Of a DNA stretch of 64,000 nt, positions 1 through 64,000 are shown piece by piece (the first letter of the stretch is position 1; every line of letters starts with the position of its first letter). The stretch comes from Desulfovibrio sp. TomC. GTDB taxonomy: Bacteria > Desulfobacterota > Desulfovibrionia > Desulfovibrionales > Desulfovibrionaceae. The notes under the pieces were generated by a model, which saw only the letters and a list, made by a program, of their open reading frames with translations, was not told the DNA's origin and did no database searches. Made by a program: the position numbers and the translations under genes. The stretch is from NCBI RefSeq assembly GCF_000801335.2, contig NZ_JSEH01000009.1:1-64000 (forward strand). The letters run 5' to 3'.

Positions 1-58
1 GTTCTGGTACTGACGTTACGAAGACCCCTTTAAAAGTTTTTGGGGAAGGTGGGGGTCC

Positions 59-100
59 GGGGGAGGAAACCCCTTTTTCCCAAAAGGGGTTTCCTCCCCC
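59..100. repeat. 19-bp perfect hairpin upstream of the ETF-QO gene
   Basis: Positions 59-77 pair perfectly with 82-100 around a 4-nt TCCC loop; the stem runs from GGGGGAGGAAACCCC into TTTT/AAAA. It lies 44 bp before the ETF-QO start. A related palindrome with the same GGAGGAAAC/GTTTCCTCC outer arms sits just before etfB (2221-2275), so this is a repeated intergenic module rather than a gene-specific terminator. An RNA leader hairpin or attenuator is possible; there is no clean T-run after the stem. Confidence 0.7.
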
Positions 101-143
101 GGCTCTTCGCCTCTTCTCCTCCCACCCACCCACGGAGGCGCGT

Positions 144-2000
144 ATGGATGAGCGGCAGGTCATGGAAACGGACATTGTCTGCGTCGGCTTCGGCCCGGCC
201 ATGGGCGGGTTTCTGACCACCCTGGCCAAGGGCATCGTCAACGAAGACGGCTCGGCGGTCATGGAAAGCACTGTCGTGCCCGGATTGCCGCCCCAGGTCA
301 TCTGCTACGAGCGGGCCGACGACATCGGCGTCGGCGTCTCCGGCGTGGTCTCCAAGGCGCGCGGCATCCGCGAAAGCCTGCCCGGCCTCGATTCCGCCGC
401 TGTGCCGCTGTGCACGCCCATCACCGAAGAAAAGGTCGTCTATCTCGTCGATCCCCACGGAGCCAGCCGCCGGCCGCTGCCCCTCAAAGCCGCCGATGCG
501 GCGCTCAAGCTCCTCGGCGGAAAATTTCCGGGCTGCCGCTACAAGGACATGGCGGTCGAGTTGCCCTATATCCCGCCGTTTCTGGAAAAGCACGGCGGCC
601 TGACCTTTTCGCTTGGCCAGTTCAACCAGTGGGTGGGCAGCACCATCATGGCCACCGGCGCGGCCCAGATCTGGCCGTCCTCGCCGGTTGCCGCCCCCAT
701 CATCGAACATCGCAAGGTGGTCGGCGTGCGGCTGGCCGACCAGGGCGTGGACAAGGCCGGCAAACCCGACGCCGCGTTCATGCCCGGCATGGACGTCAGG
801 GCCAGGCTGACCGTCCTTGGCGACGGGCCGGTCGGGCCGGTCGGCCGGGCCATCGACGACGCGCGCGGGTTGCCCATGGGGCATCACCAGCGCGACTACG
901 CCGTGGGCATGAAACTCGTGGTGGACCTGCCCGGCAACTGCTCCTGGAAGGTCGGCACGGTCATCCACACCATTGGTTTCCCGGAACCCGAAATTTTCGG
1001 TTTTCTCTACGTGTTGCCCGGCCATGTGGCCTCCCTTGGCATCTTCGTGCCGAGTTGGTTCGACAACCCCGTGCGCACCGCCTACCGCTACCTCCAGCAC
1101 TGGATGCAGCACCCCTACCTGTGGAAACAGCTCAAGGGCGGCACGATCCGCTCGTTTGGGGCCAAGACGCTCCAGGAATCCGGCAAAAACGGCGAACCGT
1201 ATCTGGTCGGCGACGGCTATGCCCGCATCGGCGAAGGGTCCGGCACCACCAACGTGCTGACCGGCTCGGGCGTGGACGAGGCCTGGACCTCGGGCGTGCA
1301 GCTGGGCCAGGCCGTGGTCCAGTTGTTGGAACAGGGCCTGCCCTTTACCGCGGAAAATCTGGAAAAAACCTACGTCGCCCGCCGCCGGGCCTCCTGGGTC
1401 GAGGCCGAAGCCAAAATTGCCGCCCGCTCCCGTGAAGGCTTTGCCTCCGGGTTTATTCCGGGCATCGTCGGCATGGCGCTTGCCGGCCTGACCAAGGGCG
1501 CGCTGTGCTGGCCGGCCGATTCCGAACCCGTGCACAAGCGTATCCCGTCCATTGAGGAATACTACCGGGGCCGCGTCTCGTGCGATGAGATCAAACGCAT
1601 CCGCCAGGAAGCCACGGCCAAGGGGCTGGCCTTGCACGACGCGCTCATGGACAAGGTGGGCTGGCCGGAAATCGCCTACGACGGCAAGTTGCTCATTTCC
1701 CACCAGGATGCGCTGCTCCTTGGCGGCAAGGTGCAGGCCGCGCCGGGCTACGCCGACCACGTCACCTTCGAAGACCACGACACCTGCCGGGCCTGTTGCG
1801 AAAAGACCTGCATCGAGGCCTGTTCCGGCCAGGCCATCACCACCAATCCCGACGACGGCGTGCCGCTTTTCGACCGCGAAAAATGCGTGCACTGCGGCGC
1901 CTGCCTGTGGAACTGCTCCAAGCCGTCCAAGACCGATCCCGAACGCACCAACGTCCGCTTCGCCGCCGGCGCCGGCGGATTACATTCGGCTGAGAATTAG
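144..2000 (+). CDS. ETF-quinone oxidoreductase-like FAD/ferredoxin dehydrogenase
   Basis: A 618-aa flavoprotein predicted to pass electrons from ETF to the membrane quinone pool. The N-terminus has a dinucleotide-binding start (DIVCVGFGPAMGG, about residues 9-21). The C-terminus has a ferredoxin-like segment with clustered cysteines (CRACCEKTC...C and CVHCGACLWNC, about residues 547-590), the Fe-S arrangement seen at the end of ETF-QO/FixC-FixX fusions. The ATG at 144 is preceded by GGAGG at 135-139; a second ATG at 162 is possible. etfB and etfA follow on the same strand, separated by 303 bp of palindromes, supporting a functional unit. Electron donors and direction (acyl-CoA oxidation or bifurcation-type chemistry) cannot be read from the sequence. 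Confidence 0.82.
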   Translation: MDERQVMETDIVCVGFGPAMGGFLTTLAKGIVNEDGSAVMESTVVPGLPPQVICYERADDIGVGVSGVVSKARGIRESLPGLDSAAVPLCTPITEEKVVYLVDPHGASRRPLPLKAADAALKLLGGKFPGCRYKDMAVELPYIPPFLEKHGGLTFSLGQFNQWVGSTIMATGAAQIWPSSPVAAPIIEHRKVVGVRLADQGVDKAGKPDAAFMPGMDVRARLTVLGDGPVGPVGRAIDDARGLPMGHHQRDYAVGMKLVVDLPGNCSWKVGTVIHTIGFPEPEIFGFLYVLPGHVASLGIFVPSWFDNPVRTAYRYLQHWMQHPYLWKQLKGGTIRSFGAKTLQESGKNGEPYLVGDGYARIGEGSGTTNVLTGSGVDEAWTSGVQLGQAVVQLLEQGLPFTAENLEKTYVARRRASWVEAEAKIAARSREGFASGFIPGIVGMALAGLTKGALCWPADSEPVHKRIPSIEEYYRGRVSCDEIKRIRQEATAKGLALHDALMDKVGWPEIAYDGKLLISHQDALLLGGKVQAAPGYADHVTFEDHDTCRACCEKTCIEACSGQAITTNPDDGVPLFDREKCVHCGACLWNCSKPSKTDPERTNVRFAAGAGGLHSAEN

Positions 2001-2303
2001 GAAAGACGAAGAGAAGAACTGGAGAGGCGCTGCCTCTCCAGACCTCACCGCCGGGGCGTTGCCCCGGACCCCACCAGGGCGCTGCCCTGGACCCGCCGTG
2101 GGGGATAATCCCCCCCGGACCCCCTTGCCGGGGGGTGCAGCCGGGACATTTTGGTGGTCCCGGCTGCACCCCCGAAAAGGGAAAATAGCGGCTTATAAAA
2201 TTGAGAGTTTTTGGGAGAGGCGGAGGAAACGAGGGAAAAGACCCTTTTTTGCAAAAAAGGGTTTCCTCCCCCGGTTCCTCCTCCCCCGCATAAGGGAGTG
2301 CCT
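2001..2303. repeat. Array of palindromes between the ETF-QO and etfB genes
   Basis: This 303-bp gap holds no convincing gene but at least six consecutive inverted repeats: CTGGAGAGGC/GCCTCTCCAG near 2020-2042, CCGGGGC/GCCCCGG near 2052-2068, CAGGGC/GCCCTG near 2077-2091, GGGGGATAATCCCCC near 2100-2114, a 17-bp stem pairing 2131-2147 with 2157-2173, and ACCCTTTTTT/AAAAAAGGGT at 2241-2262. Related blocks occur at 59-100, 4287-4345, 7320-7395, 29695-29741 and 63300-63370, so this is a compound copy of a dispersed palindromic family. It could terminate, attenuate or stabilise the transcript ahead of etfB. Confidence 0.7.
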
Positions 2304-3104
2304 ATGTTTCATATCGTCGTATGCGGCGGCATCGTGCCTGATCCGTTGCAGACGTTGGAGCCGGTCAAGGGACCGGCCGGCTGGGGCCTGAAAAACGAAC
2401 TGATGCTGCCGTCGATCCTTGATCCGTGGGCGTCCCATGCCCTGTACGAGGCGGCGCATCTGGCCAAGTCCGCGCCGGGCAGCAAGGTCTGGCTGGTGTC
2501 GCTTGGCCCCAAGGCCAAGTTGCAGCAGGTCATGATGACCGTGGCCCAGAAGGCTCCGTTCGAGCTGGTGGTGGCTGACGGGCCGGCCGGCGGTTTCGTC
2601 GATTCCTTCGAGGTGGCCGAGGCCCTTTTTGCCGCCATCTCCGGCATTGCCGGCCTGGACGCCTCCAAGCTGCTGCTTTTTGGCGGCTGGCAGTCGGCCT
2701 CGCGCGGTTCCGGTTCCACGTTGCAGCTTCTGGGCGAGAAGCTTGGCATCGTGGACCAGTTCCAGGGCGTGGACAAGCTGACGGTGGGCGCTGACGGCAG
2801 CCTGGAAGTCATGGAGCGCATCGAAGGCGGCGCGTACCAGATTTCCGCCTGCGCCGGCGCGCCGGCCGTCCTGGGCTGGGCCACGGGCGAGTTGCCCGAA
2901 CCGCCGAACAATCCGCAAGTGGGCATGGCCAACATGCGGCTCGTCATGCCGGCTCTGCAAAAGGCCAAACCGGCCGCCATCAATGCCGCAGCCATCGACT
3001 ACCAGTCGGTGACCCTGCCGGCCCAGAAGCGCGAGACGCGCGTGGTCAAAGACACGCCCGTCGATGACATCGCCAAGGAAATCATTGCTTGGCTGCAGAG
3101 CTAG
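2304..3104 (+). CDS. etfB: Electron transfer flavoprotein beta subunit
   Basis: A 266-aa protein starting MFHIVVCGGIVPDP, the usual EtfB beginning, with the conserved early segment on asparagine-rich strand and LxxLSLGPKAK-like turn (WLVSLGPKAKLQQVM). EtfB and EtfA form a soluble heterodimer that binds FAD (and AMP or a second FAD) and shuttles electrons from dehydrogenases. The open frame extends upstream to 2211, but the ATG at 2304 has AGGGAG at 2292-2297 and matches the family N-terminus, so it is preferred. It is followed 15 bp later by etfA, an ordinary operon spacing. Confidence 0.88.
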   Translation: MFHIVVCGGIVPDPLQTLEPVKGPAGWGLKNELMLPSILDPWASHALYEAAHLAKSAPGSKVWLVSLGPKAKLQQVMMTVAQKAPFELVVADGPAGGFVDSFEVAEALFAAISGIAGLDASKLLLFGGWQSASRGSGSTLQLLGEKLGIVDQFQGVDKLTVGADGSLEVMERIEGGAYQISACAGAPAVLGWATGELPEPPNNPQVGMANMRLVMPALQKAKPAAINAAAIDYQSVTLPAQKRETRVVKDTPVDDIAKEIIAWLQS

Positions 3105-3119
3105 CCGGAGGCTTACCCT

Positions 3120-4139
3120 ATGGAAACCATTCTTTTTGTCTCTCCCGTGGCCGCCGACGGGACCTTGGCCAAAGCGTCCCTTGAAGCCCTGACCTGCGCC
3201 AAAACCCTGGCCGAAGGCCTGGGCGCGCCCCTGGCTGTCGGACTCTACGGAGCCGATGTCGCCCCGGCCGCCGCTGCCGTGGCTGCCTGCGGCCCGGTCT
3301 TCGCCGTCACCGGCGAAGCCTTTGCCGCCTCGCGCTACGCCACCGATGTCGCGGCCATGGAAGCCCTGGCCGCGGCGGCCGCGGCCACTATCGTCATTGC
3401 GGCCGACGACTCCCGGGCTTCGCGGGCCCTGCCCGGCGCGGCCGCCCGCCTGGGCGGACGCATCGATGCCCACGTCACCGCCGTGGCCGCCAAGGACGGC
3501 GCGCCCGTGGCCACCCGCGGCTACTACCGCCAGCGCATGGCTGCCGAACTGACCCGCACAGCCCGGCCCTGGTGCCTCACCGTCTCCGGCGGCTGCTACG
3601 CCGCTTATGACGGCGCGCCCGGCCAGGCGGCCGTCACGGCCGTGGCTGTGGCCGTCACCGAGGCCATGACCCGCACCACGGTCAAAGCCATCGTCGCCCC
3701 CTCGGCCGATGAGCAGACCATCCGCCCCGACGCGGCCACGCTGTTTGTGGCCGGCGCCGGCTGGACCAAAAAACAGGCCGACGGCGTGCCCCACGTCACC
3801 GAAGCCGGCCAGTTGATCCTGGGGTTCCTGGGCAAGGCCAAGGCGTCGCTTGGCAGCAGCAAGTCCCTGGTCGATATGGGCGGCGAAGGCGAATCCGTGC
3901 TGCCGTTTCTCACCCACCTGCATCAGGTCGGCCAGACCGGCGCGACGCCGCGTCACCCCAAAGGACTGGCCACCTGCTGCCACGGCGAAGAACCGCATGT
4001 TGTCGGCTGGCGCTTTATTACCGAACGCCGGGCCGTCAACCTCGACGCCTCCTGCGGCTGGGCCCAGGGCAAAGCCGATGTGCTCTACGTGGCCGACGCC
4101 TTTGAGGTTATGCGCAAGATCAACGAATTGTTGGGATAA
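3120..4139 (+). CDS. etfA: Electron transfer flavoprotein alpha subunit
   Basis: A 339-aa EtfA. The C-terminal FAD-binding half is clear from residues about 205 on: a VVAGAGW-like segment (LFVAGAGWTKK), a serine-rich loop, HxVGWR and a final LDASCGWAQGKADVLYVADAFEVMRKINELL. The N-terminal half is unusually alanine-rich (AAAAATIVIAADDSRASRALPGAAARLGG) but keeps the EtfA layout. GGAGG lies just before the ATG. It should dimerise with the preceding EtfB and feed the ETF-QO-like protein at the start of the window. A strong bidirectional terminator follows at 4174-4205. Confidence 0.86.
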   Translation: METILFVSPVAADGTLAKASLEALTCAKTLAEGLGAPLAVGLYGADVAPAAAAVAACGPVFAVTGEAFAASRYATDVAAMEALAAAAAATIVIAADDSRASRALPGAAARLGGRIDAHVTAVAAKDGAPVATRGYYRQRMAAELTRTARPWCLTVSGGCYAAYDGAPGQAAVTAVAVAVTEAMTRTTVKAIVAPSADEQTIRPDAATLFVAGAGWTKKQADGVPHVTEAGQLILGFLGKAKASLGSSKSLVDMGGEGESVLPFLTHLHQVGQTGATPRHPKGLATCCHGEEPHVVGWRFITERRAVNLDASCGWAQGKADVLYVADAFEVMRKINELLG

Positions 4140-4173
4140 GATAGACCGGGACGCTGCCTGCGCTCCCAAAAAA

Positions 4174-4205
4174 GCGGCCCGGAAGGATGTATCCTTCCGG
4201 GCCGC
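4174..4205. terminator. Bidirectional terminator after etfA and after the STAS gene
   Basis: A 14-bp perfect stem (GCGGCCCGGAAGGA / TCCTTCCGGGCCGC) with a TGTA loop. An A6 run lies just before it on the plus strand, which gives a U-run for minus-strand transcripts leaving the STAS gene. TTTT lies 6 nt after it for plus-strand transcripts leaving etfA. Confidence 0.85.
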
Positions 4206-4286
4206 TGGCATTTTCTGACGCACTCCGGCCGACAGGGCTTTTGCCCGCTTCCGTCCAGGGTCGCGGCAACGCCGTCCCCCTGAAAC

Positions 4287-4345
4287 CATTTGGGGGGTCC
4301 GGGGGCCTCAGGCCCCCGGCCGCCGGAGGCATCTTCGCCTTCGCC
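4287..4345. repeat. Dispersed palindromic element (GCCTCCGGCGGCC family)
   Basis: On the minus strand this reads GATGCCTCCGGCGGCC, then GGGGG, a 4-nt turn (CTGA) and CCCCCGGACCCC. The same module occurs at 7334-7379 and 63315-63355 in the opposite orientation. It lies between the terminator and the end of the STAS gene. Confidence 0.7.
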
Positions 4346-4360
4346 TTCGCCCCCGCTCCT

Positions 4361-4741
4361 TTACAGGTCGCTGGCCAGGAGCAGTTCTTCCTGATCCATA
4401 TCGGGATGCAGGTCGTGGGAGATTTGGAAGAAGGCGTAGAGGTCGCGCAGGCGCAGTTCGTCGGCCACGGCGGTGGTGGGGTTGGCCAGGATGAGTCGTC
4501 GTCCTTTGGTGGCCAGGGCGGTTTGCAGGCGCACGAGGGCCCCGACGCCGCTGCTGTCGACGGTGGGCGACTGGGACAGGTCGAGCACGATGACCTGGTA
4601 GCGTCCGACGGTGGCGGCTTCGAGCACGGCGGTTTCCAGTTCCAGAGACACGGGCGCGCTCAGGGGGCCGTCGGTACGGGCCCAGAGGACGCCGTGTTGG
4701 TTGGCAATGGCTATTCGGCTCATGTGTGTGGTGTGGTCCAT
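4361..4741 (-). CDS. STAS-domain protein, anti-sigma antagonist type
   Basis: A single STAS domain (about 120 aa) with the typical VIVLDLSQSPTVDSSGVGALVRL strand-helix turn. The serine in DSSG is the position phosphorylated in SpoIIAA/RsbV-type antagonists, so partner-switching control by a kinase/anti-sigma protein is plausible. No such partner lies next to it. The start is uncertain: ATGs occur at 4831, 4741 and 4723, none with a good Shine-Dalgarno. The segment before 4741 is low-complexity and unlike STAS proteins, so 4741 is chosen. Confidence 0.75.
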   Translation of the reverse strand: MDHTTHMSRIAIANQHGVLWARTDGPLSAPVSLELETAVLEAATVGRYQVIVLDLSQSPTVDSSGVGALVRLQTALATKGRRLILANPTTAVADELRLRDLYAFFQISHDLHPDMDQEELLLASDL

Positions 4742-4860
4742 GCGGTCGGAGCGGTTGAACCGTTCCGGCGTCGTTGATGGGCGAGAATAGCCGCAAGGCG
4801 GCGCGGCAGGCAAGGATAAAAGCCTGAACATGACAGACTGTTCACCTTGGGGCAGGGCAC

Positions 4861-4885
4861 AAAAAACGCCGGCTGGGCCGGCGTT
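4861..4885 (-). terminator. Rho-independent terminator of the zinc-ribbon gene
   Basis: A perfect 9-bp inverted repeat AACGCCGGC/GCCGGCGTT with a 3-nt loop. On the minus strand it is followed by a T-run (4861-4866), 15 bp past the stop of the gene at 4900-5136. Confidence 0.85.
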
Positions 4886-4899
4886 GGGGGAAGGTCTGG

Positions 4900-5136
4900 C
4901 TAGATTTTGTGCCAGGCCAGCAGATTGAAGCTCTTGTAGCCGTTGTCCGGGTCTTCGGCGTAGCGGCAGCCGAGGCTGTTGTCTTCATCCTTGTGCTGGA
5001 TATCTGTCTTGGAGCAGCGATAGAAGGTGCATTCGTTGTTATTGCACACGAGTATTTCACCCCAACCGGTTTCCGGGGGACCGACCCAGGGTTGGAGTTT
5101 GACTTTGCAATGCGGGCAAATACGGTCTTCGGGCAT
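4900..5136 (-). CDS. Small zinc-ribbon protein of unknown role
   Basis: A 78-aa protein with CPHC near the N-terminus (residues 7-10), CNNNEC at about 31-36 and two further cysteines (YRCSK, LGCRYA), consistent with one zinc site and possibly two. The C-terminus is FNLLAWHKI. It has its own strong terminator and lies between, and on the same strand as, the STAS and CBS-ACT genes. I do not recognise a named family. The first half resembles short zinc ribbons used as protein or nucleic-acid adaptors, but the function is unknown. Confidence 0.7.
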   Translation of the reverse strand: MPEDRICPHCKVKLQPWVGPPETGWGEILVCNNNECTFYRCSKTDIQHKDEDNSLGCRYAEDPDNGYKSFNLLAWHKI

Positions 5137-5269
5137 GGGGCACTCCTTGGGGGCGTTCGGCCGGACAGCGCTTGCCGGCCTGCTGCAACAATAGGCATGA
5201 TCCTGCCGCCGTCAACCGGTTGGCTGGCGGCGGCAGGAATTGGGCGGGTATCGGGGCGGAAAGGGCGGT

Positions 5270-5932
5270 CTACATGACGTCTTTGGCCCAGTAGAGCAGG
5301 TTGTGATTGGCCTTGAGGCGGTCGATGACTTCCTTGGCCTGGGCGTCGTCCATGGGGCGCACGCGGATATAGACGGTGCGGGTCTCGGGCTTGTCGTCGT
5401 CGTAATTGGTGAGGATGCTGAGGATGCGCACGTCATGGGCCTTGAGGTCGTCAAGGACGGTCTTGAGGCTGCCGGAGACGTTGGGCAGTTCGAAGGCAAA
5501 CTGCATGCCGCCGCTTAAGACGCCGGTGATGCTGACGAGCACCTTGAAAATATCGCTGTCGGTGATGACGCCGACCACAAGTCCGCCGGCATCGACCACG
5601 GGCATGCCGCCGACGCTGTGGCGCAGCATGAGCACGGCGGCCTTTTCCACGGTATCGTCGGGAGCGATGGTGATGACCGTTTTGGTCATGATGTCGCCCA
5701 CCTTGATCTCCGAGAGCAGGTAGTACAGCTCGTGCATATCCAGGGTGGTGGCCTTGGAAGGCGAGGCTTCCTTGATGTCGCGGTCCGAGACGATGCCGAC
5801 CAGTCGGCCGTCGTCGTCAACCACGGGCAGGCGGCCAAAGCCATTTTCCTTCATGAGCTTGGCCGCCTTCATGATGGAGGTGCTCGGCTTGGCCGTGACC
5901 GGGGACTTGCTCATCCAATCCTTTATCAGCAT
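5270..5932 (-). CDS. CBS-pair protein with C-terminal ACT-like domain
   Basis: 220 aa. Two CBS motifs are evident (residues about 8-60, MSKSPVTAKPSTSIMKAAKLM...GIVSDRDIKEA, and about 78-133, MTKTVITIAPDDTVEKAAVLML...GVITDSDIF). They are followed by an ACT-like beta-alpha domain (about 140-215). CBS pairs usually bind adenine nucleotides and ACT domains bind amino acids or other small ligands, so this is probably a cytoplasmic energy or amino-acid sensor; the target is unknown. Stand-alone CBS-ACT proteins of this size (AcuB-like) are common in deltaproteobacteria. Confidence 0.8.
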   Translation of the reverse strand: MLIKDWMSKSPVTAKPSTSIMKAAKLMKENGFGRLPVVDDDGRLVGIVSDRDIKEASPSKATTLDMHELYYLLSEIKVGDIMTKTVITIAPDDTVEKAAVLMLRHSVGGMPVVDAGGLVVGVITDSDIFKVLVSITGVLSGGMQFAFELPNVSGSLKTVLDDLKAHDVRILSILTNYDDDKPETRTVYIRVRPMDDAQAKEVIDRLKANHNLLYWAKDVM

Positions 5933-6085
5933 GTGCGTCTCCTTGGCGGTCCCTTGAGGGCGGGCCGATTGTGGTATAAGGCCCGGACATCACGCGGCGC
6001 GGCAGCGTCGGGACATTTGCCTGACCTATACGTGTTTCCGCCATTATTTCAAGCTATTCCACCCCGCCGGAAAAGGAAAAAACTG

Positions 6086-7312
6086 ATGAAGGCCCTCCTG
6101 TACCGTCGCAGCATTCCGCGTTATCTGGCCTGCACCCTGGCCTCGAAGCTGGCGCCCAGGCGGTTTTTTTCGTCTTTGGCCCCGCTTTCGCTTGAAACCG
6201 TGCCCTTTGACCCGCCCAAGGGCTGGGTTGCCCTGCGGCCCCGGCTGTGCGGCATCTGCGGTTCGGAGCTGGGGTTGCTGCGGGGGCTCGAATCGCCGTT
6301 GCTCGAACCGTACGCCAGCCTGCCGTTTATTTTGGGCCATGAGATGGTGGCCGAGCTTGAAGAGGACGTGCCGGAGCTTGGGCTGCGGTCCGGGGGACGG
6401 GTGGTGGTGGAGCCGGGGCTGCCGTGCGCGGTCCGCGGGTTGCCGGACTGCCCCAGTTGCCGGGAGGGACGGTACAACCGTTGCGAGCGGTTTCTTGACG
6501 GCGATCTGCCGCCGGGGTCGTTTCTTGGGTTCACGCGCCGGGCCGGCGGGGCCATGGCCGATCGCACGGCCGCCCATCCCTCGCGCCTTGTGGCCGTGCC
6601 GGACGAGGTCGGCGACGAGGACGCGGTGCTGACCGATTCCCTGGCCTCGGCCCTGCAGCCGGTGCTTGACCATTTCCCGAAGGACGGGGCCACGGTGCTC
6701 ATTTACGGGGCGGGGATCGTCGGCCAGCATGTGCTGCGCTGTCTGCGGGCTCTTGGCAGCCGCAGCCGGATACTGGTGGCGGCGCGCCATCCGGTCCAGG
6801 TGGCCCTGGCCCGGGCGGGCGGGGCGGACGCGACCATTTCGCCGCGAAGCCGTCAGGAACTGGCCGAGGCCATCGGGGCGCGCTTTGTGCCGACCAGCCT
6901 TGGCGGCGGCAATATCGAGGGCGGGGTGGACCTGATTTTTGACTGCGTCGGGTCGTCGCGCACCTTTGGCGACGGGCTGCTGGCCCTGGCGGCCGGCGGC
7001 AGCTACGTCATGGTGGGGGCCGGGGCGCGCATTCACGACGTGGATATTTCCAGCCTGTGGTTTCGGGAGCTGACCATTGCCGGCTCCTCGGGCTGCGCCA
7101 CCGGCCCGGACCCGCGCCGTCCCGGAGAGCGGGTTCGCACCTACGCCCTGGCGCTTGAGCTGCTGGCCTCGGGCACGTATCCGACGGCGGGCCTCTTGAC
7201 CCACACCTTTGCCCTGGACGCGTGGCGGCAGGCCTTTGCCACCGCCTTTGACAAGCGGGCTTCCGGTAGCGTCAAGGTGGCCTTTGATCTGCGTCCGGCC
7301 TTGGCCGGGTGA
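6086..7312 (+). CDS. Zinc-dependent medium-chain alcohol dehydrogenase-like oxidoreductase
   Basis: 408 aa. The catalytic-zinc region is CGICGSELG...GHEMV (about residues 58-95) and the structural-zinc cysteines occur as C...CPSCREGRYNRC. A Rossmann fold follows with IYGAGIVGQHVLRCLRALG. The substrate is unknown: sorbitol/threonine dehydrogenase-like or glucose dehydrogenase-like relatives are all possible. The open frame extends upstream to 5618, but the ATG at 6086 follows AAAAGGAAAA and begins the conserved protein. An N-terminal extension of about 35 aa before the usual dehydrogenase start is present. It is divergent from the CBS-ACT gene and looks monocistronic. Confidence 0.8.
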   Translation: MKALLYRRSIPRYLACTLASKLAPRRFFSSLAPLSLETVPFDPPKGWVALRPRLCGICGSELGLLRGLESPLLEPYASLPFILGHEMVAELEEDVPELGLRSGGRVVVEPGLPCAVRGLPDCPSCREGRYNRCERFLDGDLPPGSFLGFTRRAGGAMADRTAAHPSRLVAVPDEVGDEDAVLTDSLASALQPVLDHFPKDGATVLIYGAGIVGQHVLRCLRALGSRSRILVAARHPVQVALARAGGADATISPRSRQELAEAIGARFVPTSLGGGNIEGGVDLIFDCVGSSRTFGDGLLALAAGGSYVMVGAGARIHDVDISSLWFRELTIAGSSGCATGPDPRRPGERVRTYALALELLASGTYPTAGLLTHTFALDAWRQAFATAFDKRASGSVKVAFDLRPALAG

Positions 7313-7319
7313 GGGCGAG

Positions 7320-7395
7320 GGTGAGAAGCGAAGGCGGAGGATGCCTCCGGCGGCCGGGGGGATGATCCCCCCGGACCCCTGCACTTGGAGAAGTT
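7320..7395. repeat. Dispersed palindromic element (GCCTCCGGCGGCC family)
   Basis: GATGCCTCCGGCGGCC followed by GGGGGGATGATCCCCCC and GGACCCC, directly after the dehydrogenase stop. It is the plus-strand counterpart of the copy at 4287-4345 and nearly identical to the one at 63315-63355. The remainder of the 7313-7546 gap shows no gene. Confidence 0.75.
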
Positions 7396-7546
7396 TGTAA
7401 AGGGGTTTGGGGGCTGATCGGTAAGCCGGTCGGCTGCTGACCGGGACAGCCCGCGCTGGCGTCTGTCGGGAATTACCGTTGTTTCCGGCGGCCGGGGGCG
7501 CAGGACCCGGGCTTGACCGCGCGGCGGCGGGCCGGTATCGCCGGCC

Positions 7547-8515
7547 ATGCTCACGCGCGTTGCCCATTTCGTTGAAAGATCATTTTTGTCCCTGGCCCTG
7601 GGATTTTCCGCCCTGGCCCTGGTCTGGCCGGGACTTTTCACCTGGCTGGCCCCGTACATCTCGCCGGCCCTGGGCGTCATCATGTTCGGCATGGGCCTGA
7701 CGCTTCGGGTCGGGGACTTTGCCGGACTGTTGCCCAAATGGCGGCTGGTGGTCCTGGGGACGGCCCTGCAATTCACCATCATGCCCGGGGTGGCCATGGC
7801 CGTGGCCCGGCTTTTCGCCCTCGACCCCCAGACGGCGGTCGGCGTGGTGCTGGTCGGGGCCTGTCCGGGCGGCACGGCTTCCAATGTCGTCACCTATCTG
7901 GCCGGCGGCAATCTGGCCTTGTCCGTGGTCCTCACCCTGGCAACCACCCTGCTGGCCCCCATCCTCACCCCGGCCATTGTGGCTGCCTACTGCGGCACGC
8001 GCCTTCAGGTCGACGCCCTGGCCATGGCCGGTTCGGTGTTCTGGATCGTGGCCTTTCCGGTCATGGACGGCCTGATTTTGCGCCGGCTGCTGCGCCAACG
8101 CCTGGAGCCGGTGCTGGCGGTGTTTCCGCCGTTATCCATGTTGGTGGTGGCCATGGTCATCGCCTGCGTGGTGGGACTGAACCGCGAGACGGTGCTGGCC
8201 TTCCCGGGAATGGTAATGGCGGCGGTGGTGCTGCACAATCTGGCCGGCTTCGCCCTGGGCTGGCTTGGGGCTAGGGCGCTCACCCGGGACCGGGCCGACG
8301 TGGCCGCCATTGCCATCGAGGTGGGGATGCAGAATTCCGGCCTGGGCGTGGCCCTGGCCAAGCTCTATTTCACGCCGGCGGCGGCCCTGCCGGCCGCGCT
8401 TTTCAGCCTGGAGCAGAATCTGGCCGGGGTGGCCCTGGCCCGGTGGTGGCGTCGCGGCGGAGGCGGTCAGCCTTCGTCGGGGCAGGTCCAGGTTTCCAGG
8501 GCAAGCCGGACCTGA
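7547..8515 (+). CDS. Bile acid:sodium symporter (BASS) family transporter
   Basis: 322 aa with 9-10 hydrophobic segments. It has family signatures: a glycine-rich GVIMFGMGLTL near residue 45, VLVGACPGGTASNVVTYLAGGN (about 101-122, the unwound-helix/sodium-site region) and IEVGMQNSGLGVALA (about 255-270). It probably moves an organic anion with Na+; BASS proteins carry bile acids, pantoate, pyruvate or 2-keto acids, and the substrate cannot be assigned here. Its 3' end overlaps the convergent histidine kinase gene by 49 bp, so the last 16 residues (glycine/serine/arginine-rich) are not family-like. No good Shine-Dalgarno precedes the ATG. Confidence 0.82.
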   Translation: MLTRVAHFVERSFLSLALGFSALALVWPGLFTWLAPYISPALGVIMFGMGLTLRVGDFAGLLPKWRLVVLGTALQFTIMPGVAMAVARLFALDPQTAVGVVLVGACPGGTASNVVTYLAGGNLALSVVLTLATTLLAPILTPAIVAAYCGTRLQVDALAMAGSVFWIVAFPVMDGLILRRLLRQRLEPVLAVFPPLSMLVVAMVIACVVGLNRETVLAFPGMVMAAVVLHNLAGFALGWLGARALTRDRADVAAIAIEVGMQNSGLGVALAKLYFTPAAALPAALFSLEQNLAGVALARWWRRGGGGQPSSGQVQVSRASRT

Positions 8516-11500
8516 TTCCAGAGGGCCTGCATCTGGTCCAGGAGGCTCTGGATTTCGGCCGCATCATGACGACCCAGGGCCTGTTCCAGCAGGACGGCCG
8601 CCTGCCGGCTGGCGTAGGAGCCGATGGTGGCGGCGGTTCCTTTGAACGTGTGGGCGGCCAGCACGGCCTGCTCATGGTCGCCGTTTTCAACGGCCAGCCG
8701 GGCTTCGGCCAGCCGTTTGGACCCTTCGTCATAACTCGTGTGCAGGAGTCCCCTGAATTGGGGCCAGGACAGGCCCATGGCCTCCCGGGCCTTGCCGGGC
8801 GCAAAGACTTCCAGGCCAAACGCTTGCGACGGCAGGGACGGGAGCGGGCAATTTCCCCGCCAGATAGCTTCCAGGGTGTCTTGCAGGGTGCGATAGTTGA
8901 CGGGTTTGGTGACAAATCCGTCCATACCCGATTCCAGGCATTGCTGGCGCACGTCTTCCACGGCATGGGCCGTCACCGCGATGATGGGCACACCCGGGTC
9001 CAGGGCCGGGAGACCGGCCGGGCCGCCGTTTCGGATGGTCCGGGTGGCCGTGATGCCGTCGATTTCCGGCATCTCGATATCCATGAGCACGGCGTCAAAG
9101 CGCTGTTGGGCCAAGGCGGCGTAGGCTTGCCGGGCCGAGTCGGCCACGGTCAGCGTGTGCCCCATGCGGCCCATGTGCAGCCGGGTGACGGCGGCATTGA
9201 GCTCGTTGTCCTCCACCAACAGGATGCGCAGGGTCTTTTGCCCGGCGGCGACGCCGCCGGCCGGCGCGGCCGCCCGGCGGATCACGGCATCGGCGTTTCC
9301 GGGCAGCAGAAACACGGTGAAGGAGAAGACGCTGCCGGCGCCCAAGCGGCTGGCGACGGCGATATGGCCGCCCATGCGCTCCACGAGTTCCTTGCTGATG
9401 GCCAGCCCCAGGCCCGTGCCGCCGAAGCGTCGGGCGATATGGCCCGGTCCCTGGTTGAAGCTCTCGAAAAGTTCGGCCGAGCGGGTCGGATCGACGCCGA
9501 TGCCGGTATCGCTGACGGTAACAGCCAGCCCGACCCGGCCCGGCGGCGTGTCTGGGGCGGCAACCGGGGCAACCGTCAGGGACACGGTCCCGGCAGCGGT
9601 GAATTTGACCGCATTGCCGAGGAAGTTGAGCAACACCTGACGCAGGCGGCCGGCATCGCCGCGAAGGGCGGTCGGCACGGCCGCGTCTACGGAAACGGTA
9701 AAGGCCAGTCCTTTTTGGCTGGCGGCCAGCGCAACGGTCCGGGCGGCTTCGGCTATGACCTCGCGCACGTCGAAGTCGATGCGTTCCAGGATCAATTTGC
9801 CGGCTTCGATTTTGGAAAAATCCAGAATGTCGTTGACCACGCCAAGCAGGTGCCCGGCCGAGTCGCGGATGGTGCGCAGATGCCCAAGCTGTTCCGGGGT
9901 CGCTGGCCCGGCCAGCAGAACGTCGGTGAGGCCCATGACGGCATTGAGCGGGGTACGGATTTCATGGCTCATGACGGCCAGAAAGACCCCTTTGGCCTGG
10001 GAGGCTTCCTCAGCCACGGTTTTGGCCTGCTCAAGGCTCGCCTGGCGCTGTTTTTCCTGGGTGATGTCGTCAAAAGCCCAGACCACGAGGGAATCCGGAG
10101 CTTCGGGGTTTACCCGCTTGCCGTGGATGCGAATCCAGAATTCCTGGCCGTCCTTGCGAACGACCCGGCATTCCTGGCTGATGGAACCCTGGCTGGCGAG
10201 GACTTGGTCAAATTGTTCCTTGGCCACCATGTCCTGCTCCTGGGTGCTGAGCAACTCGGCGGTATTGCGGCCGATGAGTTCCTCCTGGGGATAGCCGAGC
10301 ATCTCCGCGCCCCGGGCGTTGATATCGGTGCAGATGTCGCCGCGGGTGGTGGCCAGCCCGACTTGCGTGTTGCCAAGCACGACGTCGCGTTGGGCCAGGG
10401 CCTGGCGCAGGGAATTTTCGGCCCGGTGGCGGGTGGTGACGTCGATATAGGAGAACACCCGGCCGATATAGACGCCGTCCTGGCGGATGGGTCCGCTGCG
10501 GCGTTCGATGTAGCGTCCGTCGTGGAGCTCCAGGCAGGTTTCCGACAGGCTTTCGGTGTCGGCCATCAGGCGGTGAAAGAGCAGCCTGACCTCCTGGGCG
10601 CCGACAATCTGGTTGAGGATGGGGCTGAAGCGTTGGAAGGCGTTTTCCCCTGTGGCCCAATCCGGCGGCAGGTTCCAGATTTCCAGAAAGCGTTGGTTGA
10701 GGGCCAGGACTTCAAAGTTCGGAGGAGCGGCGGAGACGCAGACAACGGCTTCGGCCGTGGATTCCAAAATGGCGATATACAGGGCCATCTGGCGCGACAA
10801 CAACTCCTCGGCCCGGCGTCGCGCTTCGATCTCCTCCACCAGACGGGTGTTGGCCGTTGCCAGTTCGGCCGTGCGCTCCTCCACCCGCCGGGCCAGCAGC
10901 AACCGGTGTTCTTCAACCTCGGCCCGGGATTCGCCAAGCCAGCGCGAGGTCTCGCGCAGCCGGGCGGCCATGGCGTTAAAGGCCGTGCCCACCCGGCCCA
11001 GGGCGTCGGCGCTGTTGACGGGCACGGACTGGTCGAGATCCCCGGCCTCCACGGCTTCCAGGGCCTGGCGCAAGGTATCGACCGGCTCAAGCACGAAGCG
11101 GTGGAGCATCAGGTTGAGCAGCCCGGCCAAAAAGATATAGGCCCCGACCACGGCCAGGGCGAAGATGGTCCAGACCTGGGCGGCCAGGGGCGAGGTTTCC
11201 TGTAAGGCGTAGCGCAGCCGCAGGAAACCCAGATCCTGGCCTTTGTCGTCGCGGATGGGTTCGACCAGGGTGGCGGTCAGCCGGTCGTCTTTGGCCGAAA
11301 CGGTAAAGACCCGTCCTGTCGGCAGACTGCCGTCGTTTTCGTTGGCCAGCGGTCCGGCTGCGCTGTCGCCGGCCGTGGCCACGAGACGGCCTGTGGCCGT
11401 GAACAGGCTGGCTTCGGTGACGCCATCGACCCGAACGAGTCGGTTTAAGATGTCTGCGGCGGCGTTTGCCGCCTGGGCCACATGGAGCAGGGGAGCGAGA

Positions 11501-11673
11501 TTTTCCAGGCGGTGGGCGGCCAGAACGCCAAGCAGGGTGCGGGTCCGATTTTGGGCGGCGGCCTGCCGGTCGTTCATATACAGGCGCAAAACACCGCCGA
11601 AAGCTGCCGCAGCAGCCAGGAAAGCGAGTAGAATCGCCGTATTGATCTTGAGTCTCAGGGATACGCCGCGCAT
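8467..11673 (-). CDS. Hybrid sensor histidine kinase (HAMP-PAS-PAS-HK-REC-HPt)
   Basis: 1068 aa. TM1 at about residues 10-32 and TM2 at about 170-192 flank a roughly 140-aa periplasmic sensor. HAMP, coiled coil and two PAS domains (near 295 and 420) follow. The HisKA box is SHEIRTPLN (His near 567), with an N box (LNFLGNAVKF), G boxes (DTGIGVD, GGTGLGLAIS), a receiver with Asp in VLMDIEMP (near 863) and an HPt domain with AAHTFKGTA (His near 1004). It is thus a complete phosphorelay lacking only the final response regulator, which is not adjacent. ATG 11673 is chosen over an upstream TTG because it directly precedes the membrane segment. The stimulus is unknown. The 3' end overlaps the convergent BASS gene. 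Confidence 0.88.
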   Translation of the reverse strand: MRGVSLRLKINTAILLAFLAAAAAFGGVLRLYMNDRQAAAQNRTRTLLGVLAAHRLENLAPLLHVAQAANAAADILNRLVRVDGVTEASLFTATGRLVATAGDSAAGPLANENDGSLPTGRVFTVSAKDDRLTATLVEPIRDDKGQDLGFLRLRYALQETSPLAAQVWTIFALAVVGAYIFLAGLLNLMLHRFVLEPVDTLRQALEAVEAGDLDQSVPVNSADALGRVGTAFNAMAARLRETSRWLGESRAEVEEHRLLLARRVEERTAELATANTRLVEEIEARRRAEELLSRQMALYIAILESTAEAVVCVSAAPPNFEVLALNQRFLEIWNLPPDWATGENAFQRFSPILNQIVGAQEVRLLFHRLMADTESLSETCLELHDGRYIERRSGPIRQDGVYIGRVFSYIDVTTRHRAENSLRQALAQRDVVLGNTQVGLATTRGDICTDINARGAEMLGYPQEELIGRNTAELLSTQEQDMVAKEQFDQVLASQGSISQECRVVRKDGQEFWIRIHGKRVNPEAPDSLVVWAFDDITQEKQRQASLEQAKTVAEEASQAKGVFLAVMSHEIRTPLNAVMGLTDVLLAGPATPEQLGHLRTIRDSAGHLLGVVNDILDFSKIEAGKLILERIDFDVREVIAEAARTVALAASQKGLAFTVSVDAAVPTALRGDAGRLRQVLLNFLGNAVKFTAAGTVSLTVAPVAAPDTPPGRVGLAVTVSDTGIGVDPTRSAELFESFNQGPGHIARRFGGTGLGLAISKELVERMGGHIAVASRLGAGSVFSFTVFLLPGNADAVIRRAAAPAGGVAAGQKTLRILLVEDNELNAAVTRLHMGRMGHTLTVADSARQAYAALAQQRFDAVLMDIEMPEIDGITATRTIRNGGPAGLPALDPGVPIIAVTAHAVEDVRQQCLESGMDGFVTKPVNYRTLQDTLEAIWRGNCPLPSLPSQAFGLEVFAPGKAREAMGLSWPQFRGLLHTSYDEGSKRLAEARLAVENGDHEQAVLAAHTFKGTAATIGSYASRQAAVLLEQALGRHDAAEIQSLLDQMQALWNQVRLALETWTCPDEG

Positions 11674-11819
11674 GAAGTGTCCGCCGCCTCGCTCCGACAA
11701 ACCCCGCTGGCCGGGGATTGCCGGGAAAAACCGCGTTGCAGCGGCTGGCAGTATGAATTTCTAGCTTTCTTAAAAACAACCGGGAAAGGTGTCAAAGCCT
11801 TTGCGAGGGGGGGGCCGTG

Positions 11820-12296
11820 TCAGCGCGCCACCCGGTTGGCCGCGTAATAACTGGAGCGCCAGTAGGGGGCCAGCAGATACTCCTGGCGCACCCGGCCGCC
11901 CGAGGAAGGGCTGTGAATGAAGCCCCCGTGGCCGTCAAAGATGCCCACGTGGAGGCTGGAGAGTTTGCCCGAGGGCGCAAAAAAGATCAGATCGCCGGCT
12001 TGCAGTTCTTCCCGGGGCACGGGGCGTCCGGCCATGAGTTGATCCTGGGTGCGGCGCGGCAGGCGGATGCCGTGGCGGGCGTAGACCCATTGGACAAAGC
12101 CCGAACAGTCAAAGCCCTGCCCCGGCGACTCGCCCGCCGCACGATAGGGCGTGCCGATCTGGGATTTTGCCGTCTCCAGCAGGGTCTCCTGGGCCGGGGC
12201 CAGGGAAACCGGTTCGCGGCCGCCCCCGGAAAAGGCGCAGCCGCCAAGGGAGAGGGCGCACAGGAGCAGCAGGGTGATGCGGCAGGTGACAGACAT
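11820..12296 (-). CDS. NlpC/P60 cell-wall peptidase lipoprotein
   Basis: 158 aa with a lipoprotein signal (LLLLCALSLGGC, lipid-bearing Cys at about residue 20) and an NlpC/P60 domain: nucleophile in FDCSGFVQWVYA, His in LHVGIFDG and a third polar residue in FIHSPSS. Predicted to cut D-gamma-glutamyl-meso-diaminopimelate bonds in peptidoglycan at the outer membrane. It is close to the family minimum with no extra binding domains. GGAGG lies 10-14 nt before the ATG. It stands between the kinase and the MBL-fold gene on the same strand; no functional link is evident. Confidence 0.87.
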   Translation of the reverse strand: MSVTCRITLLLLCALSLGGCAFSGGGREPVSLAPAQETLLETAKSQIGTPYRAAGESPGQGFDCSGFVQWVYARHGIRLPRRTQDQLMAGRPVPREELQAGDLIFFAPSGKLSSLHVGIFDGHGGFIHSPSSGGRVRQEYLLAPYWRSSYYAANRVAR

Positions 12297-12347
12297 GATC
12301 CCGGACCTCCGTCCAGGAGATGAGCAAATCCCGTGCCGCTGCCCAGG

Positions 12348-13076
12348 CTAGCGTAAATCCCGGACCCGGACCTCGATGCCGTCGCCGGCCAGAAGGGCCG
12401 CGAGCTGCTTGGGGTCGGTGTCGCCGTAGTGATACGGATACAGCACCTTGGGCCGCACCATGCGGGCGGCCTTGGCCGCCATCTCCGGGGTCATGGTGTA
12501 GGGCAGGTTCATGGGCAAAAAGGCGATGTCCACCCCGGCCAGCGCGGCCATTTCCGGGATGTCCTCGGTGTCGCCGGCCACATAAACCCGCTTGTCGCCA
12601 AAGGTCAGGACGTAGCCGTTGCCGCGGCCCTTGGGATGAAACGGGTCGCCGGAGTCGCGCTTGTGGACGATGTTATAGGCCGGCACGGCGGCAATGGCGA
12701 TGCCAAGCCGTTCGGTTGTCTGGCCGTTTTCCAGGACCACGCCCCGGCCGAGCTTTTCCAGGCCGGCTCCGGTCAAGATGATCGGGGTGTCGGGGCTGGT
12801 GAGATGGCCCAGGGCGTCGGGGTCGAGGTGGTCGCCGTGTTCGTGGGTCAACAGAACCAGATCGGCCGGGGGCATGGCGCTGTAGTCGCCCACTTTGCCG
12901 TACGGATCAACATAGATGATTTTGCCGGCAAAATCGAAGCGCAGGGAGCCGTGGCCGATAAAGGTCACGGTCAGCGGTCCGCCGGTGGTCTCGAAGGTGT
13001 CGGATGTCGGGGCGGCCGTCGCCGGTTGGGCGCAGGTCGCCACCAGAGCCAGGGCCAGAAGGGTTTCAAGCAGCAT
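12348..13076 (-). CDS. Exported metallo-beta-lactamase-fold hydrolase
   Basis: 242 aa with an N-terminal signal peptide (MLLETLLALALVATCAQPATAAP) and an MBL fold: GHGSLRF, LTHEHGDHLD (HxHxDH zinc motif), VAGDTEDIPEM and a final PYHYGDTDP. It is of the UlaG/UPF0173 type, whose substrates range from ascorbate-6-phosphate to unknown; a periplasmic location is unusual for UlaG itself, so I assign no substrate. The frame is open to 13262, but the ATG at 13076 has AAGGAGG at good spacing and starts the signal peptide. Confidence 0.82.
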   Translation of the reverse strand: MLLETLLALALVATCAQPATAAPTSDTFETTGGPLTVTFIGHGSLRFDFAGKIIYVDPYGKVGDYSAMPPADLVLLTHEHGDHLDPDALGHLTSPDTPIILTGAGLEKLGRGVVLENGQTTERLGIAIAAVPAYNIVHKRDSGDPFHPKGRGNGYVLTFGDKRVYVAGDTEDIPEMAALAGVDIAFLPMNLPYTMTPEMAAKAARMVRPKVLYPYHYGDTDPKQLAALLAGDGIEVRVRDLR

Positions 13077-13276
13077 GGCAGGCCTCCTTGCCTCAGGATG
13101 CATGGTAGCCGGACCGGGAGCCGGGCGCAAGGGCCGGCGCTGCCCCGTCGCCCGTCTTTGGCCGGATCGCCGCGGACTCGTCGCCGGACCCGGGAGAGAA
13201 CGGATGTTGTTTTTAGTTGTCGTTACGGCGGCACCTGTCCTACTATCCTCGTAATCTGCCAAAGGAGGCGGCCATC

Positions 13277-14329
<1,053 letters not shown>

Positions 14330-14612
14330 GGGCGCGTCCGTTCGCCGCGGCCTCGTCCGGGGTGTGGCCGGGCCGCACTGCACAGGGGTTCCTCCGGCTG
14401 CCCGCTTCACCGGCGGGCAGCCCCGTGGATGGGCCGGAACAAAGGCCGCAGCCGGACGCCAGGGCTTGGGCCGTGCCGGCCGCGACCGGCGCTCAGAGGG
14501 TCCGGGACGTTTGGGCCAGGGCGTCTTGCCCCTGTAACCAGTCGGTCGGGGCCGGCGACCAACCGCGTAATGGGCGGCAATGCCGCTCAAACCACGCGGG
14601 AGGTTAATCCCC

Positions 14613-15113
14613 ATGAAGAAGTTGTTTTATGGAATGCTCACCCTGGCCATCCTGATCGGCTCGGCCTATGCAGTGGCTGCCGGTCCCGGCCCGGGCGGTC
14701 CTGGCGGACCCGGACCGGAAGGATTGCTTGACAGGCTGCTGTCGCTTAAACTGACCGACGCCCAGAAACATGATGTGGCCGTGGTGCTCAAGCACAACCG
14801 GCCGGCCTTCGAGTCCGGCATGGCGGCCATGCGCGCCGCCTTTGACGGCATGCGCGACGTCATGCGGGCCGATCCCGGCAATGAGACCAGTGTGCGCCAG
14901 GCCAGTCGGGCCATCGGCGTCGCCGCTGAGAACATGGCCGTGCTGCGGGGCAAGGTTGAAGCCACGCTGCTGACCCTGCTGACCCCGGAGCAGCGAACAA
15001 TTTGGGAAGAGGTCGGGAAGCCGCCGATGCCCAGGGACCCCAAGGAGCGATTTCATGCCGGCCGCGAGTTGGTCAATGATTGGATCGACACCCACGCCGG
15101 TACGGACAGCTAA
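14613..15113 (+). CDS. Spy/CnrX-like periplasmic stress sensor protein
   Basis: 166 aa. It has a signal peptide (MKKLFYGMLTLAILIGSAYAVAAG), a short Gly-Pro repeat (GPGPGGPGGPGPEG) and a helical domain with LKLTDAQKHDVAVVLKHNR and LTPEQRTIWEEVG, the LTxxQ-type motifs of Spy/CpxP and the periplasmic metal sensor family that includes CnrX and ZraP. It starts a four-gene unit with an ECF sigma factor 13 bp downstream, so it most likely senses an envelope stress or metal and controls the sigma factor through the downstream membrane protein. GGGAGG lies 12 nt before the ATG. Confidence 0.78.
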   Translation: MKKLFYGMLTLAILIGSAYAVAAGPGPGGPGGPGPEGLLDRLLSLKLTDAQKHDVAVVLKHNRPAFESGMAAMRAAFDGMRDVMRADPGNETSVRQASRAIGVAAENMAVLRGKVEATLLTLLTPEQRTIWEEVGKPPMPRDPKERFHAGRELVNDWIDTHAGTDS

Positions 15114-15126
15114 ACTCCGGAGCGTT

Positions 15127-15717
15127 ATGGTCGAAGCGGTGGTAGACATGGAGGACGCCCGGGTCCTGAAGGCGATTCGGGGCGGCGACGTGGATGCCTA
15201 CGCGACAATCATGACCAAGTACCAGGGGCGCGTATCCGGGATTGTTTCCGGACACGCGCCCCGGGACCGGGTGGCTGAACTGACCCATGAGGTGTTTGTG
15301 CGGGCGTATCGCTCCTTGGACGGCTACCGGGGGGAAAGTCCCCTGGGACACTGGCTGGCCAAGGTGGCGGTGCGTACCTGCCACGATTTCTGGCGGGCGC
15401 AGTATCGCATCAAGGAGCGCTCGGAAAGTGATCTGTCCGATGAATGCCGGGCCTTTGCCGAAGAAGCGGCGGCCCTGGCCACGGGCGAGGCCGCCGAGGA
15501 GACGGCCTCGCGCCGGGAAGCCGAGGATTTGTTGCGCTGGGCTTTGGACAAGCTGTCGGCCACGGACCGCATGGTGGTGACCCTGACCCATCTGGAAGAG
15601 CGATCCGTGGCCGAAGCGGCCGAGATGCTTGGGATGAGCGTCCCCAACGTCAAGGTGCGGGCCTTTCGGGCCAGGAAAAAGCTCCGGGAGATACTTGGCG
15701 ATGTCATCGGCGCGTAA
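15127..15717 (+). CDS. ECF-family RNA polymerase sigma factor
   Basis: 196 aa. Region 2 (ELTHEVFVRAYRSLDGYRGESPLGHWLAKVAVRTCHDFWR, about residues 55-95) and region 4 (LDKLSATDRMVVTLTHLEERSVAEAAEMLGMSVPNVKVRAFRARKKLREIL, about 140-190) are intact with no region 3, the ECF layout. CCGGAG precedes the ATG at 15127. The following anti-sigma-like gene starts 10 bp after the stop and a Spy-like gene lies on each side, as in CnrYXH-type modules. It probably transcribes its own operon; no autoregulatory promoter could be recognised. Confidence 0.88.
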   Translation: MVEAVVDMEDARVLKAIRGGDVDAYATIMTKYQGRVSGIVSGHAPRDRVAELTHEVFVRAYRSLDGYRGESPLGHWLAKVAVRTCHDFWRAQYRIKERSESDLSDECRAFAEEAAALATGEAAEETASRREAEDLLRWALDKLSATDRMVVTLTHLEERSVAEAAEMLGMSVPNVKVRAFRARKKLREILGDVIGA

Positions 15718-15727
15718 GGAGGACTCC

Positions 15728-16192
15728 ATGGACGGAAACGATTCACGGCGCATCGACCGCCTGGAAGCGGTGTTACGGGCGGCCCACGCCCGTCGGCCCG
15801 CACCCCTGCCCGAGGCCGGGTTGGCCGGCTCGGTACTGGCCGCCATCAAGGCGACGCCTGCTGTCGCAGCGACGCCGGCCGACGCTTCCCAGCGCATCGA
15901 CCGCCTGGAAGCCGTGCTGCAACGAGCCCAGGCCAATCGCCCTGCGCCGCCCCTGGACCCAGGCCTGGCCGCATCGGTGCTGGCCACGCTTCGGGCCGAG
16001 TCGGCCGAGGCGGACGGGGCTGTTGTCCAGGAAAACCGGGTGTTGTGGCGCATGGCCGCCGGAGCCGGACTGTTGGCCGTGGCCACGGTCCTTGTCGCCC
16101 TGACGTTTGGTTCGGGGCTTGAGGAAGAACTGGGACGCCTGTTGTTTTATGATCCCAGCGGCCAGGTCCTGGTTTCCCTGCTTGGCGTGTAA
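15728..16192 (+). CDS. Putative membrane anti-sigma factor with duplicated N-terminal segment
   Basis: 154 aa with one membrane segment (AAGAGLLAVATVLVALTFG, about 118-136) and a cytoplasmic N-terminus made of two copies of a 45-aa unit. Each copy starts RIDRLEAVL and ends in (A/G)SVLA(A/T)(I/L)(K/R)A (residues about 7-50 and 54-97). Position between the ECF sigma and a Spy-like periplasmic protein, topology and size all fit an anti-sigma factor, with each unit a possible sigma-binding hairpin; no zinc motif is present. AAGGAGG lies 7 nt before the ATG. This is inference from context rather than a recognised family. Confidence 0.65.
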   Translation: MDGNDSRRIDRLEAVLRAAHARRPAPLPEAGLAGSVLAAIKATPAVAATPADASQRIDRLEAVLQRAQANRPAPPLDPGLAASVLATLRAESAEADGAVVQENRVLWRMAAGAGLLAVATVLVALTFGSGLEEELGRLLFYDPSGQVLVSLLGV

Positions 16193-16201
16193 GGTGTGCG
16201 C

Positions 16202-16972
16202 ATGAATAAGAAAACAGCCATGGTTTTGGCCGGGCTGGTGCTGTTTGCCTCGGGTGCGGTCATGGGCTTTATCGCCTCCCGCCTGCTCGGCGACCGAGGA
16301 CCCCTGGCCATGATCCACGGCGACCCCCGCCAATTTGCGGCCATGGCCCTGCACCGCATGTCCAGCGACCTCGATTTGACCGACGAACAGCAGGAAAAAC
16401 TGCGGCCGCTGATCATGGATACGGCCCGCCAGATCCTGGCCATCCGTCGGGAACAGGAACCGCGTATCCGGGAACTCATTACCACGAGCATCGAGCTGAC
16501 CAAGGCGATGCTCACTCCCGAACAACGCGAGAAATTTTCAGCCACCATGGCCCGGCTGGAATCCCGGCGTAAAGCCATGGACCGTTTTGGTCCGCCGCCG
16601 CCGCCGCCGGGCATGGAAGGCTATCCGCCGCCGCCAGGCATGGAAGGGATGCCCCCGCCGCCGCATGGCTTCGGCCCGCCGCCGGGCATGGAAGGTTTCC
16701 CGCCGCCGCATGGCTTCGGCCCGCCGCCGGGCATGGAAGGTTTCCCGCCGCCGCCGCCGGATCTGTTTGATCCGGAGTGGGATCTGCCGCCCCCCGGCCC
16801 GCACCCGGGACCGCCGCCAGGGGACCGCCCCGGGTCGCCCCCGGCCCGTCCGTCCGGACAGCCTCCTGCGGCAGGTGCCCCGCAACAGTCTGAAACTTCA
16901 GGCAAGAGCGCGGTGTCGCCCCCGGCCGAAACCGGTAAGGCCCCGGACCCTGCGCCCAAGACCGCCCCATAA
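16202..16972 (+). CDS. Spy-like membrane-anchored periplasmic protein with proline-rich tail
   Basis: 256 aa. An N-terminal membrane anchor or signal (AMVLAGLVLFASGAVMGFIAS) is followed by a Spy/CpxP-type helical domain (LDLTDEQQEKLRPLI...LTPEQREKFSATMARLESRRKAM, about residues 55-120). A 130-aa low-complexity tail follows, made of PPPPGMEG and HGFGPPPGMEGFPPP units. Two tail units are exact 45-bp copies (16664-16708 and 16709-16753). It is the last gene of the ECF module. ATG 16202 follows AAGG; a GTG at 16196 is also possible. The tail could span the peptidoglycan or bind metal or protein partners. Confidence 0.72.
   Translation: MNKKTAMVLAGLVLFASGAVMGFIASRLLGDRGPLAMIHGDPRQFAAMALHRMSSDLDLTDEQQEKLRPLIMDTARQILAIRREQEPRIRELITTSIELTKAMLTPEQREKFSATMARLESRRKAMDRFGPPPPPPGMEGYPPPPGMEGMPPPPHGFGPPPGMEGFPPPHGFGPPPGMEGFPPPPPDLFDPEWDLPPPGPHPGPPPGDRPGSPPARPSGQPPAAGAPQQSETSGKSAVSPPAETGKAPDPAPKTAP
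16664..16753 (+). repeat. Two exact 45-bp tandem repeats within the Spy-like gene
   Basis: Unit 16664-16708 is repeated base for base at 16709-16753 and encodes HGFGPPPGMEGFPPP each time, flanked by degenerate versions. Exact identity implies recent expansion or conversion, and copy number is likely variable between strains. Confidence 0.9.
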
Positions 16973-17143
16973 TCGTTTTTCTGTTCCCCTGCTTCGCCTT
17001 TTCTGGCAATACTGGCCTCATCCTCTGGCGGACCGCACCCCTGGCGCGGTCCGCCACAACGCCAACGCGCGCTCTGCCATGGCTGCGTCCAGCGGCTTTC
17101 GCCTCACCCGTCGTTTGGCAACGGGCGCGCCAAGGAGAAGAAC

Positions 17144-17854
17144 ATGCCAGTACCGTGCGACGCATCCCCTTCCCGACGCCAGGTGTTACGTCTTGCCGCC
17201 GGAGCAAGTCTCATGCTTTTGGCCGGCGGAATGCTCCGTCCCGGACAGGCCCGGGCCGCCACTTTTGCCGCCCCGCCCCTGCCGTATGCCGAAAACGCCC
17301 TGGAGCCGGTCATTTCGGCCAAAACCGTGGGCTTTCATTACGGCAAACATACCCTTGGCTATTTTGACAACGCCAACAAGCTGGTGGCCGACACCCCGCT
17401 GGCCGGGCAGCCCCTGGACAAAGTGTTTCTGGCGGCCGCCAAAGACCCCAAGCTGGTGGGGCTTTTTCGCAATACGGCCCAGGCCTGGAACCATGTGTTT
17501 TACTGGAACGGCCTTACGGCCGGCGGCGGCGGCGCGCCTTCGGGCAAGCTGGCCAAGGCCGTTGAGACCTCGTTTGGCAGCCTTGAGGCCTGCCAGAAGG
17601 CCCTGGCCGAGGCGGCCGCGACCCAGTTCGGCAGCGGCTGGGCCTGGCTGGCGGCCGATGGGGCCGGCAAATTGTCGGTGGTCAAGACCGGCAACGCCGA
17701 CAATCCCATGCAGGACGGGTTAAAGCCCCTGTGGGTCATCGACGTCTGGGAACACGCCTATTATCTGGACTACCAGAACCGGCGGGCCGACTACATCAAG
17801 GGTGTGTTGGAAAAGCTTATGAACTGGGACTTCGCAGCGAAAAATCTCGGCTGA
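17144..17854 (+). CDS. sodB: Exported Fe/Mn superoxide dismutase
   Basis: 236 aa. A twin-arginine signal (SRRQVLRLAAGASLMLLAGGM, residues 9-29) precedes a complete SOD: metal ligands in GFHYGKHTLGY, AWNHVFYWNGL, DVWEHAYYLDY. GGGGAPSG and QFGSGWAWL match the iron-type subfamily. Tat export implies that the protein folds and takes up metal in the cytoplasm, then detoxifies superoxide in the periplasm, as described for the exported Fe-SOD of D. vulgaris. AAGGAG precedes the ATG. A strong terminator follows. The 171-bp gap before it holds no gene. Confidence 0.9.
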   Translation: MPVPCDASPSRRQVLRLAAGASLMLLAGGMLRPGQARAATFAAPPLPYAENALEPVISAKTVGFHYGKHTLGYFDNANKLVADTPLAGQPLDKVFLAAAKDPKLVGLFRNTAQAWNHVFYWNGLTAGGGGAPSGKLAKAVETSFGSLEACQKALAEAAATQFGSGWAWLAADGAGKLSVVKTGNADNPMQDGLKPLWVIDVWEHAYYLDYQNRRADYIKGVLEKLMNWDFAAKNLG

Positions 17855-17944
17855 GCCCGCGACCAATCCCGCTCCCCGGGTGAGCCGACTGCGGCCGGTC
17901 CACCCGGGCCAGCCGCCCGGCGGATCGTTCGACCGGAAAAGGAC

Positions 17945-17979
17945 AAGGAACCATGGACTGCCATGGTTCCTTTTTTTTT
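17945..17979 (+). terminator. Terminator after sodB
   Basis: A 12-bp perfect stem AAGGAACCATGG/CCATGGTTCCTT with a 4-nt loop and a run of nine further T residues, 90 bp past the sodB stop. Confidence 0.92.
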
Positions 17980-18115
17980 GCTTCTTTGGCGTTCCCTCAT
18001 GGAATTGACCCCTGCGCAGGTTGGGGGTAGCGGTCTCTTCGGAGGAGACTTCCTCCCTGTTGCATGGCAGTTGCGTCATTCTTGCAGGTAGGCCGACGAC
18101 CAATGAGGAGATGGC

Positions 18116-18910
18116 ATGGAGTTCGCCCTGACCAGTTTCACCGCGCCCTTTACCGCCAGCGGCCGCGCCGCCCTGGTGCCGCCGCCGCCCTGGCATTATG
18201 CCGGATGGCTGATCAATGTGGCCATCACCTGCGAAACCGTGAACAGCCAGCGTATCATACCGCCCGGGCTTGGCCGGTTGACCGGAAACGGCTGCATCCA
18301 TTTTGCCGATTGGCAGGCCACCACCGACGGCCGGGAAATGGTCGATCCCGTGTACGCCCAATACCGTGAGACCATCGTCATTGTGGAGATCGAACGCCCG
18401 GATGGGAGTCTCGCCAATTTCTGCCCCTTTATCTGGGTGGACCAGGACATCTCGCTCCTGCGCGGCCTCCTTCAGGGCTGGCCCAAGAAGTTTGGCTCCA
18501 CCTTTCTCACGCGCTCCATGCCCCTCGAGCATCCGGCGGCGGCACCGCTGCGCGCCGGCGCCCGGCTTGGGGCTTCCCTGTGCGTCAAGGACAGACGGCT
18601 GGTGAGCGCCGCACTCGAACTCACGGGCAATCCTGGGCCTGCCCTGGGTTTTTTGGCCAATAAAACCATTGGCACGGTGGGCTGGCCGGATCTGACCGCA
18701 CCGGGAAATTCCCCGCAGTTGCGCTGGCTTCTGCCCGACATCCAGGACAAGGTCGCGTCCGGTTGGCACGAAGCGGCGGCGACCATCACGGTAGAGGACC
18801 ATCCTGTGGAGGAACTGTCGCTTCTTGGCGCAGTGCGGGCGCAAACGGCGAGCGTTGGCTGGATCGGGATCACCGTCGTTGGCGCTCGGGAGCTTCGCTG
18901 CGGCGAGTAA
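18116..18910 (+). CDS. Acetoacetate decarboxylase-like protein
   Basis: 264 aa. It has the acetoacetate-decarboxylase fold signature PPPPWHYAGWLINVAITC near the N-terminus and LLRGLLQGWPKKFGSTFLTRSMPL (about 118-141). The first lysine of PKK corresponds to the Schiff-base lysine of the clostridial enzyme. A C-terminal REL segment is consistent with the family. Many members decarboxylate or otherwise process other beta-keto acids or act as aldolase-dehydratases, so the substrate is open. A GAGGAG ribosome site precedes the ATG; there is no operon partner. Confidence 0.68.
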   Translation: MEFALTSFTAPFTASGRAALVPPPPWHYAGWLINVAITCETVNSQRIIPPGLGRLTGNGCIHFADWQATTDGREMVDPVYAQYRETIVIVEIERPDGSLANFCPFIWVDQDISLLRGLLQGWPKKFGSTFLTRSMPLEHPAAAPLRAGARLGASLCVKDRRLVSAALELTGNPGPALGFLANKTIGTVGWPDLTAPGNSPQLRWLLPDIQDKVASGWHEAAATITVEDHPVEELSLLGAVRAQTASVGWIGITVVGARELRCGE

Positions 18911-18920
18911 CGTCGGGGAG

Positions 18921-19095
18921 CGGCAGGAGAATCAGACGCCGGCGGGCGGGGCGACGCTGACAAGGTGAGCCAGGGAAGCCTTGCCTGACAACCAGGGCGG
19001 CGGCAGGGAATCAACCGCCGGCAGGCGGGGCGATGCTGACGAGGTTGCCCAGGGACACCTTGCCGTCCCCGACAACCAGGGCAGCGGCATCGTCC
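18921..19095. repeat. Degenerate 80-bp direct duplication at the 3' end of the next gene
   Basis: 18921-19000 and 19001-19095 align throughout, for instance GGCGGGGCGACGCTGAC against GGCGGGGCGATGCTGAC and GACAACCAGGGCGGCGGCA against GACAACCAGGGCAGCGGCA. The right copy codes the last residues of the minus-strand gene at 19011-19811 (ALVVGDGKVSLGNLVSIAPP). The left copy is a non-coding or displaced stop-end copy. Confidence 0.7.
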
Positions 19096-19811
19096 GGGGA
19101 GCAGCGCATCACCGAGGCCATGGCCACGGGCAGGCCGGATTGGTCGTGGACGGCGACCGAGGAGCCGATGGCCAGTCCCTGGTCCGAACCCAGGCCAAAG
19201 GAAATGAGGAGTCCGTCCGGAGTCTTCTTGGTCATGTAGACCACGGCCTTGCCGAGTCTGGTCCAGATGGCCTCCAGGCGGCGGGTGGTCAGGTAGACGC
19301 ACAGGCCAACCAGACAGGCGGCAATCAGGCAGTAGGCGGCCACGCTCATGGGGGTCAGGCCCAGCAGGCGCAGGCTTTGGGAATTGGAGGCGGCGTTGAG
19401 CGCTGCCCGATCGGGATAGATATGGATGACAAAGGCCTGGACCGGGGTGTTGGCCTCGCCGCCAGGATTGCGCAATACGACGGTGGCTGTGCCGGGCTTG
19501 GCGTCCGGGGCGACCTTCAGCGTGCCCAGCCACATGCGATTGCCCATCCAGAAGCCCTGGGCCTGGGTCGTGATGGAAAAGCTCAGTCCGGGGTGGTCGA
19601 TGACGGCGACCATGGCTGTGGCGTCGGCGGCCTCCACCGGCAGGGGGCCGGAGAGACTTTCTTCGCCGCCCACCAGCACCGAAAAGGTGTTGGGTCCGGT
19701 ATGAAAACTGTTGACGAAGCTGTCGGCCAGGGCCAGGGCGGCGCACAGGCAAAAGGCGGCGGCTATCCAGCCCAGAAGTTCGCGCAGCCGCGTCAGCCCG
19801 GCCTCGTTCAC
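19011..19811 (-). CDS. Membrane protein of the uspA-tauE cluster, unknown function
   Basis: 266 aa. An N-terminal membrane segment (LLGWIAAAFCLCAALALADSF) is followed by an extracytoplasmic beta-rich domain (about residues 40-160), a second membrane segment (SVAAYCLIAACLVGLCVYL, about 168-187) and a cytoplasmic tail. The GTG start overlaps the stop of the preceding gene (GTGA), so translation is coupled. It is the last gene of the six-gene cluster that includes the TauE exporter and UspA. I do not recognise a family; the layout suggests an accessory subunit exposed to the periplasm. Its final 25 codons are duplicated just downstream. Confidence 0.7.
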   Translation of the reverse strand: MNEAGLTRLRELLGWIAAAFCLCAALALADSFVNSFHTGPNTFSVLVGGEESLSGPLPVEAADATAMVAVIDHPGLSFSITTQAQGFWMGNRMWLGTLKVAPDAKPGTATVVLRNPGGEANTPVQAFVIHIYPDRAALNAASNSQSLRLLGLTPMSVAAYCLIAACLVGLCVYLTTRRLEAIWTRLGKAVVYMTKKTPDGLLISFGLGSDQGLAIGSSVAVHDQSGLPVAMASVMRCSPDDAAALVVGDGKVSLGNLVSIAPPAGG

Positions 19812-20059
19812 GCTTCAGCTCCGGTTTCGGGGGTGCGATCGCGGAAGCGGCGGATGGCAAAGATGCCGATGGCGATGGTGGGGATGAGCATGGAGAAAAA
19901 CACCTTCATGAAAACCGGGGTGAAATCGTCAGGTTGTCTGGATGCTAAATAGACGGAAAGGGTGACTTCGGCAAGCATGGCCACATCCATGCAGATAACG
20001 GCCCAACGCTGGCGGCTGTTGAGTTCCGGAGCCGGGGAGGAGGAGCGTTCAAACAGCAT
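19808..20059 (-). CDS. Small two-helix membrane protein
   Basis: 83 aa with two hydrophobic helices (WAVICMDVAMLAEVTLSVYLA and FTPVFMKVFFSMLIPTIAIGIFAI) and a basic loop at the C-terminus (RRFRDR). AAGGAGACC precedes the ATG, and the stop overlaps the next gene. Its place directly before the two-TM protein and after the lipoprotein suggests a small subunit of the same membrane assembly. No family is recognised. Confidence 0.68.
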   Translation of the reverse strand: MLFERSSSPAPELNSRQRWAVICMDVAMLAEVTLSVYLASRQPDDFTPVFMKVFFSMLIPTIAIGIFAIRRFRDRTPETGAEA

Positions 20060-20142
20060 GGCGGTCTCCTTGGGTTTTTCGCAAGGGCCGTCCCGGCCCC
20101 ACGGGCGAACCGGGACGGCTTGGCGGGGTGTGGGGTTGATTC

Positions 20143-20751
20143 CTACTTCTTGAAGATGTTGGTCTTGGTCACGTTCATGAGACGCAGGGCCTTGCCGTCG
20201 TCCTTGTAGTAGACGCGCACTTCGTCGCCGGAATCCCAGGCCGCGGCGGGCAGGGCCAGGTACTCGTCGGGGATCACGAAGGTGACGAGCAGCTTCTGGC
20301 GGCCGGAGTAGATGGTGACGGTCTTCTTGTCCTTGTCCAGGGCCGGGAAGGGCTTGGCCTTCTCAGCGGCGGCGTCGAAGACCAGCGGGTGCTTCCCGTC
20401 GATGCCTTCCTGCTTGTCCACGATCTGGATGGCAATGGTTTCGAAGTTCTGCTTCTTGGGATCGTACAGCACGATCTGGCTCTTGTCGGCATCCAGTTTC
20501 ATGCGCAGGCCGGCTTTCGGCATTTCACCCATTTCGGCCGGATTGGTCGGGAACGAGTAGGTCAGGGCCGGCAGATAGGTGTAGTCGGGCTTTTGCCAGT
20601 CATTGGCCTTGTCGCGGATGAAGGTCAGGGTCTGTTTTTCCTTGTCCACGGCCACGGTGCGGCCCTGGTCAACCTTGCCGTAATCCACGCAGCCGGCCAG
20701 GAAGACGACGGGCAGGGCGGCCAGCAGCATATTCTTGAGCATGGTACGCAT
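20143..20751 (-). CDS. Conserved lipoprotein of the tauE cluster
   Basis: 202 aa with a lipobox (LLAALPVVFLAGC, Cys at about 21), then a mainly beta, lysine/aspartate-rich periplasmic domain (VDKEKQTLTFIRDK, KKTVTIYSGRQKLLVTFVIPDEYLAL). It resembles the abundant lipoprotein found next to a TauE-type exporter in other Desulfovibrio (DUF4881 as I recall, not verified). It lies 30 bp after tauE and before the two small membrane genes. A role in binding or handling the exported sulfur compound is conjecture. Confidence 0.72.
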   Translation of the reverse strand: MRTMLKNMLLAALPVVFLAGCVDYGKVDQGRTVAVDKEKQTLTFIRDKANDWQKPDYTYLPALTYSFPTNPAEMGEMPKAGLRMKLDADKSQIVLYDPKKQNFETIAIQIVDKQEGIDGKHPLVFDAAAEKAKPFPALDKDKKTVTIYSGRQKLLVTFVIPDEYLALPAAAWDSGDEVRVYYKDDGKALRLMNVTKTNIFKK

Positions 20752-20781
20752 GGCTTTCTCCTTTCCTTTTGCTGTTGCGCG

Positions 20782-21837
20782 CTAGGCCTTGGCCTTCTTC
20801 ATGGCCAGTTCGTGCTTCGCTCCCTGGACCATCTTGATCGTAATGTAGAGAGCCATGCCCGACACCAGTCCCAAGATGAGGTAGGTGGCGATGATGTCGC
20901 AGGTGCCTGCGATGGATGGGACGTAGACGCCCATGAGCTTTAAGAAGATCGAGATGCCGCAGCCGATGACGGCCAGGCCGAAGACGTAGCGGATGCCGTA
21001 GCCCTTGATGTACTTGGTGGCCACAGCGCCGACCTGGGCGCCCATGGCTGCGCCAATGAGCATGATGATGGCGGCCACGAGTTCGGTGCGGCCCTTGTAG
21101 GTGTAGGAGGCTGCGCCGTAGAGGCCGGAGATGGCGACTTCAAAGAGGTCGGTGCCGACGGCGACGTGGGTCGGGCAGCCGACGAGATAGATCAGGGAGG
21201 GCATGCGGATGAGACCGCCGCCGATGCCGAGGATGCCGGCCAGCCAGCCGGTGAAGAAGCTGACGGCAATGGGCAGCCAGGCGGAGCAGTAGATGCCGGC
21301 CACGTTCAAGTGCACCATGGGCGGGATCTTGATCTTGTGCAGGGCCTTGTGCCACTCGAGGCCGGTGGCGTTCTTGTCCACTTCCTGGCCGGCGGCGATG
21401 GCGGCGCGGTCCTTGGCCTTGCGGCGGGAGATGTCGGCAAAGACCATCCAGGTGATAAAGGCCAGCAGGCCGAGGTAGATCCAGCGCACGACCATGTCGA
21501 CCTTGCCGATGCGCTCGAGCCACATGATCATCTGGGCGCCGACTTCAAATCCGGCGATTGTTCCAAAGAGCATGATGAAGCCGAGTTTGTAATCGACGTT
21601 GCCGAACTTGCCGTGGCGCATGGTGGAAATAAGCGATTTTCCGGCCATGTGGGCGATGTCGGTGCCGATGGCGAAGGCCATGGGGAAACCGAGGATATTG
21701 AGGCCCGGGGTGACCATCCAGGCGCCGCCCATGCCGAAGAAGCCGCCGATGACGCCAACGCCGATGCCAAGAATGATAAGGCCCGGCCAGAAGATTTTAA
21801 CGCCCGCGATGGGCATGAGGATATAAAGCCATTCCAT
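20782..21837 (-). CDS. TauE/SafE-family anion exporter
   Basis: 351 aa with about 8 membrane segments and two internally similar halves, each with a glycine-rich hairpin: GIGVGVIGGFFGMGGAWMVTPGLNILG (residues about 24-50) and GWLAGILGIGGGLIRMPSLIYLVG (about 200-223). TauE/SafE proteins are thought to export sulfite, sulfoacetate or related anions. Neighbouring lipoprotein and membrane genes on the same strand form an operon with it. A central charged loop (about residues 130-165) exceeds the usual family length. Substrate unassigned. Confidence 0.83.
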   Translation of the reverse strand: MEWLYILMPIAGVKIFWPGLIILGIGVGVIGGFFGMGGAWMVTPGLNILGFPMAFAIGTDIAHMAGKSLISTMRHGKFGNVDYKLGFIMLFGTIAGFEVGAQMIMWLERIGKVDMVVRWIYLGLLAFITWMVFADISRRKAKDRAAIAAGQEVDKNATGLEWHKALHKIKIPPMVHLNVAGIYCSAWLPIAVSFFTGWLAGILGIGGGLIRMPSLIYLVGCPTHVAVGTDLFEVAISGLYGAASYTYKGRTELVAAIIMLIGAAMGAQVGAVATKYIKGYGIRYVFGLAVIGCGISIFLKLMGVYVPSIAGTCDIIATYLILGLVSGMALYITIKMVQGAKHELAMKKAKA

Positions 21838-21868
21838 GTGGATTCTCCTTTTCGCCTAGCGGTCCGGT

Positions 21869-22165
21869 TTAATGTTCGGCCAGGTCGCGGGACTTCAGGT
21901 CGATGCCGATGAAGTGCATGATGATGTCGGCCAGCACGCCGAAGATGACGCCGATCAGCGGAATAAGGATGACGGTCAGGATGGTGAAGTAGAGGTGGGA
22001 CTCGTTATAGAGGTTGCCCCACCAGGCCATGATGCCGGAGAGCTTTCTGGTGTCGGCCACCATGACGATGGGCGCTCCGCCGCCGCCGGCGGCAAAGGCC
22101 ATGGCCGGGGCCATGAGGACGAAGGTCAGGACGGTGGCGAACAGGACCTTGATTTTGGCGTTCAT
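21869..22165 (-). CDS. Small membrane protein between uspA and tauE
   Basis: 98 aa. A signal or first TM (VLFATVLTFVLMAPAMAFAAGGGG) and a second TM (YFTILTVILIPLIGVIFGVLADIIMHFIG), with a short periplasmic stretch between them (ADTRKLSGIMAWWGNLYNES). The frame is open to 22207, but the ATG at 22165 is preceded by GGGGGA and begins the hydrophobic segment. It is part of the uspA-tauE operon; function unknown. Confidence 0.72.
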   Translation of the reverse strand: MNAKIKVLFATVLTFVLMAPAMAFAAGGGGAPIVMVADTRKLSGIMAWWGNLYNESHLYFTILTVILIPLIGVIFGVLADIIMHFIGIDLKSRDLAEH

Positions 22166-22182
22166 CTCTTCCCCCTGGAGTG

Positions 22183-22599
22183 TTAGCGGATCACGAGAAC
22201 CGAACACGGCGCGTGGGAAACCACGCGGGCGGCCACGCTGCCGATCAGGTATTTCGACAGGCCTTTCTTGCCCTGGTGGCCCATGACGATCATGTCGATG
22301 CCGTTGTTTTCAGCATGGGCGATGATCAGGTCGGCCGGGGAAACACCCTGTTCGACCACAACCTTGGCGTCGATGCCGGCCTTTTTGGCCACGGCAGTGT
22401 AATTCTCAGCAGCCACTTTGGTAGAGGCTAAAATTTTATCGCTTATAGAGTTGACGTCCAGGTAGTCGCCCAGATCGAGAAAGTCCTCGGCCACGGTCAT
22501 GATGGACAGGGTCGCTCCCTGTTGCTTGGCCAGGGCGATGGCTTTATCCAGAACGGTTACGGCAAAAGGTGATTGATCGAGTGCCACGAGAATCTGCAT
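22183..22599 (-). CDS. Universal stress protein, UspA family
   Basis: 138 aa. Starts MQILVALDQSPFAVTVLDKAIALAKQ and ends with the ATP-binding loop MGHQGKKGLSKYLIGSVAARVVSHAPCSVLVIR (G-x2-G-x9-G-[ST] form). It is probably an ATP-binding dimer that senses energy state. It is first gene of the six-gene cluster, and AGGAGG lies just before the ATG. The -24/-12 element at 22657-22672 is placed 58 bp upstream, so this operon is likely sigma54-dependent. Confidence 0.88.
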   Translation of the reverse strand: MQILVALDQSPFAVTVLDKAIALAKQQGATLSIMTVAEDFLDLGDYLDVNSISDKILASTKVAAENYTAVAKKAGIDAKVVVEQGVSPADLIIAHAENNGIDMIVMGHQGKKGLSKYLIGSVAARVVSHAPCSVLVIR

Positions 22600-22656
22600 G
22601 AGAACACCTCCTTTTTGATCCGGCGCGTTGCGGGTCGCCGGTTTCGCTCCTATTAA

Positions 22657-22672
22657 AGCAAGGGGTGTGCCA
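22657..22672 (-). promoter_or_regulatory. Sigma54 (-24/-12) promoter of the uspA-tauE operon
   Basis: On the minus strand the sequence reads TGGCAC-N5-TTGCT, matching the RpoN consensus at the invariant GG and GC with correct spacing. Transcription would start near 22645, about 46 bp before the uspA ATG. The sigma54-type activator gene starts divergently 148 bp away. Confidence 0.82.
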
Positions 22673-22735
22673 TCGTGATTTATATGTTGAATTTATTGAT
22701 TAAAATAGTTTCGTGAAAAAAAGCGCTTGACAAAG

Positions 22736-22784
22736 TTGCGGGTATTTTGCGCATTAATAGCGCCAGATCAGTGGTATCCCGCAA
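22736..22784. promoter_or_regulatory. Candidate activator-binding inverted repeats (UAS)
   Basis: TTGCGGG at 22736-22742 is mirrored by CCCGCAA at 22778-22784, enclosing GCGC-ATTAATA-GCGC at 22749-22763. The spot is 65-115 bp upstream of the sigma54 promoter and just ahead of the activator gene, the normal place for an enhancer-binding protein. A TTGACA (22727-22732) on the plus strand may be the -35 of the activator's own promoter, though no well-spaced -10 follows. Confidence 0.5.
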
Positions 22785-22819
22785 AACGCGCCAGTCGGTT
22801 TGGCCGCCCCGGAGTCCCC

Positions 22820-25300
22820 ATGCTGCACCTGTTTCGGCGAAACCCCCGCGTCGTATTCCCGGTGACGTCCCCAAGCGGTCTCTCAGACTGGAGCATCCGC
22901 AAAAAACTCCTTGTCTTCCTGATCCCGCCGGTCATCCTGACCCTTGGAGCCACGGGGTTTGTGCTCAACCTCTTTTCCAACCGCTATATCGATCTGGCCC
23001 TGGGCCGCAGTTCCCTGACCATGACCCTGGCCCAGGCCCATGAAATCGAGATCGTCCTGGAAGGCTGCCGGGAGGATATCGTGGCCCTGGCCCATCGCCC
23101 CATGACCCGGGAGCGGTTGCGCAATTTCATGGACGCCTCGGCCTCCGCCCGGGGGGAGCTGTACGCCGAGGCGGCCTATGTCGGCGAAGGGGCCGACAAC
23201 CAATATGCCTTTTTGACCAATGGCGAGCGCGTTGAGGAGGTGCCGGCGGAATACGTGCAGCAGGCCAAAAACAGCCCGTTTGTGGTATCGCGCAAAGCTG
23301 TCGGGCTGGGGCGGGGGCAGGTGGCCCTGTCTGAACTGCTGGACGTGTATTATCCGCCGACCGGGTTTGGGACCCAGCCGCGGCAGCGGGATCTGACGGT
23401 CCTGCGCCTGACCACCCCGGTGCTCGAAGAGCACGGCCGGCTGGCCGGGTACCTGATCCTGTCCATTGATGCCCGGCAATTGCGCAATGTCCTGTCCCTT
23501 TACAATTCGCCGCGTTCGCCGCTGCTGGGCTTCAATCGCACCGCAGAGAACCGTCTGAGCCTGTTTCTTGACGAGCGGGGCTGGTTTCTCTTCCAGTCGG
23601 AAAATGTGGATGATCCCCAGCGCCAACTCTCGGTGGAAAGCGCCAAGGTCGGTCTGTCCGGGGATCACGGCAAGCCCGGCTATGACGGGGCGTTTCGGCC
23701 CGGACCGCGCCACGAGACTTTCTGGCGGATGATCAGCGCCATGCAACAGGGCCTTTCCGGCATCGAACGCGGCGAGGCCGATTTCGGTCCGTCCAAGATT
23801 GCCTCCAGCGAGGATTATATCGGGTATGCCCCGGTCCGCTTCCGGGGAGGCGATGCCGAGGGTTCGGAGATTATCGGCGGCATCGTCTATATCGACCGCA
23901 GTCTGCTGCCTCGGGCGGCGGAGTTCGGCCAGTTCAACATTCTGTTCGTCACCACGCTTGGCGCGATTGTGACGATGGCGGGATGTATTATCCTGCTGGC
24001 CCGGGTCATCACCAAACCCATTCTCCGCTTGGCCGAGGAAGTCCGGTCCATGCGCCTGGAAGGGCGGCTGCACGAGATAGAACTCCCGGACAGCGACCTG
24101 GATACCTCGACGCTCAAGCGCGCCATCAACCGCCTGGTTGCGGCCTTGCTCTCCAAGGAAATGGAAATCAAGGTCCGGGACGAACGATTGCGGTCGGTTC
24201 GCGCCAGAGAGCGGGTGCAGCTTGTCACGCCACTATCGCGCCAAGGATTGCCAAGCGAGGCCTTGGAAGATCTGGTGGGGGAAAGCTCGGCCATGAACCG
24301 GCTCCTGGAGCGTATCCAGAAAATTTCCGCCACCGACGCCGATGTGCTCATTATCGGTGAGACCGGGACGGGCAAGGAACTGACGGCCGAAGCCGTACAC
24401 CGCCTGAGCCGGCGCAAGGACATGCCCTTTATCTCCATCAACTGTGGGGCCCTGGACGAGAATCTGCTCATGGATGCCCTTTTCGGGCATATCAAGGGGG
24501 CCTTTTCCGAGGCCAAGAGCGACCGCAAGGGCGCGTTTCTGGCCGCTGACGGCGGGACGTTGCTCCTCGACGAAATCGGCAACGCCTCGCCCCGGGTGCA
24601 GCAGGCCCTCCTGCGGGCCTTGTCCGTCCGGCGCATCAGTCCCCTGGGCAGCGACGAGGAACAGGCCTTCGACGCCCGGGTGATCGCCGCCACCAACGTC
24701 AATCTCAAGGATCTCGTGGCCTCGGGGACCTTCCGGGAAGACCTCTTCTACCGCTTGCAGGTCCTGGCCGTCTCCACCCCGTCTTTGCGCGAACGCCAGG
24801 ACGACATCCCGGTGCTGGCCGGCTATTTCCTGAAGCTGGCGACCCGGCGCATGGGCAAGGGCGAGCTGTCCCTGTCCCGGGGAGCGTTGGACAAACTGCT
24901 GCAGCATGGCTGGCCGGGCAACGTCCGGGAGCTCAAAAACTGCATCATCCGGGCCGCAGCCCTGGCCGAGCGGGAACTCATCCTGGCCGAAGACATCCAT
25001 TTTGAAGACGAGACGCCCGGCGAGACCGCGGTTGGCGGGCAGCCCCAGGCCGGCGGGCCTGGCGAAAGCGAACCGCAGGCTCTGGACGCCCCCTTGTCCG
25101 CCCGGCAACGCAAGGCCCTGCGCTCCCTGCTCGACCGGCCGACGTTTTCCCGGCAGGATTATCAGGATTCCGTCGGCAACGATGTGCCCCAGCGCACCGC
25201 CCAGCACGACCTGCGCGATCTGGTTGCCCGGGGAATCGTACTCAAGGAAGGGAAAGGCCCGGCCACCCGGTATCGGCTGGTCGGACGCCGCATGAGCTGA
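22820..25300 (+). CDS. Membrane-bound sigma54-type AAA+ activator with sensor and HAMP domains
   Basis: 826 aa. TM1 (about 30-50), a roughly 320-aa extracytoplasmic sensor, TM2 (about 373-395, ILFVTTLGAIVTMAGCIILLARV), HAMP, then an AAA+ domain with Walker A GETGTGKE (near 512) and Walker B GGTLLLDE (near 578). The sigma54-contact loop reads GAFSEA instead of GAFTGA (near 560). The C-terminus is a winged-helix-like segment (LSARQRKALRSLLDRPTFSRQDYQ...AQHDLRDLVARGIVLKEG) rather than the usual Fis-type HTH. ATG 22820 with GGAG is chosen over a frame open to 22727. It probably senses a periplasmic signal and activates the divergent uspA-tauE operon. Confidence 0.82.
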   Translation: MLHLFRRNPRVVFPVTSPSGLSDWSIRKKLLVFLIPPVILTLGATGFVLNLFSNRYIDLALGRSSLTMTLAQAHEIEIVLEGCREDIVALAHRPMTRERLRNFMDASASARGELYAEAAYVGEGADNQYAFLTNGERVEEVPAEYVQQAKNSPFVVSRKAVGLGRGQVALSELLDVYYPPTGFGTQPRQRDLTVLRLTTPVLEEHGRLAGYLILSIDARQLRNVLSLYNSPRSPLLGFNRTAENRLSLFLDERGWFLFQSENVDDPQRQLSVESAKVGLSGDHGKPGYDGAFRPGPRHETFWRMISAMQQGLSGIERGEADFGPSKIASSEDYIGYAPVRFRGGDAEGSEIIGGIVYIDRSLLPRAAEFGQFNILFVTTLGAIVTMAGCIILLARVITKPILRLAEEVRSMRLEGRLHEIELPDSDLDTSTLKRAINRLVAALLSKEMEIKVRDERLRSVRARERVQLVTPLSRQGLPSEALEDLVGESSAMNRLLERIQKISATDADVLIIGETGTGKELTAEAVHRLSRRKDMPFISINCGALDENLLMDALFGHIKGAFSEAKSDRKGAFLAADGGTLLLDEIGNASPRVQQALLRALSVRRISPLGSDEEQAFDARVIAATNVNLKDLVASGTFREDLFYRLQVLAVSTPSLRERQDDIPVLAGYFLKLATRRMGKGELSLSRGALDKLLQHGWPGNVRELKNCIIRAAALAERELILAEDIHFEDETPGETAVGGQPQAGGPGESEPQALDAPLSARQRKALRSLLDRPTFSRQDYQDSVGNDVPQRTAQHDLRDLVARGIVLKEGKGPATRYRLVGRRMS

Positions 25301-25313
25301 GCCGGCCGGCCGG

Positions 25314-25643
25314 TCAGCCGCCCCAGATGTAACGGGCTGCGGCCACAAGCCCCATGCCCAAGGCCACCGGGCCGAAAAAGCCCTTGGTCCGAAGGGCCAG
25401 GGCAAAGGCGGCCAGACCGGCCCAGAAAATGACGTTGCCGGGACTGGCGTCGAAACGGCCCTCGGGCCGCAGCAGGGCCGGGGCAGCCAACGCAGCCAGC
25501 ACGGCTGCCGGGACATGGGCCAAGAACCGGATGGCTCCTTGCGGCAGGGTCCGGCCGGCCAGAAAGAGCAGCGGCCCGCTGCGGGTGGCGTAAGTGACCG
25601 CCGCCATGCCGGCGATGGTCAGGAAGGCTGTCGCGTCATCCAT
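25314..25643 (-). CDS. azlD: AzlD-type branched-chain amino acid exporter subunit
   Basis: 109 aa with three to four hydrophobic segments and the family N-terminus (FLTIAGMAAVTYATRSGPLLFLAGR) and PEGRFDASPGN turn. AzlD is the small partner of AzlC; the pair exports branched-chain amino acids or analogues across the inner membrane. Its start overlaps the end of azlC by 25 bp, typical of this pair. Confidence 0.85.
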   Translation of the reverse strand: MDDATAFLTIAGMAAVTYATRSGPLLFLAGRTLPQGAIRFLAHVPAAVLAALAAPALLRPEGRFDASPGNVIFWAGLAAFALALRTKGFFGPVALGMGLVAAARYIWGG

Positions 25644-26338
25644 CGTTCCACTCCAAGGCCGCAGCCGGCCCCGATCAGCCCGGCCGCCAAGGCTCCGTAG
25701 CCGGTGAGCCCCAGTCCGGACGCCAGCAGGGACAGGCCGCCGCCGCTGACCGCCGCCGCCACCTGGGACCGGCTGCCGAGCTGGCCGGCCAACAGGGCCA
25801 GAAACATGCCCGGCAAGGCGAAATCCAGGGCAAAGGCCCGTCCGTCGCCCAGGACGTCGCCCAGGGCCACGCCCAGGGCCGTGCCGGCCACCCAGGAGGC
25901 CTGGGCCAGGACATTGATCTTTTGCGTCACGGCCTTGTCCCGGTCGCCCCGGCCAAAGCGCGCGGCGTGCAGGGCAAAGCTCTCATCCGTCAGTTCAAAG
26001 GCAAAGGCTGCCAGTTCCCGCTTGCGCCAGCCGGCGAGCAGCGGGGCCATGGCCGCCGAAAAGAGCACATGGCGCAGATTGACGGCCAAGGTCGTGGCGA
26101 TCAGGGCCGCTGCGCTCGCCCCGGCGGCAAAAAGGCCCACGGCCACCAGTTGGGCCGAACCGGCGTAGACCAGGATCGACATGAGCAGCACGTTTAGTGC
26201 CGACAACCCGGCCTTGCCGGCCAGGACCCCATAGGCCATGCCCACCGGCACATAGCCCAGGGTGACGGGCAGCGTCAGGGACAAGGCTTTTTTCCAGGCG
26301 CTGCCGCTCCCTGCGGCCCCTGGCTGGGCGTCGTGCAT
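25619..26338 (-). CDS. azlC: AzlC-family amino acid exporter
   Basis: 239 aa polytopic protein. Family features: PVTLGYVPVGMAYGVLAGKAGLS near the N-terminus, VYAGSAQLVAVGL, NLRHVLFSAAMAPLL and ELTDESFAL. Together with AzlD it would expel leucine/isoleucine/valine-like compounds. Downstream of the rex terminator and probably expressed separately. Confidence 0.87.
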   Translation of the reverse strand: MHDAQPGAAGSGSAWKKALSLTLPVTLGYVPVGMAYGVLAGKAGLSALNVLLMSILVYAGSAQLVAVGLFAAGASAAALIATTLAVNLRHVLFSAAMAPLLAGWRKRELAAFAFELTDESFALHAARFGRGDRDKAVTQKINVLAQASWVAGTALGVALGDVLGDGRAFALDFALPGMFLALLAGQLGSRSQVAAAVSGGGLSLLASGLGLTGYGALAAGLIGAGCGLGVERWMTRQPS

Positions 26339-26367
26339 GGTTGCTCCTTTTCGCTGGGTGGGCGGCC

Positions 26368-26394
26368 CAAAAAAGAAACCCGGCCGCAGCCGGG
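26368..26394 (-). terminator. Terminator after rex
   Basis: CCCGGC/GCCGGG stem with a 4-nt loop (26379-26394), followed on the minus strand by TTTCTTTTTT. It separates rex from azlC. Confidence 0.85.
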
Positions 26395-26434
26395 AGTCAA
26401 GGAACCTGCCTGAAGGCGTCGGACGTCTGTGGCG

Positions 26435-27109
26435 TCAATCGTCGTCGTCGGCGGCGTTTTCGCCCCCTATCCGATCCTGGTGGCGGTCCAGCGTGATGGA
26501 AAAGGCCACGGAATAGAAGTGGTGGAAAAAGTCCACGTGCTCGACGTAGATGTCGGCCGGCACGGTCAGCATGGCCGGGGAGTAGTTGATGATGCCCTTG
26601 ACGCCGGCTTCGATGAGGAAGTTGGCGGCGCGCTGGGCCCGGTTGACCGGCGTGGTGATAAGCCCGATCTCGATGCCCAGTTCCTTGACGGCATCCTTGA
26701 GACGGCGGGTGCAGACCACTTCCAGACCGGAGATTTCCTCGCCGATCTTAAAGGGGTCGCAGTCGAAGGCCCCGACGATGTCAAAGCCGCGGAACTTGAA
26801 ATCCTGATGGCGGAGCAAGGCCTTGCCCAGATTGCCGACGCCGACCAGGGCGCATTTCCAGACGCGGTCAACGCCCAGGGAATGCTTGATGGAATAGATG
26901 AGATCCTGGACATGGTAGCCGACGCCGCGAACGCCGAATTCGCCGAAATAGGCCAGATCCTTTCGAATCTGTGAGGGATTGACAGAGCAGGTACGGGCGA
27001 GCAGCTCGGAGGAAACGACTTGCGAACCTTCGCGCTTGAGCGTTTCGAGCACTTGCACGTACATGGCCAGACGTTTGATCGTGGCCTTGGGGATGTGTTC
27101 GCTTTTCAA
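26435..27109 (-). CDS. rex: Redox-sensing repressor Rex
   Basis: 224 aa. Winged-helix N-terminus (IPKATIKRLAMYVQVLETL...SSELLARTCSVNPSQIRKDLAYFGEFGVRGVGY) and a Rossmann domain with GVGNLGKAL (NADH site). The family C-terminal helix FFHHFYSVAFSITLDRHQ is present, with an acidic tail. Rex senses NADH/NAD+ and represses energy genes when NADH is low. The start is a TTG with AAAGGA 9 nt upstream; the family N-terminus MKSEHIPKATIK fits exactly there. It follows the F0 genes, and a candidate Rex operator overlaps their promoter at 29077-29094. Confidence 0.92.
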   Translation of the reverse strand: MKSEHIPKATIKRLAMYVQVLETLKREGSQVVSSELLARTCSVNPSQIRKDLAYFGEFGVRGVGYHVQDLIYSIKHSLGVDRVWKCALVGVGNLGKALLRHQDFKFRGFDIVGAFDCDPFKIGEEISGLEVVCTRRLKDAVKELGIEIGLITTPVNRAQRAANFLIEAGVKGIINYSPAMLTVPADIYVEHVDFFHHFYSVAFSITLDRHQDRIGGENAADDDD

Positions 27110-27144
27110 GGCGCGGCATCCTTTGGTGCGTGCAGGGTGGGTGG

Positions 27145-27176
27145 AAAAAAAAGGAGGCCGGAAGCCCGGCCTCCTT
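27145..27176 (-). terminator. Terminator of the atp operon
   Basis: An 11-bp perfect stem AAGGAGGCCGG/CCGGCCTCCTT with a 4-nt loop, followed on the minus strand by a run of eight T residues. It lies 16 bp after the atpE stop. Confidence 0.9.
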
Positions 27177-27192
27177 TCGGGTCATACCGTCA

Positions 27193-27552
<360 letters not shown>

Positions 27553-27590
27553 TTAAAGTTACGGTCCTAAGGACCATTTCCCCACGAATT

Positions 27591-28307
27591 CTAATGCGCG
27601 TGTTCCAGCGAGCCCTTGAGGTAGATCATGGCCAGCATGAAGAACACGAAGGCCTGGATGCAGTCGGCCAGCGAGAACAGGAAGTACATCGGGAACGTGC
27701 CGACGACCGGGGCCAGGGCGAAAAGCAGGACCAGGACGATTTCTTCACCGCGCACGTTGCCGAACAGACGCAGGGTGAGCGAAAGGGGCCGGGCCAGGTG
27801 CGAGATGATTTCGATGGGCAGCATCAGGGGCACGAGCCACCAGAAGGGACCCATGAAATGCTTGATGTAGCCGGCGCCCCACATCCGGATGCCCCAGAAG
27901 TTGTAGTAGGCGAACACGGTCAAGGCCATGGCGGCGTTGGTGTTCACGTTGTTGGTCGGGGAATCGAGGCCGGGAACCAGACCGATCAGGTTGCCGGTGA
28001 TGATGAACAGGAACAGGGCGCACAGGAACGGAAAAACCTTGCGGCCCTTTTCGCCGATGTTTTCGACGACGAAGGATTCGAGTCCGCCGACGACGACTTC
28101 AAAAAAGTTCTGCAACCCGCTCGGCACCATGGCGAGCTTGCGGGTGGCGAGCATACCCAAGATGATGAGCAGGCCCATGGCGAACCAGGCGTAAATGACG
28201 TTGGTGTCGATGACCTGGGCGTGGAAGACATCGTTGAGCTTATACAGCCCAACGTTCTTCGCGACCTCGTCGACGAGCAGAATCGGATGCGGCAACCCAC
28301 CAGCCAT
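27591..28307 (-). CDS. atpB: ATP synthase F0 subunit a
   Basis: 238 aa with five to six membrane helices. The stator arginine lies in EIISHLARPLSLTLRLFGNVRGEE, and FFEVVVGGLESFVVENIGEKGRKVFPF and FMLAMIYLKGSLEHAH are family hallmarks. It forms the two half-channels against the c-ring. It follows atpI by 3 bp and precedes atpE by 62 bp. Confidence 0.93.
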   Translation of the reverse strand: MAGGLPHPILLVDEVAKNVGLYKLNDVFHAQVIDTNVIYAWFAMGLLIILGMLATRKLAMVPSGLQNFFEVVVGGLESFVVENIGEKGRKVFPFLCALFLFIITGNLIGLVPGLDSPTNNVNTNAAMALTVFAYYNFWGIRMWGAGYIKHFMGPFWWLVPLMLPIEIISHLARPLSLTLRLFGNVRGEEIVLVLLFALAPVVGTFPMYFLFSLADCIQAFVFFMLAMIYLKGSLEHAH

Positions 28308-28310
28308 GTC

Positions 28311-28772
28311 CTATGCCTCCTTTCCCGTAAGCGTTTGGTGCGTCTTGGAGCCGGCGTGGCGCGCGACGCCCCAGACGAGGAAGTTAACCACCACCGTCGT
28401 AATGCCGGCCAAAAGCGGCAACGGCGAAGCCCCGAACCAGACAATCAAACCAAAGAGCACGAAACCAGTCAGCGCCAGCCGAGAATAAAACCGGACCAGC
28501 ACCGCCGCGATGGCCTCGCGCTTGTTCCCATATCCCGTGATCTGCTGGCCGAATTTGGCCAGCGAGCAAAAGTTCAAACTGATAATGAGCGTGCCGGCGG
28601 CCAGGGACCAGGCTGCCGCGGATACTCCGGAAAACGGCAGACAGGCCGCGCAGACCAGGGCGGTAATGACCACCTGATTGCGCACCAGCTCGCGCACCTC
28701 GGGATGGACGTAGCCGCGCCGAAAAAGCCAGCGCTCCAGTCCGTCCCTAAGGTTTCGCATCCGTGTCGCCAT
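28311..28772 (-). CDS. atpI: ATP synthase protein I-like membrane protein
   Basis: 153 aa with four hydrophobic helices (VVITALVCAACLPFSG, AWSLAAGTLIISLNFCSLA, RLALTGFVLFGLIVWFG, PLLAGITTVVVNFLVWGVA), the ATP-synthase-I topology. It helps assemble the c-ring or supplies Mg2+ in other bacteria. Start at ATG 28772 (GAGGA upstream), inside the 3' end of the preceding gene, so the two are translationally coupled. Confidence 0.75.
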   Translation of the reverse strand: MATRMRNLRDGLERWLFRRGYVHPEVRELVRNQVVITALVCAACLPFSGVSAAAWSLAAGTLIISLNFCSLAKFGQQITGYGNKREAIAAVLVRFYSRLALTGFVLFGLIVWFGASPLPLLAGITTVVVNFLVWGVARHAGSKTHQTLTGKEA

Positions 28773-29019
28773 GATCTTCGTGTTCCTCGGCGTCAGCCTT
28801 CTGGATTTTTCTGACCTCAATTACGACGTTTTTAAAACCGGCGGCAATGCCCAAAATTAAAAACGTCAAAAGAAGCCAGGGCTTGGTGTCAAGCCAGCGG
28901 TCCAACCACCATCCCAGGAGCAGTCCCACGAAGGTGGCCGAAACCAGATTCAGTCCGATCACCGAAGCTGAGGCGATGGACTCGCGAACATTTCTGTCCT
29001 TGATCAACTTGCCAAGCAT
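28747..29019 (-). CDS. atpZ: AtpZ/AtpI-family small membrane protein
   Basis: 90 aa. Two TMs (ASASVIGLNLVSATFVGLLLGWWLDRWL and PWLLLTFLILGIAAGFKNVVIEVRKI) with the family GWWLDRWL...P and GF turn. The C-terminus is acidic and histidine-rich (EEHEDHGDTD). First gene of the F0 operon, preceded by the promoter with Rex-like operator. ATG 29019 with GGGAG upstream is preferred to the longer open frame. Confidence 0.8.
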   Translation of the reverse strand: MLGKLIKDRNVRESIASASVIGLNLVSATFVGLLLGWWLDRWLDTKPWLLLTFLILGIAAGFKNVVIEVRKIQKADAEEHEDHGDTDAKP

Positions 29020-29076
29020 TGGAAAGGCTCCCGCCTTGCGACAGGCGACGCGCCCCATGGCCCGTCGGGCCTGCGC

Positions 29077-29132
29077 TCGTGCACAACTTCACAAGTCGCG
29101 AAGGCCTAGCACAGGCCCCCAGAAAAAGTCAA
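29077..29132 (-). promoter_or_regulatory. atp operon promoter with overlapping Rex operator
   Basis: On the minus strand: -35 TTGACT (29127-29132), an 18-bp spacer, then TGC-TAGGCC as a weak extended -10 (29103-29108). At the predicted start of transcription lies an 18-bp near-palindrome at 29077-29094. On the plus strand its right half is TTCACAA exactly and its left half TCGTGCA, against the Rex consensus TTGTGAA-N4-TTCACAA (two mismatches). Rex is encoded three genes downstream. Confidence 0.65.
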
Positions 29133-29265
29133 CGGGGATCAGCCCATTTCCAACGGTTCCAACTCCCGCGCCAACCGCACTTCTCTAAACCAAATTCATG
29201 ACAACAGCCAGAATTTGTTGTAGCCCTCGGATAGCGGAGAACCGTTCCGCAAGGAGGAAACCCAT

Positions 29266-29679
29266 ATGAAACGTCTCGTCGTCTCGTTTTTCGTCATGGG
29301 CCTGCTGCTCGCGGCCACCGCCGCCTTTGCCCAAACCCAGCTGTATTGCGTCAAACCCGACGGCGCACCCGTCGCGGCCATTGTCATGCCCTACGGCTCA
29401 AACCATGATCCGAGCGTTGTCTGCAACGCCGTTGCCCCCCAATGCTACCTGACCTGCGGGGCTGTCCTGCAAATCACCTCGGGCGCAACCATCGCCCCCA
29501 ATCTGCCCACCATCCAGGTCACCCAGCAAATGCTCGCCTCTATCGGCAACGGCGCGCCGGAAACCCCGGAACAATGCGCCAAACAGTACCAGTCCTGCGT
29601 GGCCAAATGCCGCGGCGACAGAGCCTGCGTCGCCTACTGCCAGTCCGTGCGCTCCGGCTGCGGCACCGGCGGACGGTAA
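29266..29679 (+). CDS. Exported cysteine-rich protein, unknown function
   Basis: 137 aa. A cleavable signal peptide (VVSFFVMGLLLAATAAFAQ) precedes a mature protein with about ten cysteines, including CNAV..QCYLTC and CAKQYQSCVAKCRGDRACVAYCQSVRSGC at the C-terminus; the pattern suggests disulfide-stabilised periplasmic folding. AAGGAGG precedes the ATG. No family recognised and no operon partner. The 29691-29790 palindromes separate it from the convergent MCP gene. Confidence 0.7.
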   Translation: MKRLVVSFFVMGLLLAATAAFAQTQLYCVKPDGAPVAAIVMPYGSNHDPSVVCNAVAPQCYLTCGAVLQITSGATIAPNLPTIQVTQQMLASIGNGAPETPEQCAKQYQSCVAKCRGDRACVAYCQSVRSGCGTGGR

Positions 29680-29694
29680 TCCTAGGGGCGTTGC

Positions 29695-29741
29695 CCCAGC
29701 CCCCACCCGGAGAGGCGCGGCCTCTCCGGGTGGGGGCTGGG
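29695..29741. terminator. 21-bp perfect hairpin between convergent genes
   Basis: Positions 29695-29715 pair perfectly with 29721-29741 (CCCAGCCCCCACCC... stem, 5-nt CGCGG loop). It is flanked by GGGGCGTTGCCCC and CGGGGCAACGCC motifs also seen in the 2001-2303 array. It sits between convergent genes, so a transcription barrier is likely despite the absence of a T-run; it also belongs to the genome's palindrome families. Confidence 0.7.
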
Positions 29742-29794
29742 CGCTGCCCTGGCGGTCCCGGGGCAACGCCTGGGGGGAGGGGCCGGGGACCGGG

Positions 29795-31912
29795 TTACGA
29801 TTTTCGCCCCGCCGGCAGCCCGGGCCGCCCGGCGGCCGGCCCACCGGGCAGGGCGGTCGTTGTGGCGCTGCCTTCAGCCTGCAGGGCGGCGACCAGATCC
29901 CGCAGGGCCTGGACCTGATCGGCCAGCTCGCCCACGGCCCGGTCCGCCTGCAGCATGATGTCCGCCGTTTCGCTGGAAATGGCGCTGACGTCCGCAATGG
30001 ACCGGTTGATCTCCTCCGAGGCGGCCGACTGCTCCTCCGAGGCCGTGGCGATGGAACGCACCTGATCCGTGGACAGGTCCACCAGGGAAACGATCTCGCC
30101 CAGGGACGTCCCGGATTGGTTGGCCAGACCCGTGGTCTGGTCAATGCCTGCAGCGGCGCTGTCCACGCCCTCAATGTTTTTCCGGGTTCCCGCCTGGATG
30201 GCCCGGATGGCGTTGCCCACCTCCGAGGTGGCGGTCATGGTCTTTTCGGCGAGCTTGCGCACTTCGTCGGCCACCACGGCAAAGCCCCGCCCGGCTTCAC
30301 CGGCCCGGGCCGCCTCAATGGCGGCGTTGAGCGCCAACAGATTGGTCTGGTCGGCGATGTCGGAAATGACATTGATGACCTGGCCGATGCCGTCGGCCTG
30401 CTGGCCCAGCTCGGTCATGTCGCTCTTGAGATCAAGGGTTTCCCGCTGCACCCGGGTGATGCCCGTCAAAACCTGGGACACGAGCTGCGCCCCATCCTGG
30501 GCCTTGCCCCTGGCGTTGTTGGCCGTGTCGGCGGCGTTGGCGGCGTTCTTGGCCACCTCCAGCACCGTGGCGCTCATCTCTTCCATGGCCGTGGCGGTCT
30601 CGTCCAGGCGTCGGGCCTGGGTTTCGGCCCCTCGTCTGGACTGCTCCACCTGGGAGGACAACGCGCCGGACACGGCGCTGATGATGCCGACGACATCCTC
30701 GATCTTGTCGGCAGCGGCGCACATGCCCTCGGCCTTGGAGCGTTGGGCCAGCTCCAGGGCGTCCTTGGCCTGGCGGGTGGCGTCGACGGCTTTTCGAGTC
30801 TCGGCCTGGGCCAGGACTTCTTTTTCGGCAATATCGGCCAGGGCCTGTTTCTGGGCGGCCACCATGCTGCCAAGGGACTGAGCCAGTTCCCGGAACTCCG
30901 TGCATACGGCGTCGGTCCGCAATTCCCGGTCCAGGTTTCCGGCCATGACCTCCCTGGCGAAGGCCACGCAGCGGGTCAGCGGGGCGCTCACCATCCGGGC
31001 GGTCATGGCCCACAGCACCGCGATCAACACCACGACGATCAGGCCGGCCAGCAGGGCCAGACGTCCGACCGTGGACTGCACCCGGGCGTGCAGATCCTCC
31101 ATCGGGGCCATGACCGCAAAGACCCAACCGGTAAAGGCGTCCCGGGTCACCATGGCGATCCGGCCGTCCGGAGCGGTCCGCAGGCCCTTGTCCTGGCTGG
31201 CAAGCGCCTGCTGGATGAAGGGGTCGTTGGCCGCATCCTTTTTGAGTATCTGGGCCGGATCAGGATGGGCGATGGCTGCCCCGTCGGCTTCGAACACCAG
31301 GACGCGGCCGGTGGAGCCGATGCGGATGGCGGTGATGGAGTCGGTCAGGTTTTGGAGGTCCACCGTCGCCGTCAGCAGCCCGACCAGTGCGCCCTGGGGG
31401 GATTTGACGGCCTGGGAAAAGATGGCCACCGGTTTTTGGGTGAGATTGCTGATCAGGGCCTTGGACAGGAACTGGTCCTTGCCGTCCTTGATCACGGCCT
31501 GAAAATAGTCACGGCTGGCGATGTTGGTCCCGGCCAGCGGTCCCGGCCTGGAGGAAGCCACCTGATTTCCGTCCATGGCGTACAGGTTGGTGTAGGCGAC
31601 GCCAAGGGAGGGCATGACGGCGATGGTGTCGCCCATGAATTTCTGGAAGGCTTCATGCTGGCCGCCGGCGGCTGCGGCCTGGACCACGGGCAGGCTGGCC
31701 CAGGCACGAAGTGCCTGGGCTTTGAGCTGCATGGATTCGGAGACATCCCTGACGATGGCCGATGCGATGACCGGGAGATCATCCCGGAACGTGGCTGTGG
31801 AGGCGTCTTCGGTGCTGGATGCACCAAGCCAGACCAAGCCGCCCAGGCCGGCCGCCACAATCAGCAGCAGCGGGACCAGAAAGACCGTCCTGAAGGTCTT
31901 TTTCAGATGCAT
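29795..31912 (-). CDS. Methyl-accepting chemotaxis protein with Cache sensor
   Basis: 705 aa. TM1 ([21 protein letters not shown]), a roughly 260-aa double-Cache-type periplasmic domain ([19 protein letters not shown]...[18 protein letters not shown]), TM2 ([19 protein letters not shown]), HAMP and a long signalling coiled coil. The hairpin tip is [23 protein letters not shown] near residue 527. ATG 31912 with GAGGAGG is chosen. It ends in a low-complexity Gly/Pro tail and lacks a CheR-binding pentapeptide. The ligand is unknown; Cache domains of this type often bind small organic acids or amino acids. Confidence 0.87.
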
Positions 31913-32067
31913 CGCACCATGCCTCCTCAGGTTTGGATCAGAGTCCGGGGAAGGACAGAATGCAATCAATCATACAGGATATGGCTGGCAACGCAACAGA
32001 CTGCGCATGTTGGTTGTTGTGGCAATGATGGGTGGGTGCCGCCGGGGTGCGCCCCGGCGGCGGGTTG

Positions 32068-33261
32068 CTACGCCTTGGCCGGCGTGCGGATGAACTGGGT
32101 GAAGGCCAGGGAGACGACGCCCAGGCCCACGCCGATGAAAAACGGGATCTTGTAGTCCACCATCCACAGGATGCCGCCAAGGACAGGCACGACCACGGCG
32201 GCGATGTGGTTGATGGTAAAACCCATGGCCATGCCCGAGGCCATGTCTTCGGGAGCGGCGATCTTCTGGTAGTAGGTGCGCACGCCCACGTTGAAATTAA
32301 ACAGCAGGTAATCGAGCACGAACATCGTCCCGGCTATGATGTGGGAGTCGGTGTAGGCGTAGACGAGAAAGACGACGATCATGCCGGCGTATTCGATGGA
32401 CAGGAGCTGGCGTTCGCCGAAGCGGTTGATGGCCCGGCCGATCATGGGATTGAGGAAATAGTTGATGGCGTTGTTGATGACGAACAAAATGGTGATGGAC
32501 TGGATGGAGTAGTCGAATTTCTTGACCAGCAGATAGACGGCGAAAACGATGAAAATCTGACGGCGTGAGCCTTCCAGGAAGGTCAGCAGGTAGTAGAGCC
32601 AGTACTTGCGCCGCAGGTACATCTTCTTTTTCTGGGGCGCGACATTGGTTTCGCAGGGTTTCTTGCAAAGCCCCCACACGCCGACCATGGCCACCACCGC
32701 GCCGACCACGGCGAACATGCCCTTGTAGCCCATGGCGTCGGCCATGAAATAGATGAGGATGCCAACGGCAATGTTGGCCAGGGCCCCCACGGCCCGGATG
32801 CGCGAGAGCACCACTGGGGCCTCGAAGGTGTTGAAATGCTGCAGCGTGAGCGATTGGTTGAGCGGCTCGTAATAATGAAAGCCCGTGGACATGACGAGCG
32901 TGGTGGCGGTCAGGCCCCAGAAGCTTGGGAAATAGCCGGTGGCGGCCAGTCCGATGCCGAGCACCAGGATGGACAACGAGGCGGCGCGCTGTTCGGTCAA
33001 GAGCAGCAGCACATAGATGACGAGCATGGAGAGAAAGCCCGGCACCTCGCGGATGGACTGGACGAAGCCTACGGCGTCGGCCCCGAGGTGGGCGGTTTCC
33101 ACGGCGAAGTTGTTTATAAGCGTCTGCCAGGCCTGGATGCCGGCCGTGGAGGCGATGGTCGAGACGAGCAGGAACAGGAGGATGTCGCGGCGACCCGTGG
33201 CCTGCAGGGCGTCGCGGGTCAGCGCATATTCCGGGCGGGCCGGATCGAGGTGTGCTTTCAC
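32068..33261 (-). CDS. MFS transporter
   Basis: 397 aa with 12 predicted membrane segments. A GTG start overlaps the asnB stop (GTGA), so it is translated with asnB, as third gene of a glycosyltransferase-asnB-MFS operon. A long cytoplasmic basic loop (KKPCETNVAPQKKKMYLRRK) lies in the middle as is usual in MFS proteins. The operon context suggests export of a glycosylated or amidated product; substrate unknown. Confidence 0.78.
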   Translation of the reverse strand: MKAHLDPARPEYALTRDALQATGRRDILLFLLVSTIASTAGIQAWQTLINNFAVETAHLGADAVGFVQSIREVPGFLSMLVIYVLLLLTEQRAASLSILVLGIGLAATGYFPSFWGLTATTLVMSTGFHYYEPLNQSLTLQHFNTFEAPVVLSRIRAVGALANIAVGILIYFMADAMGYKGMFAVVGAVVAMVGVWGLCKKPCETNVAPQKKKMYLRRKYWLYYLLTFLEGSRRQIFIVFAVYLLVKKFDYSIQSITILFVINNAINYFLNPMIGRAINRFGERQLLSIEYAGMIVVFLVYAYTDSHIIAGTMFVLDYLLFNFNVGVRTYYQKIAAPEDMASGMAMGFTINHIAAVVVPVLGGILWMVDYKIPFFIGVGLGVVSLAFTQFIRTPAKA

Positions 33262-35168
33262 GGGATGATGGTTGGCTTGTGGGTGGCGAGCCAGAGTTGC
33301 AGGACAAGGAGCGTCCAGAGTTTTTTGCGATGATCGGCCGCGCCGGTGGCGTGTTCGCTCACCAGGCGGGTGATTTCCTTGGGGTTGAAGATGCCCTGGT
33401 CGGTCAGATGGCGTTCCCCGAGCAGGACATCGACTTGCGGGCGCAGTTGTTTGCGCAGCCAGTCGGCAGTGGGGATGAGGAACCCACGCTTGCCGCGTCC
33501 CAGGATGCCCTTGGGCAGCAGATCGGCCACGGCCTTTTTGAGCAGATATTTGCGTTTGGTCCCGCGCAGTTTGTAATGCGAGGGCAGGCGGCAGACGAAT
33601 TCGGCCAGATCGCGGTCCAGGAAGGGGGCGCGGGCTTCCAGGGAGTGCATCATGGAGCAGCGGTCGACTTTGACCAGGATGTAATCGAGCATGTACTGGC
33701 GGGCGAAGACGTAACCGACCCGGGCCAGGGGATCGTCGGCGGCGTAGCTGTCAAAAAGCTCCCGGGTGGGGGCAAAGAGCTGTTGCGGGGCGAGCATTCC
33801 CGGGGCGGGATTGCGCCACAGGCCGGCCTGGGCCTCGGCGGTGAAGGCGGACAGCCAGGTCTGGACGCGCAGCCACTGGGGGGCGGTTGCGCCGGCCAGG
33901 AAGGTGTCGGCCACAAACCGGGGATTCACGTAGCCGGCCGAGTGGGGGAGCATTTTGGCCAGCGGTTCGATCAGGCGGCGGCGCACGAAGGCCGGCAGCT
34001 TGTCGTAGCCGGCGGCCAGACGAAAGGCCGGGAAATATTCATAGCCGTAAAACAGTTCGTCCGGCCCGTCGCCGCCCAGGGCCACGGTGACGTTTTCCCG
34101 GGTCACCTGGGAGAGCAGGTAGGTGGGCACGATGGACGGATCGGCCATGGGTTCGTCGAAGCGGGCCACGATTTCCGGCAACAGCGAACCGCAGGCGTCG
34201 GCCGAGAGGATGCGCTCGTGGTGGTCGGTGGCAAAGCGCGAGGCCACGAGCCTGGCGTAGCGCGATTCGTCGTAGGAGGCTTCGGTGAAGCCGATGCTGA
34301 AGGTCTTGATGCGGCTGACCATGCCGGCGGTCAGGGCGGCCACGGTGGAGGAATCGAGGCCGCCGGAGAGAAAGACGCCAAGGGGCACGTCGGCCACCAG
34401 CCGGCGTTTGACGGCCTGGGCCAGGAGCAGGCGCAGCTTTTCGCAGAGTTCCTCTTCCGACTCTTTGGGCTCGGGACCGGGCAGGGGCATTTCCCAGTAG
34501 GGCGCGGTGGTCAGTTGGCCGTCGCGCCACAGGAGATAATGCCCGGGGCGCAGCTTGAAGACGTCTTTGTAGATGGTCTCCGGGGTGGGCACGTATTCGT
34601 AGGCCACAAAGCGCATCAAGGCGGAAACCGGCGTTTCCAGGCGCAAAAAGGGCAGCTTGGCCAGGGCGGTCAGTTCCGAGGCAAAGGCGAAGACGCCGTT
34701 TTGGATGGTGTAGCAGAACGGCTTTTTGCCGAAGCGGTCCCGGGCGGCAAAGAGCGTGCGACTGGCCCGGTCCCACAGGGCAAAGGCGAACATGCCTTCC
34801 AGGGCGTTCAGGCCCTCGGGGCCGTCGAGCAGCCAGGCGGCCAGGATGACCTCGGTGTCGGAATTGGTGCGGAAACGAAAGCCCCGGGCGGCGTAGCGGG
34901 CCTTGAGTTCCCGGTAATTGTAGATTTCGCCGTTAAAGGTGACGACGGCCCGGCCGTCCGGATCTTCCATGGGCTGGGAGCCGGCGGCCAGATCGATGAT
35001 CGACAGGCGGCGGTGGCCCAGGGCGGCCGGGCCGTCGATGAGCAGGCCTTCGCCGTCCGGGCCGCGATGGGCCATGGCCCCGGTCATGGCGGACAACAGC
35101 GCCCGACGTTCGTCCGCCGGCGGCGGCGTTGCTGTCCCGGGCCAGATGAAACCGGCAATGCCGCACAT
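33258..35168 (-). CDS. asnB: Glutamine-hydrolysing asparagine synthase
   Basis: 636 aa. The class II glutaminase domain starts MCGIAGFIWPG with Cys2 as nucleophile and contains NGEIYNYREL and a GDGPDEL-like loop. The synthetase domain has the PP-loop LSGGLDSSTVAAL (near 266) and GGDGPDELFYGYEYF. It converts aspartate, glutamine and ATP to asparagine. In operon with a glycosyltransferase 3 bp upstream and an MFS gene overlapping downstream, it may instead amidate a saccharide or peptide precursor, as many cluster-encoded AsnB homologues do. Confidence 0.9.
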   Translation of the reverse strand: MCGIAGFIWPGTATPPPADERRALLSAMTGAMAHRGPDGEGLLIDGPAALGHRRLSIIDLAAGSQPMEDPDGRAVVTFNGEIYNYRELKARYAARGFRFRTNSDTEVILAAWLLDGPEGLNALEGMFAFALWDRASRTLFAARDRFGKKPFCYTIQNGVFAFASELTALAKLPFLRLETPVSALMRFVAYEYVPTPETIYKDVFKLRPGHYLLWRDGQLTTAPYWEMPLPGPEPKESEEELCEKLRLLLAQAVKRRLVADVPLGVFLSGGLDSSTVAALTAGMVSRIKTFSIGFTEASYDESRYARLVASRFATDHHERILSADACGSLLPEIVARFDEPMADPSIVPTYLLSQVTRENVTVALGGDGPDELFYGYEYFPAFRLAAGYDKLPAFVRRRLIEPLAKMLPHSAGYVNPRFVADTFLAGATAPQWLRVQTWLSAFTAEAQAGLWRNPAPGMLAPQQLFAPTRELFDSYAADDPLARVGYVFARQYMLDYILVKVDRCSMMHSLEARAPFLDRDLAEFVCRLPSHYKLRGTKRKYLLKKAVADLLPKGILGRGKRGFLIPTADWLRKQLRPQVDVLLGERHLTDQGIFNPKEITRLVSEHATGAADHRKKLWTLLVLQLWLATHKPTIIP

Positions 35169-35170
35169 GG

Positions 35171-36505
35171 CTAACGGGACCTCCTGACGGGCATGGTGGC
35201 GAAGAAATCGAGGATCGACCGGGTGTTGGTTTCGGGGTCGAACAGGGCGGCCACGCGGGCCTGGCCGGCTTTGGCCAGGGCCAGGGCGGCGTTGCGGTCC
35301 CCGGCCAGGGCCATAATGGCCTCGGCAATGGCTTCCGGGTTGCGCTGGGGGACGAGCCTGCCGGTGACGCCGTCTTCCACCACTTCCGGGATGCCGCTGA
35401 CGTTGGTGGCCACCACGGGAATGCAGTGGGCCAGGGCCTCCATGATGACGTTGGGGATGCCGTCGCGGTCGCCGGAGGCGTGGATGACGCTTGGCATGAT
35501 GAAGATGTCGGTTGCGGCGTAGAGTTCGCTCATGCGGTCGTGGCTGACAAAGCCGGGCAAAAAGACCCGGGCGCGCAGGCCATGGGCCCGGATGCGGCGG
35601 CGGATGCGGGCGGTCGGCAGGGGCAGCCCGGCTCCGACCAGGGTGAGCTGGAAGGGGAAATTGCGGCGGGCCAGGAGGGCGCAGGCGTCGATTAAGACGT
35701 CAAAGCCCTTGGTGCGGCAAAACCGGCCCACGGCCAGCAGGCGGTAGGGCGGCTCCATGTGCACGGGCGAGGGGGTGCGGCCGGTCAGTGTCAGGCTGTT
35801 GTAGATCTGGCGGATTTTGCCGGCCGCCTGGGGGGCCTGTCCGGCCAGATAGGCGATATTGGCCTTGTTGTTGGTGTGGACAGCCACGGCGGCGCACAGT
35901 TTTTCGGCCAGTGCGCCGTCTGGCGGGTAGATGTCGCCGGCCCGGGCGGAAAAGGAAAAGGGCAGGCCGGTCAGGCGCGAGGCCACCCAGGCGGCCGTGG
36001 CCGGACCATTGGCCCAGCCGGCATGGATGTGTTCGATGCCGTCGGCCAGAAACCGCCGGGCCAGGGAAAATCCGGCGCACATGGCCAGGATGTTCTCGCC
36101 GGCCACCTCCAGGCAGCTCCAGCGCCGCCAGGGAATCGTGGCCAGGATGCGGGCCGATTCGATGGGCTTTGTAAGCAGCCACCAGGCCATGTCGGCCAGG
36201 ACGGCGGGAATGGCCCGCGCGCCGAGCCGGGTGACCGACGGAGCCACGGCAGCCATCTGGGGCGAAAGGTGTTTGCGGGCCTCGCCATAGAGGGAATAGA
36301 CCGAAAAGGGCATCCCGGCGGCTTTGGCGTTCTCCACCTCGCGGAAAATAAAGGTTTCCGAGGGCAGTGGATACCACAAGAGGATATAGGCTGTTTTGGG
36401 AAGGCTCAAAATATGTGCTCGCCGGACAGGGCTTGGCGTTTGGGACTCCGGCGGCGTTGTAGTCCAGGGAAGCGGTGCCTGTAAAGGCGTGGGTTGGAAC
36501 GGCAA
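35171..36505 (-). CDS. Family 4-type glycosyltransferase
   Basis: About 410-444 aa. The C-terminal GT-B domain is clear: RLLAVGRFCRTKGFDVLIDACALL, a LVGAGLPL loop, FLPGFVSHDRMSELYAATDIFIMPSVIHASGDRDGIPNVIMEALAHCIPVVATNVSGIPEVVEDGVTGRLVP (E-x7-E motif). It uses a nucleotide sugar to extend a saccharide. The start is uncertain: the open frame begins with TTG at 36505, another TTG lies at 36409 just before the conserved PKTAYILLWYPLPSETFI; no good ribosome site is seen at either. First gene of the asnB-MFS operon. Confidence 0.82.
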   Translation of the reverse strand: MPFQPTPLQAPLPWTTTPPESQTPSPVRRAHILSLPKTAYILLWYPLPSETFIFREVENAKAAGMPFSVYSLYGEARKHLSPQMAAVAPSVTRLGARAIPAVLADMAWWLLTKPIESARILATIPWRRWSCLEVAGENILAMCAGFSLARRFLADGIEHIHAGWANGPATAAWVASRLTGLPFSFSARAGDIYPPDGALAEKLCAAVAVHTNNKANIAYLAGQAPQAAGKIRQIYNSLTLTGRTPSPVHMEPPYRLLAVGRFCRTKGFDVLIDACALLARRNFPFQLTLVGAGLPLPTARIRRRIRAHGLRARVFLPGFVSHDRMSELYAATDIFIMPSVIHASGDRDGIPNVIMEALAHCIPVVATNVSGIPEVVEDGVTGRLVPQRNPEAIAEAIMALAGDRNAALALAKAGQARVAALFDPETNTRSILDFFATMPVRRSR

Positions 36506-36637
36506 AGGCTTGCGTGTCCGGCTGCGAACGGCTAAAGCTTATGGTGGGGCCTGCCGCATCCGGAGGCTTCGGGCAAGGGCAGGCGGACGGATACATCACA
36601 AATAGCCCACAGGGGCCAACGGCATTCGAGGGCGGCG

Positions 36638-37609
36638 ATGGCGCAAACCAATATTTTGCTGGAGACGGGGACCAACGAGCTTGAGATCATCGAGTTCTAC
36701 ATCGATGAGGATACCGAGCCGGGCGGCAAGCCGTACCGGGCGTATTACGGGGTCAACGTAGCCAAGGTGCTGGAGATCATCCGGTTGCCCAAAGTCACGG
36801 AGATGCCCCAGACGCCGCACCCCTGCGTGATCGGCACGTTCAACCTGCGCTCGCGGGTCATTCCGCTGATCGATCTGAGCCTGTGGCTCGGCAAGCCCAT
36901 GGCTCGGGACGAGAACACCAAGGTCATCGTCTCGGAGTTTAACAAGGTCATTAACGCCTTCATGGTGTCGGGCGTCACCCGCATCCACCGCCTGAGCTGG
37001 TCCGAGGTGGAACCGCCCTCGGGCTACGTGGCCCAGTTTGCCGCCAATAATTTCACCGGCGTGGTCAAGTTCCCGGACCACATCGTGTTGCTGCTCGATA
37101 TGGAGCAGATCATCTGGGATTTAAATCCCGCCCTGGCCATGAAGACCGAGCGTGAACGGGAACAGCTGTCCGTGCCCGATCCTGCCCAGGCCCCCTTGAA
37201 GACGCTGGTGGTGGACGACTCCAACTCCATTCGCCGGCTCATCGCTTCGTATCTGGAAAAAGACGGATTCGAGGTCATTCAGGACATTAACGGGCAAAAC
37301 GCCTGGGACCGGCTGGCGGCATGGCGCGAGGCGGCCGCCAAGGGCGGCGCGCCGCTCACGTCCAACGTCAGTCTGGTTGTGACCGACATCGAAATGCCAT
37401 CCATGGACGGGCATACGTTGTGCAAGAAAATCAAGGACGACCCGGTGCTCAAGACATTGCCGGTGATCCTTTTCTCGTCGCTCATTAACGACCAGCTGTA
37501 CCACAAGGGTTTGTCGGTCGGCGCGGATGACCAGGTGACCAAACCCGAGGTCGGCACCCTGGCCGAGCGGGCGCGAAAGCTCATCGAGGCCAGCCGGGCC
37601 AAGGGGTAG
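36638..37609 (+). CDS. cheV: Chemotaxis coupling protein CheV (CheW-REC)
   Basis: 323 aa. A CheW-like domain (residues about 15-165, YYGVNVAKVLEIIRLP...VIGTFNLRSRVIPLIDLSLWL) fused to a receiver domain (about 190-320, LKTLVVDDSNSIRRLI, phospho-acceptor in VVTDIEMPSMDGHTLC). It links receptors to CheA and tunes adaptation by phosphorylation. Divergent from the glycosyltransferase gene; the nearest MCP is at 29795-31912. Confidence 0.9.
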   Translation: MAQTNILLETGTNELEIIEFYIDEDTEPGGKPYRAYYGVNVAKVLEIIRLPKVTEMPQTPHPCVIGTFNLRSRVIPLIDLSLWLGKPMARDENTKVIVSEFNKVINAFMVSGVTRIHRLSWSEVEPPSGYVAQFAANNFTGVVKFPDHIVLLLDMEQIIWDLNPALAMKTEREREQLSVPDPAQAPLKTLVVDDSNSIRRLIASYLEKDGFEVIQDINGQNAWDRLAAWREAAAKGGAPLTSNVSLVVTDIEMPSMDGHTLCKKIKDDPVLKTLPVILFSSLINDQLYHKGLSVGADDQVTKPEVGTLAERARKLIEASRAKG

Positions 37610-37909
37610 AGCAGCCCCGTCCGGCCTGGATTTCGGGGCTGCCCGGGGCCGGCTGCGGCGATCTCAAGGCCTGCGTCAGCTGGTCTTCGCCCTGGCCGGG
37701 GGCTGGTTTCCGGCCGCGGGCTGCGACGACGTCAAGGCCGGCGCCTGGCTCGATCGGCCGAAATGGTGCTGCGGTCGGGAGCGGCAGTCGCCTGCGCCGG
37801 CCTGCCAGGCTTGGCAACGGCCGACAGGCGGTGCAGGGCATGCGGGGTACCCGCCCTGGTACGGACGGGTTGTTTGTCCGGGACTTTGACGTGTGGGCGG
37901 TCGCAATCC

Positions 37910-38584
37910 ATGCATATGCTGCTTGTGGTTCGCAAGGGACGGGCCAGGGACCGATTTGTCGAGGAGCTTTCCCGGCTTGGCGCAGGGTGCGACGTGGCCG
38001 ATACGCCGGAAGCATTGGTGCAGGCGGCCCGGCGTCGGCGCTACAACGGGGTGCTCTTTGACGTGCCGACCCTGGTTCGGGAAAAACAGCTGGACAAACG
38101 GCTGTTGCAGCATCTGGCCGAGATTTATCCTTCGGCGCGCCTCAAATATGATCCGGTCTCGGATCTGGTCTATGCCCTGGGCACGGACGCCGGGCCGCCG
38201 TCGCGGGACGGACTCTCGGTGTTTGTGGCGGCCTGCCGTGATTTCCTGCCGCGCAGCCTGCGCCGCGGGGAGCGGGTGGAGGCGAATCTGCCGGCGGTGT
38301 TGCGGCGAAGCCCTCCGGGGGACGGGAGCCTCGGCGCAAGCGGCGAAATGACCTGCACGCTCAATGTCTCCTATCTGGGCTGTTTCCTTTTTACGACCGC
38401 CCTCTGGGCTGTGGGGGACGCAGCCTGGGTGGAGTTTCCGGATGTGCTGGAAGGGGCGGTGCCGGCGCGGGTGGTCTGGCACGAAGCCTGGGCGCGGCGT
38501 CGGGCGGTGCCTGGGGTGGGCCTGGCCTTTTTGGAGATGCCGGAGGCGCTGCGCGCGGAATTGAGCCGGCTCGGCTGCGAATAG
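37910..38584 (+). CDS. PilZ-domain protein
   Basis: 224 aa (start ATG 37910 or 37916; ribosome site weak). The N-terminal half (LLVVRKGRARDRFVEELSRLGAGCDVADTPEALVQAA) looks like a degenerate receiver without phospho-acceptor. The C-terminal half has a PilZ-like barrel: RRGERVEANLPAVLRRS (the RxxxR region of c-di-GMP binding), TLNVSYLGCFLF (D/NxSxxG motif) and WVEFPDVLEGAVPARVVWHEAW. It probably binds cyclic di-GMP and controls motility or surface behaviour; the preceding gene is cheV. It ends 79 bp before tRNA-Ser. Confidence 0.75.
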   Translation: MHMLLVVRKGRARDRFVEELSRLGAGCDVADTPEALVQAARRRRYNGVLFDVPTLVREKQLDKRLLQHLAEIYPSARLKYDPVSDLVYALGTDAGPPSRDGLSVFVAACRDFLPRSLRRGERVEANLPAVLRRSPPGDGSLGASGEMTCTLNVSYLGCFLFTTALWAVGDAAWVEFPDVLEGAVPARVVWHEAWARRRAVPGVGLAFLEMPEALRAELSRLGCE

Positions 38585-38663
38585 GATGTGCCTGCCAAAC
38601 CAGCGGAACCCGCTGAAATGGATATTGCATGTGCGGGCAAAGGGCTTTAAACAGCCTTTCTGC

Positions 38664-38753
38664 GGAGGGATGGCCGAGCGGTTTAAGGCGGTGGTCTTGA
38701 AAACCATTGACGGGGTAACCCGTCCGGGGGTTCGAATCCCTCTCCCTCCGCCA
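38664..38753 (+). tRNA. tRNA-Ser (anticodon UGA)
   Basis: The 90-nt gene has acceptor arms GGAGGGA (38664-38670) and TCCCTCC (38743-38749), discriminator G and encoded CCA. The anticodon loop CTTGAAA gives UGA, a long variable arm (ACGGGGTAACCCGT) marks the serine type, and the T-arm is GGTTCGAAT-like. The 3' end is the integration site of the element that follows. Confidence 0.96.
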
Positions 38754-38764
38754 AATGATGATCC
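38748..38764 (+). other. attL core of the integrated element
   Basis: The 17-bp sequence CCGCCAAATGATGATCC spans the tRNA-Ser 3' end and recurs exactly at 56679-56695. Similarity continues outward on the element side (38770-38837 versus 56701-56767). It marks the left boundary of an element of about 17.9 kb. Confidence 0.85.
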
Positions 38765-38808
38765 AGCCAAGTCCGATACGATCCAAAAAGTAAGTAAATT
38801 CAGCGAGA

Positions 38809-38840
38809 AGTCCCGGAAAGATAGTCCGGGACTGTCTTTT
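38809..38840 (+). terminator. Hairpin terminator after tRNA-Ser
   Basis: AGTCCCGGA/TCCGGGACT stem (9 bp) with a 7-nt loop followed by GTCTTTT. It lies within the element's left arm, so integration replaces the tRNA's terminator. A near copy of the stem sits at 56739-56763. Confidence 0.75.
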
Positions 38841-38917
38841 AACGTCCATTGACATCCGGGGGCAAGAGGGGGCAGGAATGGGGGCAGCGCCACGGAATGG
38901 CAAAGGAGTTGCCCCCG

Positions 38918-40132
38918 ATGCTCACAGATACCGCAGTACGAAACGCAAAACCGGGAGCCAAAGCCGTCAAGCTGTTTGACGGTGGCGGCCTGTACTTGGA
39001 AGTTGCCCCGTCTGGGGGCAAGTGGTGGCGGCTCAAATATCGCCACGGGGGGAAAGAGAAGCGTATTTCCCTCGGCGTCTACCCTGCTGTGGGATTGAAG
39101 GACGCCCGTACCCGCCGTGACGAAGCGCGTAAACTCATTGCCAATGGCGTGGACCCGAGCAAGGCCCGTCAGGAAGAGAAGGCAGAGGCTGCAGCCGAGG
39201 CCCTGACCTTCGAGCATGTGGCCCGTGAATGGTATGAGCGCTTCAAACCCAAGTGGTCCGCCTCCCACTCCCTGGACGTGATCCAGCGGCTTGAAAAGAA
39301 CGTCTTTGCCTCCCTTGGTCCCAGGCCCATCCGCGACATTACCGCTCCCGAGCTTTTGGCCGCCGTCCGACTTATTGAAGGCCGTGGAGCCGTTGAAAGC
39401 GCCCGCCGCATCCTGCAAATGTGCGGTCAAATTTTTCGCTATGCCATCGCCACGGGACAGGCTGATCGGGACATTGCCGCCGATTTGCGCGGATCGCTGC
39501 CTCCTGCCAGGGAGAAGCACCACGCCAGCCTCACGGACCCCAAGGCCGTGGCACAACTGCTGAGAGCCATAGACGGTTACGAGGGCTCTATGGTGGCTCG
39601 TTGCGCCTTGCGTCTTGCCCCGCTTGTTTTTGTCCGCCCCGGCGAACTGCGCCATGCGGAATGGTCAGAAATCGACTTGGACAAGGCCGAATGGCGCATT
39701 CCCGCTGCCAAGATGAAGATGAAGGAGCAACATATTGTGCCGCTGTCCCGGCAGGCCGTTGCCATCCTGCTGGAACTGCATCCCCTGACCGGGGCGGGCA
39801 AGTACGTGTTCCCGTCCGTGCGGACCTCGGCAAGGCCCATGTCCGAAAACACCGTTTTGGCCGCCCTGCGTCGCATGGGCTACACCAAGGACGAAATGAC
39901 CGGCCACGGCTTTCGCTCCATGGCAAGCACCCTACTCAATGAAATGGGCTGGAACCGGGATGCCATCGAGCGCCAGCTTGCCCATGCCGAGCGCAACGCT
40001 GTCCGGGCGGCCTATAACTTTGCGGAGCATTTGCCCGAGCGCCGCAAGATGATGCAGGCCTGGGCCGACTACTTGGAGAAGCTCAAAGCCGGGGCGAAGG
40101 TGACGCCGCTGCACGCGGCGGCTGGCGAGTAG
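38918..40132 (+). CDS. int: Tyrosine integrase of the tRNA-Ser element
   Basis: 404 aa. N-terminal DUF4102 arm-binding domain (LTDTAVRNAKPGAKAVKLFDGGGLYLEV...RISLGVYPAVGLKDAR), core-binding region, and a catalytic domain with Arg in FVRPGELRHAEW, HGFRSMASTLL (H-x-x-R) and a terminal HAERNAVRAAYNF where the nucleophilic Tyr is expected. This is the P4/CP4-57 integrase type that uses tRNA 3' ends. ATG 38918 has AAGGAG 9 nt upstream; an ATG at 38897 is less likely. A degraded paralogue lies just past the right end of the element (56911-57143). Confidence 0.93.
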   Translation: MLTDTAVRNAKPGAKAVKLFDGGGLYLEVAPSGGKWWRLKYRHGGKEKRISLGVYPAVGLKDARTRRDEARKLIANGVDPSKARQEEKAEAAAEALTFEHVAREWYERFKPKWSASHSLDVIQRLEKNVFASLGPRPIRDITAPELLAAVRLIEGRGAVESARRILQMCGQIFRYAIATGQADRDIAADLRGSLPPAREKHHASLTDPKAVAQLLRAIDGYEGSMVARCALRLAPLVFVRPGELRHAEWSEIDLDKAEWRIPAAKMKMKEQHIVPLSRQAVAILLELHPLTGAGKYVFPSVRTSARPMSENTVLAALRRMGYTKDEMTGHGFRSMASTLLNEMGWNRDAIERQLAHAERNAVRAAYNFAEHLPERRKMMQAWADYLEKLKAGAKVTPLHAAAGE

Positions 40133-40240
40133 ACGACATTTCCAGGGCCTAGCCGGGGCCTCATGAACCCCGGCGAAAAGCCGCTTCCCTGGCGGCCTGG
40201 CCCTGGATCAATTCAGGGATGAAGCCGAGGGGGGCTTAAA

Positions 40241-41038
40241 ATGCCTGACGACGTTGTTAGCCGCGAGGATGTTTTTACCGCAAAGGAACTCCTGGCAAGG
40301 TGGAAATGCTCCACATATGATCTTCATTGCATGTCGATGGAAGGAGTTATAAAACCTCTTGTCGTAAATTCGATTATCGACAATGGCGGAGAACTGTATT
40401 TTGTATGCAAACAAGGGTATGGAATTGTTCAAATTAGATCGAGTCATCCACACATAAAATCGTACTGGCAACCTGAGCTATATGTATACTTAAAGAAAGA
40501 AGTTGATGATTTTTACGATGAATATAAATCAGTAATGAATGAAGTGTTTATTGGCCATGAGCAAACACTTTCCTGCGATGCCCCCCCTGTAGAGACTTGC
40601 CAAACAATAGCCGACCTTGAGCTCCGGCTTGAAGAGGCCACGCGAGAACGTGACGAAGCCATACGGGTCAGGGACGCCTTGGCGGGCAGGGCAGCTGCGC
40701 TTGAGGCCGAGCAAGAAGCGCCTGCAAGCCAAGAAGCAACTCCGGGGAATGCCAACATGCAGCTCGGTAGCCTCAAAACCCGGGTTAAAGAACTGACGGC
40801 CGGCTACGCAGGTGCCGCTAGGCTGGCCCACTTCATAACGTCCGAGGGGCCGAAGCAAGGCACCAACCCCTGGTCGGAGTCGGAAGTCTTGGCCCTGGCT
40901 GGCGAGCTTGGCGTCACTATCAAGGGTGACTGCCTGAAAGCCTTCAAGGCAGGGATGCCACCCGAGCTTGTGAAGAAGGGCGCTGGAGCACGCCCGACGA
41001 TTCCCCGCGAAGAATCCACCGACGTCGTGGGAAGCTAG
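40241..41038 (+). CDS. Mosaic hypothetical protein with coiled coil
   Basis: 265 aa. The first 125 codons are AT-rich and encode a globular segment (FTAKELLARWKCSTYDLHCMSMEGVI, resembling an excisionase-type helix at the start). From codon 127 on the DNA turns GC-rich and encodes a coiled coil (LELRLEEATRERDEAIRVRDALAGRAAALEAEQE) and a C-terminal domain (WSESEVLALAGELGVTIKGDC). The composition switch near 40615 looks like a fusion of two sources. Followed by its own terminator. Function unknown; location after int suggests an early or regulatory role. Confidence 0.65.
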   Translation: MPDDVVSREDVFTAKELLARWKCSTYDLHCMSMEGVIKPLVVNSIIDNGGELYFVCKQGYGIVQIRSSHPHIKSYWQPELYVYLKKEVDDFYDEYKSVMNEVFIGHEQTLSCDAPPVETCQTIADLELRLEEATRERDEAIRVRDALAGRAAALEAEQEAPASQEATPGNANMQLGSLKTRVKELTAGYAGAARLAHFITSEGPKQGTNPWSESEVLALAGELGVTIKGDCLKAFKAGMPPELVKKGAGARPTIPREESTDVVGS

Positions 41039-41087
41039 ACAGAACAAGGCTTCCTGGCGATTCCAAGAATTACCTAGCCTCGTGGAG

Positions 41088-41123
41088 AATGCCCCGGTGT
41101 CGTCAACGATGCCGGGGCATTTT
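41088..41123 (+). terminator. Terminator after the mosaic gene
   Basis: AATGCCCCGG/CCGGGGCATT, a 10-bp stem with a 14-nt loop, continuing into TT-G; it separates the 40241 gene from the alpA-replication block. Confidence 0.75.
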
Positions 41124-41247
41124 GTTGCGATGCCTGGGTATTATTTACGACGCGGGGGGTATTTTTCGCTTGAATAGTCCAACAAATATCAGGGCCAAGT
41201 GATCCGGGCCACCTGCATTGGTGGCCATACACAAAGGAGCTTGGCCC

Positions 41248-41469
41248 ATGACTACCCCACAGAACCTTTCCGATTCGGCTTTGTTGCGCCTACCCCAGGT
41301 GGTGGGCGACCAGAAGCGCGGTATTGCCCCCCTTGTCCCTGTCTGCAAAAGCACCTGGTGGCAATGGGTCCGTGAGGGCAAGGCCCCGAAGCCTGTCCGC
41401 ATCGGACCGCGTTGCGTCGCCTGGCGCGCCTCTGAAATTCGGGTCTTTCTTGATGGCCTGAAAGCGTAG
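41248..41469 (+). CDS. AlpA-family DNA-binding regulator
   Basis: 73 aa: SALLRLPQVV, then CKSTWWQWVREGKAPKPVRIGPRCVAWRASEIRVFLDGL, the MerR-like winged helix of AlpA (P4 Vis/CP4-57 AlpA). It typically controls excision or the replication genes of satellites and genomic islands. AAAGGAG 8 nt before ATG 41248 fixes the start. First gene of an operon reading into the zinc protein, DUF3987 and primase genes. Confidence 0.85.
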   Translation: MTTPQNLSDSALLRLPQVVGDQKRGIAPLVPVCKSTWWQWVREGKAPKPVRIGPRCVAWRASEIRVFLDGLKA

Positions 41470-41479
41470 GGGGCGTAGC

Positions 41480-41890
41480 ATGTCGCGCAAGAAAAAGGCC
41501 TCACGCCCTGACCGGGGGCACGAGGCCAAAAAGAAAAGCGGAAACACGTTCCCCGCCCTCATAGCGCTCCCAGGCAAATGGTGCAACGCCTACATGACTG
41601 GTCATGTTCCCCTGGCCGTAAGGGCAGCAGCCCTGGACGTGCTTGGCAAGCCCTGTGTGCTGTGTGGACGCTTATCTCGGTTCGCCGGGGCTATGGAATC
41701 GCCCGTAGTACTTGTGGGGCCGCCTCCCGGACCGGCAACCGTCATAGTCGGCCTATGCAAGGCTTGCGCCCCAAAAGAGTTGAGGGAGGGACGCGTAAAT
41801 GCGTTGCGGGAATCTCCCGAAGCCGTTGAGAAGATCCTTTCCGCTGTCCTCTTCGCGCTGGTCCCGCCGGCATCGGGGGCGGATCAATGA
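41480..41890 (+). CDS. Small zinc-binding-type protein in the replication operon
   Basis: 136 aa with a lysine-rich N-terminus (MSRKKKASRPDRGHEAKKKSG) and one CxxC...CxxC pair (CVLCGRLSRFAG...LCKACAP) compatible with a zinc ribbon. It starts 11 bp after alpA and its stop overlaps the next start (ATGA). Function unknown; nucleic-acid binding is likely from charge and zinc motif. Confidence 0.68.
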   Translation: MSRKKKASRPDRGHEAKKKSGNTFPALIALPGKWCNAYMTGHVPLAVRAAALDVLGKPCVLCGRLSRFAGAMESPVVLVGPPPGPATVIVGLCKACAPKELREGRVNALRESPEAVEKILSAVLFALVPPASGADQ

Positions 41891-43506
41891 TCGACCTCAA
41901 CGCCTATGCGGCCGAACGCTCCGGCCGCCATCCTCCTGAGGGTGGACCCGGACAGGCGTCCAACTTTTGCGACCCTGTCGTCATCGCCGCCGCGCTCCGT
42001 GAAGCGGCGGCTGAGGAAGTCAGGCCGGGGGAGGAACCGGGCCAGGCGGCCGAGGTCGCCAGACTGCCGCCACCTCCTGCCGTGCCGATTCATGTATTTC
42101 CAGCCCCCATTCAGGATTCTCTCACGGCAGCGGCCGAAGCCTTCCGTGTTCCGTTGGAAGTTCCTACCTGCGCCGTCCTGGCCATGGCCGCTGCTTGTAT
42201 CGGCCGGGCTCGAGGCGTCATCATCAAGGCCGGCTGGGTAGAACACGCCAACCTGTACCTTGCTCTGGTAGCAAAAAGCGGGCTGGGCAAGTCGCCATGT
42301 ACCCGGGCTTTCCTTGGGGCCATCTACAGGGCGGAAAAAGGTTGGAACGCGGAATGGAGCGAGAACCAGGACCGTTGGCAAGAAGAAATGGATGCTTGGC
42401 AGGATGCCAAGCGGAAGCACCGTCGCGGAGAAGGAGACGATCCCGGTCCCAAGCCCGATCAGCCTCGGCGGCGGCAACTGGTCCTTGATGACGCCACCAT
42501 AGAATCCATCACCGACGCCCTGACCGAAAATCCCCGCGGGCTGCTCTGGTGCCGGGATGAACTGGCCGGGTTGCTGATGGACATGGACAAGTACGCCGGC
42601 AAAGACGGGGCCACAAAAACCCGCCTCATGAGCGCCTACGACTCCGGGTCCTGGAAAGTGTCGCGCACGAATAAGGCCCGGATCGGGTTCATTGAACACG
42701 CAACCTTGTCTATCTTCGGCACCGTCCAGCCTAAGACTTTGGCCGGGATCTTCTGCGGACACGACGCGGCATCCGGTTTCCTTCCCCGGTTCCTTTTCAT
42801 TCGAGCCGTGCAGGATAAGCCGGCCACGTGGACGGACGCGACATTCGACGGCCGCGACCGGGAACGTATCGACAGCCTTGCCGCGTCCCTCCTTGCCCTG
42901 GACTTCGGAGACGATGGGAAGCCGGTCATTATTGGCGTGGATGGCGCGGCGAAGCGGCTTTATCGGGCATGGCATGACCGTCTTGCCATGGAAGCGTGGA
43001 TGGGCCCCGATGACGATTCCGATTCCCTCCTGTCCAAGCTGCGCGGCCAATGTTTGCGCCTGGCTTTGATCCTCCACGAAATGCACGCGGCAATCCTTGA
43101 GCGCGATGATCGAGCGCCGGTTGAGGAAGAAACCATGGCCGGGGCCATCGCGCTTTCGGATTGGCTGCGGGAGCACCAGGGCCACGCCTGGAAGCTCATT
43201 GGGAGCGCCGGCCAAGTGGTGGAAAGCGCTCCTTTGGATGTCCGGGTAGCGACCGCCATCGTGTCCCTTGAGGGGGAGATACAAGGCGGCCGGCTGCCCA
43301 CGGCCAAGGTGGCCGAGAAAGTCAACGCCGGCCTCGACCCCTCATTGCTGGTCGACGTGCGAGCCGTGGGCAAGGCTTGCTCTCGGCTCGGCCTAACCAT
43401 GGTCAAGACGAACGGTCCTCGGATGATCGAGGTCTTCCCCCATGTGCTCACACGGATGCGCGTTATCGGAAACGCCACAAACGCCACAAACGCCACAAAC
43501 CCATGA
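41887..43506 (+). CDS. DUF3987 P-loop replication protein
   Basis: 539 aa. Walker A in LVAKSGLGKSP (about residues 123-133), a Walker-B-like LLWCRDELAGLLMDMDKY, and the DUF3987 landmark segments GSWKVSRTNKARIGF and LSIFGTVQPKTLAG. DUF3987 (YfjI-type) proteins accompany primases in satellites and integrative elements and are thought to act as helicase or loader. The C-terminus reads NATNATNATNP because the gene runs into 9-bp repeats (43470-43496). Translationally coupled to the preceding gene. Confidence 0.83.
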   Translation: MIDLNAYAAERSGRHPPEGGPGQASNFCDPVVIAAALREAAAEEVRPGEEPGQAAEVARLPPPPAVPIHVFPAPIQDSLTAAAEAFRVPLEVPTCAVLAMAAACIGRARGVIIKAGWVEHANLYLALVAKSGLGKSPCTRAFLGAIYRAEKGWNAEWSENQDRWQEEMDAWQDAKRKHRRGEGDDPGPKPDQPRRRQLVLDDATIESITDALTENPRGLLWCRDELAGLLMDMDKYAGKDGATKTRLMSAYDSGSWKVSRTNKARIGFIEHATLSIFGTVQPKTLAGIFCGHDAASGFLPRFLFIRAVQDKPATWTDATFDGRDRERIDSLAASLLALDFGDDGKPVIIGVDGAAKRLYRAWHDRLAMEAWMGPDDDSDSLLSKLRGQCLRLALILHEMHAAILERDDRAPVEEETMAGAIALSDWLREHQGHAWKLIGSAGQVVESAPLDVRVATAIVSLEGEIQGGRLPTAKVAEKVNAGLDPSLLVDVRAVGKACSRLGLTMVKTNGPRMIEVFPHVLTRMRVIGNATNATNATNP

Positions 43507-43593
43507 ATAGTGCGGTTTCCCGGGCGTGGCGTTTCCAACACAAACGCCACAAACGCCACTCGCCCCGTGGCATTTGTGGCATGAGTGGCGTTC
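43470..43593. repeat. Iteron module A, left copy: candidate replication origin
   Basis: AAACGCCAC occurs at 43470, 43479 and 43488 (exact head-to-tail). A 29-bp spacer follows, then one inverted copy GTGGCGTTT at 43526-43534, 7 bp, and AAACGCCAC at 43542 and 43551. Three inverted variants follow at 43567, 43576 and 43585 (GTGGCATTT, GTGGCATGA, GTGGCGTTC). The stretch 43479-43534 is an exact 56-bp inverted repeat of 54767-54822, 11.2 kb away. It overlaps the end of the DUF3987 gene and stops 18 bp before the primase gene. 9-bp phased repeats beside a primase fit an initiator-binding origin. Confidence 0.8.
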
Positions 43594-43611
43594 CCCTAGA
43601 GGTAAATTAAG

Positions 43612-44697
43612 ATGCCGACAATTTTGGATTTTATGCCTTCTGGAACCTTGAAGCACGTGGCCGGGACCGATGGCGGCGAATGGGCCGGCCCTTGTCCGCA
43701 ATGCGACGGCCGCGACAGGTTTCACGCTTGGCCCAACAAGGGCCAGTCGGGGAAATTTTGGTGCAGGGCCTGCGGTTGGAGCGGCGACGGCATCCAGTTC
43801 CTTCGGGATATGGACGACCTGTCCTACCCGGAGGCCTGCCGGCGCTTCGGCGCGACGCCGCGTCCCGGCCGCCGGGCCATGGCTCCCCAGCAAAAGGCGG
43901 TCTGGACTCCCAAGCCTTCCGTTCTGCCGTGCCCGGCCTGGCTGGCCACGGCTGCCGCGTTCGTGGACTACGCCGCCGGCGTGATGGCCGCGTCTGCCGA
44001 GGGCCAGGCCTACGCCCTGGGGCGCGGGCTGACGCCGGAGACGATCCGAGCGTGCCGCATAGGTTGGAACCCGGCCACGATCTACGATCCCCGCGAATCC
44101 TGGGGGCTGCCGCCCGAGCTCAACCCGGAAACGGGCCTCCCTCGGAAGGTGTGGGTTGCTCGGGGCCTAGTCGTGCCGACCTTTCACGCCGGGCATGTGG
44201 TGGCCCTGAAGGTGCGCCGGCCGGATTGGCGCGAAGGGGACCCTTTGCCAAAGTACGCGGCGGTCAAGAGGAGTTCCCAAGGCCCCATGGCCCTGGCCGT
44301 GGCTCCAGGCCGCCCCGTGGCCATCGTCGAGGGAGAGCTTGACGCGCTTCTCATCCACCAGGCGGCCGGCGACCTGGTTGCGGCCATGGCCATGCGCACG
44401 GCCGAGGGCCGGCCCGATGCCGAGGCCCATGCGCTCCTCAAGGATGCTCCCATGATCCTGTGCGCCTTGGACGCCGACGCCGCCGGCCGCAAGGGCTGGT
44501 TGTGGTGGCGCGCCAATTATCCCCAGGCCAGGCGGTGCCCGCCGATCATGGGCAAGGATCCGGGCGAAGGCATGAAAGCCGGCCTGGACCTGCGAACCTG
44601 GATCATCGTCGGCCTTTCACTGTTCGAGCCGCGGCCCAACCCCGAAACTCTCCACGCACCTGCCCGGCGGGACGAACTCCCGGCCTGGGCTTTGTGA
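43612..44697 (+). CDS. CHC2 zinc-finger/TOPRIM DNA primase of the element
   Basis: 361 aa. Zinc finger GPCPQCDGRDRFHAW...FWCRACGW (about residues 23-53), then a TOPRIM domain with AIVEGELDALL and LCALDADAAGRKGWLWW, and a KVRRPDWREGDPLPKY linker. It resembles the N-terminal primase half of P4 alpha but lacks the helicase half; DUF3987 may supply it. Start follows AGAGGT and module A. Ends in ALPAWAL. Confidence 0.86.
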   Translation: MPTILDFMPSGTLKHVAGTDGGEWAGPCPQCDGRDRFHAWPNKGQSGKFWCRACGWSGDGIQFLRDMDDLSYPEACRRFGATPRPGRRAMAPQQKAVWTPKPSVLPCPAWLATAAAFVDYAAGVMAASAEGQAYALGRGLTPETIRACRIGWNPATIYDPRESWGLPPELNPETGLPRKVWVARGLVVPTFHAGHVVALKVRRPDWREGDPLPKYAAVKRSSQGPMALAVAPGRPVAIVEGELDALLIHQAAGDLVAAMAMRTAEGRPDAEAHALLKDAPMILCALDADAAGRKGWLWWRANYPQARRCPPIMGKDPGEGMKAGLDLRTWIIVGLSLFEPRPNPETLHAPARRDELPAWAL

Positions 44698-44732
44698 ACA
44701 GTTCTAGTGGGATGACCAAAAGGAGGAATAAC

Positions 44733-44939
44733 ATGCTGGACCAAAAGCACATTACCGCTTTGCGGGAGGAAATGGCCGTAAGTCAAGGCTGGGTCAATTT
44801 GGCGAACGCCGCGTCGTTTCTCTGGGACGTCATTATGAGTGACCAGCCCTTGAGCGAAGCCGGCACGGAAGAGTTTTTGCGCTTGGTCCGGGAGAGCATG
44901 GCCGCCGTTCGGACCAACAACACGCGAACGGTCCAGTAA
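44733..44939 (+). CDS. Small hypothetical protein
   Basis: 68 aa, helical (LDQKHITALREEMAVSQGWVNLANAASFLWDVIMSDQP), preceded by an excellent AAAAGGAGG. It lies 36 bp after the primase gene and before the late-type gene pair. No family recognised. The 86 bp after it are AT-rich and could hold the promoter of the next operon (GATAAT at 44975). Confidence 0.65.
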   Translation: MLDQKHITALREEMAVSQGWVNLANAASFLWDVIMSDQPLSEAGTEEFLRLVRESMAAVRTNNTRTVQ

Positions 44940-45025
44940 AGGAAGGATGGCTGCTTTCTCTCTGTAAAAGTAGCGATAATATCAGATACATTTAAATGAA
45001 ACCACGACGAATAGGAGAAGTCACC

Positions 45026-46024
45026 ATGGCCAATTTTCAGACTCCGACGCCTGTGCAGATTACCCCCATCGATTTAGGGGAGATCAAGAAAGAAAATACC
45101 CTGGCCGCCATGTACAATCAGCGGCTTCAGGATGCGCAATACGAGACGGGTTCGAGGAACGCGTTAAACGACGTCCTCAAGGCAGACCCGAATGCCACAG
45201 GTCAAAACGTCCTCAGCCAGATGGCGGCCAGAGGGTTTGGCAAGGAGGGGCAATCTTACTCTTACAATTGGGCGAACCGGCAGCATGCCAACCTGCAATA
45301 CGAAATGGATCTTCGCAAAGAGGTGTCCAATCTGATCGGTTCGGTCACGGACGAGAACAGCAAGAATCAGGCAATCGACTATATCCAGTCGAAGTTCCCG
45401 GACGCCGACTTCAGCCAATTCCGGGCCATGCCCTGGCAAGATGCAGTGAAGCAGGGGAACAACTTCGCCCTTGGTGCTGCCGGTAGGGTTTCCCGAGAGC
45501 GTCAGGACAAGGCCGCCGTCGCCGCTGGTTATCAGCCGGGCATGGACCTCTCTACCCTGCACACGGCCCAGGGGATGGAGAACGCAGCTGCCGCCGAGGG
45601 GCGGGCACAGGCGGTGTTCCCCGGCCAGCAGCAACAGCAGGCCGCGACGCTGGAGCACACGCAGGCCAGCACGGATGCCCTGAAGGATCGTCGCAAGGTC
45701 GTCATGATGCCTGATCCCAGCGATTGGACTGGAAAGAAGAAGATCCCCGGAATCCTTATCCCCGGGCAGAATGGGGAACCCGACACCACCATGCCCTTAA
45801 ACTCTAATGCCGGCGGCCAGGGTTTCGGCGGCAACGCTCCGCAATCTGGAAGCATGACTCCGGGTGCTTCTGCCGGGGCGCAGAATGGAACCGGACAGGT
45901 GTACGTCCAGCGCGGGAACGGTCAAATCCTGACGCCTGATACGGCAGCCAAATACGCCAAGGCGGCCGGGGGTGACCGGGCCAAGGCAGAAGAAATGGCC
46001 CGCGCCGACGGATGGGGCTGGTAG
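45026..46024 (+). CDS. Putative virion-type protein upstream of the giant gene
   Basis: 332 aa. Helical, glutamine- and alanine-rich: SRNALNDVLKADPNATGQNVLSQMAARGF, then QQQQQAATLEHTQASTDALKDRR, then a glycine-rich flexible region, ending GGDRAKAEEMARADGWGW. AGGAGAAG precedes ATG 45026. It overlaps nothing and is 8 bp before the giant polyvalent gene. In podophage-like genomes small helical proteins of this kind precede the internal ejection proteins; that analogy is the only basis for the role. Confidence 0.6.
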   Translation: MANFQTPTPVQITPIDLGEIKKENTLAAMYNQRLQDAQYETGSRNALNDVLKADPNATGQNVLSQMAARGFGKEGQSYSYNWANRQHANLQYEMDLRKEVSNLIGSVTDENSKNQAIDYIQSKFPDADFSQFRAMPWQDAVKQGNNFALGAAGRVSRERQDKAAVAAGYQPGMDLSTLHTAQGMENAAAAEGRAQAVFPGQQQQQAATLEHTQASTDALKDRRKVVMMPDPSDWTGKKKIPGILIPGQNGEPDTTMPLNSNAGGQGFGGNAPQSGSMTPGASAGAQNGTGQVYVQRGNGQILTPDTAAKYAKAAGGDRAKAEEMARADGWGW

Positions 46025-46032
46025 GAAGCACT

Positions 46033-49000
46033 ATGGGAAATCCATTCGACGAAGTGTACGCGGGCCAAAACGCTGGGCCGTCGCCACAGACCAACCCCTT
46101 CGACGCGGTCTTCAGCGGTGGCCAGTCGCAAGGGGGCAATCCGTTCGACCAGGTCTTCGCCTCCGATGGCCAGACGGTCACCGACTACGGCGTCACGCTC
46201 CGCAAGGCCCTGGATCGGACCGGCGCGGCCATGGGCTACGGGATGCAAAAGCTCGGATTCGATGAAACCGGCCAAGCTGTCCGGGACATTTACCACGGGC
46301 GCGAGGCGACCGCGCCGCCGCAGTCCGAGAGCTTTAAGCGTCAGGAGGCCATGCCCTGGACTGAGGCCATCAAGCATCCGGTTACGGCCGCTGGGAAGCT
46401 TGCCGGGGATGCTCTGTCCGCTGCGCCTGACATGGCCCTGGCTACCGGGGCCACCTTGGCAACAGGCGGCCTTGCCCTGCCTGGAGTCGTTGGAACGGTT
46501 GCCGGCGGCGCGGCTGGCGGCGCTGCCTTCGGTCTTTCTGGGGCGGAACGGGCAGCCCATGAAATCGAGACGATGCCTGAAGACCAGCTTCGGGGTACGC
46601 CTGCTTTTCTTGACGCCTATGCCAAAACTGATCCCAACCTTCCCGAGTCCGACCGTCTGGCCCAAGCGCGCAAAGGGGCGGCCGATGCCGTAGCCCGGGC
46701 CACCATGGGCGCGAATGTCGGCGTTGGGGCCGTGGTCGGACCTGCCGGCGGTGTGGCCGGCGGTCTGGCAGAAAAAGCCCTCCCTGGTCTTGCCGGGCGC
46801 GTGGCCTCGGGCGCTGTTGGCGGATCGTCCTTCATGGGCGGCATGAAGGTGGCGGAAAACGCCGTGCACCAAGGCTATATCGATCCAAACACCAGCCTGA
46901 CAGAAGGAGTGCCTGACGCTCTGGTCGGCGGTGGTGTCTTTGGTGGTGCGCATGGTGTGGTCAAGGGCAAGGGAGTAGCGGCCGGCGATCAATCCGCCCG
47001 CATCGACACCCGCGCCACGGCGGATTCGCTTCACGGCGTGGCCGATGCTTACGACGTGGCGAAGCTCAACGCCACGTCGTTTCCTGGATCTACGGATGGC
47101 AATCACCTTTCATCGGATCAGCTTGGCCAGTTCATGGCCGCCACGCCTGCCGGACAGGCCTTGGGCAAAACCATCTCCGACCTGCGTGCCGCCGGCTATG
47201 CCGCCCTGGCCGACAAGCTGCAGATCACCAGCGCCAACGCCGGGGAACATGCACCAAAATCGCTGCATTATCGCGGCGAGGCCGTGGACACCAACGCCCG
47301 GGGATTGACACCTGACGAACAGGCCACAGTGGCGCAGTTCGCCGGGCAAAACGGTCTTATGCGCGACGTTGCCGGCGAACCCTGGCATTACAGCTACCGT
47401 GGACAGGTGCAGCAGTCTGGAACGGCGACTGCTGGCCAGCCCGCGCCTTCCGGACCGGTCGGCCCGGCGCAGAAAGCCGCCGACGCCGTGGGGGCTTCCG
47501 ATATAGGCCCGTTCCTGTCCCGGGTGATCGATGCAGAATCGAGCGGCGACTCCAACGTCAAGGCCGGAACTTCTTCGGCGTTTGGCCTGGGCCAGCTCAC
47601 CCGAGACACCCGGCAAGCTGTCCTGGACAAGTACGGCGTCGATGCGTGGTCGAAAGACCCGGAACAGCAAATGCTGGCCCTGGCCTATCTCGCTCGGGAC
47701 AGCCGCACGGGCTTGGCAAAATCCCTGGGTGTCGAGCCGTCCCAGGTCACGGACGGGCAACTCTACATGACCCATTTACTTGGGGAGGGTGGTGCTCGGC
47801 GTTTCTTCACCGGTATGGCTGCGAACCCGAATGACTTGGCCACCAAATACATTAGCCCGGAGGCAGGGACCGCCAATAAGTCCATCTTCCTCGCCAAGGA
47901 TGGCCGGCCGCGCACGCTCCAGGAGGTCTATGATCTCATGGCGGCCAAGGTCGCGCCGAAGGACGGGGAGACGTCGGCCCGGCCCGAAACATCGGCCCCG
48001 GCCGGCCAGATCGGCCCGGAGGCATCGGCCGCGCCCGAGTCCTGGCCGGTGCGCCCTGAACTGGACGCCTTGCGCCAGGACATGGAGACGCGCGCCCCGG
48101 GCATCGTGGAAGGCCAGGGCAGTCCCTGGGACACCCGTCTGCCGGCTGATCGCATCAATGAAGGCCTGGGCCTGGACACGCCGCTTGGCCGCCGGGCCGA
48201 GCTTGAGTCTCTGCGCCAGGACATCCAGGGCCGGGACGTGGCGGCCAGGGCGGCCGACGAGATGGGCGCACCCGTGCCGGCGACCGAAGCCGCCAGGATC
48301 AATGAGCGGCCGGCACTGCCTGAGGGCCAGGGTTTTGACCTGGTGCCCGACGGCATGCGCCAGGACCGGCTACCGGCGAAGCTCGAAGACGCCCCGACCA
48401 TGCCGGCCCAGGACATTCGCTTCCACCTCAACGACAAGCCGGCCGAAGCCTTCCAAGGCATTCGGCCCGAAGACGTCGCCCACGGCATCAAGGGCTATAC
48501 CGAGGCGGCCCCGGGTGCGGCACCGGTGCGCATCGTGCGGTCCATGGACGAACTGCCGCCGCACATTCTCGATCAGTACCGCCGGTCCGGCGAGACCGGG
48601 GCCATTGAAGGCGTCTACGACCGGGGCAGCCGGGCCGTGTGGCTGGTGGCCGACAACCTGGAGAGCAAGTCCCGGGCCGGGGAAATCTGGCTGCACGAGA
48701 ACGTGGCCCACCACGGGCTCCGGGCTGTCTTCGGATCGGACAAGGCCTTTGACGGGTTCCTCAAACGCAGTGCGCAGTTCTACGGCTACGGCAGCGACCA
48801 TATTGCCATGGAAGAGCACATTGCCCGGCTGGCCGAGAAGATGAATGTGGGTCAGGCGCTGACGCCCAAAGAGCGCAGCCTGTGGGGCAAATTCGTGGAC
48901 TACGTGCGCGGCTGGCTGGTCAAGCACGGCTGGGCCACGCCGAAGGACGCGGACCTGCACAGCCTGCTTCAGGACTCGCTGACCCGCATGGCCAGGGGCG

Positions 49001-52000
49001 GAGAGAGGGGAGCTGGCTCATTGTTCCCGGACCAGAGTGCGGCGTTCAGCGCGAAGGAAGACCCCAGGCAGTACCGTGCATTTCTGGAAGGTGAACCCGT
49101 TGTCCGGTTGCGGGGAGATGAATTTCCACGGTTTCCGAAGCTCGGGCAGTTGGCCCAGGCCGTCGGTGATTGGTGGGCGAAGAAGTACGGGAACAATATC
49201 CAGAATCCCGAGCTAGGGGACATCACCATCGATCAGCGCGGCGCAAAATCTTCCGTCGCTCATGGGATGGGGGCCGAGAAGGGCGCGGCGTTTGCGGCTG
49301 TCCCGGATATCCTCTCGAAAGGGAAGGTGATCGGCCACGAAATAAGAGGAGATGTAGACGGCTATTTCGTGGGCGCTCCCGTCCATATCGCGGGGAAAGA
49401 ATATGTGGGTATGGCCTTGGTCAAGAGGGACGCCAATGGCCAGAGGTTCTATCTGCACGAGGTGGTCTTAAAAGAAAAGCTCCAGCGATCCATCAAAACC
49501 GGGGCCCCCGATTTCTCGGGCGAGCGGACCGGAGGAGTCGCTGGAGCCTTCAGAGAAATATTAAGTCGCATTTTTGCCCCTGGCAAGCCCGGCGACGGCG
49601 AGGGGCGGTTCTCGGCGCGGCCCGAAGACCGACTTGAGGCCGATACCGACGCGGCGGTCAAGTCCATAGCCGAAGGCATGAAAAAGGACATAGGTCCCCT
49701 GGCCCGCTGGCTGGGAACCCCCGACTATACCTTCCAGAAGCACCCGGTGGCCAAGGCGATTTATGACGTCTTCCGCAACCGCGTGAACCGCGCCCACGAA
49801 ATTCTCCATACTGCCCTGGACCTCCCGGACGGCGCCACGGTCATGGACAAGTGGAAATCCCTTTCCGAGAAGTCCAAGGCCATGGTCAATCAGATCATCG
49901 ACGTGGCCGACGTGCGGGAGATTCGCCGCCCGGCCGTCGAACCGTGGATGGCCGAACAGAATATCTCCGAGCCTGTCAGGGAGATGTACCGGATCATGCG
50001 GGACAAATACGACGCCCTGCTTGATGAGCGGCTTCGTCCCTACAAGGAGATGCTGGAAAAAGGCGTCAACCCGGACATCCAATACCGGGACTCTGACGGC
50101 AAGCTGGTAACGATGAGCCTCAAGGAGGCCGTAGGCGAGATGGGGCAAATGCGCGGCTTCTATGCCCCGCGCATCCGTCAGACCGGCGACCTGGCCGTGC
50201 TGGCCCGGCGCAAATTGCCCGGCGGTGACTTCGAATATGCCCGGCACCATGTCGAATGGAAGCGCCAGGCAAAGGGGCTGGAAAAGGAACTCCGCGCCAA
50301 GGGCTGGGAGATCACGGGCATGGAGCCTGTGGCCCGGCTGGGTGAGGGCACACAGCAGGCCATTGCCCGACTTGGAGAGGTGGCCAAGGTCGTGGAGAGC
50401 ACGGCAAAGGGCATGAAGGGCGTTCCCGACGACGCCAAGAAGGCGTTCCTTGAACAGTTGGTGGCCGAAATATCCGACGACATCAAAGCCCGCGGCTTCC
50501 GTTCTTCGGCCATCCGCCGCACCGGCCGGGAAGGTCGCGTGGTCCGGGGCTACATTGAGGACGCCGGGGAACGCTTCGCCCAATACGCCCAGCGGACTTC
50601 CTACGGCATCGCCAAGATGGAAGCGGCTCAAAACGCCGTGCGGTCCATGTTCGCCACCGGTCAGGACGGTAAGTTGCTGCTCGATCCCCGCCGGGAGCCT
50701 CGCACCTTTCAGATGGTGCAGAACTACCTGCAGGACCAGCTTCGGAACTCCGAAAAGGCCGACCGGGTCATATCGCTTGGCAAGTCCATCGCCACGTTCA
50801 AATTCCTGGGCTTCAACGCCAAGAGCGCCTTGCTCAACCTGACCACCCTGGCCACACAGGTTCCACCGGCCATGCGGGTTTATGCCGGGGACAGCAAGGT
50901 TTCCTTGTTGCGTTGCGATGCCGAGCTTGTCCGGTCGCTCCCCGATGCAATAGCCTTCATGCTCGGCAAGAGCAGAAAGAACCTGTCCCCTGACGAGCGG
51001 GCCTTCCTGGGGGAGATTCAGCGCAAAGATCTGGATGACCCGCAGTTCGCCCGGGAGGCCTTCAAGAGTTATCAGGCCACAGCTGGTCGCGTCTGGTCCG
51101 GGGCAATGAACAAATCCATGCTGATGTTCGGGGCCACAGAGCAGTTCAACCGCCTGTCCACCCAGCTTGCCGGGTACCGCGTGGCCCGACTGGCCGGGTT
51201 CGGCCACCAGGAAGCCATGGAGCGGGCCTTGACGGCCTCTGACCGGGCGCACGGCGTCTATGGCCGCGAGGCCATGCCAGAAGCCGCCTGGGGCACCAAT
51301 GGCGGGGCGCGGCTTATGCAGCTTGGGTACGTCTATAAGAAATACGCCCACAACACGCTTCAGCTTTTAGCCGACGTGTGGGGCAAGGGCGATGCCCGAT
51401 CCTTCATGCACTTGCTTGCCGCGCCCTTGGCCCTTGGCGGCGTCTCCACCGGCATGGGGGCGCTCGGCTGGGCAGCGGCCAAAGCCATCTATTCGACCCT
51501 GGGCGATTCCCGCGACCCCAAGGAAGCGTTCTTCTCCTGGGTGCGGAACGTGCTGGGCCAGGACGCTGAGCAGTATGCCCGCTTCGGCGCGTTCGGTGCG
51601 CTCGGCATAGACGTGTCCGGTTCCATGGACACGCAGGTCAGGATGCCCGGAACGCTCAAGGATCTGGCCGGCCCTGTTGGCGGTGTGGCCAATGACCTAT
51701 TTGGAGACCAGGGGGCCGCCCATTACCTCGCCACCGGGCAGCCAGGGAAGGCCCTGGAAAAGACGTTGCCGACAGGCATTGCCAAGCCGCTCCAGGCCAT
51801 GCGCGAGGCGGAAACGGGCGTCACGTCCAGCAAGGGCTATCCGCTGCGTGATGAGCAGGGGAAGAATTACATGCCTACGCCCGAGGAGACGACGGCGAAG
51901 GCCCTGGGTTTTCGACCGGCCAGGGAAGCCCGACTCAAGGACATGGATCAGGCCGCCCGGACAGAGGAGCGCGCCTTCCAGGAACGTCGCCAGGACATCA

Positions 52001-52563
52001 TGGAGGCCTACCGGGCGTTCACAGCGGCCGGCGGCACGGATCGGTCCCGCATGGACGTCATTGTTTCGGACATCGCCAAGTTCAACGCCGACGTTGACCG
52101 TATGGACCGGGCCGATATCCAGCCCATCACCCAGCGTTCCATTGAAAGCTCCCTGGCCAGCTTCAGGAACCCCAGCAAGCAGGAGCTTGGCCGGCGTGGC
52201 ATTGGGGACGCATCGGAGGCTGACCCCATCGGTCCGGAGAACTTCGCCCTGGCTGAACAGATGGTGCGGTTTCGGGAGGTGAAACACCAGATCAGCCAGC
52301 TTTACGCCCAGGCCCAGGAATTGGCCGATGCCGGGCGCGTTGCCGATGCCCGGGAGCTTGCCCAGGGAAACGGTTTGATCCCCAAGCACGACCTGATCGA
52401 ACAGGTGCAGGGCGTTTTCCGGGATGCGGCCGAGCTTCGGGAAGCTGCCGAGAAAAACCCGCGTATCTCCGGGGCGCAGCGCGAGGCGGCGCGACTGCAA
52501 GCGGACCATATGGTGAAGCGGGCGCTTCACGAGTTCGAAACCAGATCGGCCGGCTGGCGGTAG
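46033..52563 (+). CDS. Giant polyvalent (injected) protein with peptidase, transglycosylase and zincin domains
   Basis: 2176 aa. Three N-terminal NPFD-x-VF repeats (residues 3-45) precede a Gly/Ala-rich, possibly membrane-active stretch (about 110-310). An M15-type peptidase follows (SLHYRGEAVD near 409 to WHYSY near 451), then a soluble-lytic-transglycosylase domain (FLSRVIDAESSGDS near 493, FGLGQLT near 516). A zincin-like WLHENVAHHG lies near 886, and a beta-rich segment near 1062-1180 resembles the BECR/LPD3-type of polyvalent proteins. A long helical C-terminus (LPD38-like, about 1190-2176) follows. Such proteins are carried in the particle and injected with DNA. The ATG at 46033 follows TAGGAAG. 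Domain calls beyond SLT and M15 are by eye. Confidence 0.8.
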   Translation: MGNPFDEVYAGQNAGPSPQTNPFDAVFSGGQSQGGNPFDQVFASDGQTVTDYGVTLRKALDRTGAAMGYGMQKLGFDETGQAVRDIYHGREATAPPQSESFKRQEAMPWTEAIKHPVTAAGKLAGDALSAAPDMALATGATLATGGLALPGVVGTVAGGAAGGAAFGLSGAERAAHEIETMPEDQLRGTPAFLDAYAKTDPNLPESDRLAQARKGAADAVARATMGANVGVGAVVGPAGGVAGGLAEKALPGLAGRVASGAVGGSSFMGGMKVAENAVHQGYIDPNTSLTEGVPDALVGGGVFGGAHGVVKGKGVAAGDQSARIDTRATADSLHGVADAYDVAKLNATSFPGSTDGNHLSSDQLGQFMAATPAGQALGKTISDLRAAGYAALADKLQITSANAGEHAPKSLHYRGEAVDTNARGLTPDEQATVAQFAGQNGLMRDVAGEPWHYSYRGQVQQSGTATAGQPAPSGPVGPAQKAADAVGASDIGPFLSRVIDAESSGDSNVKAGTSSAFGLGQLTRDTRQAVLDKYGVDAWSKDPEQQMLALAYLARDSRTGLAKSLGVEPSQVTDGQLYMTHLLGEGGARRFFTGMAANPNDLATKYISPEAGTANKSIFLAKDGRPRTLQEVYDLMAAKVAPKDGETSARPETSAPAGQIGPEASAAPESWPVRPELDALRQDMETRAPGIVEGQGSPWDTRLPADRINEGLGLDTPLGRRAELESLRQDIQGRDVAARAADEMGAPVPATEAARINERPALPEGQGFDLVPDGMRQDRLPAKLEDAPTMPAQDIRFHLNDKPAEAFQGIRPEDVAHGIKGYTEAAPGAAPVRIVRSMDELPPHILDQYRRSGETGAIEGVYDRGSRAVWLVADNLESKSRAGEIWLHENVAHHGLRAVFGSDKAFDGFLKRSAQFYGYGSDHIAMEEHIARLAEKMNVGQALTPKERSLWGKFVDYVRGWLVKHGWATPKDADLHSLLQDSLTRMARGGERGAGSLFPDQSAAFSAKEDPRQYRAFLEGEPVVRLRGDEFPRFPKLGQLAQAVGDWWAKKYGNNIQNPELGDITIDQRGAKSSVAHGMGAEKGAAFAAVPDILSKGKVIGHEIRGDVDGYFVGAPVHIAGKEYVGMALVKRDANGQRFYLHEVVLKEKLQRSIKTGAPDFSGERTGGVAGAFREILSRIFAPGKPGDGEGRFSARPEDRLEADTDAAVKSIAEGMKKDIGPLARWLGTPDYTFQKHPVAKAIYDVFRNRVNRAHEILHTALDLPDGATVMDKWKSLSEKSKAMVNQIIDVADVREIRRPAVEPWMAEQNISEPVREMYRIMRDKYDALLDERLRPYKEMLEKGVNPDIQYRDSDGKLVTMSLKEAVGEMGQMRGFYAPRIRQTGDLAVLARRKLPGGDFEYARHHVEWKRQAKGLEKELRAKGWEITGMEPVARLGEGTQQAIARLGEVAKVVESTAKGMKGVPDDAKKAFLEQLVAEISDDIKARGFRSSAIRRTGREGRVVRGYIEDAGERFAQYAQRTSYGIAKMEAAQNAVRSMFATGQDGKLLLDPRREPRTFQMVQNYLQDQLRNSEKADRVISLGKSIATFKFLGFNAKSALLNLTTLATQVPPAMRVYAGDSKVSLLRCDAELVRSLPDAIAFMLGKSRKNLSPDERAFLGEIQRKDLDDPQFAREAFKSYQATAGRVWSGAMNKSMLMFGATEQFNRLSTQLAGYRVARLAGFGHQEAMERALTASDRAHGVYGREAMPEAAWGTNGGARLMQLGYVYKKYAHNTLQLLADVWGKGDARSFMHLLAAPLALGGVSTGMGALGWAAAKAIYSTLGDSRDPKEAFFSWVRNVLGQDAEQYARFGAFGALGIDVSGSMDTQVRMPGTLKDLAGPVGGVANDLFGDQGAAHYLATGQPGKALEKTLPTGIAKPLQAMREAETGVTSSKGYPLRDEQGKNYMPTPEETTAKALGFRPAREARLKDMDQAARTEERAFQERRQDIMEAYRAFTAAGGTDRSRMDVIVSDIAKFNADVDRMDRADIQPITQRSIESSLASFRNPSKQELGRRGIGDASEADPIGPENFALAEQMVRFREVKHQISQLYAQAQELADAGRVADARELAQGNGLIPKHDLIEQVQGVFRDAAELREAAEKNPRISGAQREAARLQADHMVKRALHEFETRSAGWR

Positions 52564-52579
52564 GCCCGGCAACGCAGAA

Positions 52580-52615
52580 GGCCCCGGCGAGGATAGCGTG
52601 TCGGGGCCGTGTTTT
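52580..52615 (+). terminator. Terminator of the giant gene
   Basis: GGCCCCG/CGGGGCC stem with a 15-nt loop followed by GTGTTTT, 17 bp after the stop. Confidence 0.75.
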
Positions 52616-52652
52616 GCCCAAACGCGCGGCACCTAATAAAAAGGAGGAGGCA

Positions 52653-52868
52653 ATGGCGGAGATTATGATTCGCAGCGCACAGGCCATTGCGAAAGCGATA
52701 GGAGAGCATCGAGGTGCGATCCCCGCGTTGGTCAAATTGGAAGGCCTGCCGGCTTGACAGAAGAACGGGAAAGGCCCCTGGTGAGCTTTGCCCGAGGACC
52801 TGGCCGAATGGTTACGCGGGCAGCGCATGAAACATGCCCCCGCTTCCCGCCAAACGCTCCGCGCTTAA
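52653..52868 (+). pseudogene. HTH-type gene interrupted by two in-frame TGA codons
   Basis: A 71-codon frame with AAGGAGGAGG before the ATG. It reads RSAQAIAKAIGEHRGAIPALVKLEGLPA, then TGA (codon 35, 52755), QKNGKGPW, then TGA (codon 44, 52782), then ALPEDLAEWLRGQRMKHAPASRQTL. Without the stops it is a continuous helix-turn-helix protein of the kind that picks DNA sites in phages (AlpA/small terminase-like). No frameshift is present. Either two point mutations have silenced it, or UGA is read through. The intact neighbour at 53295-53531 has a comparable build. Confidence 0.6.
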
Positions 52869-52889
52869 AAAAAACGGGGAGAAACGGTG

Positions 52890-53063
52890 GTGACCTGCGA
52901 ATTGAAAGTCTGCCCGGCCTGCGGCGGCAAGATCGGCGTCATTGACACCCGGGCGCTCGAAAAGGAGATCGTGCGCATTCGCCTCTGCCGGGGATGCCGC
53001 CGGCGGCTTGAGACGGTGGAGGCGGTGGCGCGAGTGGTTTATGCGGGTGAGGTGCGTTATTGA
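52890..53063 (+). CDS. NrdR-like small zinc ribbon
   Basis: 57 aa from GTG: CELKVCPACGGKIGVIDTR...IRIRLCRGCRRRLETVEAV. The CPxC, VIDTR and CRxCRRRLETVE pattern is that of the NrdR zinc ribbon without its ATP-cone, a form seen in phages and islands as short transcription regulators. GGGGAG precedes the GTG (52887 or 52890). The upstream 34 bp recur at 56487-56520. Confidence 0.65.
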   Translation: MTCELKVCPACGGKIGVIDTRALEKEIVRIRLCRGCRRRLETVEAVARVVYAGEVRY

Positions 53064-53103
53064 TTTTGAAAGCCTATTATCTTGCAATCAGGGGGGCAAG
53101 AAC

Positions 53104-53295
53104 ATGGTCAAAGAGAGGGAAAAGCCAACAGTCGGCGTGTCGGACCGGATTTATTTTGACTTCAAAGGAGGGAAATCCGCGACCTCCAGCGAGGGCGAAG
53201 GCTGGCTTGAAGGATCGTCAGAGCCAGGCCAATACCGCCCGTTGTCTCGATTCAAATGGTTGCGGGTTCTGATTGGCCGGTTCCTCGGGCGTTGA
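53104..53295 (+). CDS. Small hypothetical protein
   Basis: 63 aa with a basic-hydrophobic C-terminus (LSRFKWLRVLIGRFLGR) that could lie on a membrane. A G-rich ribosome site precedes the ATG, and its TGA overlaps the next ATG (TGATG), supporting translation. Unknown function. Confidence 0.5.
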   Translation: MVKEREKPTVGVSDRIYFDFKGGKSATSSEGEGWLEGSSEPGQYRPLSRFKWLRVLIGRFLGR

Positions 53296-53531
53296 TGTCA
53301 GCCTCTATCTATTGCGAACCAATGGTTGGTCGCTACGACCTCCGAGGCCGCAAGGCCATTCTGGCGTTCTGGGGGGTGGCTGCTTGGTCTGCTGTTGAAC
53401 GGAAGCGCAGGGCCGGCGCACCCGTACTGAAAGACTCTCGCGGCGTATGGACGGCCTGCAGCGCCGACCTGGATGCGTGGAGCGCGGGGAAATGGCCGCC
53501 AGGCAGCCCGGCAGGTGAGGGGCAGGGATAG
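53295..53531 (+). CDS. Helix-turn-helix DNA-binding protein
   Basis: 78 aa: GRYDLRGRKAILAFWGVAAWSAVERKRRAGAPVLKDSRGVWTACSADLDAWSAG. The build (HTH, then a wing with K-D-x-x-G-x-W and a helix) is that of phage small-terminase/excisionase-like winged helices. Translationally coupled to the preceding gene. The 210 bp after it (53532-53741) hold no clear gene; a short minus-strand frame ending ALAGWLRARGK (53537-53615) may be a fragment of an old gene. Confidence 0.62.
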   Translation: MSASIYCEPMVGRYDLRGRKAILAFWGVAAWSAVERKRRAGAPVLKDSRGVWTACSADLDAWSAGKWPPGSPAGEGQG

Positions 53532-53741
53532 GCTGGCCCGCGGGCTACTTTCCCCGCGCCCGCAACCACCCAGCCAAGGCATCCCGGCCAAGCATTCCCT
53601 TGCCGAGCAGCTCGAACACCATGACGCGCTCCGATTCGGGGGTCTGGACAGTGTCCGTCGATCCGCTGGAGGCTCAGGGAGGTTGAGACGGTGACGTGAC
53701 TGGCGTATAGCGGGCAATTTTACCTGCCCCAATAGCCAATG

Positions 53742-54485
53742 TTATTTTATCCCTCTATTCCTCCTGTAGCCGAAAAATCCTAAGACTCCGCCAAGTAATG
53801 ACCAAGCTATCGCTTTACCTATGGCTTCGCCCCAGTTTATATCCACAATAAATGCGGGGAGTATGTCGTATATAGTTGTCCTGTAGGCAAACTCTTCGCT
53901 GGGGATTACAGATGATATTATCGACTGAAAAATAGGTTGGTATAATATCGCATGTTCATCAACAGCATAGCAGAATATTTTTATATATCCAGTATTGGTA
54001 GGTATGATTCCTTCTACTATAGAAACAGAACCGACGGCAGGTATGTTTGCCTTTGAAAACACCCATAGAATTTTCTGGTTTTTATCGTAGTATTTCCTTC
54101 CTTCTCTAAAATCAGATACCAAGCCATTCATTTCTTTTTCTTCTTTATCGTAATGATTTTTAAATGATTGTTCTGATATTTTTTGTAATTTTGCCTCTTG
54201 AATCCTCCCTGGGTTGCTTATATTGATCAAAATATATGGATAAGAAAACCATCTATTTGTATCTTTTTGCTGAAATGCATAGTTATTGCGCGGAATAGAT
54301 GGTTTGTTTGTGCGAGCAATAATTTCGTCTTCTGTTGATTTGATTACGTCTGCCGGGACTGATATCCATCCAGGTGGAAGTGTAATGGAGAAGTATTTGT
54401 TTTTGAATGTTTCGCAAGCGCCATTTATTGGGGAAAAACATGAAATTAATATTGCTGCGATGGCCATGAAGCTAGCATACCCCAT
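53742..54485 (-). CDS. AT-rich cargo gene: exported, membrane-anchored protein
   Basis: 247 aa, on the strand opposite to the late and regulatory genes around it, with conspicuously AT-rich codons against GC-rich surroundings. Signal peptide (ASFMAIAAILISCFSPINGAC, possibly a lipoprotein), a periplasmic domain (FSITLPPGWISVPADVIK...SIVEGIIPTNTGYIKIFCYAV) and a C-terminal membrane helix (AIAWSLLGGVLGFFGYRRN). AGGAGGGAT precedes the ATG. This is the profile of a phage 'moron' or satellite cargo gene; a surface role such as superinfection exclusion is an inference. No family recognised. Confidence 0.75.
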   Translation of the reverse strand: MGYASFMAIAAILISCFSPINGACETFKNKYFSITLPPGWISVPADVIKSTEDEIIARTNKPSIPRNNYAFQQKDTNRWFSYPYILINISNPGRIQEAKLQKISEQSFKNHYDKEEKEMNGLVSDFREGRKYYDKNQKILWVFSKANIPAVGSVSIVEGIIPTNTGYIKIFCYAVDEHAILYQPIFQSIISSVIPSEEFAYRTTIYDILPAFIVDINWGEAIGKAIAWSLLGGVLGFFGYRRNRGIK

Positions 54486-54597
54486 GTCTTATCCCTCCTA
54501 AGGCCTGAATGATATCGACTGTGTAAACCAGTCGCCTGATATCTGGCATCTGATCCCGATGTTTGGCAAGAACTCCTCTTCGATATCCGCTCCTTTG

Positions 54598-54687
54598 GTG
54601 ACGGGTATGACGGGCCATTTCAACCCGTCATGCCCGGGAACCCGCGTGGTTCAGCCATTTGTGTCGGGTGTGACGGGTCTGACGGGT
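54598..54687. repeat. Iteron module B: same layout, different repeat sequence
   Basis: GTGACGGGT (54598) and ATGACGGGC (54607), 7 bp, inverted ACCCGTCAT (54623-54631), a 29-bp spacer, then GTGTCGGGT (54661), GTGACGGGT (54670) and CTGACGGGT (54679). Spacings equal those of module A (9-9-7-9-29-9-9). The spacer matches the module A spacer at 19 of 29 positions, with GCCCGGGAA and CCGC shared. All repeats, including the inverted one, carry the same change from GGCGTTT to GACGGGT. Confidence 0.78.
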
Positions 54688-54741
54688 TACAGAATGGAAA
54701 AAGAGAAAGTGCCCGTCGCCCCATCCTGTCCGGCTTGCCCC

Positions 54742-54850
54742 GTGGCGTTAGTGGCATGACGAAACAAAACGCCACGCCCGGGAAACCGCACTATTCATGG
54801 GTTTGTGGCGTTTGTGGCGTTTCCCGGAAGGGAAAAATGGGAAACGCCAC
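54742..54850. repeat. Iteron module A, right copy
   Basis: GTGGCGTTA (54742), GTGGCATGA (54751), 7 bp, inverted AAACGCCAC (54767), 29-bp spacer, GTGGCGTTT (54805), GTGGCGTTT (54814), and a further AAACGCCAC at 54842. 54767-54822 is the exact reverse complement of 43479-43534. It starts 54 bp after module B, giving a paired A+B site near the right end of the element. Confidence 0.8.
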
Positions 54851-54890
54851 CATCGTCACCCTATTCCCTCAAACTTCACCAGGAGTCCGT

Positions 54891-55118
54891 ATGGAAATCC
54901 AAGGCCCCTTCTTCTCCCTGGCAAAGGCAGCCGAATATTGCGGGTACAAAAGTCCCGAACATTTTGCCGATCTTCTCCGGGGCTACGCTGTCCCAAAATA
55001 CGGTCCCAAGAAAAATCGCTACGCTCGCTCTGTCCTGGATGCCTTCATGGCTGATCCGAAGAGCCTCAAACGGGGAGCGCCGGCAAGGCGGTATGTCCCC
55101 AAAAAAGTTATGGCATAA
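54891..55118 (+). CDS. Small excisionase-like DNA-binding protein
   Basis: 75 aa: FSLAKAAEYCGYKSPEHFADLLRGYAVPKYGPKKNRYARSVLDAFMADP, a winged-helix pattern of AlpA/Xis type, with a basic tail (RRYVPKKVMA). AGGAG precedes the ATG. It sits between the origin-like modules and the repressor, so it may be the excisionase or an early regulator. Confidence 0.65.
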   Translation: MEIQGPFFSLAKAAEYCGYKSPEHFADLLRGYAVPKYGPKKNRYARSVLDAFMADPKSLKRGAPARRYVPKKVMA

Positions 55119-55133
55119 GCCAATCCCTGCCGA

Positions 55134-55331
55134 CTACTCCTCGCCGAACAGATCCTTGGCCCGGCAACCGAGCGACCCAGCAATGGTTGCCAGGGTATCG
55201 AGGGTGCACCGGCCGATCAGGTCACCACGGGCGCGCATGATGGTTTTTTCTGTAAGCCCTGAAGCCTGAGCCATCCCCCTGACCGTTATACCTTTGTCTT
55301 CCATTAACCCCTTGAGCAAGCTGGTAATCAT
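55134..55331 (-). CDS. XRE/Cro-type repressor
   Basis: 65 aa HTH (LMEDKGITVRGMAQASGLTEKTIMRARGDLIGRCTLDTLATIAGSLGCRAKDLF), just the DNA-binding domain without an oligomerisation or cleavage domain. It faces away from the plus-strand genes at 55494, with two operators in the divergent gap, so it is the likely switch of the element. AGAGGG precedes the ATG. Confidence 0.82.
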   Translation of the reverse strand: MITSLLKGLMEDKGITVRGMAQASGLTEKTIMRARGDLIGRCTLDTLATIAGSLGCRAKDLFGEE

Positions 55332-55348
55332 CGTGGCCCTCTTTGTTG

Positions 55349-55405
55349 TTGTGGGAAAGAATTACTACAAACCTTGACTTTGTCTGTGGGAATAAAATAC
55401 CACAA
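55349..55405. promoter_or_regulatory. Two 22-bp operators in the divergent regulatory gap
   Basis: TTGTGG-N10-CTACAA at 55349-55370 and CTGTGG-N10-CCACAA at 55384-55405 share GAA and ATA within the core, and lie 35 bp apart centre to centre. They occupy the AT-rich gap between the repressor start (55331) and the gene at 55494, exactly where the repressor should act on both directions. A TTGACT at 55374 lies between them. Confidence 0.72.
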
Positions 55406-55493
55406 GCAGGACGGCAACAAAAAACAGCCCGGCAAGGAGGTAGAGACTCCCGGCCGGGCCTGACCACAACCCTACCTGCAAGGAGGTAACGTC

Positions 55494-55901
55494 ATGGTTG
55501 GTCTTGAACTATCTATTCCCCGGGCCATCCGCAAGGCTGCGCTCCACGTGGCCGGCTACGTTGAAATTCCCACTGGTGGCAGCATCGGACATCGCGAGAG
55601 CGAAGAGGACGGCTACCGGCGCATGCTACGGAACTTCCGCCTTCTCCACTACCCGCACGATCCGCGCCTTCGGCACTGGTCGGCGCTCACGACAGGGAAC
55701 GAGGACCGGCAAGCTACGCCCGAACAAGTGGCGTTCCAGCTCGAACAACAGCGCCTTGACCTGGAGAAATTCGGGTTGGTCTACGCGGTCCCTGGTGACC
55801 CCGATGCCTTTTGCGTGAAATGGAAGGCACGTCCAGAGAGCGAGTGGGCCGAGACGTTCATGCGCGACGTGGCCGAGGGCCGAGAGGTGCGTCATGGTTA
55901 A
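55494..55901 (+). CDS. Hypothetical protein under repressor control
   Basis: 135 aa. AAGGAGGTAAC before the ATG. Contains EEDGYRRMLRNFRLLHYPHDPRLRHWSAL and EQVAFQLEQQRLDLEKFGLVYAVPGDPDAF. No family recognised. First gene downstream of the operators and overlapping the next by 8 bp, so probably an early antirepressor or DNA-metabolism accessory; this is positional inference only. Confidence 0.65.
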   Translation: MVGLELSIPRAIRKAALHVAGYVEIPTGGSIGHRESEEDGYRRMLRNFRLLHYPHDPRLRHWSALTTGNEDRQATPEQVAFQLEQQRLDLEKFGLVYAVPGDPDAFCVKWKARPESEWAETFMRDVAEGREVRHG

Positions 55902-56226
55902 CCATTCCCACGCCCTGGTGGCGACATCCAAGCGCCCCGAGGGGATGAGCGATACCGAGGTGGCAATGCGAATCCATGAAATCGCCCACACCATCTACCA
56001 CGCGAAGGAAGAATTTCTCGGCAAGGTGGATGAGTTGGCCCAGGAAGCCATGGGGCTGGCCCTGGTGCCCCGAGTAAATGGGAACCCTTCCGACGCGGAA
56101 ATGCTCCAGTGCGATGCTTACAAGCTCATTCGCCAGGGGGTGGAATCAGCGAACACGGGGCTTGATGCCGTGAAGACGGGCATTGAAATTGCCGGCCGGG
56201 CCTACAGGATGAACAAGAAGGCATAG
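55894..56226 (+). CDS. Helical hypothetical protein
   Basis: 110 aa, mostly helical: MRIHEIAHTIYHAKEEFLGKVDELAQEAMGLALVP...CDAYKLIRQGVESANTGLDAVKTGIEIAGRAYRMN. It overlaps the previous gene by 8 bp and is presumably coupled. No family recognised. Confidence 0.62.
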   Translation: MVNHSHALVATSKRPEGMSDTEVAMRIHEIAHTIYHAKEEFLGKVDELAQEAMGLALVPRVNGNPSDAEMLQCDAYKLIRQGVESANTGLDAVKTGIEIAGRAYRMNKKA

Positions 56227-56362
56227 CCCTGGGCCTCGGCAACCGGATCAAGGGCGGCCTGTCTCCTGGTGGAGGTGGGCCGCTTTCTCGTTTGCCGGGC
56301 TGATTGGGGTACTCACGAAAACTCACGTTGCCGAGGCTTATTCCGCCCTTTTCCGCGGCCTA

Positions 56363-56497
56363 GTGGCCGACATGGGGAAAGTGCTATGGACGGGGCTTGC
56401 ATTGAGCCTGGGGGCAGAATGGGGCATCTGGGCCAGCGAGGGAGGGGCGTCCGAGATAGCGCCCCTGACGGGCAAGCCCCAAACCCTTGGCGCTTAA
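56363..56497 (+). CDS. Possible small membrane protein with unclear start
   Basis: A reading frame open from about 56222 to 56497 encodes protein-like sequence (FAGLIGVLTKTHVAEAYSALF, VLWTGLALSLGAEWGIWAS). The first usable start codon is GTG at 56363 (44 aa), with no good ribosome site. It ends PQTLGA, then an A-run shared with 52868. Could be a holin-like peptide, a remnant, or a gene with an unusual start. Confidence 0.35.
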   Translation: MADMGKVLWTGLALSLGAEWGIWASEGGASEIAPLTGKPQTLGA

Positions 56498-56520
56498 AAA
56501 AACGGGGAGAAAACGGTGGT
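56487..56520. repeat. 34-bp repeat of the 52858-52892 segment
   Basis: GCGCTTAAAAAAA, CGGGGAGAAA and CGGTGGTG occur in the same order at both loci, with single-A length differences. At the left locus it forms the end of the interrupted HTH gene and the ribosome site of the NrdR-like gene. At the right no clear gene follows. Confidence 0.7.
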
Positions 56521-56678
56521 GCTGTATGTGGTGTTGGCGGTGACCCCTCGGTATTAGGCTCACCCATGTTGTTGAAGAAAACTTTGTTGGGGGCAACTTT
56601 GGGGGCAATAGAGAAAATGTGAACAGTAAAAGTAATTTTATATTAAGTTGATACGATTCAAATATGGAGTCCTCTCCC

Positions 56679-56695
56679 CCGCCAAATGATGATCC
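56679..56695 (+). other. attR core / junction with a second element relic
   Basis: Exact copy of the 17-bp attL core. To the right, 56701-56767 repeats the integrase-proximal left arm of the element (38770-38837) rather than ordinary chromosome. This is therefore a junction between the intact element and the start of a second, related element. Confidence 0.82.
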
Positions 56696-56910
56696 CACCT
56701 AGTCCGATACGATCCAAAAGTAAGTGAATTCAGTAGTAAGTCCCGGGAGTATGGTCCGGGACTGTCTTGTGGCGTCTAGTGACATCCGCCCTTGAACCGG
56801 ACACGATACCGGACAACAATCCGAGCCGCCGGACAACAGCCGGTGCCGCTCCATTGCTGGAACAAGGACGGTTGTCCGGTATGTCCTCGCACGGGCATGT
56901 CCCCGTGCAT

Positions 56911-57143
56911 GGTACGAGCGTTTCAAGACCAAATGGTCCGCCTCCCACTCCCTGGATGTGATCCAGCGGTTTGAAAAGAATGTCTTCTCCTCCCTTGGAC
57001 CCAGGCCCGTCCGCGATATCCCCCCGTGCTTATGGTCGCCGTGCGACTCATTAAGGGACGTGGAGCCGTAGAAAGCGCCCGCCGCATCCTGCAAATGTGC
57101 GGGCAAATCTTTCGCTGCGCCATCGCCCCGGGACAGGCCGACC
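56911..57143 (+). pseudogene. Fragment of a second tyrosine integrase
   Basis: DNA closely similar to int 39233-39475: the stretch coding YERFK-x-KWSASHSLDVIQR, then RGAVESARRILQMCGQIFR and an AIA-x-GQAD remnant. It has a frameshift near 57028 and lacks both the N-terminal arm domain and the whole catalytic half. Between the arm repeat and this fragment (56768-56910) is unrelated DNA with CCGGACAAC repeats (56809, 56829, inverted at 56871). 57144-57310 shows no gene. Confidence 0.88.
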
Positions 57144-57320
57144 CATTCGCGACCTTGGGCAGGCCGTTGCCGGAGGCATCGCCGAATTGATCCTCCCCGG
57201 CCTTGTCGGCGGCCTTGGCTCGCCCAAGTTGGGATTCCACGAAAGGGACCCTCTGCGATAGCCTCGAGTGAATTTCCAGCAGTCGTTCTTAATAGAATAA
57301 TTATGCCCCTGGCCTATAAA

Positions 57321-57351
57321 TTGACACTATTTTTATATCGATCCGGATAAT
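57321..57351 (+). promoter_or_regulatory. Sigma70-type promoter of the PII-like gene
   Basis: TTGACA at 57321-57326 and GATAAT at 57346-57351 with a 19-bp spacer (or GGATAA with 18 bp), 56 bp before the ATG. AT-rich in a GC-rich setting. Confidence 0.6.
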
Positions 57352-57406
57352 TTCGCCCGAGTGGTGTGCTTTTTTAGCAACGCCGAAAAGTGGAGGCACG
57401 AAATTT

Positions 57407-57829
57407 ATGGATCGCACGCATATCGACCACGATCAGCAAAGATGGTTCGGTGTATTCAGTCATGAGGATACATGCTTTCCAAACTGTGTTGCGAAAGCAA
57501 AGCTGGAAATTATTGTTGCCGCCGACTCGGTGGCAAAACTGTATGCTGTAAAAGCTGCCTTGCAACAAATGGGGGTGGATGAGTTTCTGGAAAGTTCACT
57601 CTTGTGCCATGGACACCGGATGGGACGGCAGGCTTCCTATCGGGGTGTGGCCTATACGGCAAATTTTGTGGAAAAACTCAAGCTCGAGATGCTTGTGCCC
57701 CTCGACGCGGTTGTCCCCGTCGTTGAGGCAATCGGGAACATTGCGAAAGCGGAGGGGATGGAGGATTGGCGACTCTGTTTAACTCCCCAGGTGTTCCCGA
57801 TTGATTTGACGGCTTCGCTGGGCTCCTAA
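57407..57829 (+). CDS. PII-like signalling protein with shortened T-loop
   Basis: 140 aa. PII signature SYRGVAYTANFVEKLKLEMLVPLDAVVPVVEAIGNIAKAEGMEDWRLCLTP matches the YRGxxYTxxFxxKxKxE and C-terminal strand of GlnB. The N-terminal strand-helix (KAKLEIIVAADSVAKLYAVKAALQQMGVDEF) also fits. The T-loop between GRQ and YRG is only two residues against about six in GlnB, so classical GlnB-type uridylylation and partner contacts are unlikely. A 20-aa N-terminal extension is present. It lies near the kdp operon, so potassium or carbon sensing is a possibility, not a demonstration. Confidence 0.68.
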   Translation: MDRTHIDHDQQRWFGVFSHEDTCFPNCVAKAKLEIIVAADSVAKLYAVKAALQQMGVDEFLESSLLCHGHRMGRQASYRGVAYTANFVEKLKLEMLVPLDAVVPVVEAIGNIAKAEGMEDWRLCLTPQVFPIDLTASLGS

Positions 57830-57863
57830 ACGGGAGTCCGGGACATTCGCGAGGGTATGGGGT

Positions 57864-57896
57864 GCCGGGCAGGAGGCGATATGCCTTCCGCCCGGC
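57864..57896 (+). terminator. Strong hairpin after the PII-like gene
   Basis: GCCGGGC (57864-57870) pairs with GCCCGGC (57890-57896), continued inward by GGAGGC/GCCTTCC around GATAT. Located 35 bp past the stop. No T-run follows, so it could be a processing or regulatory hairpin instead. Confidence 0.55.
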
Positions 57897-57996
57897 GAGC
57901 GTTCATGGAAGTTTTCAAAGGTTACCGGGCGGTTATCGTCCGGCGCGCTCGATGCCTTGCATCTGCCTGAGCGATCATATCCGTCCCGGAACCGGC

Positions 57997-58052
57997 TTTA
58001 ACTCTTTTTTTATGCCCCGGATGGATACTTTAACACTTTTTTTACGTGCCCC
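57997..58052 (+). promoter_or_regulatory. Paired T-rich direct repeats resembling KdpE sites
   Basis: TTTAACTCTTTTTTTATG followed by CCCC (57997-58018) and TTTAACACTTTTTTTACG followed by TGCCCC (58029-58052) lie 32 bp apart, three helical turns on the same face. The T7 tract followed by TA(C/T)(A/G) and a C-run is close to the E. coli KdpE site upstream of kdpFABC as I remember it. They precede the sensor-like gene at 58141. The rest of 57830-58140 holds the hairpin above and no gene. Confidence 0.5.
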
Positions 58053-58140
58053 TTTGTAGTCTTGGGCAAAAGCGAGGGGCGTCCCGGCGGACGCCTGGGC
58101 AGGCCGATGGCCGCCGTTTGGTCTCGCCACGGAGAATGCC

Positions 58141-59118
58141 ATGCGCAGATACAGAAGTTTCCTGGGCAACATGGTGTGGATGGCCGTCGGTGCGGCCTTT
58201 TTAGGTGTCGTCCTGGCTGCGGTCGGCGTGTTGCGGCCGGCGGGTCTCTCCCCTGAGGATCTTTCCATTCGGGCGGCAAAACACCGGCTGGCCGCCCAGA
58301 TGCGCCTGGATCTGGCCCGGGAGTCCGAGGCCGAAAAAAGTGCCGTCCTGACCGAGGAGGATCAGGACTCCGTCGCTTTCGCCGACGAGGCCAAGGCGGC
58401 CCTGGCCGAGGTCGAACGCAGCCGGGTGGAGCTGGAGGAGTTGATGCGCTTTGGTGCGACCGCCCGGGAGAAGGAGTCTTTCGACCAATTTTCCCAGTCC
58501 TTTGCCTCGCTGACCAAGGTGGATGCGGTCTTGCTGGAGTTGGCCGTCCAGAACACCAACGTCAAGGCCTATGCTCTGGCTTTCGGGCCGGCTACCGAGA
58601 CCCTGCGCGATCTCGACGCCAGCCTCTCAAGCCTGATGGCGGCCGATTCTGCGGGGCGGCAAGCCAGCCGGGTCGCCATGCTGGCCTTTGCCGTGCAGAC
58701 CGGGGCCTTGCGCATCCAGACCATGCTCGCCCCGCACATCGCCGAAAAAAGCGAGGCCCAGATGGATGCGCTGGAAGCGCGCATGTCCGCCGAAAACCAA
58801 ACAATCAAAGCTGCCTTCGCGGACCTGTCGGCCCTCTCCGCCGTCAAGGACCAGACGGCCTTTAAGGCGGCCCAGACCGCCTATGCCAGGTTTACGGAAC
58901 TCACTGGCCGTATTTTGCACTTGTCGCGCGAGAACACCAATGTCCGCTCCCTGGCCATGTCCCTGGATCAGAAGCGCAAGGCCTTCGCCCGGTGCGAGGC
59001 CGCCTTGGCGCAGCTCCTTGACGTCTTGCCCGAACCGCTGCCGGCTGGCGGAAAATTCGGACGGCAACCGGCATCTCCCGGAACCAACCGGGCACAGCCT
59101 GCCCGGGAGAATATATAA
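58141..59118 (+). CDS. Membrane-anchored four-helix-bundle sensor-like protein without kinase domain
   Basis: 325 aa. One N-terminal membrane segment ([21 protein letters not shown]), then an almost entirely helical extracytoplasmic region with two similar halves ([57 protein letters not shown] and [16 protein letters not shown]...[28 protein letters not shown]). This resembles the 4HB ligand-binding domain of MCPs. No HAMP or signalling domain follows. It sits just before kdpFABC and behind KdpE-like repeats; a role in sensing ions or turgor is inference. Confidence 0.65.
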
Positions 59119-59164
59119 AATTTTTACACATCCCGAGTGCATTTTAACACCGTTTTAATTCCGG
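59114..59164 (+). promoter_or_regulatory. kdp operon upstream region with T-rich repeats
   Basis: TATAAAATTTTTACACATCCCG (59114-59135; 22 bp, last CG outside the core) is followed by TTTTAACACCGTTTTAATT at 59142-59160, again about 28-30 bp apart and similar to the pair at 57997-58052. They overlap the end of the sensor gene and lie 41-90 bp before the first small kdp ORF. Confidence 0.45.
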
Positions 59165-59204
59165 AATGTCTATGTTGGAAGAAATCAAACGGAGGCTTCC
59201 CGTC

Positions 59205-59300
59205 ATGTTCGAGGATATCGTTTATTCGGGTCTGGTCATCGCCGCCGTGGTCGCAACCATCGCCCTGGCGGGATTTTTCGACCGTCTGCGGAGGGTGTGA
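59205..59300 (+). CDS. 31-aa membrane peptide preceding kdpF
   Basis: MFEDIVYSGLVIAAVVATIA then LAGFFDRLRRV: one membrane helix with a basic C-terminus (positive-inside). GGAGG lies 9 nt before the ATG, and it ends 2 bp before the kdpF ATG, so it is expressed with kdp. Not KdpF itself; unnamed small subunit candidate. Confidence 0.65.
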   Translation: MFEDIVYSGLVIAAVVATIALAGFFDRLRRV

Positions 59301-59302
59301 CC

Positions 59303-59386
59303 ATGGAAGTCGTGAGCGTCATTTTGGCTGTGGCCCTGTTCGTCTACCTTATTGCCGCCCTGCTTAAACCGGAGATGTTCGAATGA
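59303..59386 (+). CDS. kdpF: KdpF small subunit
   Basis: 27 aa: [24 protein letters not shown]. The YLxxALLxPExF ending is the KdpF signature. A stabilising lipid-like peptide of the K+-transporting Kdp ATPase. Its stop overlaps the kdpA start (ATGA); GGAGG is present in the end of the preceding ORF. Confidence 0.85.
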
Positions 59387-61197
59387 CATCCAACGCCATA
59401 CTCCAGATTGTCCTGTATATGGCCCTCCTCCTGGGACTGGCCTGGCCGCTCGGGGCCTATATGGCCAGGGTCTACACGGACCGTCCCTGCGGTCTGGACC
59501 GTCTGTTGGGTCCGGTGGAGCGGCTCCTGTACCGCCTTTGCGGCCTGGACCCGGAAAAGGAAATGGATTGGAAGGGCTACGCCGTGGCCTTGCTTGTTTT
59601 TACCGGTTTTTCCCTCCTGCTCCTCTATCTGCAACAACGCCTGCAGGCCTTCTTGCCGCTCAATCCGGACGGCATGGCCGCCGTGCCCCCGGATCTGGCC
59701 CTGAACACAGCGACCAGCTTCTCCACCAACACCAACTGGCAGGCCTACGGCGGCGAGTCCACCATGAGCTACCTGACGCAGATGGTCGGGCTCACCTCGC
59801 ACAATTTCCTGTCGGCGGCCGCCGGCATGTCCGTGCTTACGGCCCTCATTCGGGGCCTGACCCGGCGCGAGACCGCCAATCTCGGCAACTTCTGGAAGGA
59901 CCTCACCCGGTCCACCCTGTATATCCTGCTGCCGCTGTCCATGATCCTGGCTTTGGTTCTCGTCTGGCAGGGCATGCCCCAGACCTTTGCGGGCGCGGCC
60001 ACGGCCACCCTGATGGAGCCCACGGGCTACGAGGCCCCGGTCAAGGACGACGCCGGCGCGCCGGTGCTGGACGAGGCCGGCAAGCCCAAGACGGAGCCGG
60101 CCCGGATGACCGAGCAGACCATCAGTCGGGGGCCGGTGGCGTCCCAGGTCGCCATCAAGCAGCTTGGCACCAACGGCGGCGGGTTTTTCAACGTCAACTC
60201 GGCCCATCCCTTCGAGAATCCCACGCCGCTGACCAACTTCCTGGAGATGCTGGCCATCCTGCTCATCCCGGCGTCGCTGTGCGTGACCTTCGGGATCATG
60301 GTCCGGGACAGGCGTCAGGGGCTGTCCCTTTTGGCGGCCATGACGCTCATCTTCGTGGTCCTGCTCGGGGCCTGCGTACTGTCCGAACAGGCGGGCAACC
60401 CGAAGCTGGCCGGACTTGGTCTTGACGCCCAGGCCTCCGATGCCATGTTGGCCCAGGCCGGCGGCAACATGGAGGGCAAGGAGGTCCGGTTCGGCATCAC
60501 CGACTCGGCCATCTGGGCCACGGCCACCACCGCGGCCTCCAACGGCTCGGTCAACTCCATGCACGATTCCTACACGCCCCTTGGCGGACTTGTTCCCATG
60601 CTGCTCATGCAGCTTGGCGAGGTGGTCTACGGCGGCGTTGGTTCGGGGCTTTACGGCATGCTCGTCTTCGCCATTGTGGCCGTGTTTGTGGCCGGACTCA
60701 TGGTCGGGCGCACGCCGGAATATCTGGGCAAGAAGATCGAGCCTTTCGAAATGAAGATGGCCTCGCTGGTCATCCTGATTCCGCCCTTTTTAAGCCTCAT
60801 GGGCACGGCGCTTGGCGTCTTTCTGCCCGGGGCCAAGGCGGCCATCGCCAATCCCGGGGCGCACGGGTTCAGCGAAATCCTGTATGCCTTCTCCTCCATG
60901 AGCAACAACAACGGCAGCGCCTTTGCCGGGCTGTCGGCCAACGCGCTTTTTTACAACACGGCCGGCGCGGCCTGCATGTTCCTTGGCCGTTTCTGGCTGG
61001 CCATCCCCACCCTGGCCATCGCCGGGTCGCTGGCGTCTAAAAAGATCGTGCCCCAGGGCGCGGGCACGCTGCCCACCCACACCCCCTTGTTCGTCGGGCT
61101 GCTTGTCTGCGTGGTCCTGGTGGTTGGCGCCTTGACCTTCTTCCCGGCCCTGGCCCTCGGCCCCATCGCCGAACACCTGGATATGGTCGGCCGCTAG
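59383..61197 (+). CDS. kdpA: K+-transporting ATPase subunit A
   Basis: 604 aa. The channel-like KdpA with four repeated selectivity-filter regions, including [71 protein letters not shown] and [23 protein letters not shown]. About 45 aa longer than the E. coli subunit, mainly a loop at 205-260 rich in acidic and alanine residues. It forms the K+ uptake path of the KdpFABC complex in the inner membrane. Confidence 0.95.
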
Positions 61198-61222
61198 GCT
61201 GACCCCTGAAGTGAGCATTGTC

Positions 61223-63298
61223 ATGAGCAAACAGAAACAAAAAGCGCGTCCGCTCTTTGAGCCCGCCCTGGTCCGGCGGGCCATAGTGGATTCCTTCCGC
61301 AAACTGACCCCCCAAAACCAGGTCCGCAACCCGGTGATGTTCACCGTTTACATGGGCTCGCTGTTGACCACGGCCCTTTATATCCAGGCCCTGGTCGGAC
61401 ACGGCGAGGCCCCGGCGGGTTTCATCCTGGCCATTACGGTCTGGCTGTGGTTCACCGTGATTTTCGCCAACTTCGCCGAAGCCATGGCCGAAGGGCGCGG
61501 CAAGGCGCAAGCCGATTCCCTGCGCCAGGCGCGTCGGGACATCCAGGCCAAACGACTCGCTTCCCCAAGCCGCGAGGCCCCGGTGGACATCGTGCCGTCG
61601 GCCAGCCTGAAAAAAGGCGAAGTTGTGTTGGTTGAAGCCGGCGATTTCGTCCCCTGCGACGGCGACATCATCGAGGGCGTGGCCTCGGTGGATGAATCGG
61701 CCATCACCGGCGAGTCGGCTCCGGTCATCCGCGAGGCCGGCGGCGACCGCAGCGCCGTTACGGGCGGCACCCGCCTGCTGTCGGACTGGGTGCTGGTGCG
61801 GGTGGCGGCCGAGGCCGGCGAAACCTTCCTGGATCGGATGATCGCCCTGGTCGAGGGGGCCAAGCGCCGCAAGACCCCCAACGAGATCGCGCTCAACATC
61901 CTGCTGGCCGCCCTGACCCTCGTCTTCCTGGTCGTATGCGCCACGCTCCTGCCTTTCTCGGCCTTTGCCGTGGAACAGTCCGGGCATGGCGCGCCCGTGA
62001 CCATCACCGTGCTGGCGGCGCTTTTTGTCTGTCTTGCGCCGACGACCATCGGCGGGCTGCTCTCGGCCATCGGCATCGCCGGCATGGACCGGCTCATCCA
62101 GGCCGGGGTCATCGCCACCTCGGGGCGGGCTGTGGAGGCGGCCGGCGATGTGGACGTGCTGCTCTTGGACAAGACCGGCACGATCACCCTCGGCAACCGT
62201 CAGGCTGATGATTTCCTGCCCATGCCCGGGGTGACGGAAAAGGAATTGGCTGACGTGGCCCAGCTGGCCTCCCTGGCCGACGAGACGCCCGAGGGCCGGT
62301 CCATCGTGGTCCTGGCCAAGGAGCGCTTCGGCATCCGGGCCAGGGACATGAATGCTTTGGACGCCGCCTTCGTGCCCTTTACCGCCCAGACCCGTCTGTC
62401 CGGCGTAGACCTCGCCGGCCGCGTCGTGCGCAAGGGCGCGCCGGACGCCATCAAAAAATTCGTGACCGAACAGGGCGGCGCGCTGCCCAGGGAAGTGGAC
62501 GAACAGGTGCGCGCCATCGCCGAATCCGGCGGCACGCCGCTGCTGGTGGCGGAAAACGACCGCGTGCTCGGCGCGGTGTGGCTCAAAGACATCGTCAAGG
62601 GCGGCATCCGGGAACGCTTTGCCGCGCTTCGCAGCATGGGCATCAAAACCGTCATGGTCACCGGCGACAATCCCCTGACGGCTGCGGCCATTGCGGCCGA
62701 GGCCGGCGTGGACGACTTTCTGGCCGAAGCCACCCCGGAAGCCAAGCTGGCGCTCATCCGCAAGACCCAGGCCGAGGGCCGGCTGGTGGCCATGACCGGC
62801 GACGGCACCAACGACGCGCCCGCCCTGGCCCAGGCCGACGTGGGCGTGGCCATGAATTCCGGCACGCAGGCCGCCAAGGAAGCCGGAAACATGGTGGACC
62901 TGGACTCCAACCCCACCAAGCTCCTGGAAGTGGTGGAGATCGGCAAGCAATTGCTCATGACCCGCGGTTCGCTCACCACGTTTTCCATCGCCAACGACAT
63001 CGCCAAGTATTTCGCCATCATCCCGGCGGCCTTCGTCGGCATCTACCCCCAGCTGGGAGCCTTAAACGTCATGGGACTGGCCACGCCCCAATCGGCCATC
63101 CTCTCGGCGGTTATTTTCAACGCGCTCATCATCGTTGTCCTCATTCCCCTGGCCCTGCGGGGGGTGCGCTACCGGGCCTTGGGCGCGGCCCGGGCCTTGC
63201 GCGACAACCTGCTCATCTACGGACTTGGGGGCGTTATTGTGCCGTTCGTCGGCATCAAGGTCATCGACCTGACCCTGGTCGCCCTTGGGCTGGCCTAG
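61223..63298 (+). CDS. kdpB: K+-transporting ATPase subunit B
   Basis: 691 aa from ATG 61223 (GTG at 61211 also possible, 695 aa). P-type ATPase: TGES loop (ITGESAPVI near 162), phosphorylation site [10 protein letters not shown] (Asp near 315), [10 protein letters not shown] nucleotide site and [30 protein letters not shown]. It energises K+ uptake through KdpA. Start 25 bp after kdpA. Confidence 0.95.
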
Positions 63299-63299
63299 A

Positions 63300-63370
63300 G
63301 ACGCGAGAGGAAAGAGAGAAGACGCCTCCGGCGGCCAGGGGGATGATCCCCCCGGACCTCCAAAGGGGGA
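63300..63370. repeat. Dispersed palindromic element inside the kdp operon
   Basis: GACGCCTCCGGCGGCC, then AGGGGGATGATCCCCCC and GGACC, near identical to 7334-7379 and, inverted, to 4300-4335. It interrupts the kdpB-kdpC spacing (92 bp), where other kdp operons are tight. Confidence 0.75.
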
Positions 63371-63390
63371 CGTAAGTGAAGGAGACCGCT

Positions 63391-63978
63391 ATGTTTTCTT
63401 GCGCATTGCAACAGATGAAATCGGCGTTGCTCATACTGGTGATCCTGACGCTGCTGACCGGCTTGGTCTATCCGGGCATCGTGACCGGCGTGAGCCAGGC
63501 CCTTTTCCCGGTCCAGGCGGCCGGCAGCCTCATCGAAAAAGACGGCAAGGTCGTCGGCTCGGCCCTGATCGGCCAGCCCTTTGCCGATCCGGCCCATTTC
63601 CAGGGCCGGCCCTCGGCCACCTCGCCCAAACCCTACGACGCTTCGGCCTCCTCGGGCTCCAACCTCGGGCCGACCAACCCGGCCTACCTGAGCACGGTGG
63701 AGGAGCGGGTTGCCGGCCTGCGCCAGGACAACGGCGACGGCCCGGTGCCCATCGAGCTGGCGACAGCCTCGGGCAGCGGCCTGGACCCGCACATCTCCCC
63801 GGCCGCGGCCTTCTATCAGGTCCCCCGGGTGGCCAAGGCCAAGGGGCTTGACGTCAAAACACTGCACGAGCTGGTGGAAAAGAGTGTAGAGGGGCGTCAA
63901 TTCGGGATGTTGGGCGAGGCGCGGGTCAATGTGCTCAAGCTCAATCTGGCCTTGGACGCCCTGACGGGGCAGAAGTAA
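63391..63978 (+). CDS. kdpC: K+-transporting ATPase subunit C
   Basis: 195 aa. One membrane helix ([30 protein letters not shown]) and the KdpC periplasmic or peripheral domain: [71 protein letters not shown] 63391 follows AAGGAG; a GTG at 63376 is an alternative. Only 22 bases remain after it, where kdpD would be expected. Confidence 0.93.
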
Positions 63979-64000
63979 GACTAAGTCGACAGGGCTGGCC

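Follow-up and report, generated by a model that had tools for sequence, protein, structure and literature searches.

The locus raises the question of what a precisely laid-out set of 9-bp repeats, one group of which overlaps the end of a DUF3987 gene and the rest of which lies about 11 kb away, does in a mobile element of a Desulfovibrio-like bacterium. From the sequence and from predicted structures, we consider it probable (roughly 0.7) that the repeats (grouped here as modules A, B and C) form origin modules of the iteron type, to which DUF3987, as the initiator helicase of the element, binds. This reading draws on the observed layout, on its recurrence with different 9-mers beside other DUF3987 genes and on the pairing of modules as mirror images, together with the predicted folds of the protein.

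Repeat modules in an integrated element

The modules lie in the window (the whole 64-kb stretch of DNA analysed) within an element of about 17.9 kb, measured between a left attachment repeat (38745-38788, plus strand) at the 3′ end of a tRNA-Ser gene (38664-38753) and a right attachment repeat (56676-56719, plus strand) that is 91% identical to it. The element is integrated and probably excisable. Its genes, all on the plus strand, include those for a tyrosine integrase (38849-40132), an AlpA-like regulator or excisionase (41218-41469), a DUF3987 protein of 539 amino acids (41887-43506), which is the predicted initiator, and a primase (43612-44697) with a zinc ribbon (PF08273) and a Toprim_2-like domain, the latter scoring under the Pfam cut-off. 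Megablast of the element found no match among phage and plasmid records, and a protein search of genome contigs with one single query found no relative.

Module A (43470-43593, plus strand), delimited by unit positions and by a scan with free spacings, consists of three units in one orientation (DDD, 43470-43496), a spacer of 29 bp (43497-43525), an inverted unit (I, 43526-43534), 7 bp and two more units (DD, 43542-43559); after a further 7 bp there follow three inverted degenerate units (43567-43593, starting at 43567, 43576 and 43585). Module B (54742-54850, minus strand) is a mirror copy of A that precedes a likely ATG at 54891 and has one further inverted unit at 54842-54850. The 9-mer AAACGCCAC occurs exactly 10 times on both strands of the 64 kb, and every occurrence is within these two clusters: at 43470, 43479 and 43488 (plus), 43526 (minus), and 43542 and 43551 (plus) in A, and at 54767 (plus), 54805 and 54814 (minus), and 54842 (plus) in B. 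When the spacings were left free, the scan returned (29,7) at module A and (7,29) at module B, and it gave 0 matches in 1.42 Mb generated by a first-order Markov model. The 56 bp at 43479-43534 and at 54767-54822 are 100% reverse-complementary, and unit positions, alignment and free-spacing scan all confirm the A/B geometry and the 56-bp block described in the original prediction.

The same prediction spoke of three copies of one 9-bp module. The third, module C (54598-54687, minus strand), does have this geometry, as DD-7-I-29-DDD, but it is built from a different 9-mer (ACCCGTCAC on the minus strand), and in module B the outer two units are degenerate (GTGGCGTTA and GTGGCATGA). The units of C, GTGACGGGT, stand at 54598 and 54607 (plus) and, after 7 bp, at 54623 (minus), followed after 29 bp by those at 54661, 54670 and 54679 (plus); the free-spacing scan gives the module as (5,40), a shifted register that includes an extra unit. 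Of the 29 positions in the spacers of C and A, 20 are identical, compared with a mean of 7.5 after shuffling, and none of 20,000 shuffles came up to 20.

The module DNA itself is not AT-rich: the GC fraction over 50 bp is 0.48-0.64 round B and C, with an element mean of 0.61, and 0.56-0.72 round A, except for values of 0.46 and 0.38 just after A (43576-43650). In classical iteron plasmids of the RepA/TrfA type, both an AT-rich region for unwinding and DnaA boxes adjoin the iterons. Within 900 bp of module A and 350 bp of modules B and C, no DnaA box was found, a search for TTATNCACA with up to one mismatch giving no match there; seven one-mismatch matches lie elsewhere in the element.

DUF3987 stops at 43506, so that its last codons fall within module A, and the repeats might merely encode the NATNATNAT tail of the protein; tandem 9-mer copies in virus contigs do include coding collagen-like repeats. 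We find this scarcely credible and rejected it, because B and C lie outside the gene, relatives read the units in different frames and the inverted units at fixed spacing are left unexplained. Moreover, the first module at one related locus (L048) begins at the stop, and two loci (L032 and L089) have one module between integrase and AlpA.

Recurrence of the layout beside other DUF3987 genes

We applied a template in which the 9-mer was free to differ within 3 kb of the stop at 57 DUF3987 loci, kept from 68 after dropping 11 duplicates; a strict match in addition has a total spacing of 36-38 or 45-47. Twenty of the 30 template matches in these stretches have an allowed spacing, and they fall in 11 of the 57 loci, whereas none of the 14 template matches in 385 kb of control DNA does. 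The strict matches at two loci, L065 (a GC-rich match within the gene) and L091 (a trinucleotide-like unit), may be due to chance, and leaving them out gives 18 strict matches in 9 loci. Some closely related loci (L035-L038 and L039-L040) remain among the 57, none of them with a strict match. The geometry, which the original prediction would look for near DUF3987 in related elements, thus recurs, and it does so with 9-mers other than those of the window. In the closest relatives (G213 and G214, about 50% identity), DDD-29-I-7-D can be recognized by eye upstream of DUF3987 and D-17-I-29-DDD downstream of it, both with the unit ACACGTCAT; the 17 bp are one degenerate unit plus 8 bp, with certain units 8 bp apart. 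Iterons lie at or just past the 3′ end of the helicase gene in module A and in part of the DUF3987 relatives. Since other elements have the strict layout, spelled in different letters, next to a gene for such a helicase, the modules are probably the sites at which the helicase begins to replicate the element.

The repeats could also be integrase arm sites or AlpA operators, both proteins being encoded in the element, but we judge this very improbable and rejected it on two grounds. The nearer attachment repeat is 1.8 kb from B/C and 4.7 kb from A, and an element from the same genus that lacks a close DUF3987 (G270), whose integrase is 84.5% identical and which also has an AlpA homologue (39%), has neither a match with allowed spacing nor a cluster of the 9-mer in 19.9 kb.

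Dense arrays, defined as at least six 9-mer units including an inverted one, were found at 21 of 52 DUF3987 loci (13 duplicates and three loci with less than 800 bp of usable sequence having been dropped), compared with 8 of 170 control windows, and a YGTC core is present in 22 of 35 arrays as against 3 of 26 control arrays. T7-type primases recognize a trinucleotide similar to the GTC core, and the repeats might accordingly be primer start sites of the primase, a reading that we regard as unlikely. It would suit the prevalence of the core among the arrays, the T7-type zinc ribbon of the window primase, and a second element from the same genus without a close DUF3987 (G261), in which a relative of that primase (50% identical) and a RepA-like helicase are paired with a TGTC array. 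In addition, the SCCmec primase is described, in a passage of PMC7581432, as able to start within iterons. However, arrays with the GTC core also stand alongside Prim-Pol primases (L034 and L041), and the unit of A and B lacks the YGTC core and carries CGCC.

Strict modules co-occur with Prim-Pol fusions (L034 and L044), with Toprim fusions (L042, L135 and L137) and, in the window, with a separate zinc-ribbon primase. Because the layout is constant while the type of primase changes, the predicted binder is DUF3987, with its C-terminal winged helix, rather than the primase. It also favours DUF3987 that the two sibling elements with another helicase (G270 and G261) had no match of allowed spacing in the 19.9 kb scanned of each. 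The original prediction of an origin bound by a primase-initiator therefore stands in one part, in that the modules resemble origin sites at which the replication cassette's initiator binds, but the protein predicted to bind them is another.

The predicted initiator and mirror-image modules

In the predicted model of DUF3987, residues from about 71 to 440 form an MCM-like AAA+ helicase core and those from about 449 to 529 a C-terminal winged helix. The core matches MCM chains with a top Z of 16.3 (rmsd 3.9, 268 aligned), and the best match of the C-terminus, which is winged-helix-like, is moderate, with a Z of 8.8 (rmsd 2.5, 73 aligned), so that the predicted structure combines an AAA+ helicase with a dsDNA-binding domain at the C-terminus. 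With n = 12 and units set by hand, similarity of the 9-mers tracks the winged helix weakly (r 0.28, p 0.024) and does not track the ATPase (r 0.08, p 0.25). A passage in one paper (PMC5862659) predicts DUF3987 to be a helicase for mobile-element replication, and the open-licence literature that we searched describes no iteron origin for it.

Mirror-image pairs are found in all nine loci with at least two modules. In six of the nine the pair is close together, with 98-228 bp between module starts, and wider pairs are separated by 1.5 kb (L136) or 4 kb (L048); the gap between A and B in the window, about 11.2-11.3 kb, is the widest found. The original prediction had proposed a P4-like need for two distant sites, which, with most pairs adjacent, is unsupported as stated. 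A true bipartite origin, in which A and B are both required in cis and cooperate by looping over 11.2 kb, seems to us possible but doubtful. It would be consistent with the recurrence of mirror pairs, some of them widely spaced, and with the 56 identical bp kept between A and B, on account of which B is taken to be under constraint or recently copied; on the other hand, adjacency is the commoner arrangement, and A by itself has a full module plus extra inverted units.

Another tentative reading leaves A as the sole origin and makes B and C control sites, either operators for the gene at about 54891 or copy-number or incompatibility sites titrating the initiator, such as iteron plasmids use. 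B and C do precede this likely small gene, the ATG of which has AGGAG before it, and are far from the replication genes. Its start is, however, uncertain because an open frame runs through from 54630, and B retains the full geometry of an origin-like module together with an identical spacer, which is beyond the needs of a plain operator.

If the modules are origins of the DUF3987 helicase, the protein would bind the 9-mers, most likely through its C-terminal winged helix, and an MCM-like AAA+ ring would assemble in a direction set by the asymmetric DDD-29-I-7-DD layout, open the DNA and pass it to the neighbouring primase; a mirror-image pair would load two rings in opposite directions. Going further, and rather improbably as a whole, mirror modules might be a platform for two opposed MCM-like DUF3987 hexamers, the bacterial mobile-element equivalent of paired sites at origins that load an MCM double hexamer, with 9-mer and winged helix evolving together as a lock-and-key code on a fixed geometry and module C representing a second origin in another key (usable by another element's initiator) or the relic of an earlier key of its own. 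On the origin reading, DUF3987, still named a domain of unknown function, gains candidate origin DNA and a possible rule of fixed spacing, changeable 9-mers and mirror pairs, which would help to locate origins in satellites, prophages and plasmids that carry DUF3987-type genes; a short DNA would then suffice to test in which direction an MCM-like helicase is loaded.

Departures from the pattern and comparison with known systems

The strict template is failed by 19 of the 29 closer DUF3987 loci (tblastn, at least 130 bits), among which variants can be seen by eye at L032, L089 and L045 and, with a spacer of about 40, at L037 and L040. The dense-array test found no array at L046, L060, L049, L089 or the more distant L101, and a weak one at L063. 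Related elements that keep the replication genes without the repeats would speak against the original prediction, and here the outcome is mixed: the layout recurs, yet some DUF3987 relatives have no array. Three other, divergent DUF3987 genes of the same genome showed no period-9 run, template match or array of the module C unit in the 3.6-3.7 kb read at each. An exact three-unit pattern of module C is present in 2 of 99 relatives' genomes. With a loose repeat statistic (at least 7/9 matches), DUF3987 loci could not be told from controls: the array level of the window was reached in 37 of 400 control windows. Repeats in the control DNA dominated this measure, and we therefore adopted the stricter one.

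DUF3987 loci are not alone in having the layout, which occurs also near another helicase family, DUF5906. Two virus contigs picked for their 9-mers (L175 and L180) have DUF5906 and template matches and lack DUF3987. As a general owner of the layout DUF5906 was rejected, because only 2 of 30 family loci match the template (L216 and the GC-rich L239); a third match, L244, is the contig of L175. A search seeded from DNA alone took in 44 loci of IMG/VR at which either 9-mer is repeated in tandem; the stretches searched gave 0 matches to the DUF3987 profile, and four of the six inspected (L170, L172, L176 and L205) are coding repeats, so the 9-mers alone are not diagnostic.

In phage P4, alpha is a Toprim primase fused with a helicase, and ori and crr are the two sites; here DUF3987 and primase are separate genes rather than one alpha-type fusion. 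The likeness lies in an element that integrates and encodes a helicase and a primase of its own, and in two separated repeat-bearing sites (here A and B/C, about 11 kb apart); the relation to the P4 system, on which PMC4234260 has a comparison passage, is of kind only.

The closest precedents for an iteron origin bound by an initiator helicase are SaPI Rep and SCCmec Cch2. The SCCmec helicase Cch is a DUF927 protein, whereas the protein here matches DUF3987, and SaPI Rep belongs to another helicase family. According to passages of PMC7581432, Cch2 binds iterons via its C-terminal domain, and Cch2 and Cch share with our system an MCM-like AAA+ mobile-element helicase with a C-terminal dsDNA-binding domain (predicted here), iterons beside the helicase gene and a co-encoded primase; the putative SCCmec origin differs in having three 5-nt iterons, where our system has 9-mers in a DDD-29-I-7-DD layout, mirror pairs and element-specific units. 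The same passages place SaPI origins just downstream of rep, where the C-terminal domain of the helicase recognizes repeats that immediately follow the helicase gene, as is predicted here.

PICMI satellites, as portrayed in sections of PMC10803314, likewise combine integrase, AlpA and a DUF3987/DUF5906-type replication gene, but the type element is 6.1 kb and the model requires fis, whereas our element is about 18 kb and the 16 chosen proteins scanned include integrase, AlpA and DUF3987 and no member of the Fis family; the word 'iteron' is absent from the main text of that paper. Although pRN1 has a 100-nt stem-loop instead of iterons, and an AEP primase with an SF3 helicase, the passage on it in PMC4234260 describes an origin just 3′ of the replication gene and a C-terminal winged helix in the initiator, the arrangement that we predict for module A and DUF3987.

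Repeat modules of the element

The 9-mer AAACGCCAC occurs exactly 10 times in the 64-kb window, always within one of two clusters. In module A, three direct units (43470-43496) are followed by a 29-bp spacer, one inverted unit (43526-43534), 7 bp and two direct units (43542-43559), and, after a further 7 bp, by an extension of three inverted, degenerate units (43567-43593) that was not part of the original observation. Module B (54742-54822) is a mirror copy of A in which the outer two units are degenerate and one unit is added at 54842-54850; sequence comparison bore out the original observation that 56 bp of A and B are exactly identical in mirror orientation. The third module of the same geometry that had been proposed was also found (module C, 54598-54687), though with a 9-mer of its own, GTGACGGGT. 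Between A and C, 20 of the 29 spacer positions are identical, a value reached in 0 of 20 000 shuffles; the two thus look like diverged copies that partly retained the spacer while the 9-mers changed together. The DUF3987 gene ends inside module A, and B and C precede what is probably a start codon at 54891 (an ATG with AGGAG before it). We can only infer that B and C are intergenic, because open frames also run mechanically through both.

The element spans ~17.9 kb between attachment repeats at 38745-38788 (left end, at tRNA-Ser) and 56676-56719 (right end). It encodes a tyrosine integrase, AlpA, the DUF3987 protein, a primase that has a zinc ribbon and matches Toprim_2 weakly, and a protein of 2183 aa (46012-52563), which has an LPD3 match and a transglycosylase-like stretch and is reminiscent of the polyvalent proteins that phages and mobile elements encode. 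Past the right repeat lies a second integrase gene fragment (56902-57141), 87-88% identical to 39222-39465, and this tRNA-Ser site therefore probably also holds, in tandem, what is left of another element. Genes resembling kdpA, kdpB and kdpC, judged from their translations, follow to the right of the element (59383-63978).

Occurrence of the layout near DUF3987 genes

DUF3987 has relatives in 26 of the 288 family genomes, in 21 of 395 from a phylum sample and in 29 of 348 from a class sample, sets that overlap and for which E-value limits differed. A set of 57 de-duplicated loci was scanned mechanically for two direct units, one inverted and two direct, at every spacing up to a total of 75 and with no preset 9-mer. 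Of the matches, 30 lay no more than 3 kb from the DUF3987 stop, 20 of them with total spacings of 36-38 or 45-47, the latter as if one extra unit were present. Six lay more than 3 kb away, three with an allowed spacing (window modules B and C, and the second module of locus L048). The same scan gave no match in 1.42 Mb of Markov sequence, and 14 in 385 kb of real control DNA (seventeen 20-kb stretches taken from genomes in the set, together with the part of the window that lies outside the element), where totals were 48-75 and so none was 36-38 or 45-47. The check that had been suggested, recurrence of the geometry near DUF3987 genes of relatives, thus held in part: a strict module, with one of the allowed spacings, is present in 11 of the 57 loci, two of which may be chance matches (L065, GC-rich and inside the gene; L091, with a trinucleotide-like unit), but among loci scoring at least 130 bits in tblastn it is present in 10 of 29 and absent from 19. 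Dense 9-mer arrays were found in 21 of 52 DUF3987 loci, compared with 8 of 170 control windows; a looser repeat statistic did not separate loci from controls.

At least two strict modules are present in nine loci (the window, L034, L042, L044, L048, L050, L135, L136 and L137), and all nine contain a mirror-image pair. The paired modules start 98-113 bp apart in L034, L135, L044 and L042, 189 bp in L050, 228 bp in L137, ~1.5 kb in L136, 4.0 kb in L048 and 11.3 kb in the window, whose pair is the most widely spaced form of an arrangement that recurs. It is the long sides that face each other in L050, L136 and L137, and the short sides in the other six loci.

The strict template failed on the closest relatives, G213 and G214, where, by eye, the unit ACACGTCAT forms DDD-29-I-7-D before the DUF3987 gene and D-17-I-29-DDD after it (D, direct; I, inverted); a degenerate unit and 8 bp make up the 17 bp, and the distance between some units is 8 bp. 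In L037 and L040, which belong to another group, the spacer measures close to 40 bp, roughly a helical turn more, and a dyad-like array surrounds the stop codon. By a stricter dense-array count, arrays are absent from L046, L060, L049 and the distant L101; L089 also has none by this count, yet modules are visible by eye, and L063 has a weak array only. DUF3987 genes of plasmids or viruses (L052, L053, L057, L086 and L087) carry arrays of 9-mers at other spacings, those of the cyanobacterial plasmids L087 (4532-4840) and L086 lying within the 3' part of the gene. Elsewhere in the TomC genome, three more DUF3987 genes, all divergent (L167, L168 and L169, on contigs C45, C34 and C7), showed neither a period-9 run nor a template match in the 3.6-3.7 kb covered; in L167, GTCTAC forms a short inverted repeat. 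A 7-kb contig of G700 carries a long tandem array of TGACAGGTC/TGACGGGTC 9-mers (L163, ~1340-1600).

Association with the helicase gene

Strict modules accompany DUF3987-Prim-Pol fusions (L034 and L044), DUF3987-Toprim fusions (L042, L135 and L137) and, in the window, a separate primase, so what stays constant is not the kind of primase. A natural test comes from two genomes of the same genus with sibling elements, G270 and G261, neither of which has a close DUF3987 match. The G270 element has an 84.5% identical integrase, an AlpA homologue and an 819-aa protein that matches no Pfam family and is probably its replication protein, and gave no match of allowed spacing in the 19.9 kb scanned. In G261 the primase is 50% identical and the helicase is an AAA_25 protein, which we take to be RepA-like. 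From these sequence comparisons, the module thus goes with the helicase rather than with the integrase, AlpA or primase. The 3' end of the AAA_25 gene has its own inverted TGTCTGGG array (TGTC; L162, 5540-5660), unlike that of the window.

The module is not exclusive to DUF3987. Two of 30 DUF5906 loci from the family match the template, one of them GC-rich, a third match, on the contig of L175, being left out of this count. L175 and L180, virus contigs chosen for their 9-mers, carry DUF5906 and lack DUF3987; L180 has a good (37,9) match at 12591, with the unit of module C. Arrays of this unit, ACCCGTCAC, occur at L180 12591 and L175 10957-11210.

Proposed role of the DUF3987 protein

In the reading that we propose, the modules are origin sites to which the DUF3987 protein binds as initiator helicase: its winged helix would read the 9-mers, the asymmetric spacing would set the direction of the DUF3987 ring, and mirror pairs would let two rings load. 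We infer binding, loading and firing from the precedents of SCCmec Cch2 and SaPI Rep, in which the C-terminal domain recognizes iterons adjoining the helicase gene (PMC7581432). DUF3987 has itself been predicted to be a helicase (PMC5862659). The distant copy B may serve as another origin, as a partner that the first one requires, or for control. Initiator helicases with iterons next to their own genes are already known; no description of the 29/7 geometry, of mirror pairing, of 9-mers that change or of a link to DUF3987 was found in the open-licence papers covered, and these features are apparently new.

The structure model of the DUF3987 protein (mean pLDDT 81.5) resembles MCM helicases in its core (residues 72-436; top Z 16.3, rmsd 3.9, 268 aligned), and Foldseek matched it to a human replisome chain, presumably an MCM subunit (E 1.2e-4), and to SCCmec Cch (E 0.023). 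Modelled alone (pLDDT 85.1), the C-terminal domain matched mostly chains of winged-helix domains, with a best Z of 8.8 (rmsd 2.5, 73 aligned) and Cdc6/Orc1 chains at 7-8, all of them moderate values, and gave no Foldseek match with E <0.001. The similarity of the 9-mers correlated with that of the winged helix (r 0.28, p 0.024; partial r 0.32, p 0.011) and not with that of the ATPase (r 0.08, p 0.25), but this covariation is only suggestive, because it comes from 12 loci with unit registers set by hand. Of 35 DUF3987 arrays, 22 have a YGTC core, compared with 3 of 26 control arrays; in the window, the units of A and B have CGCC in its place and those of C have CGTC.
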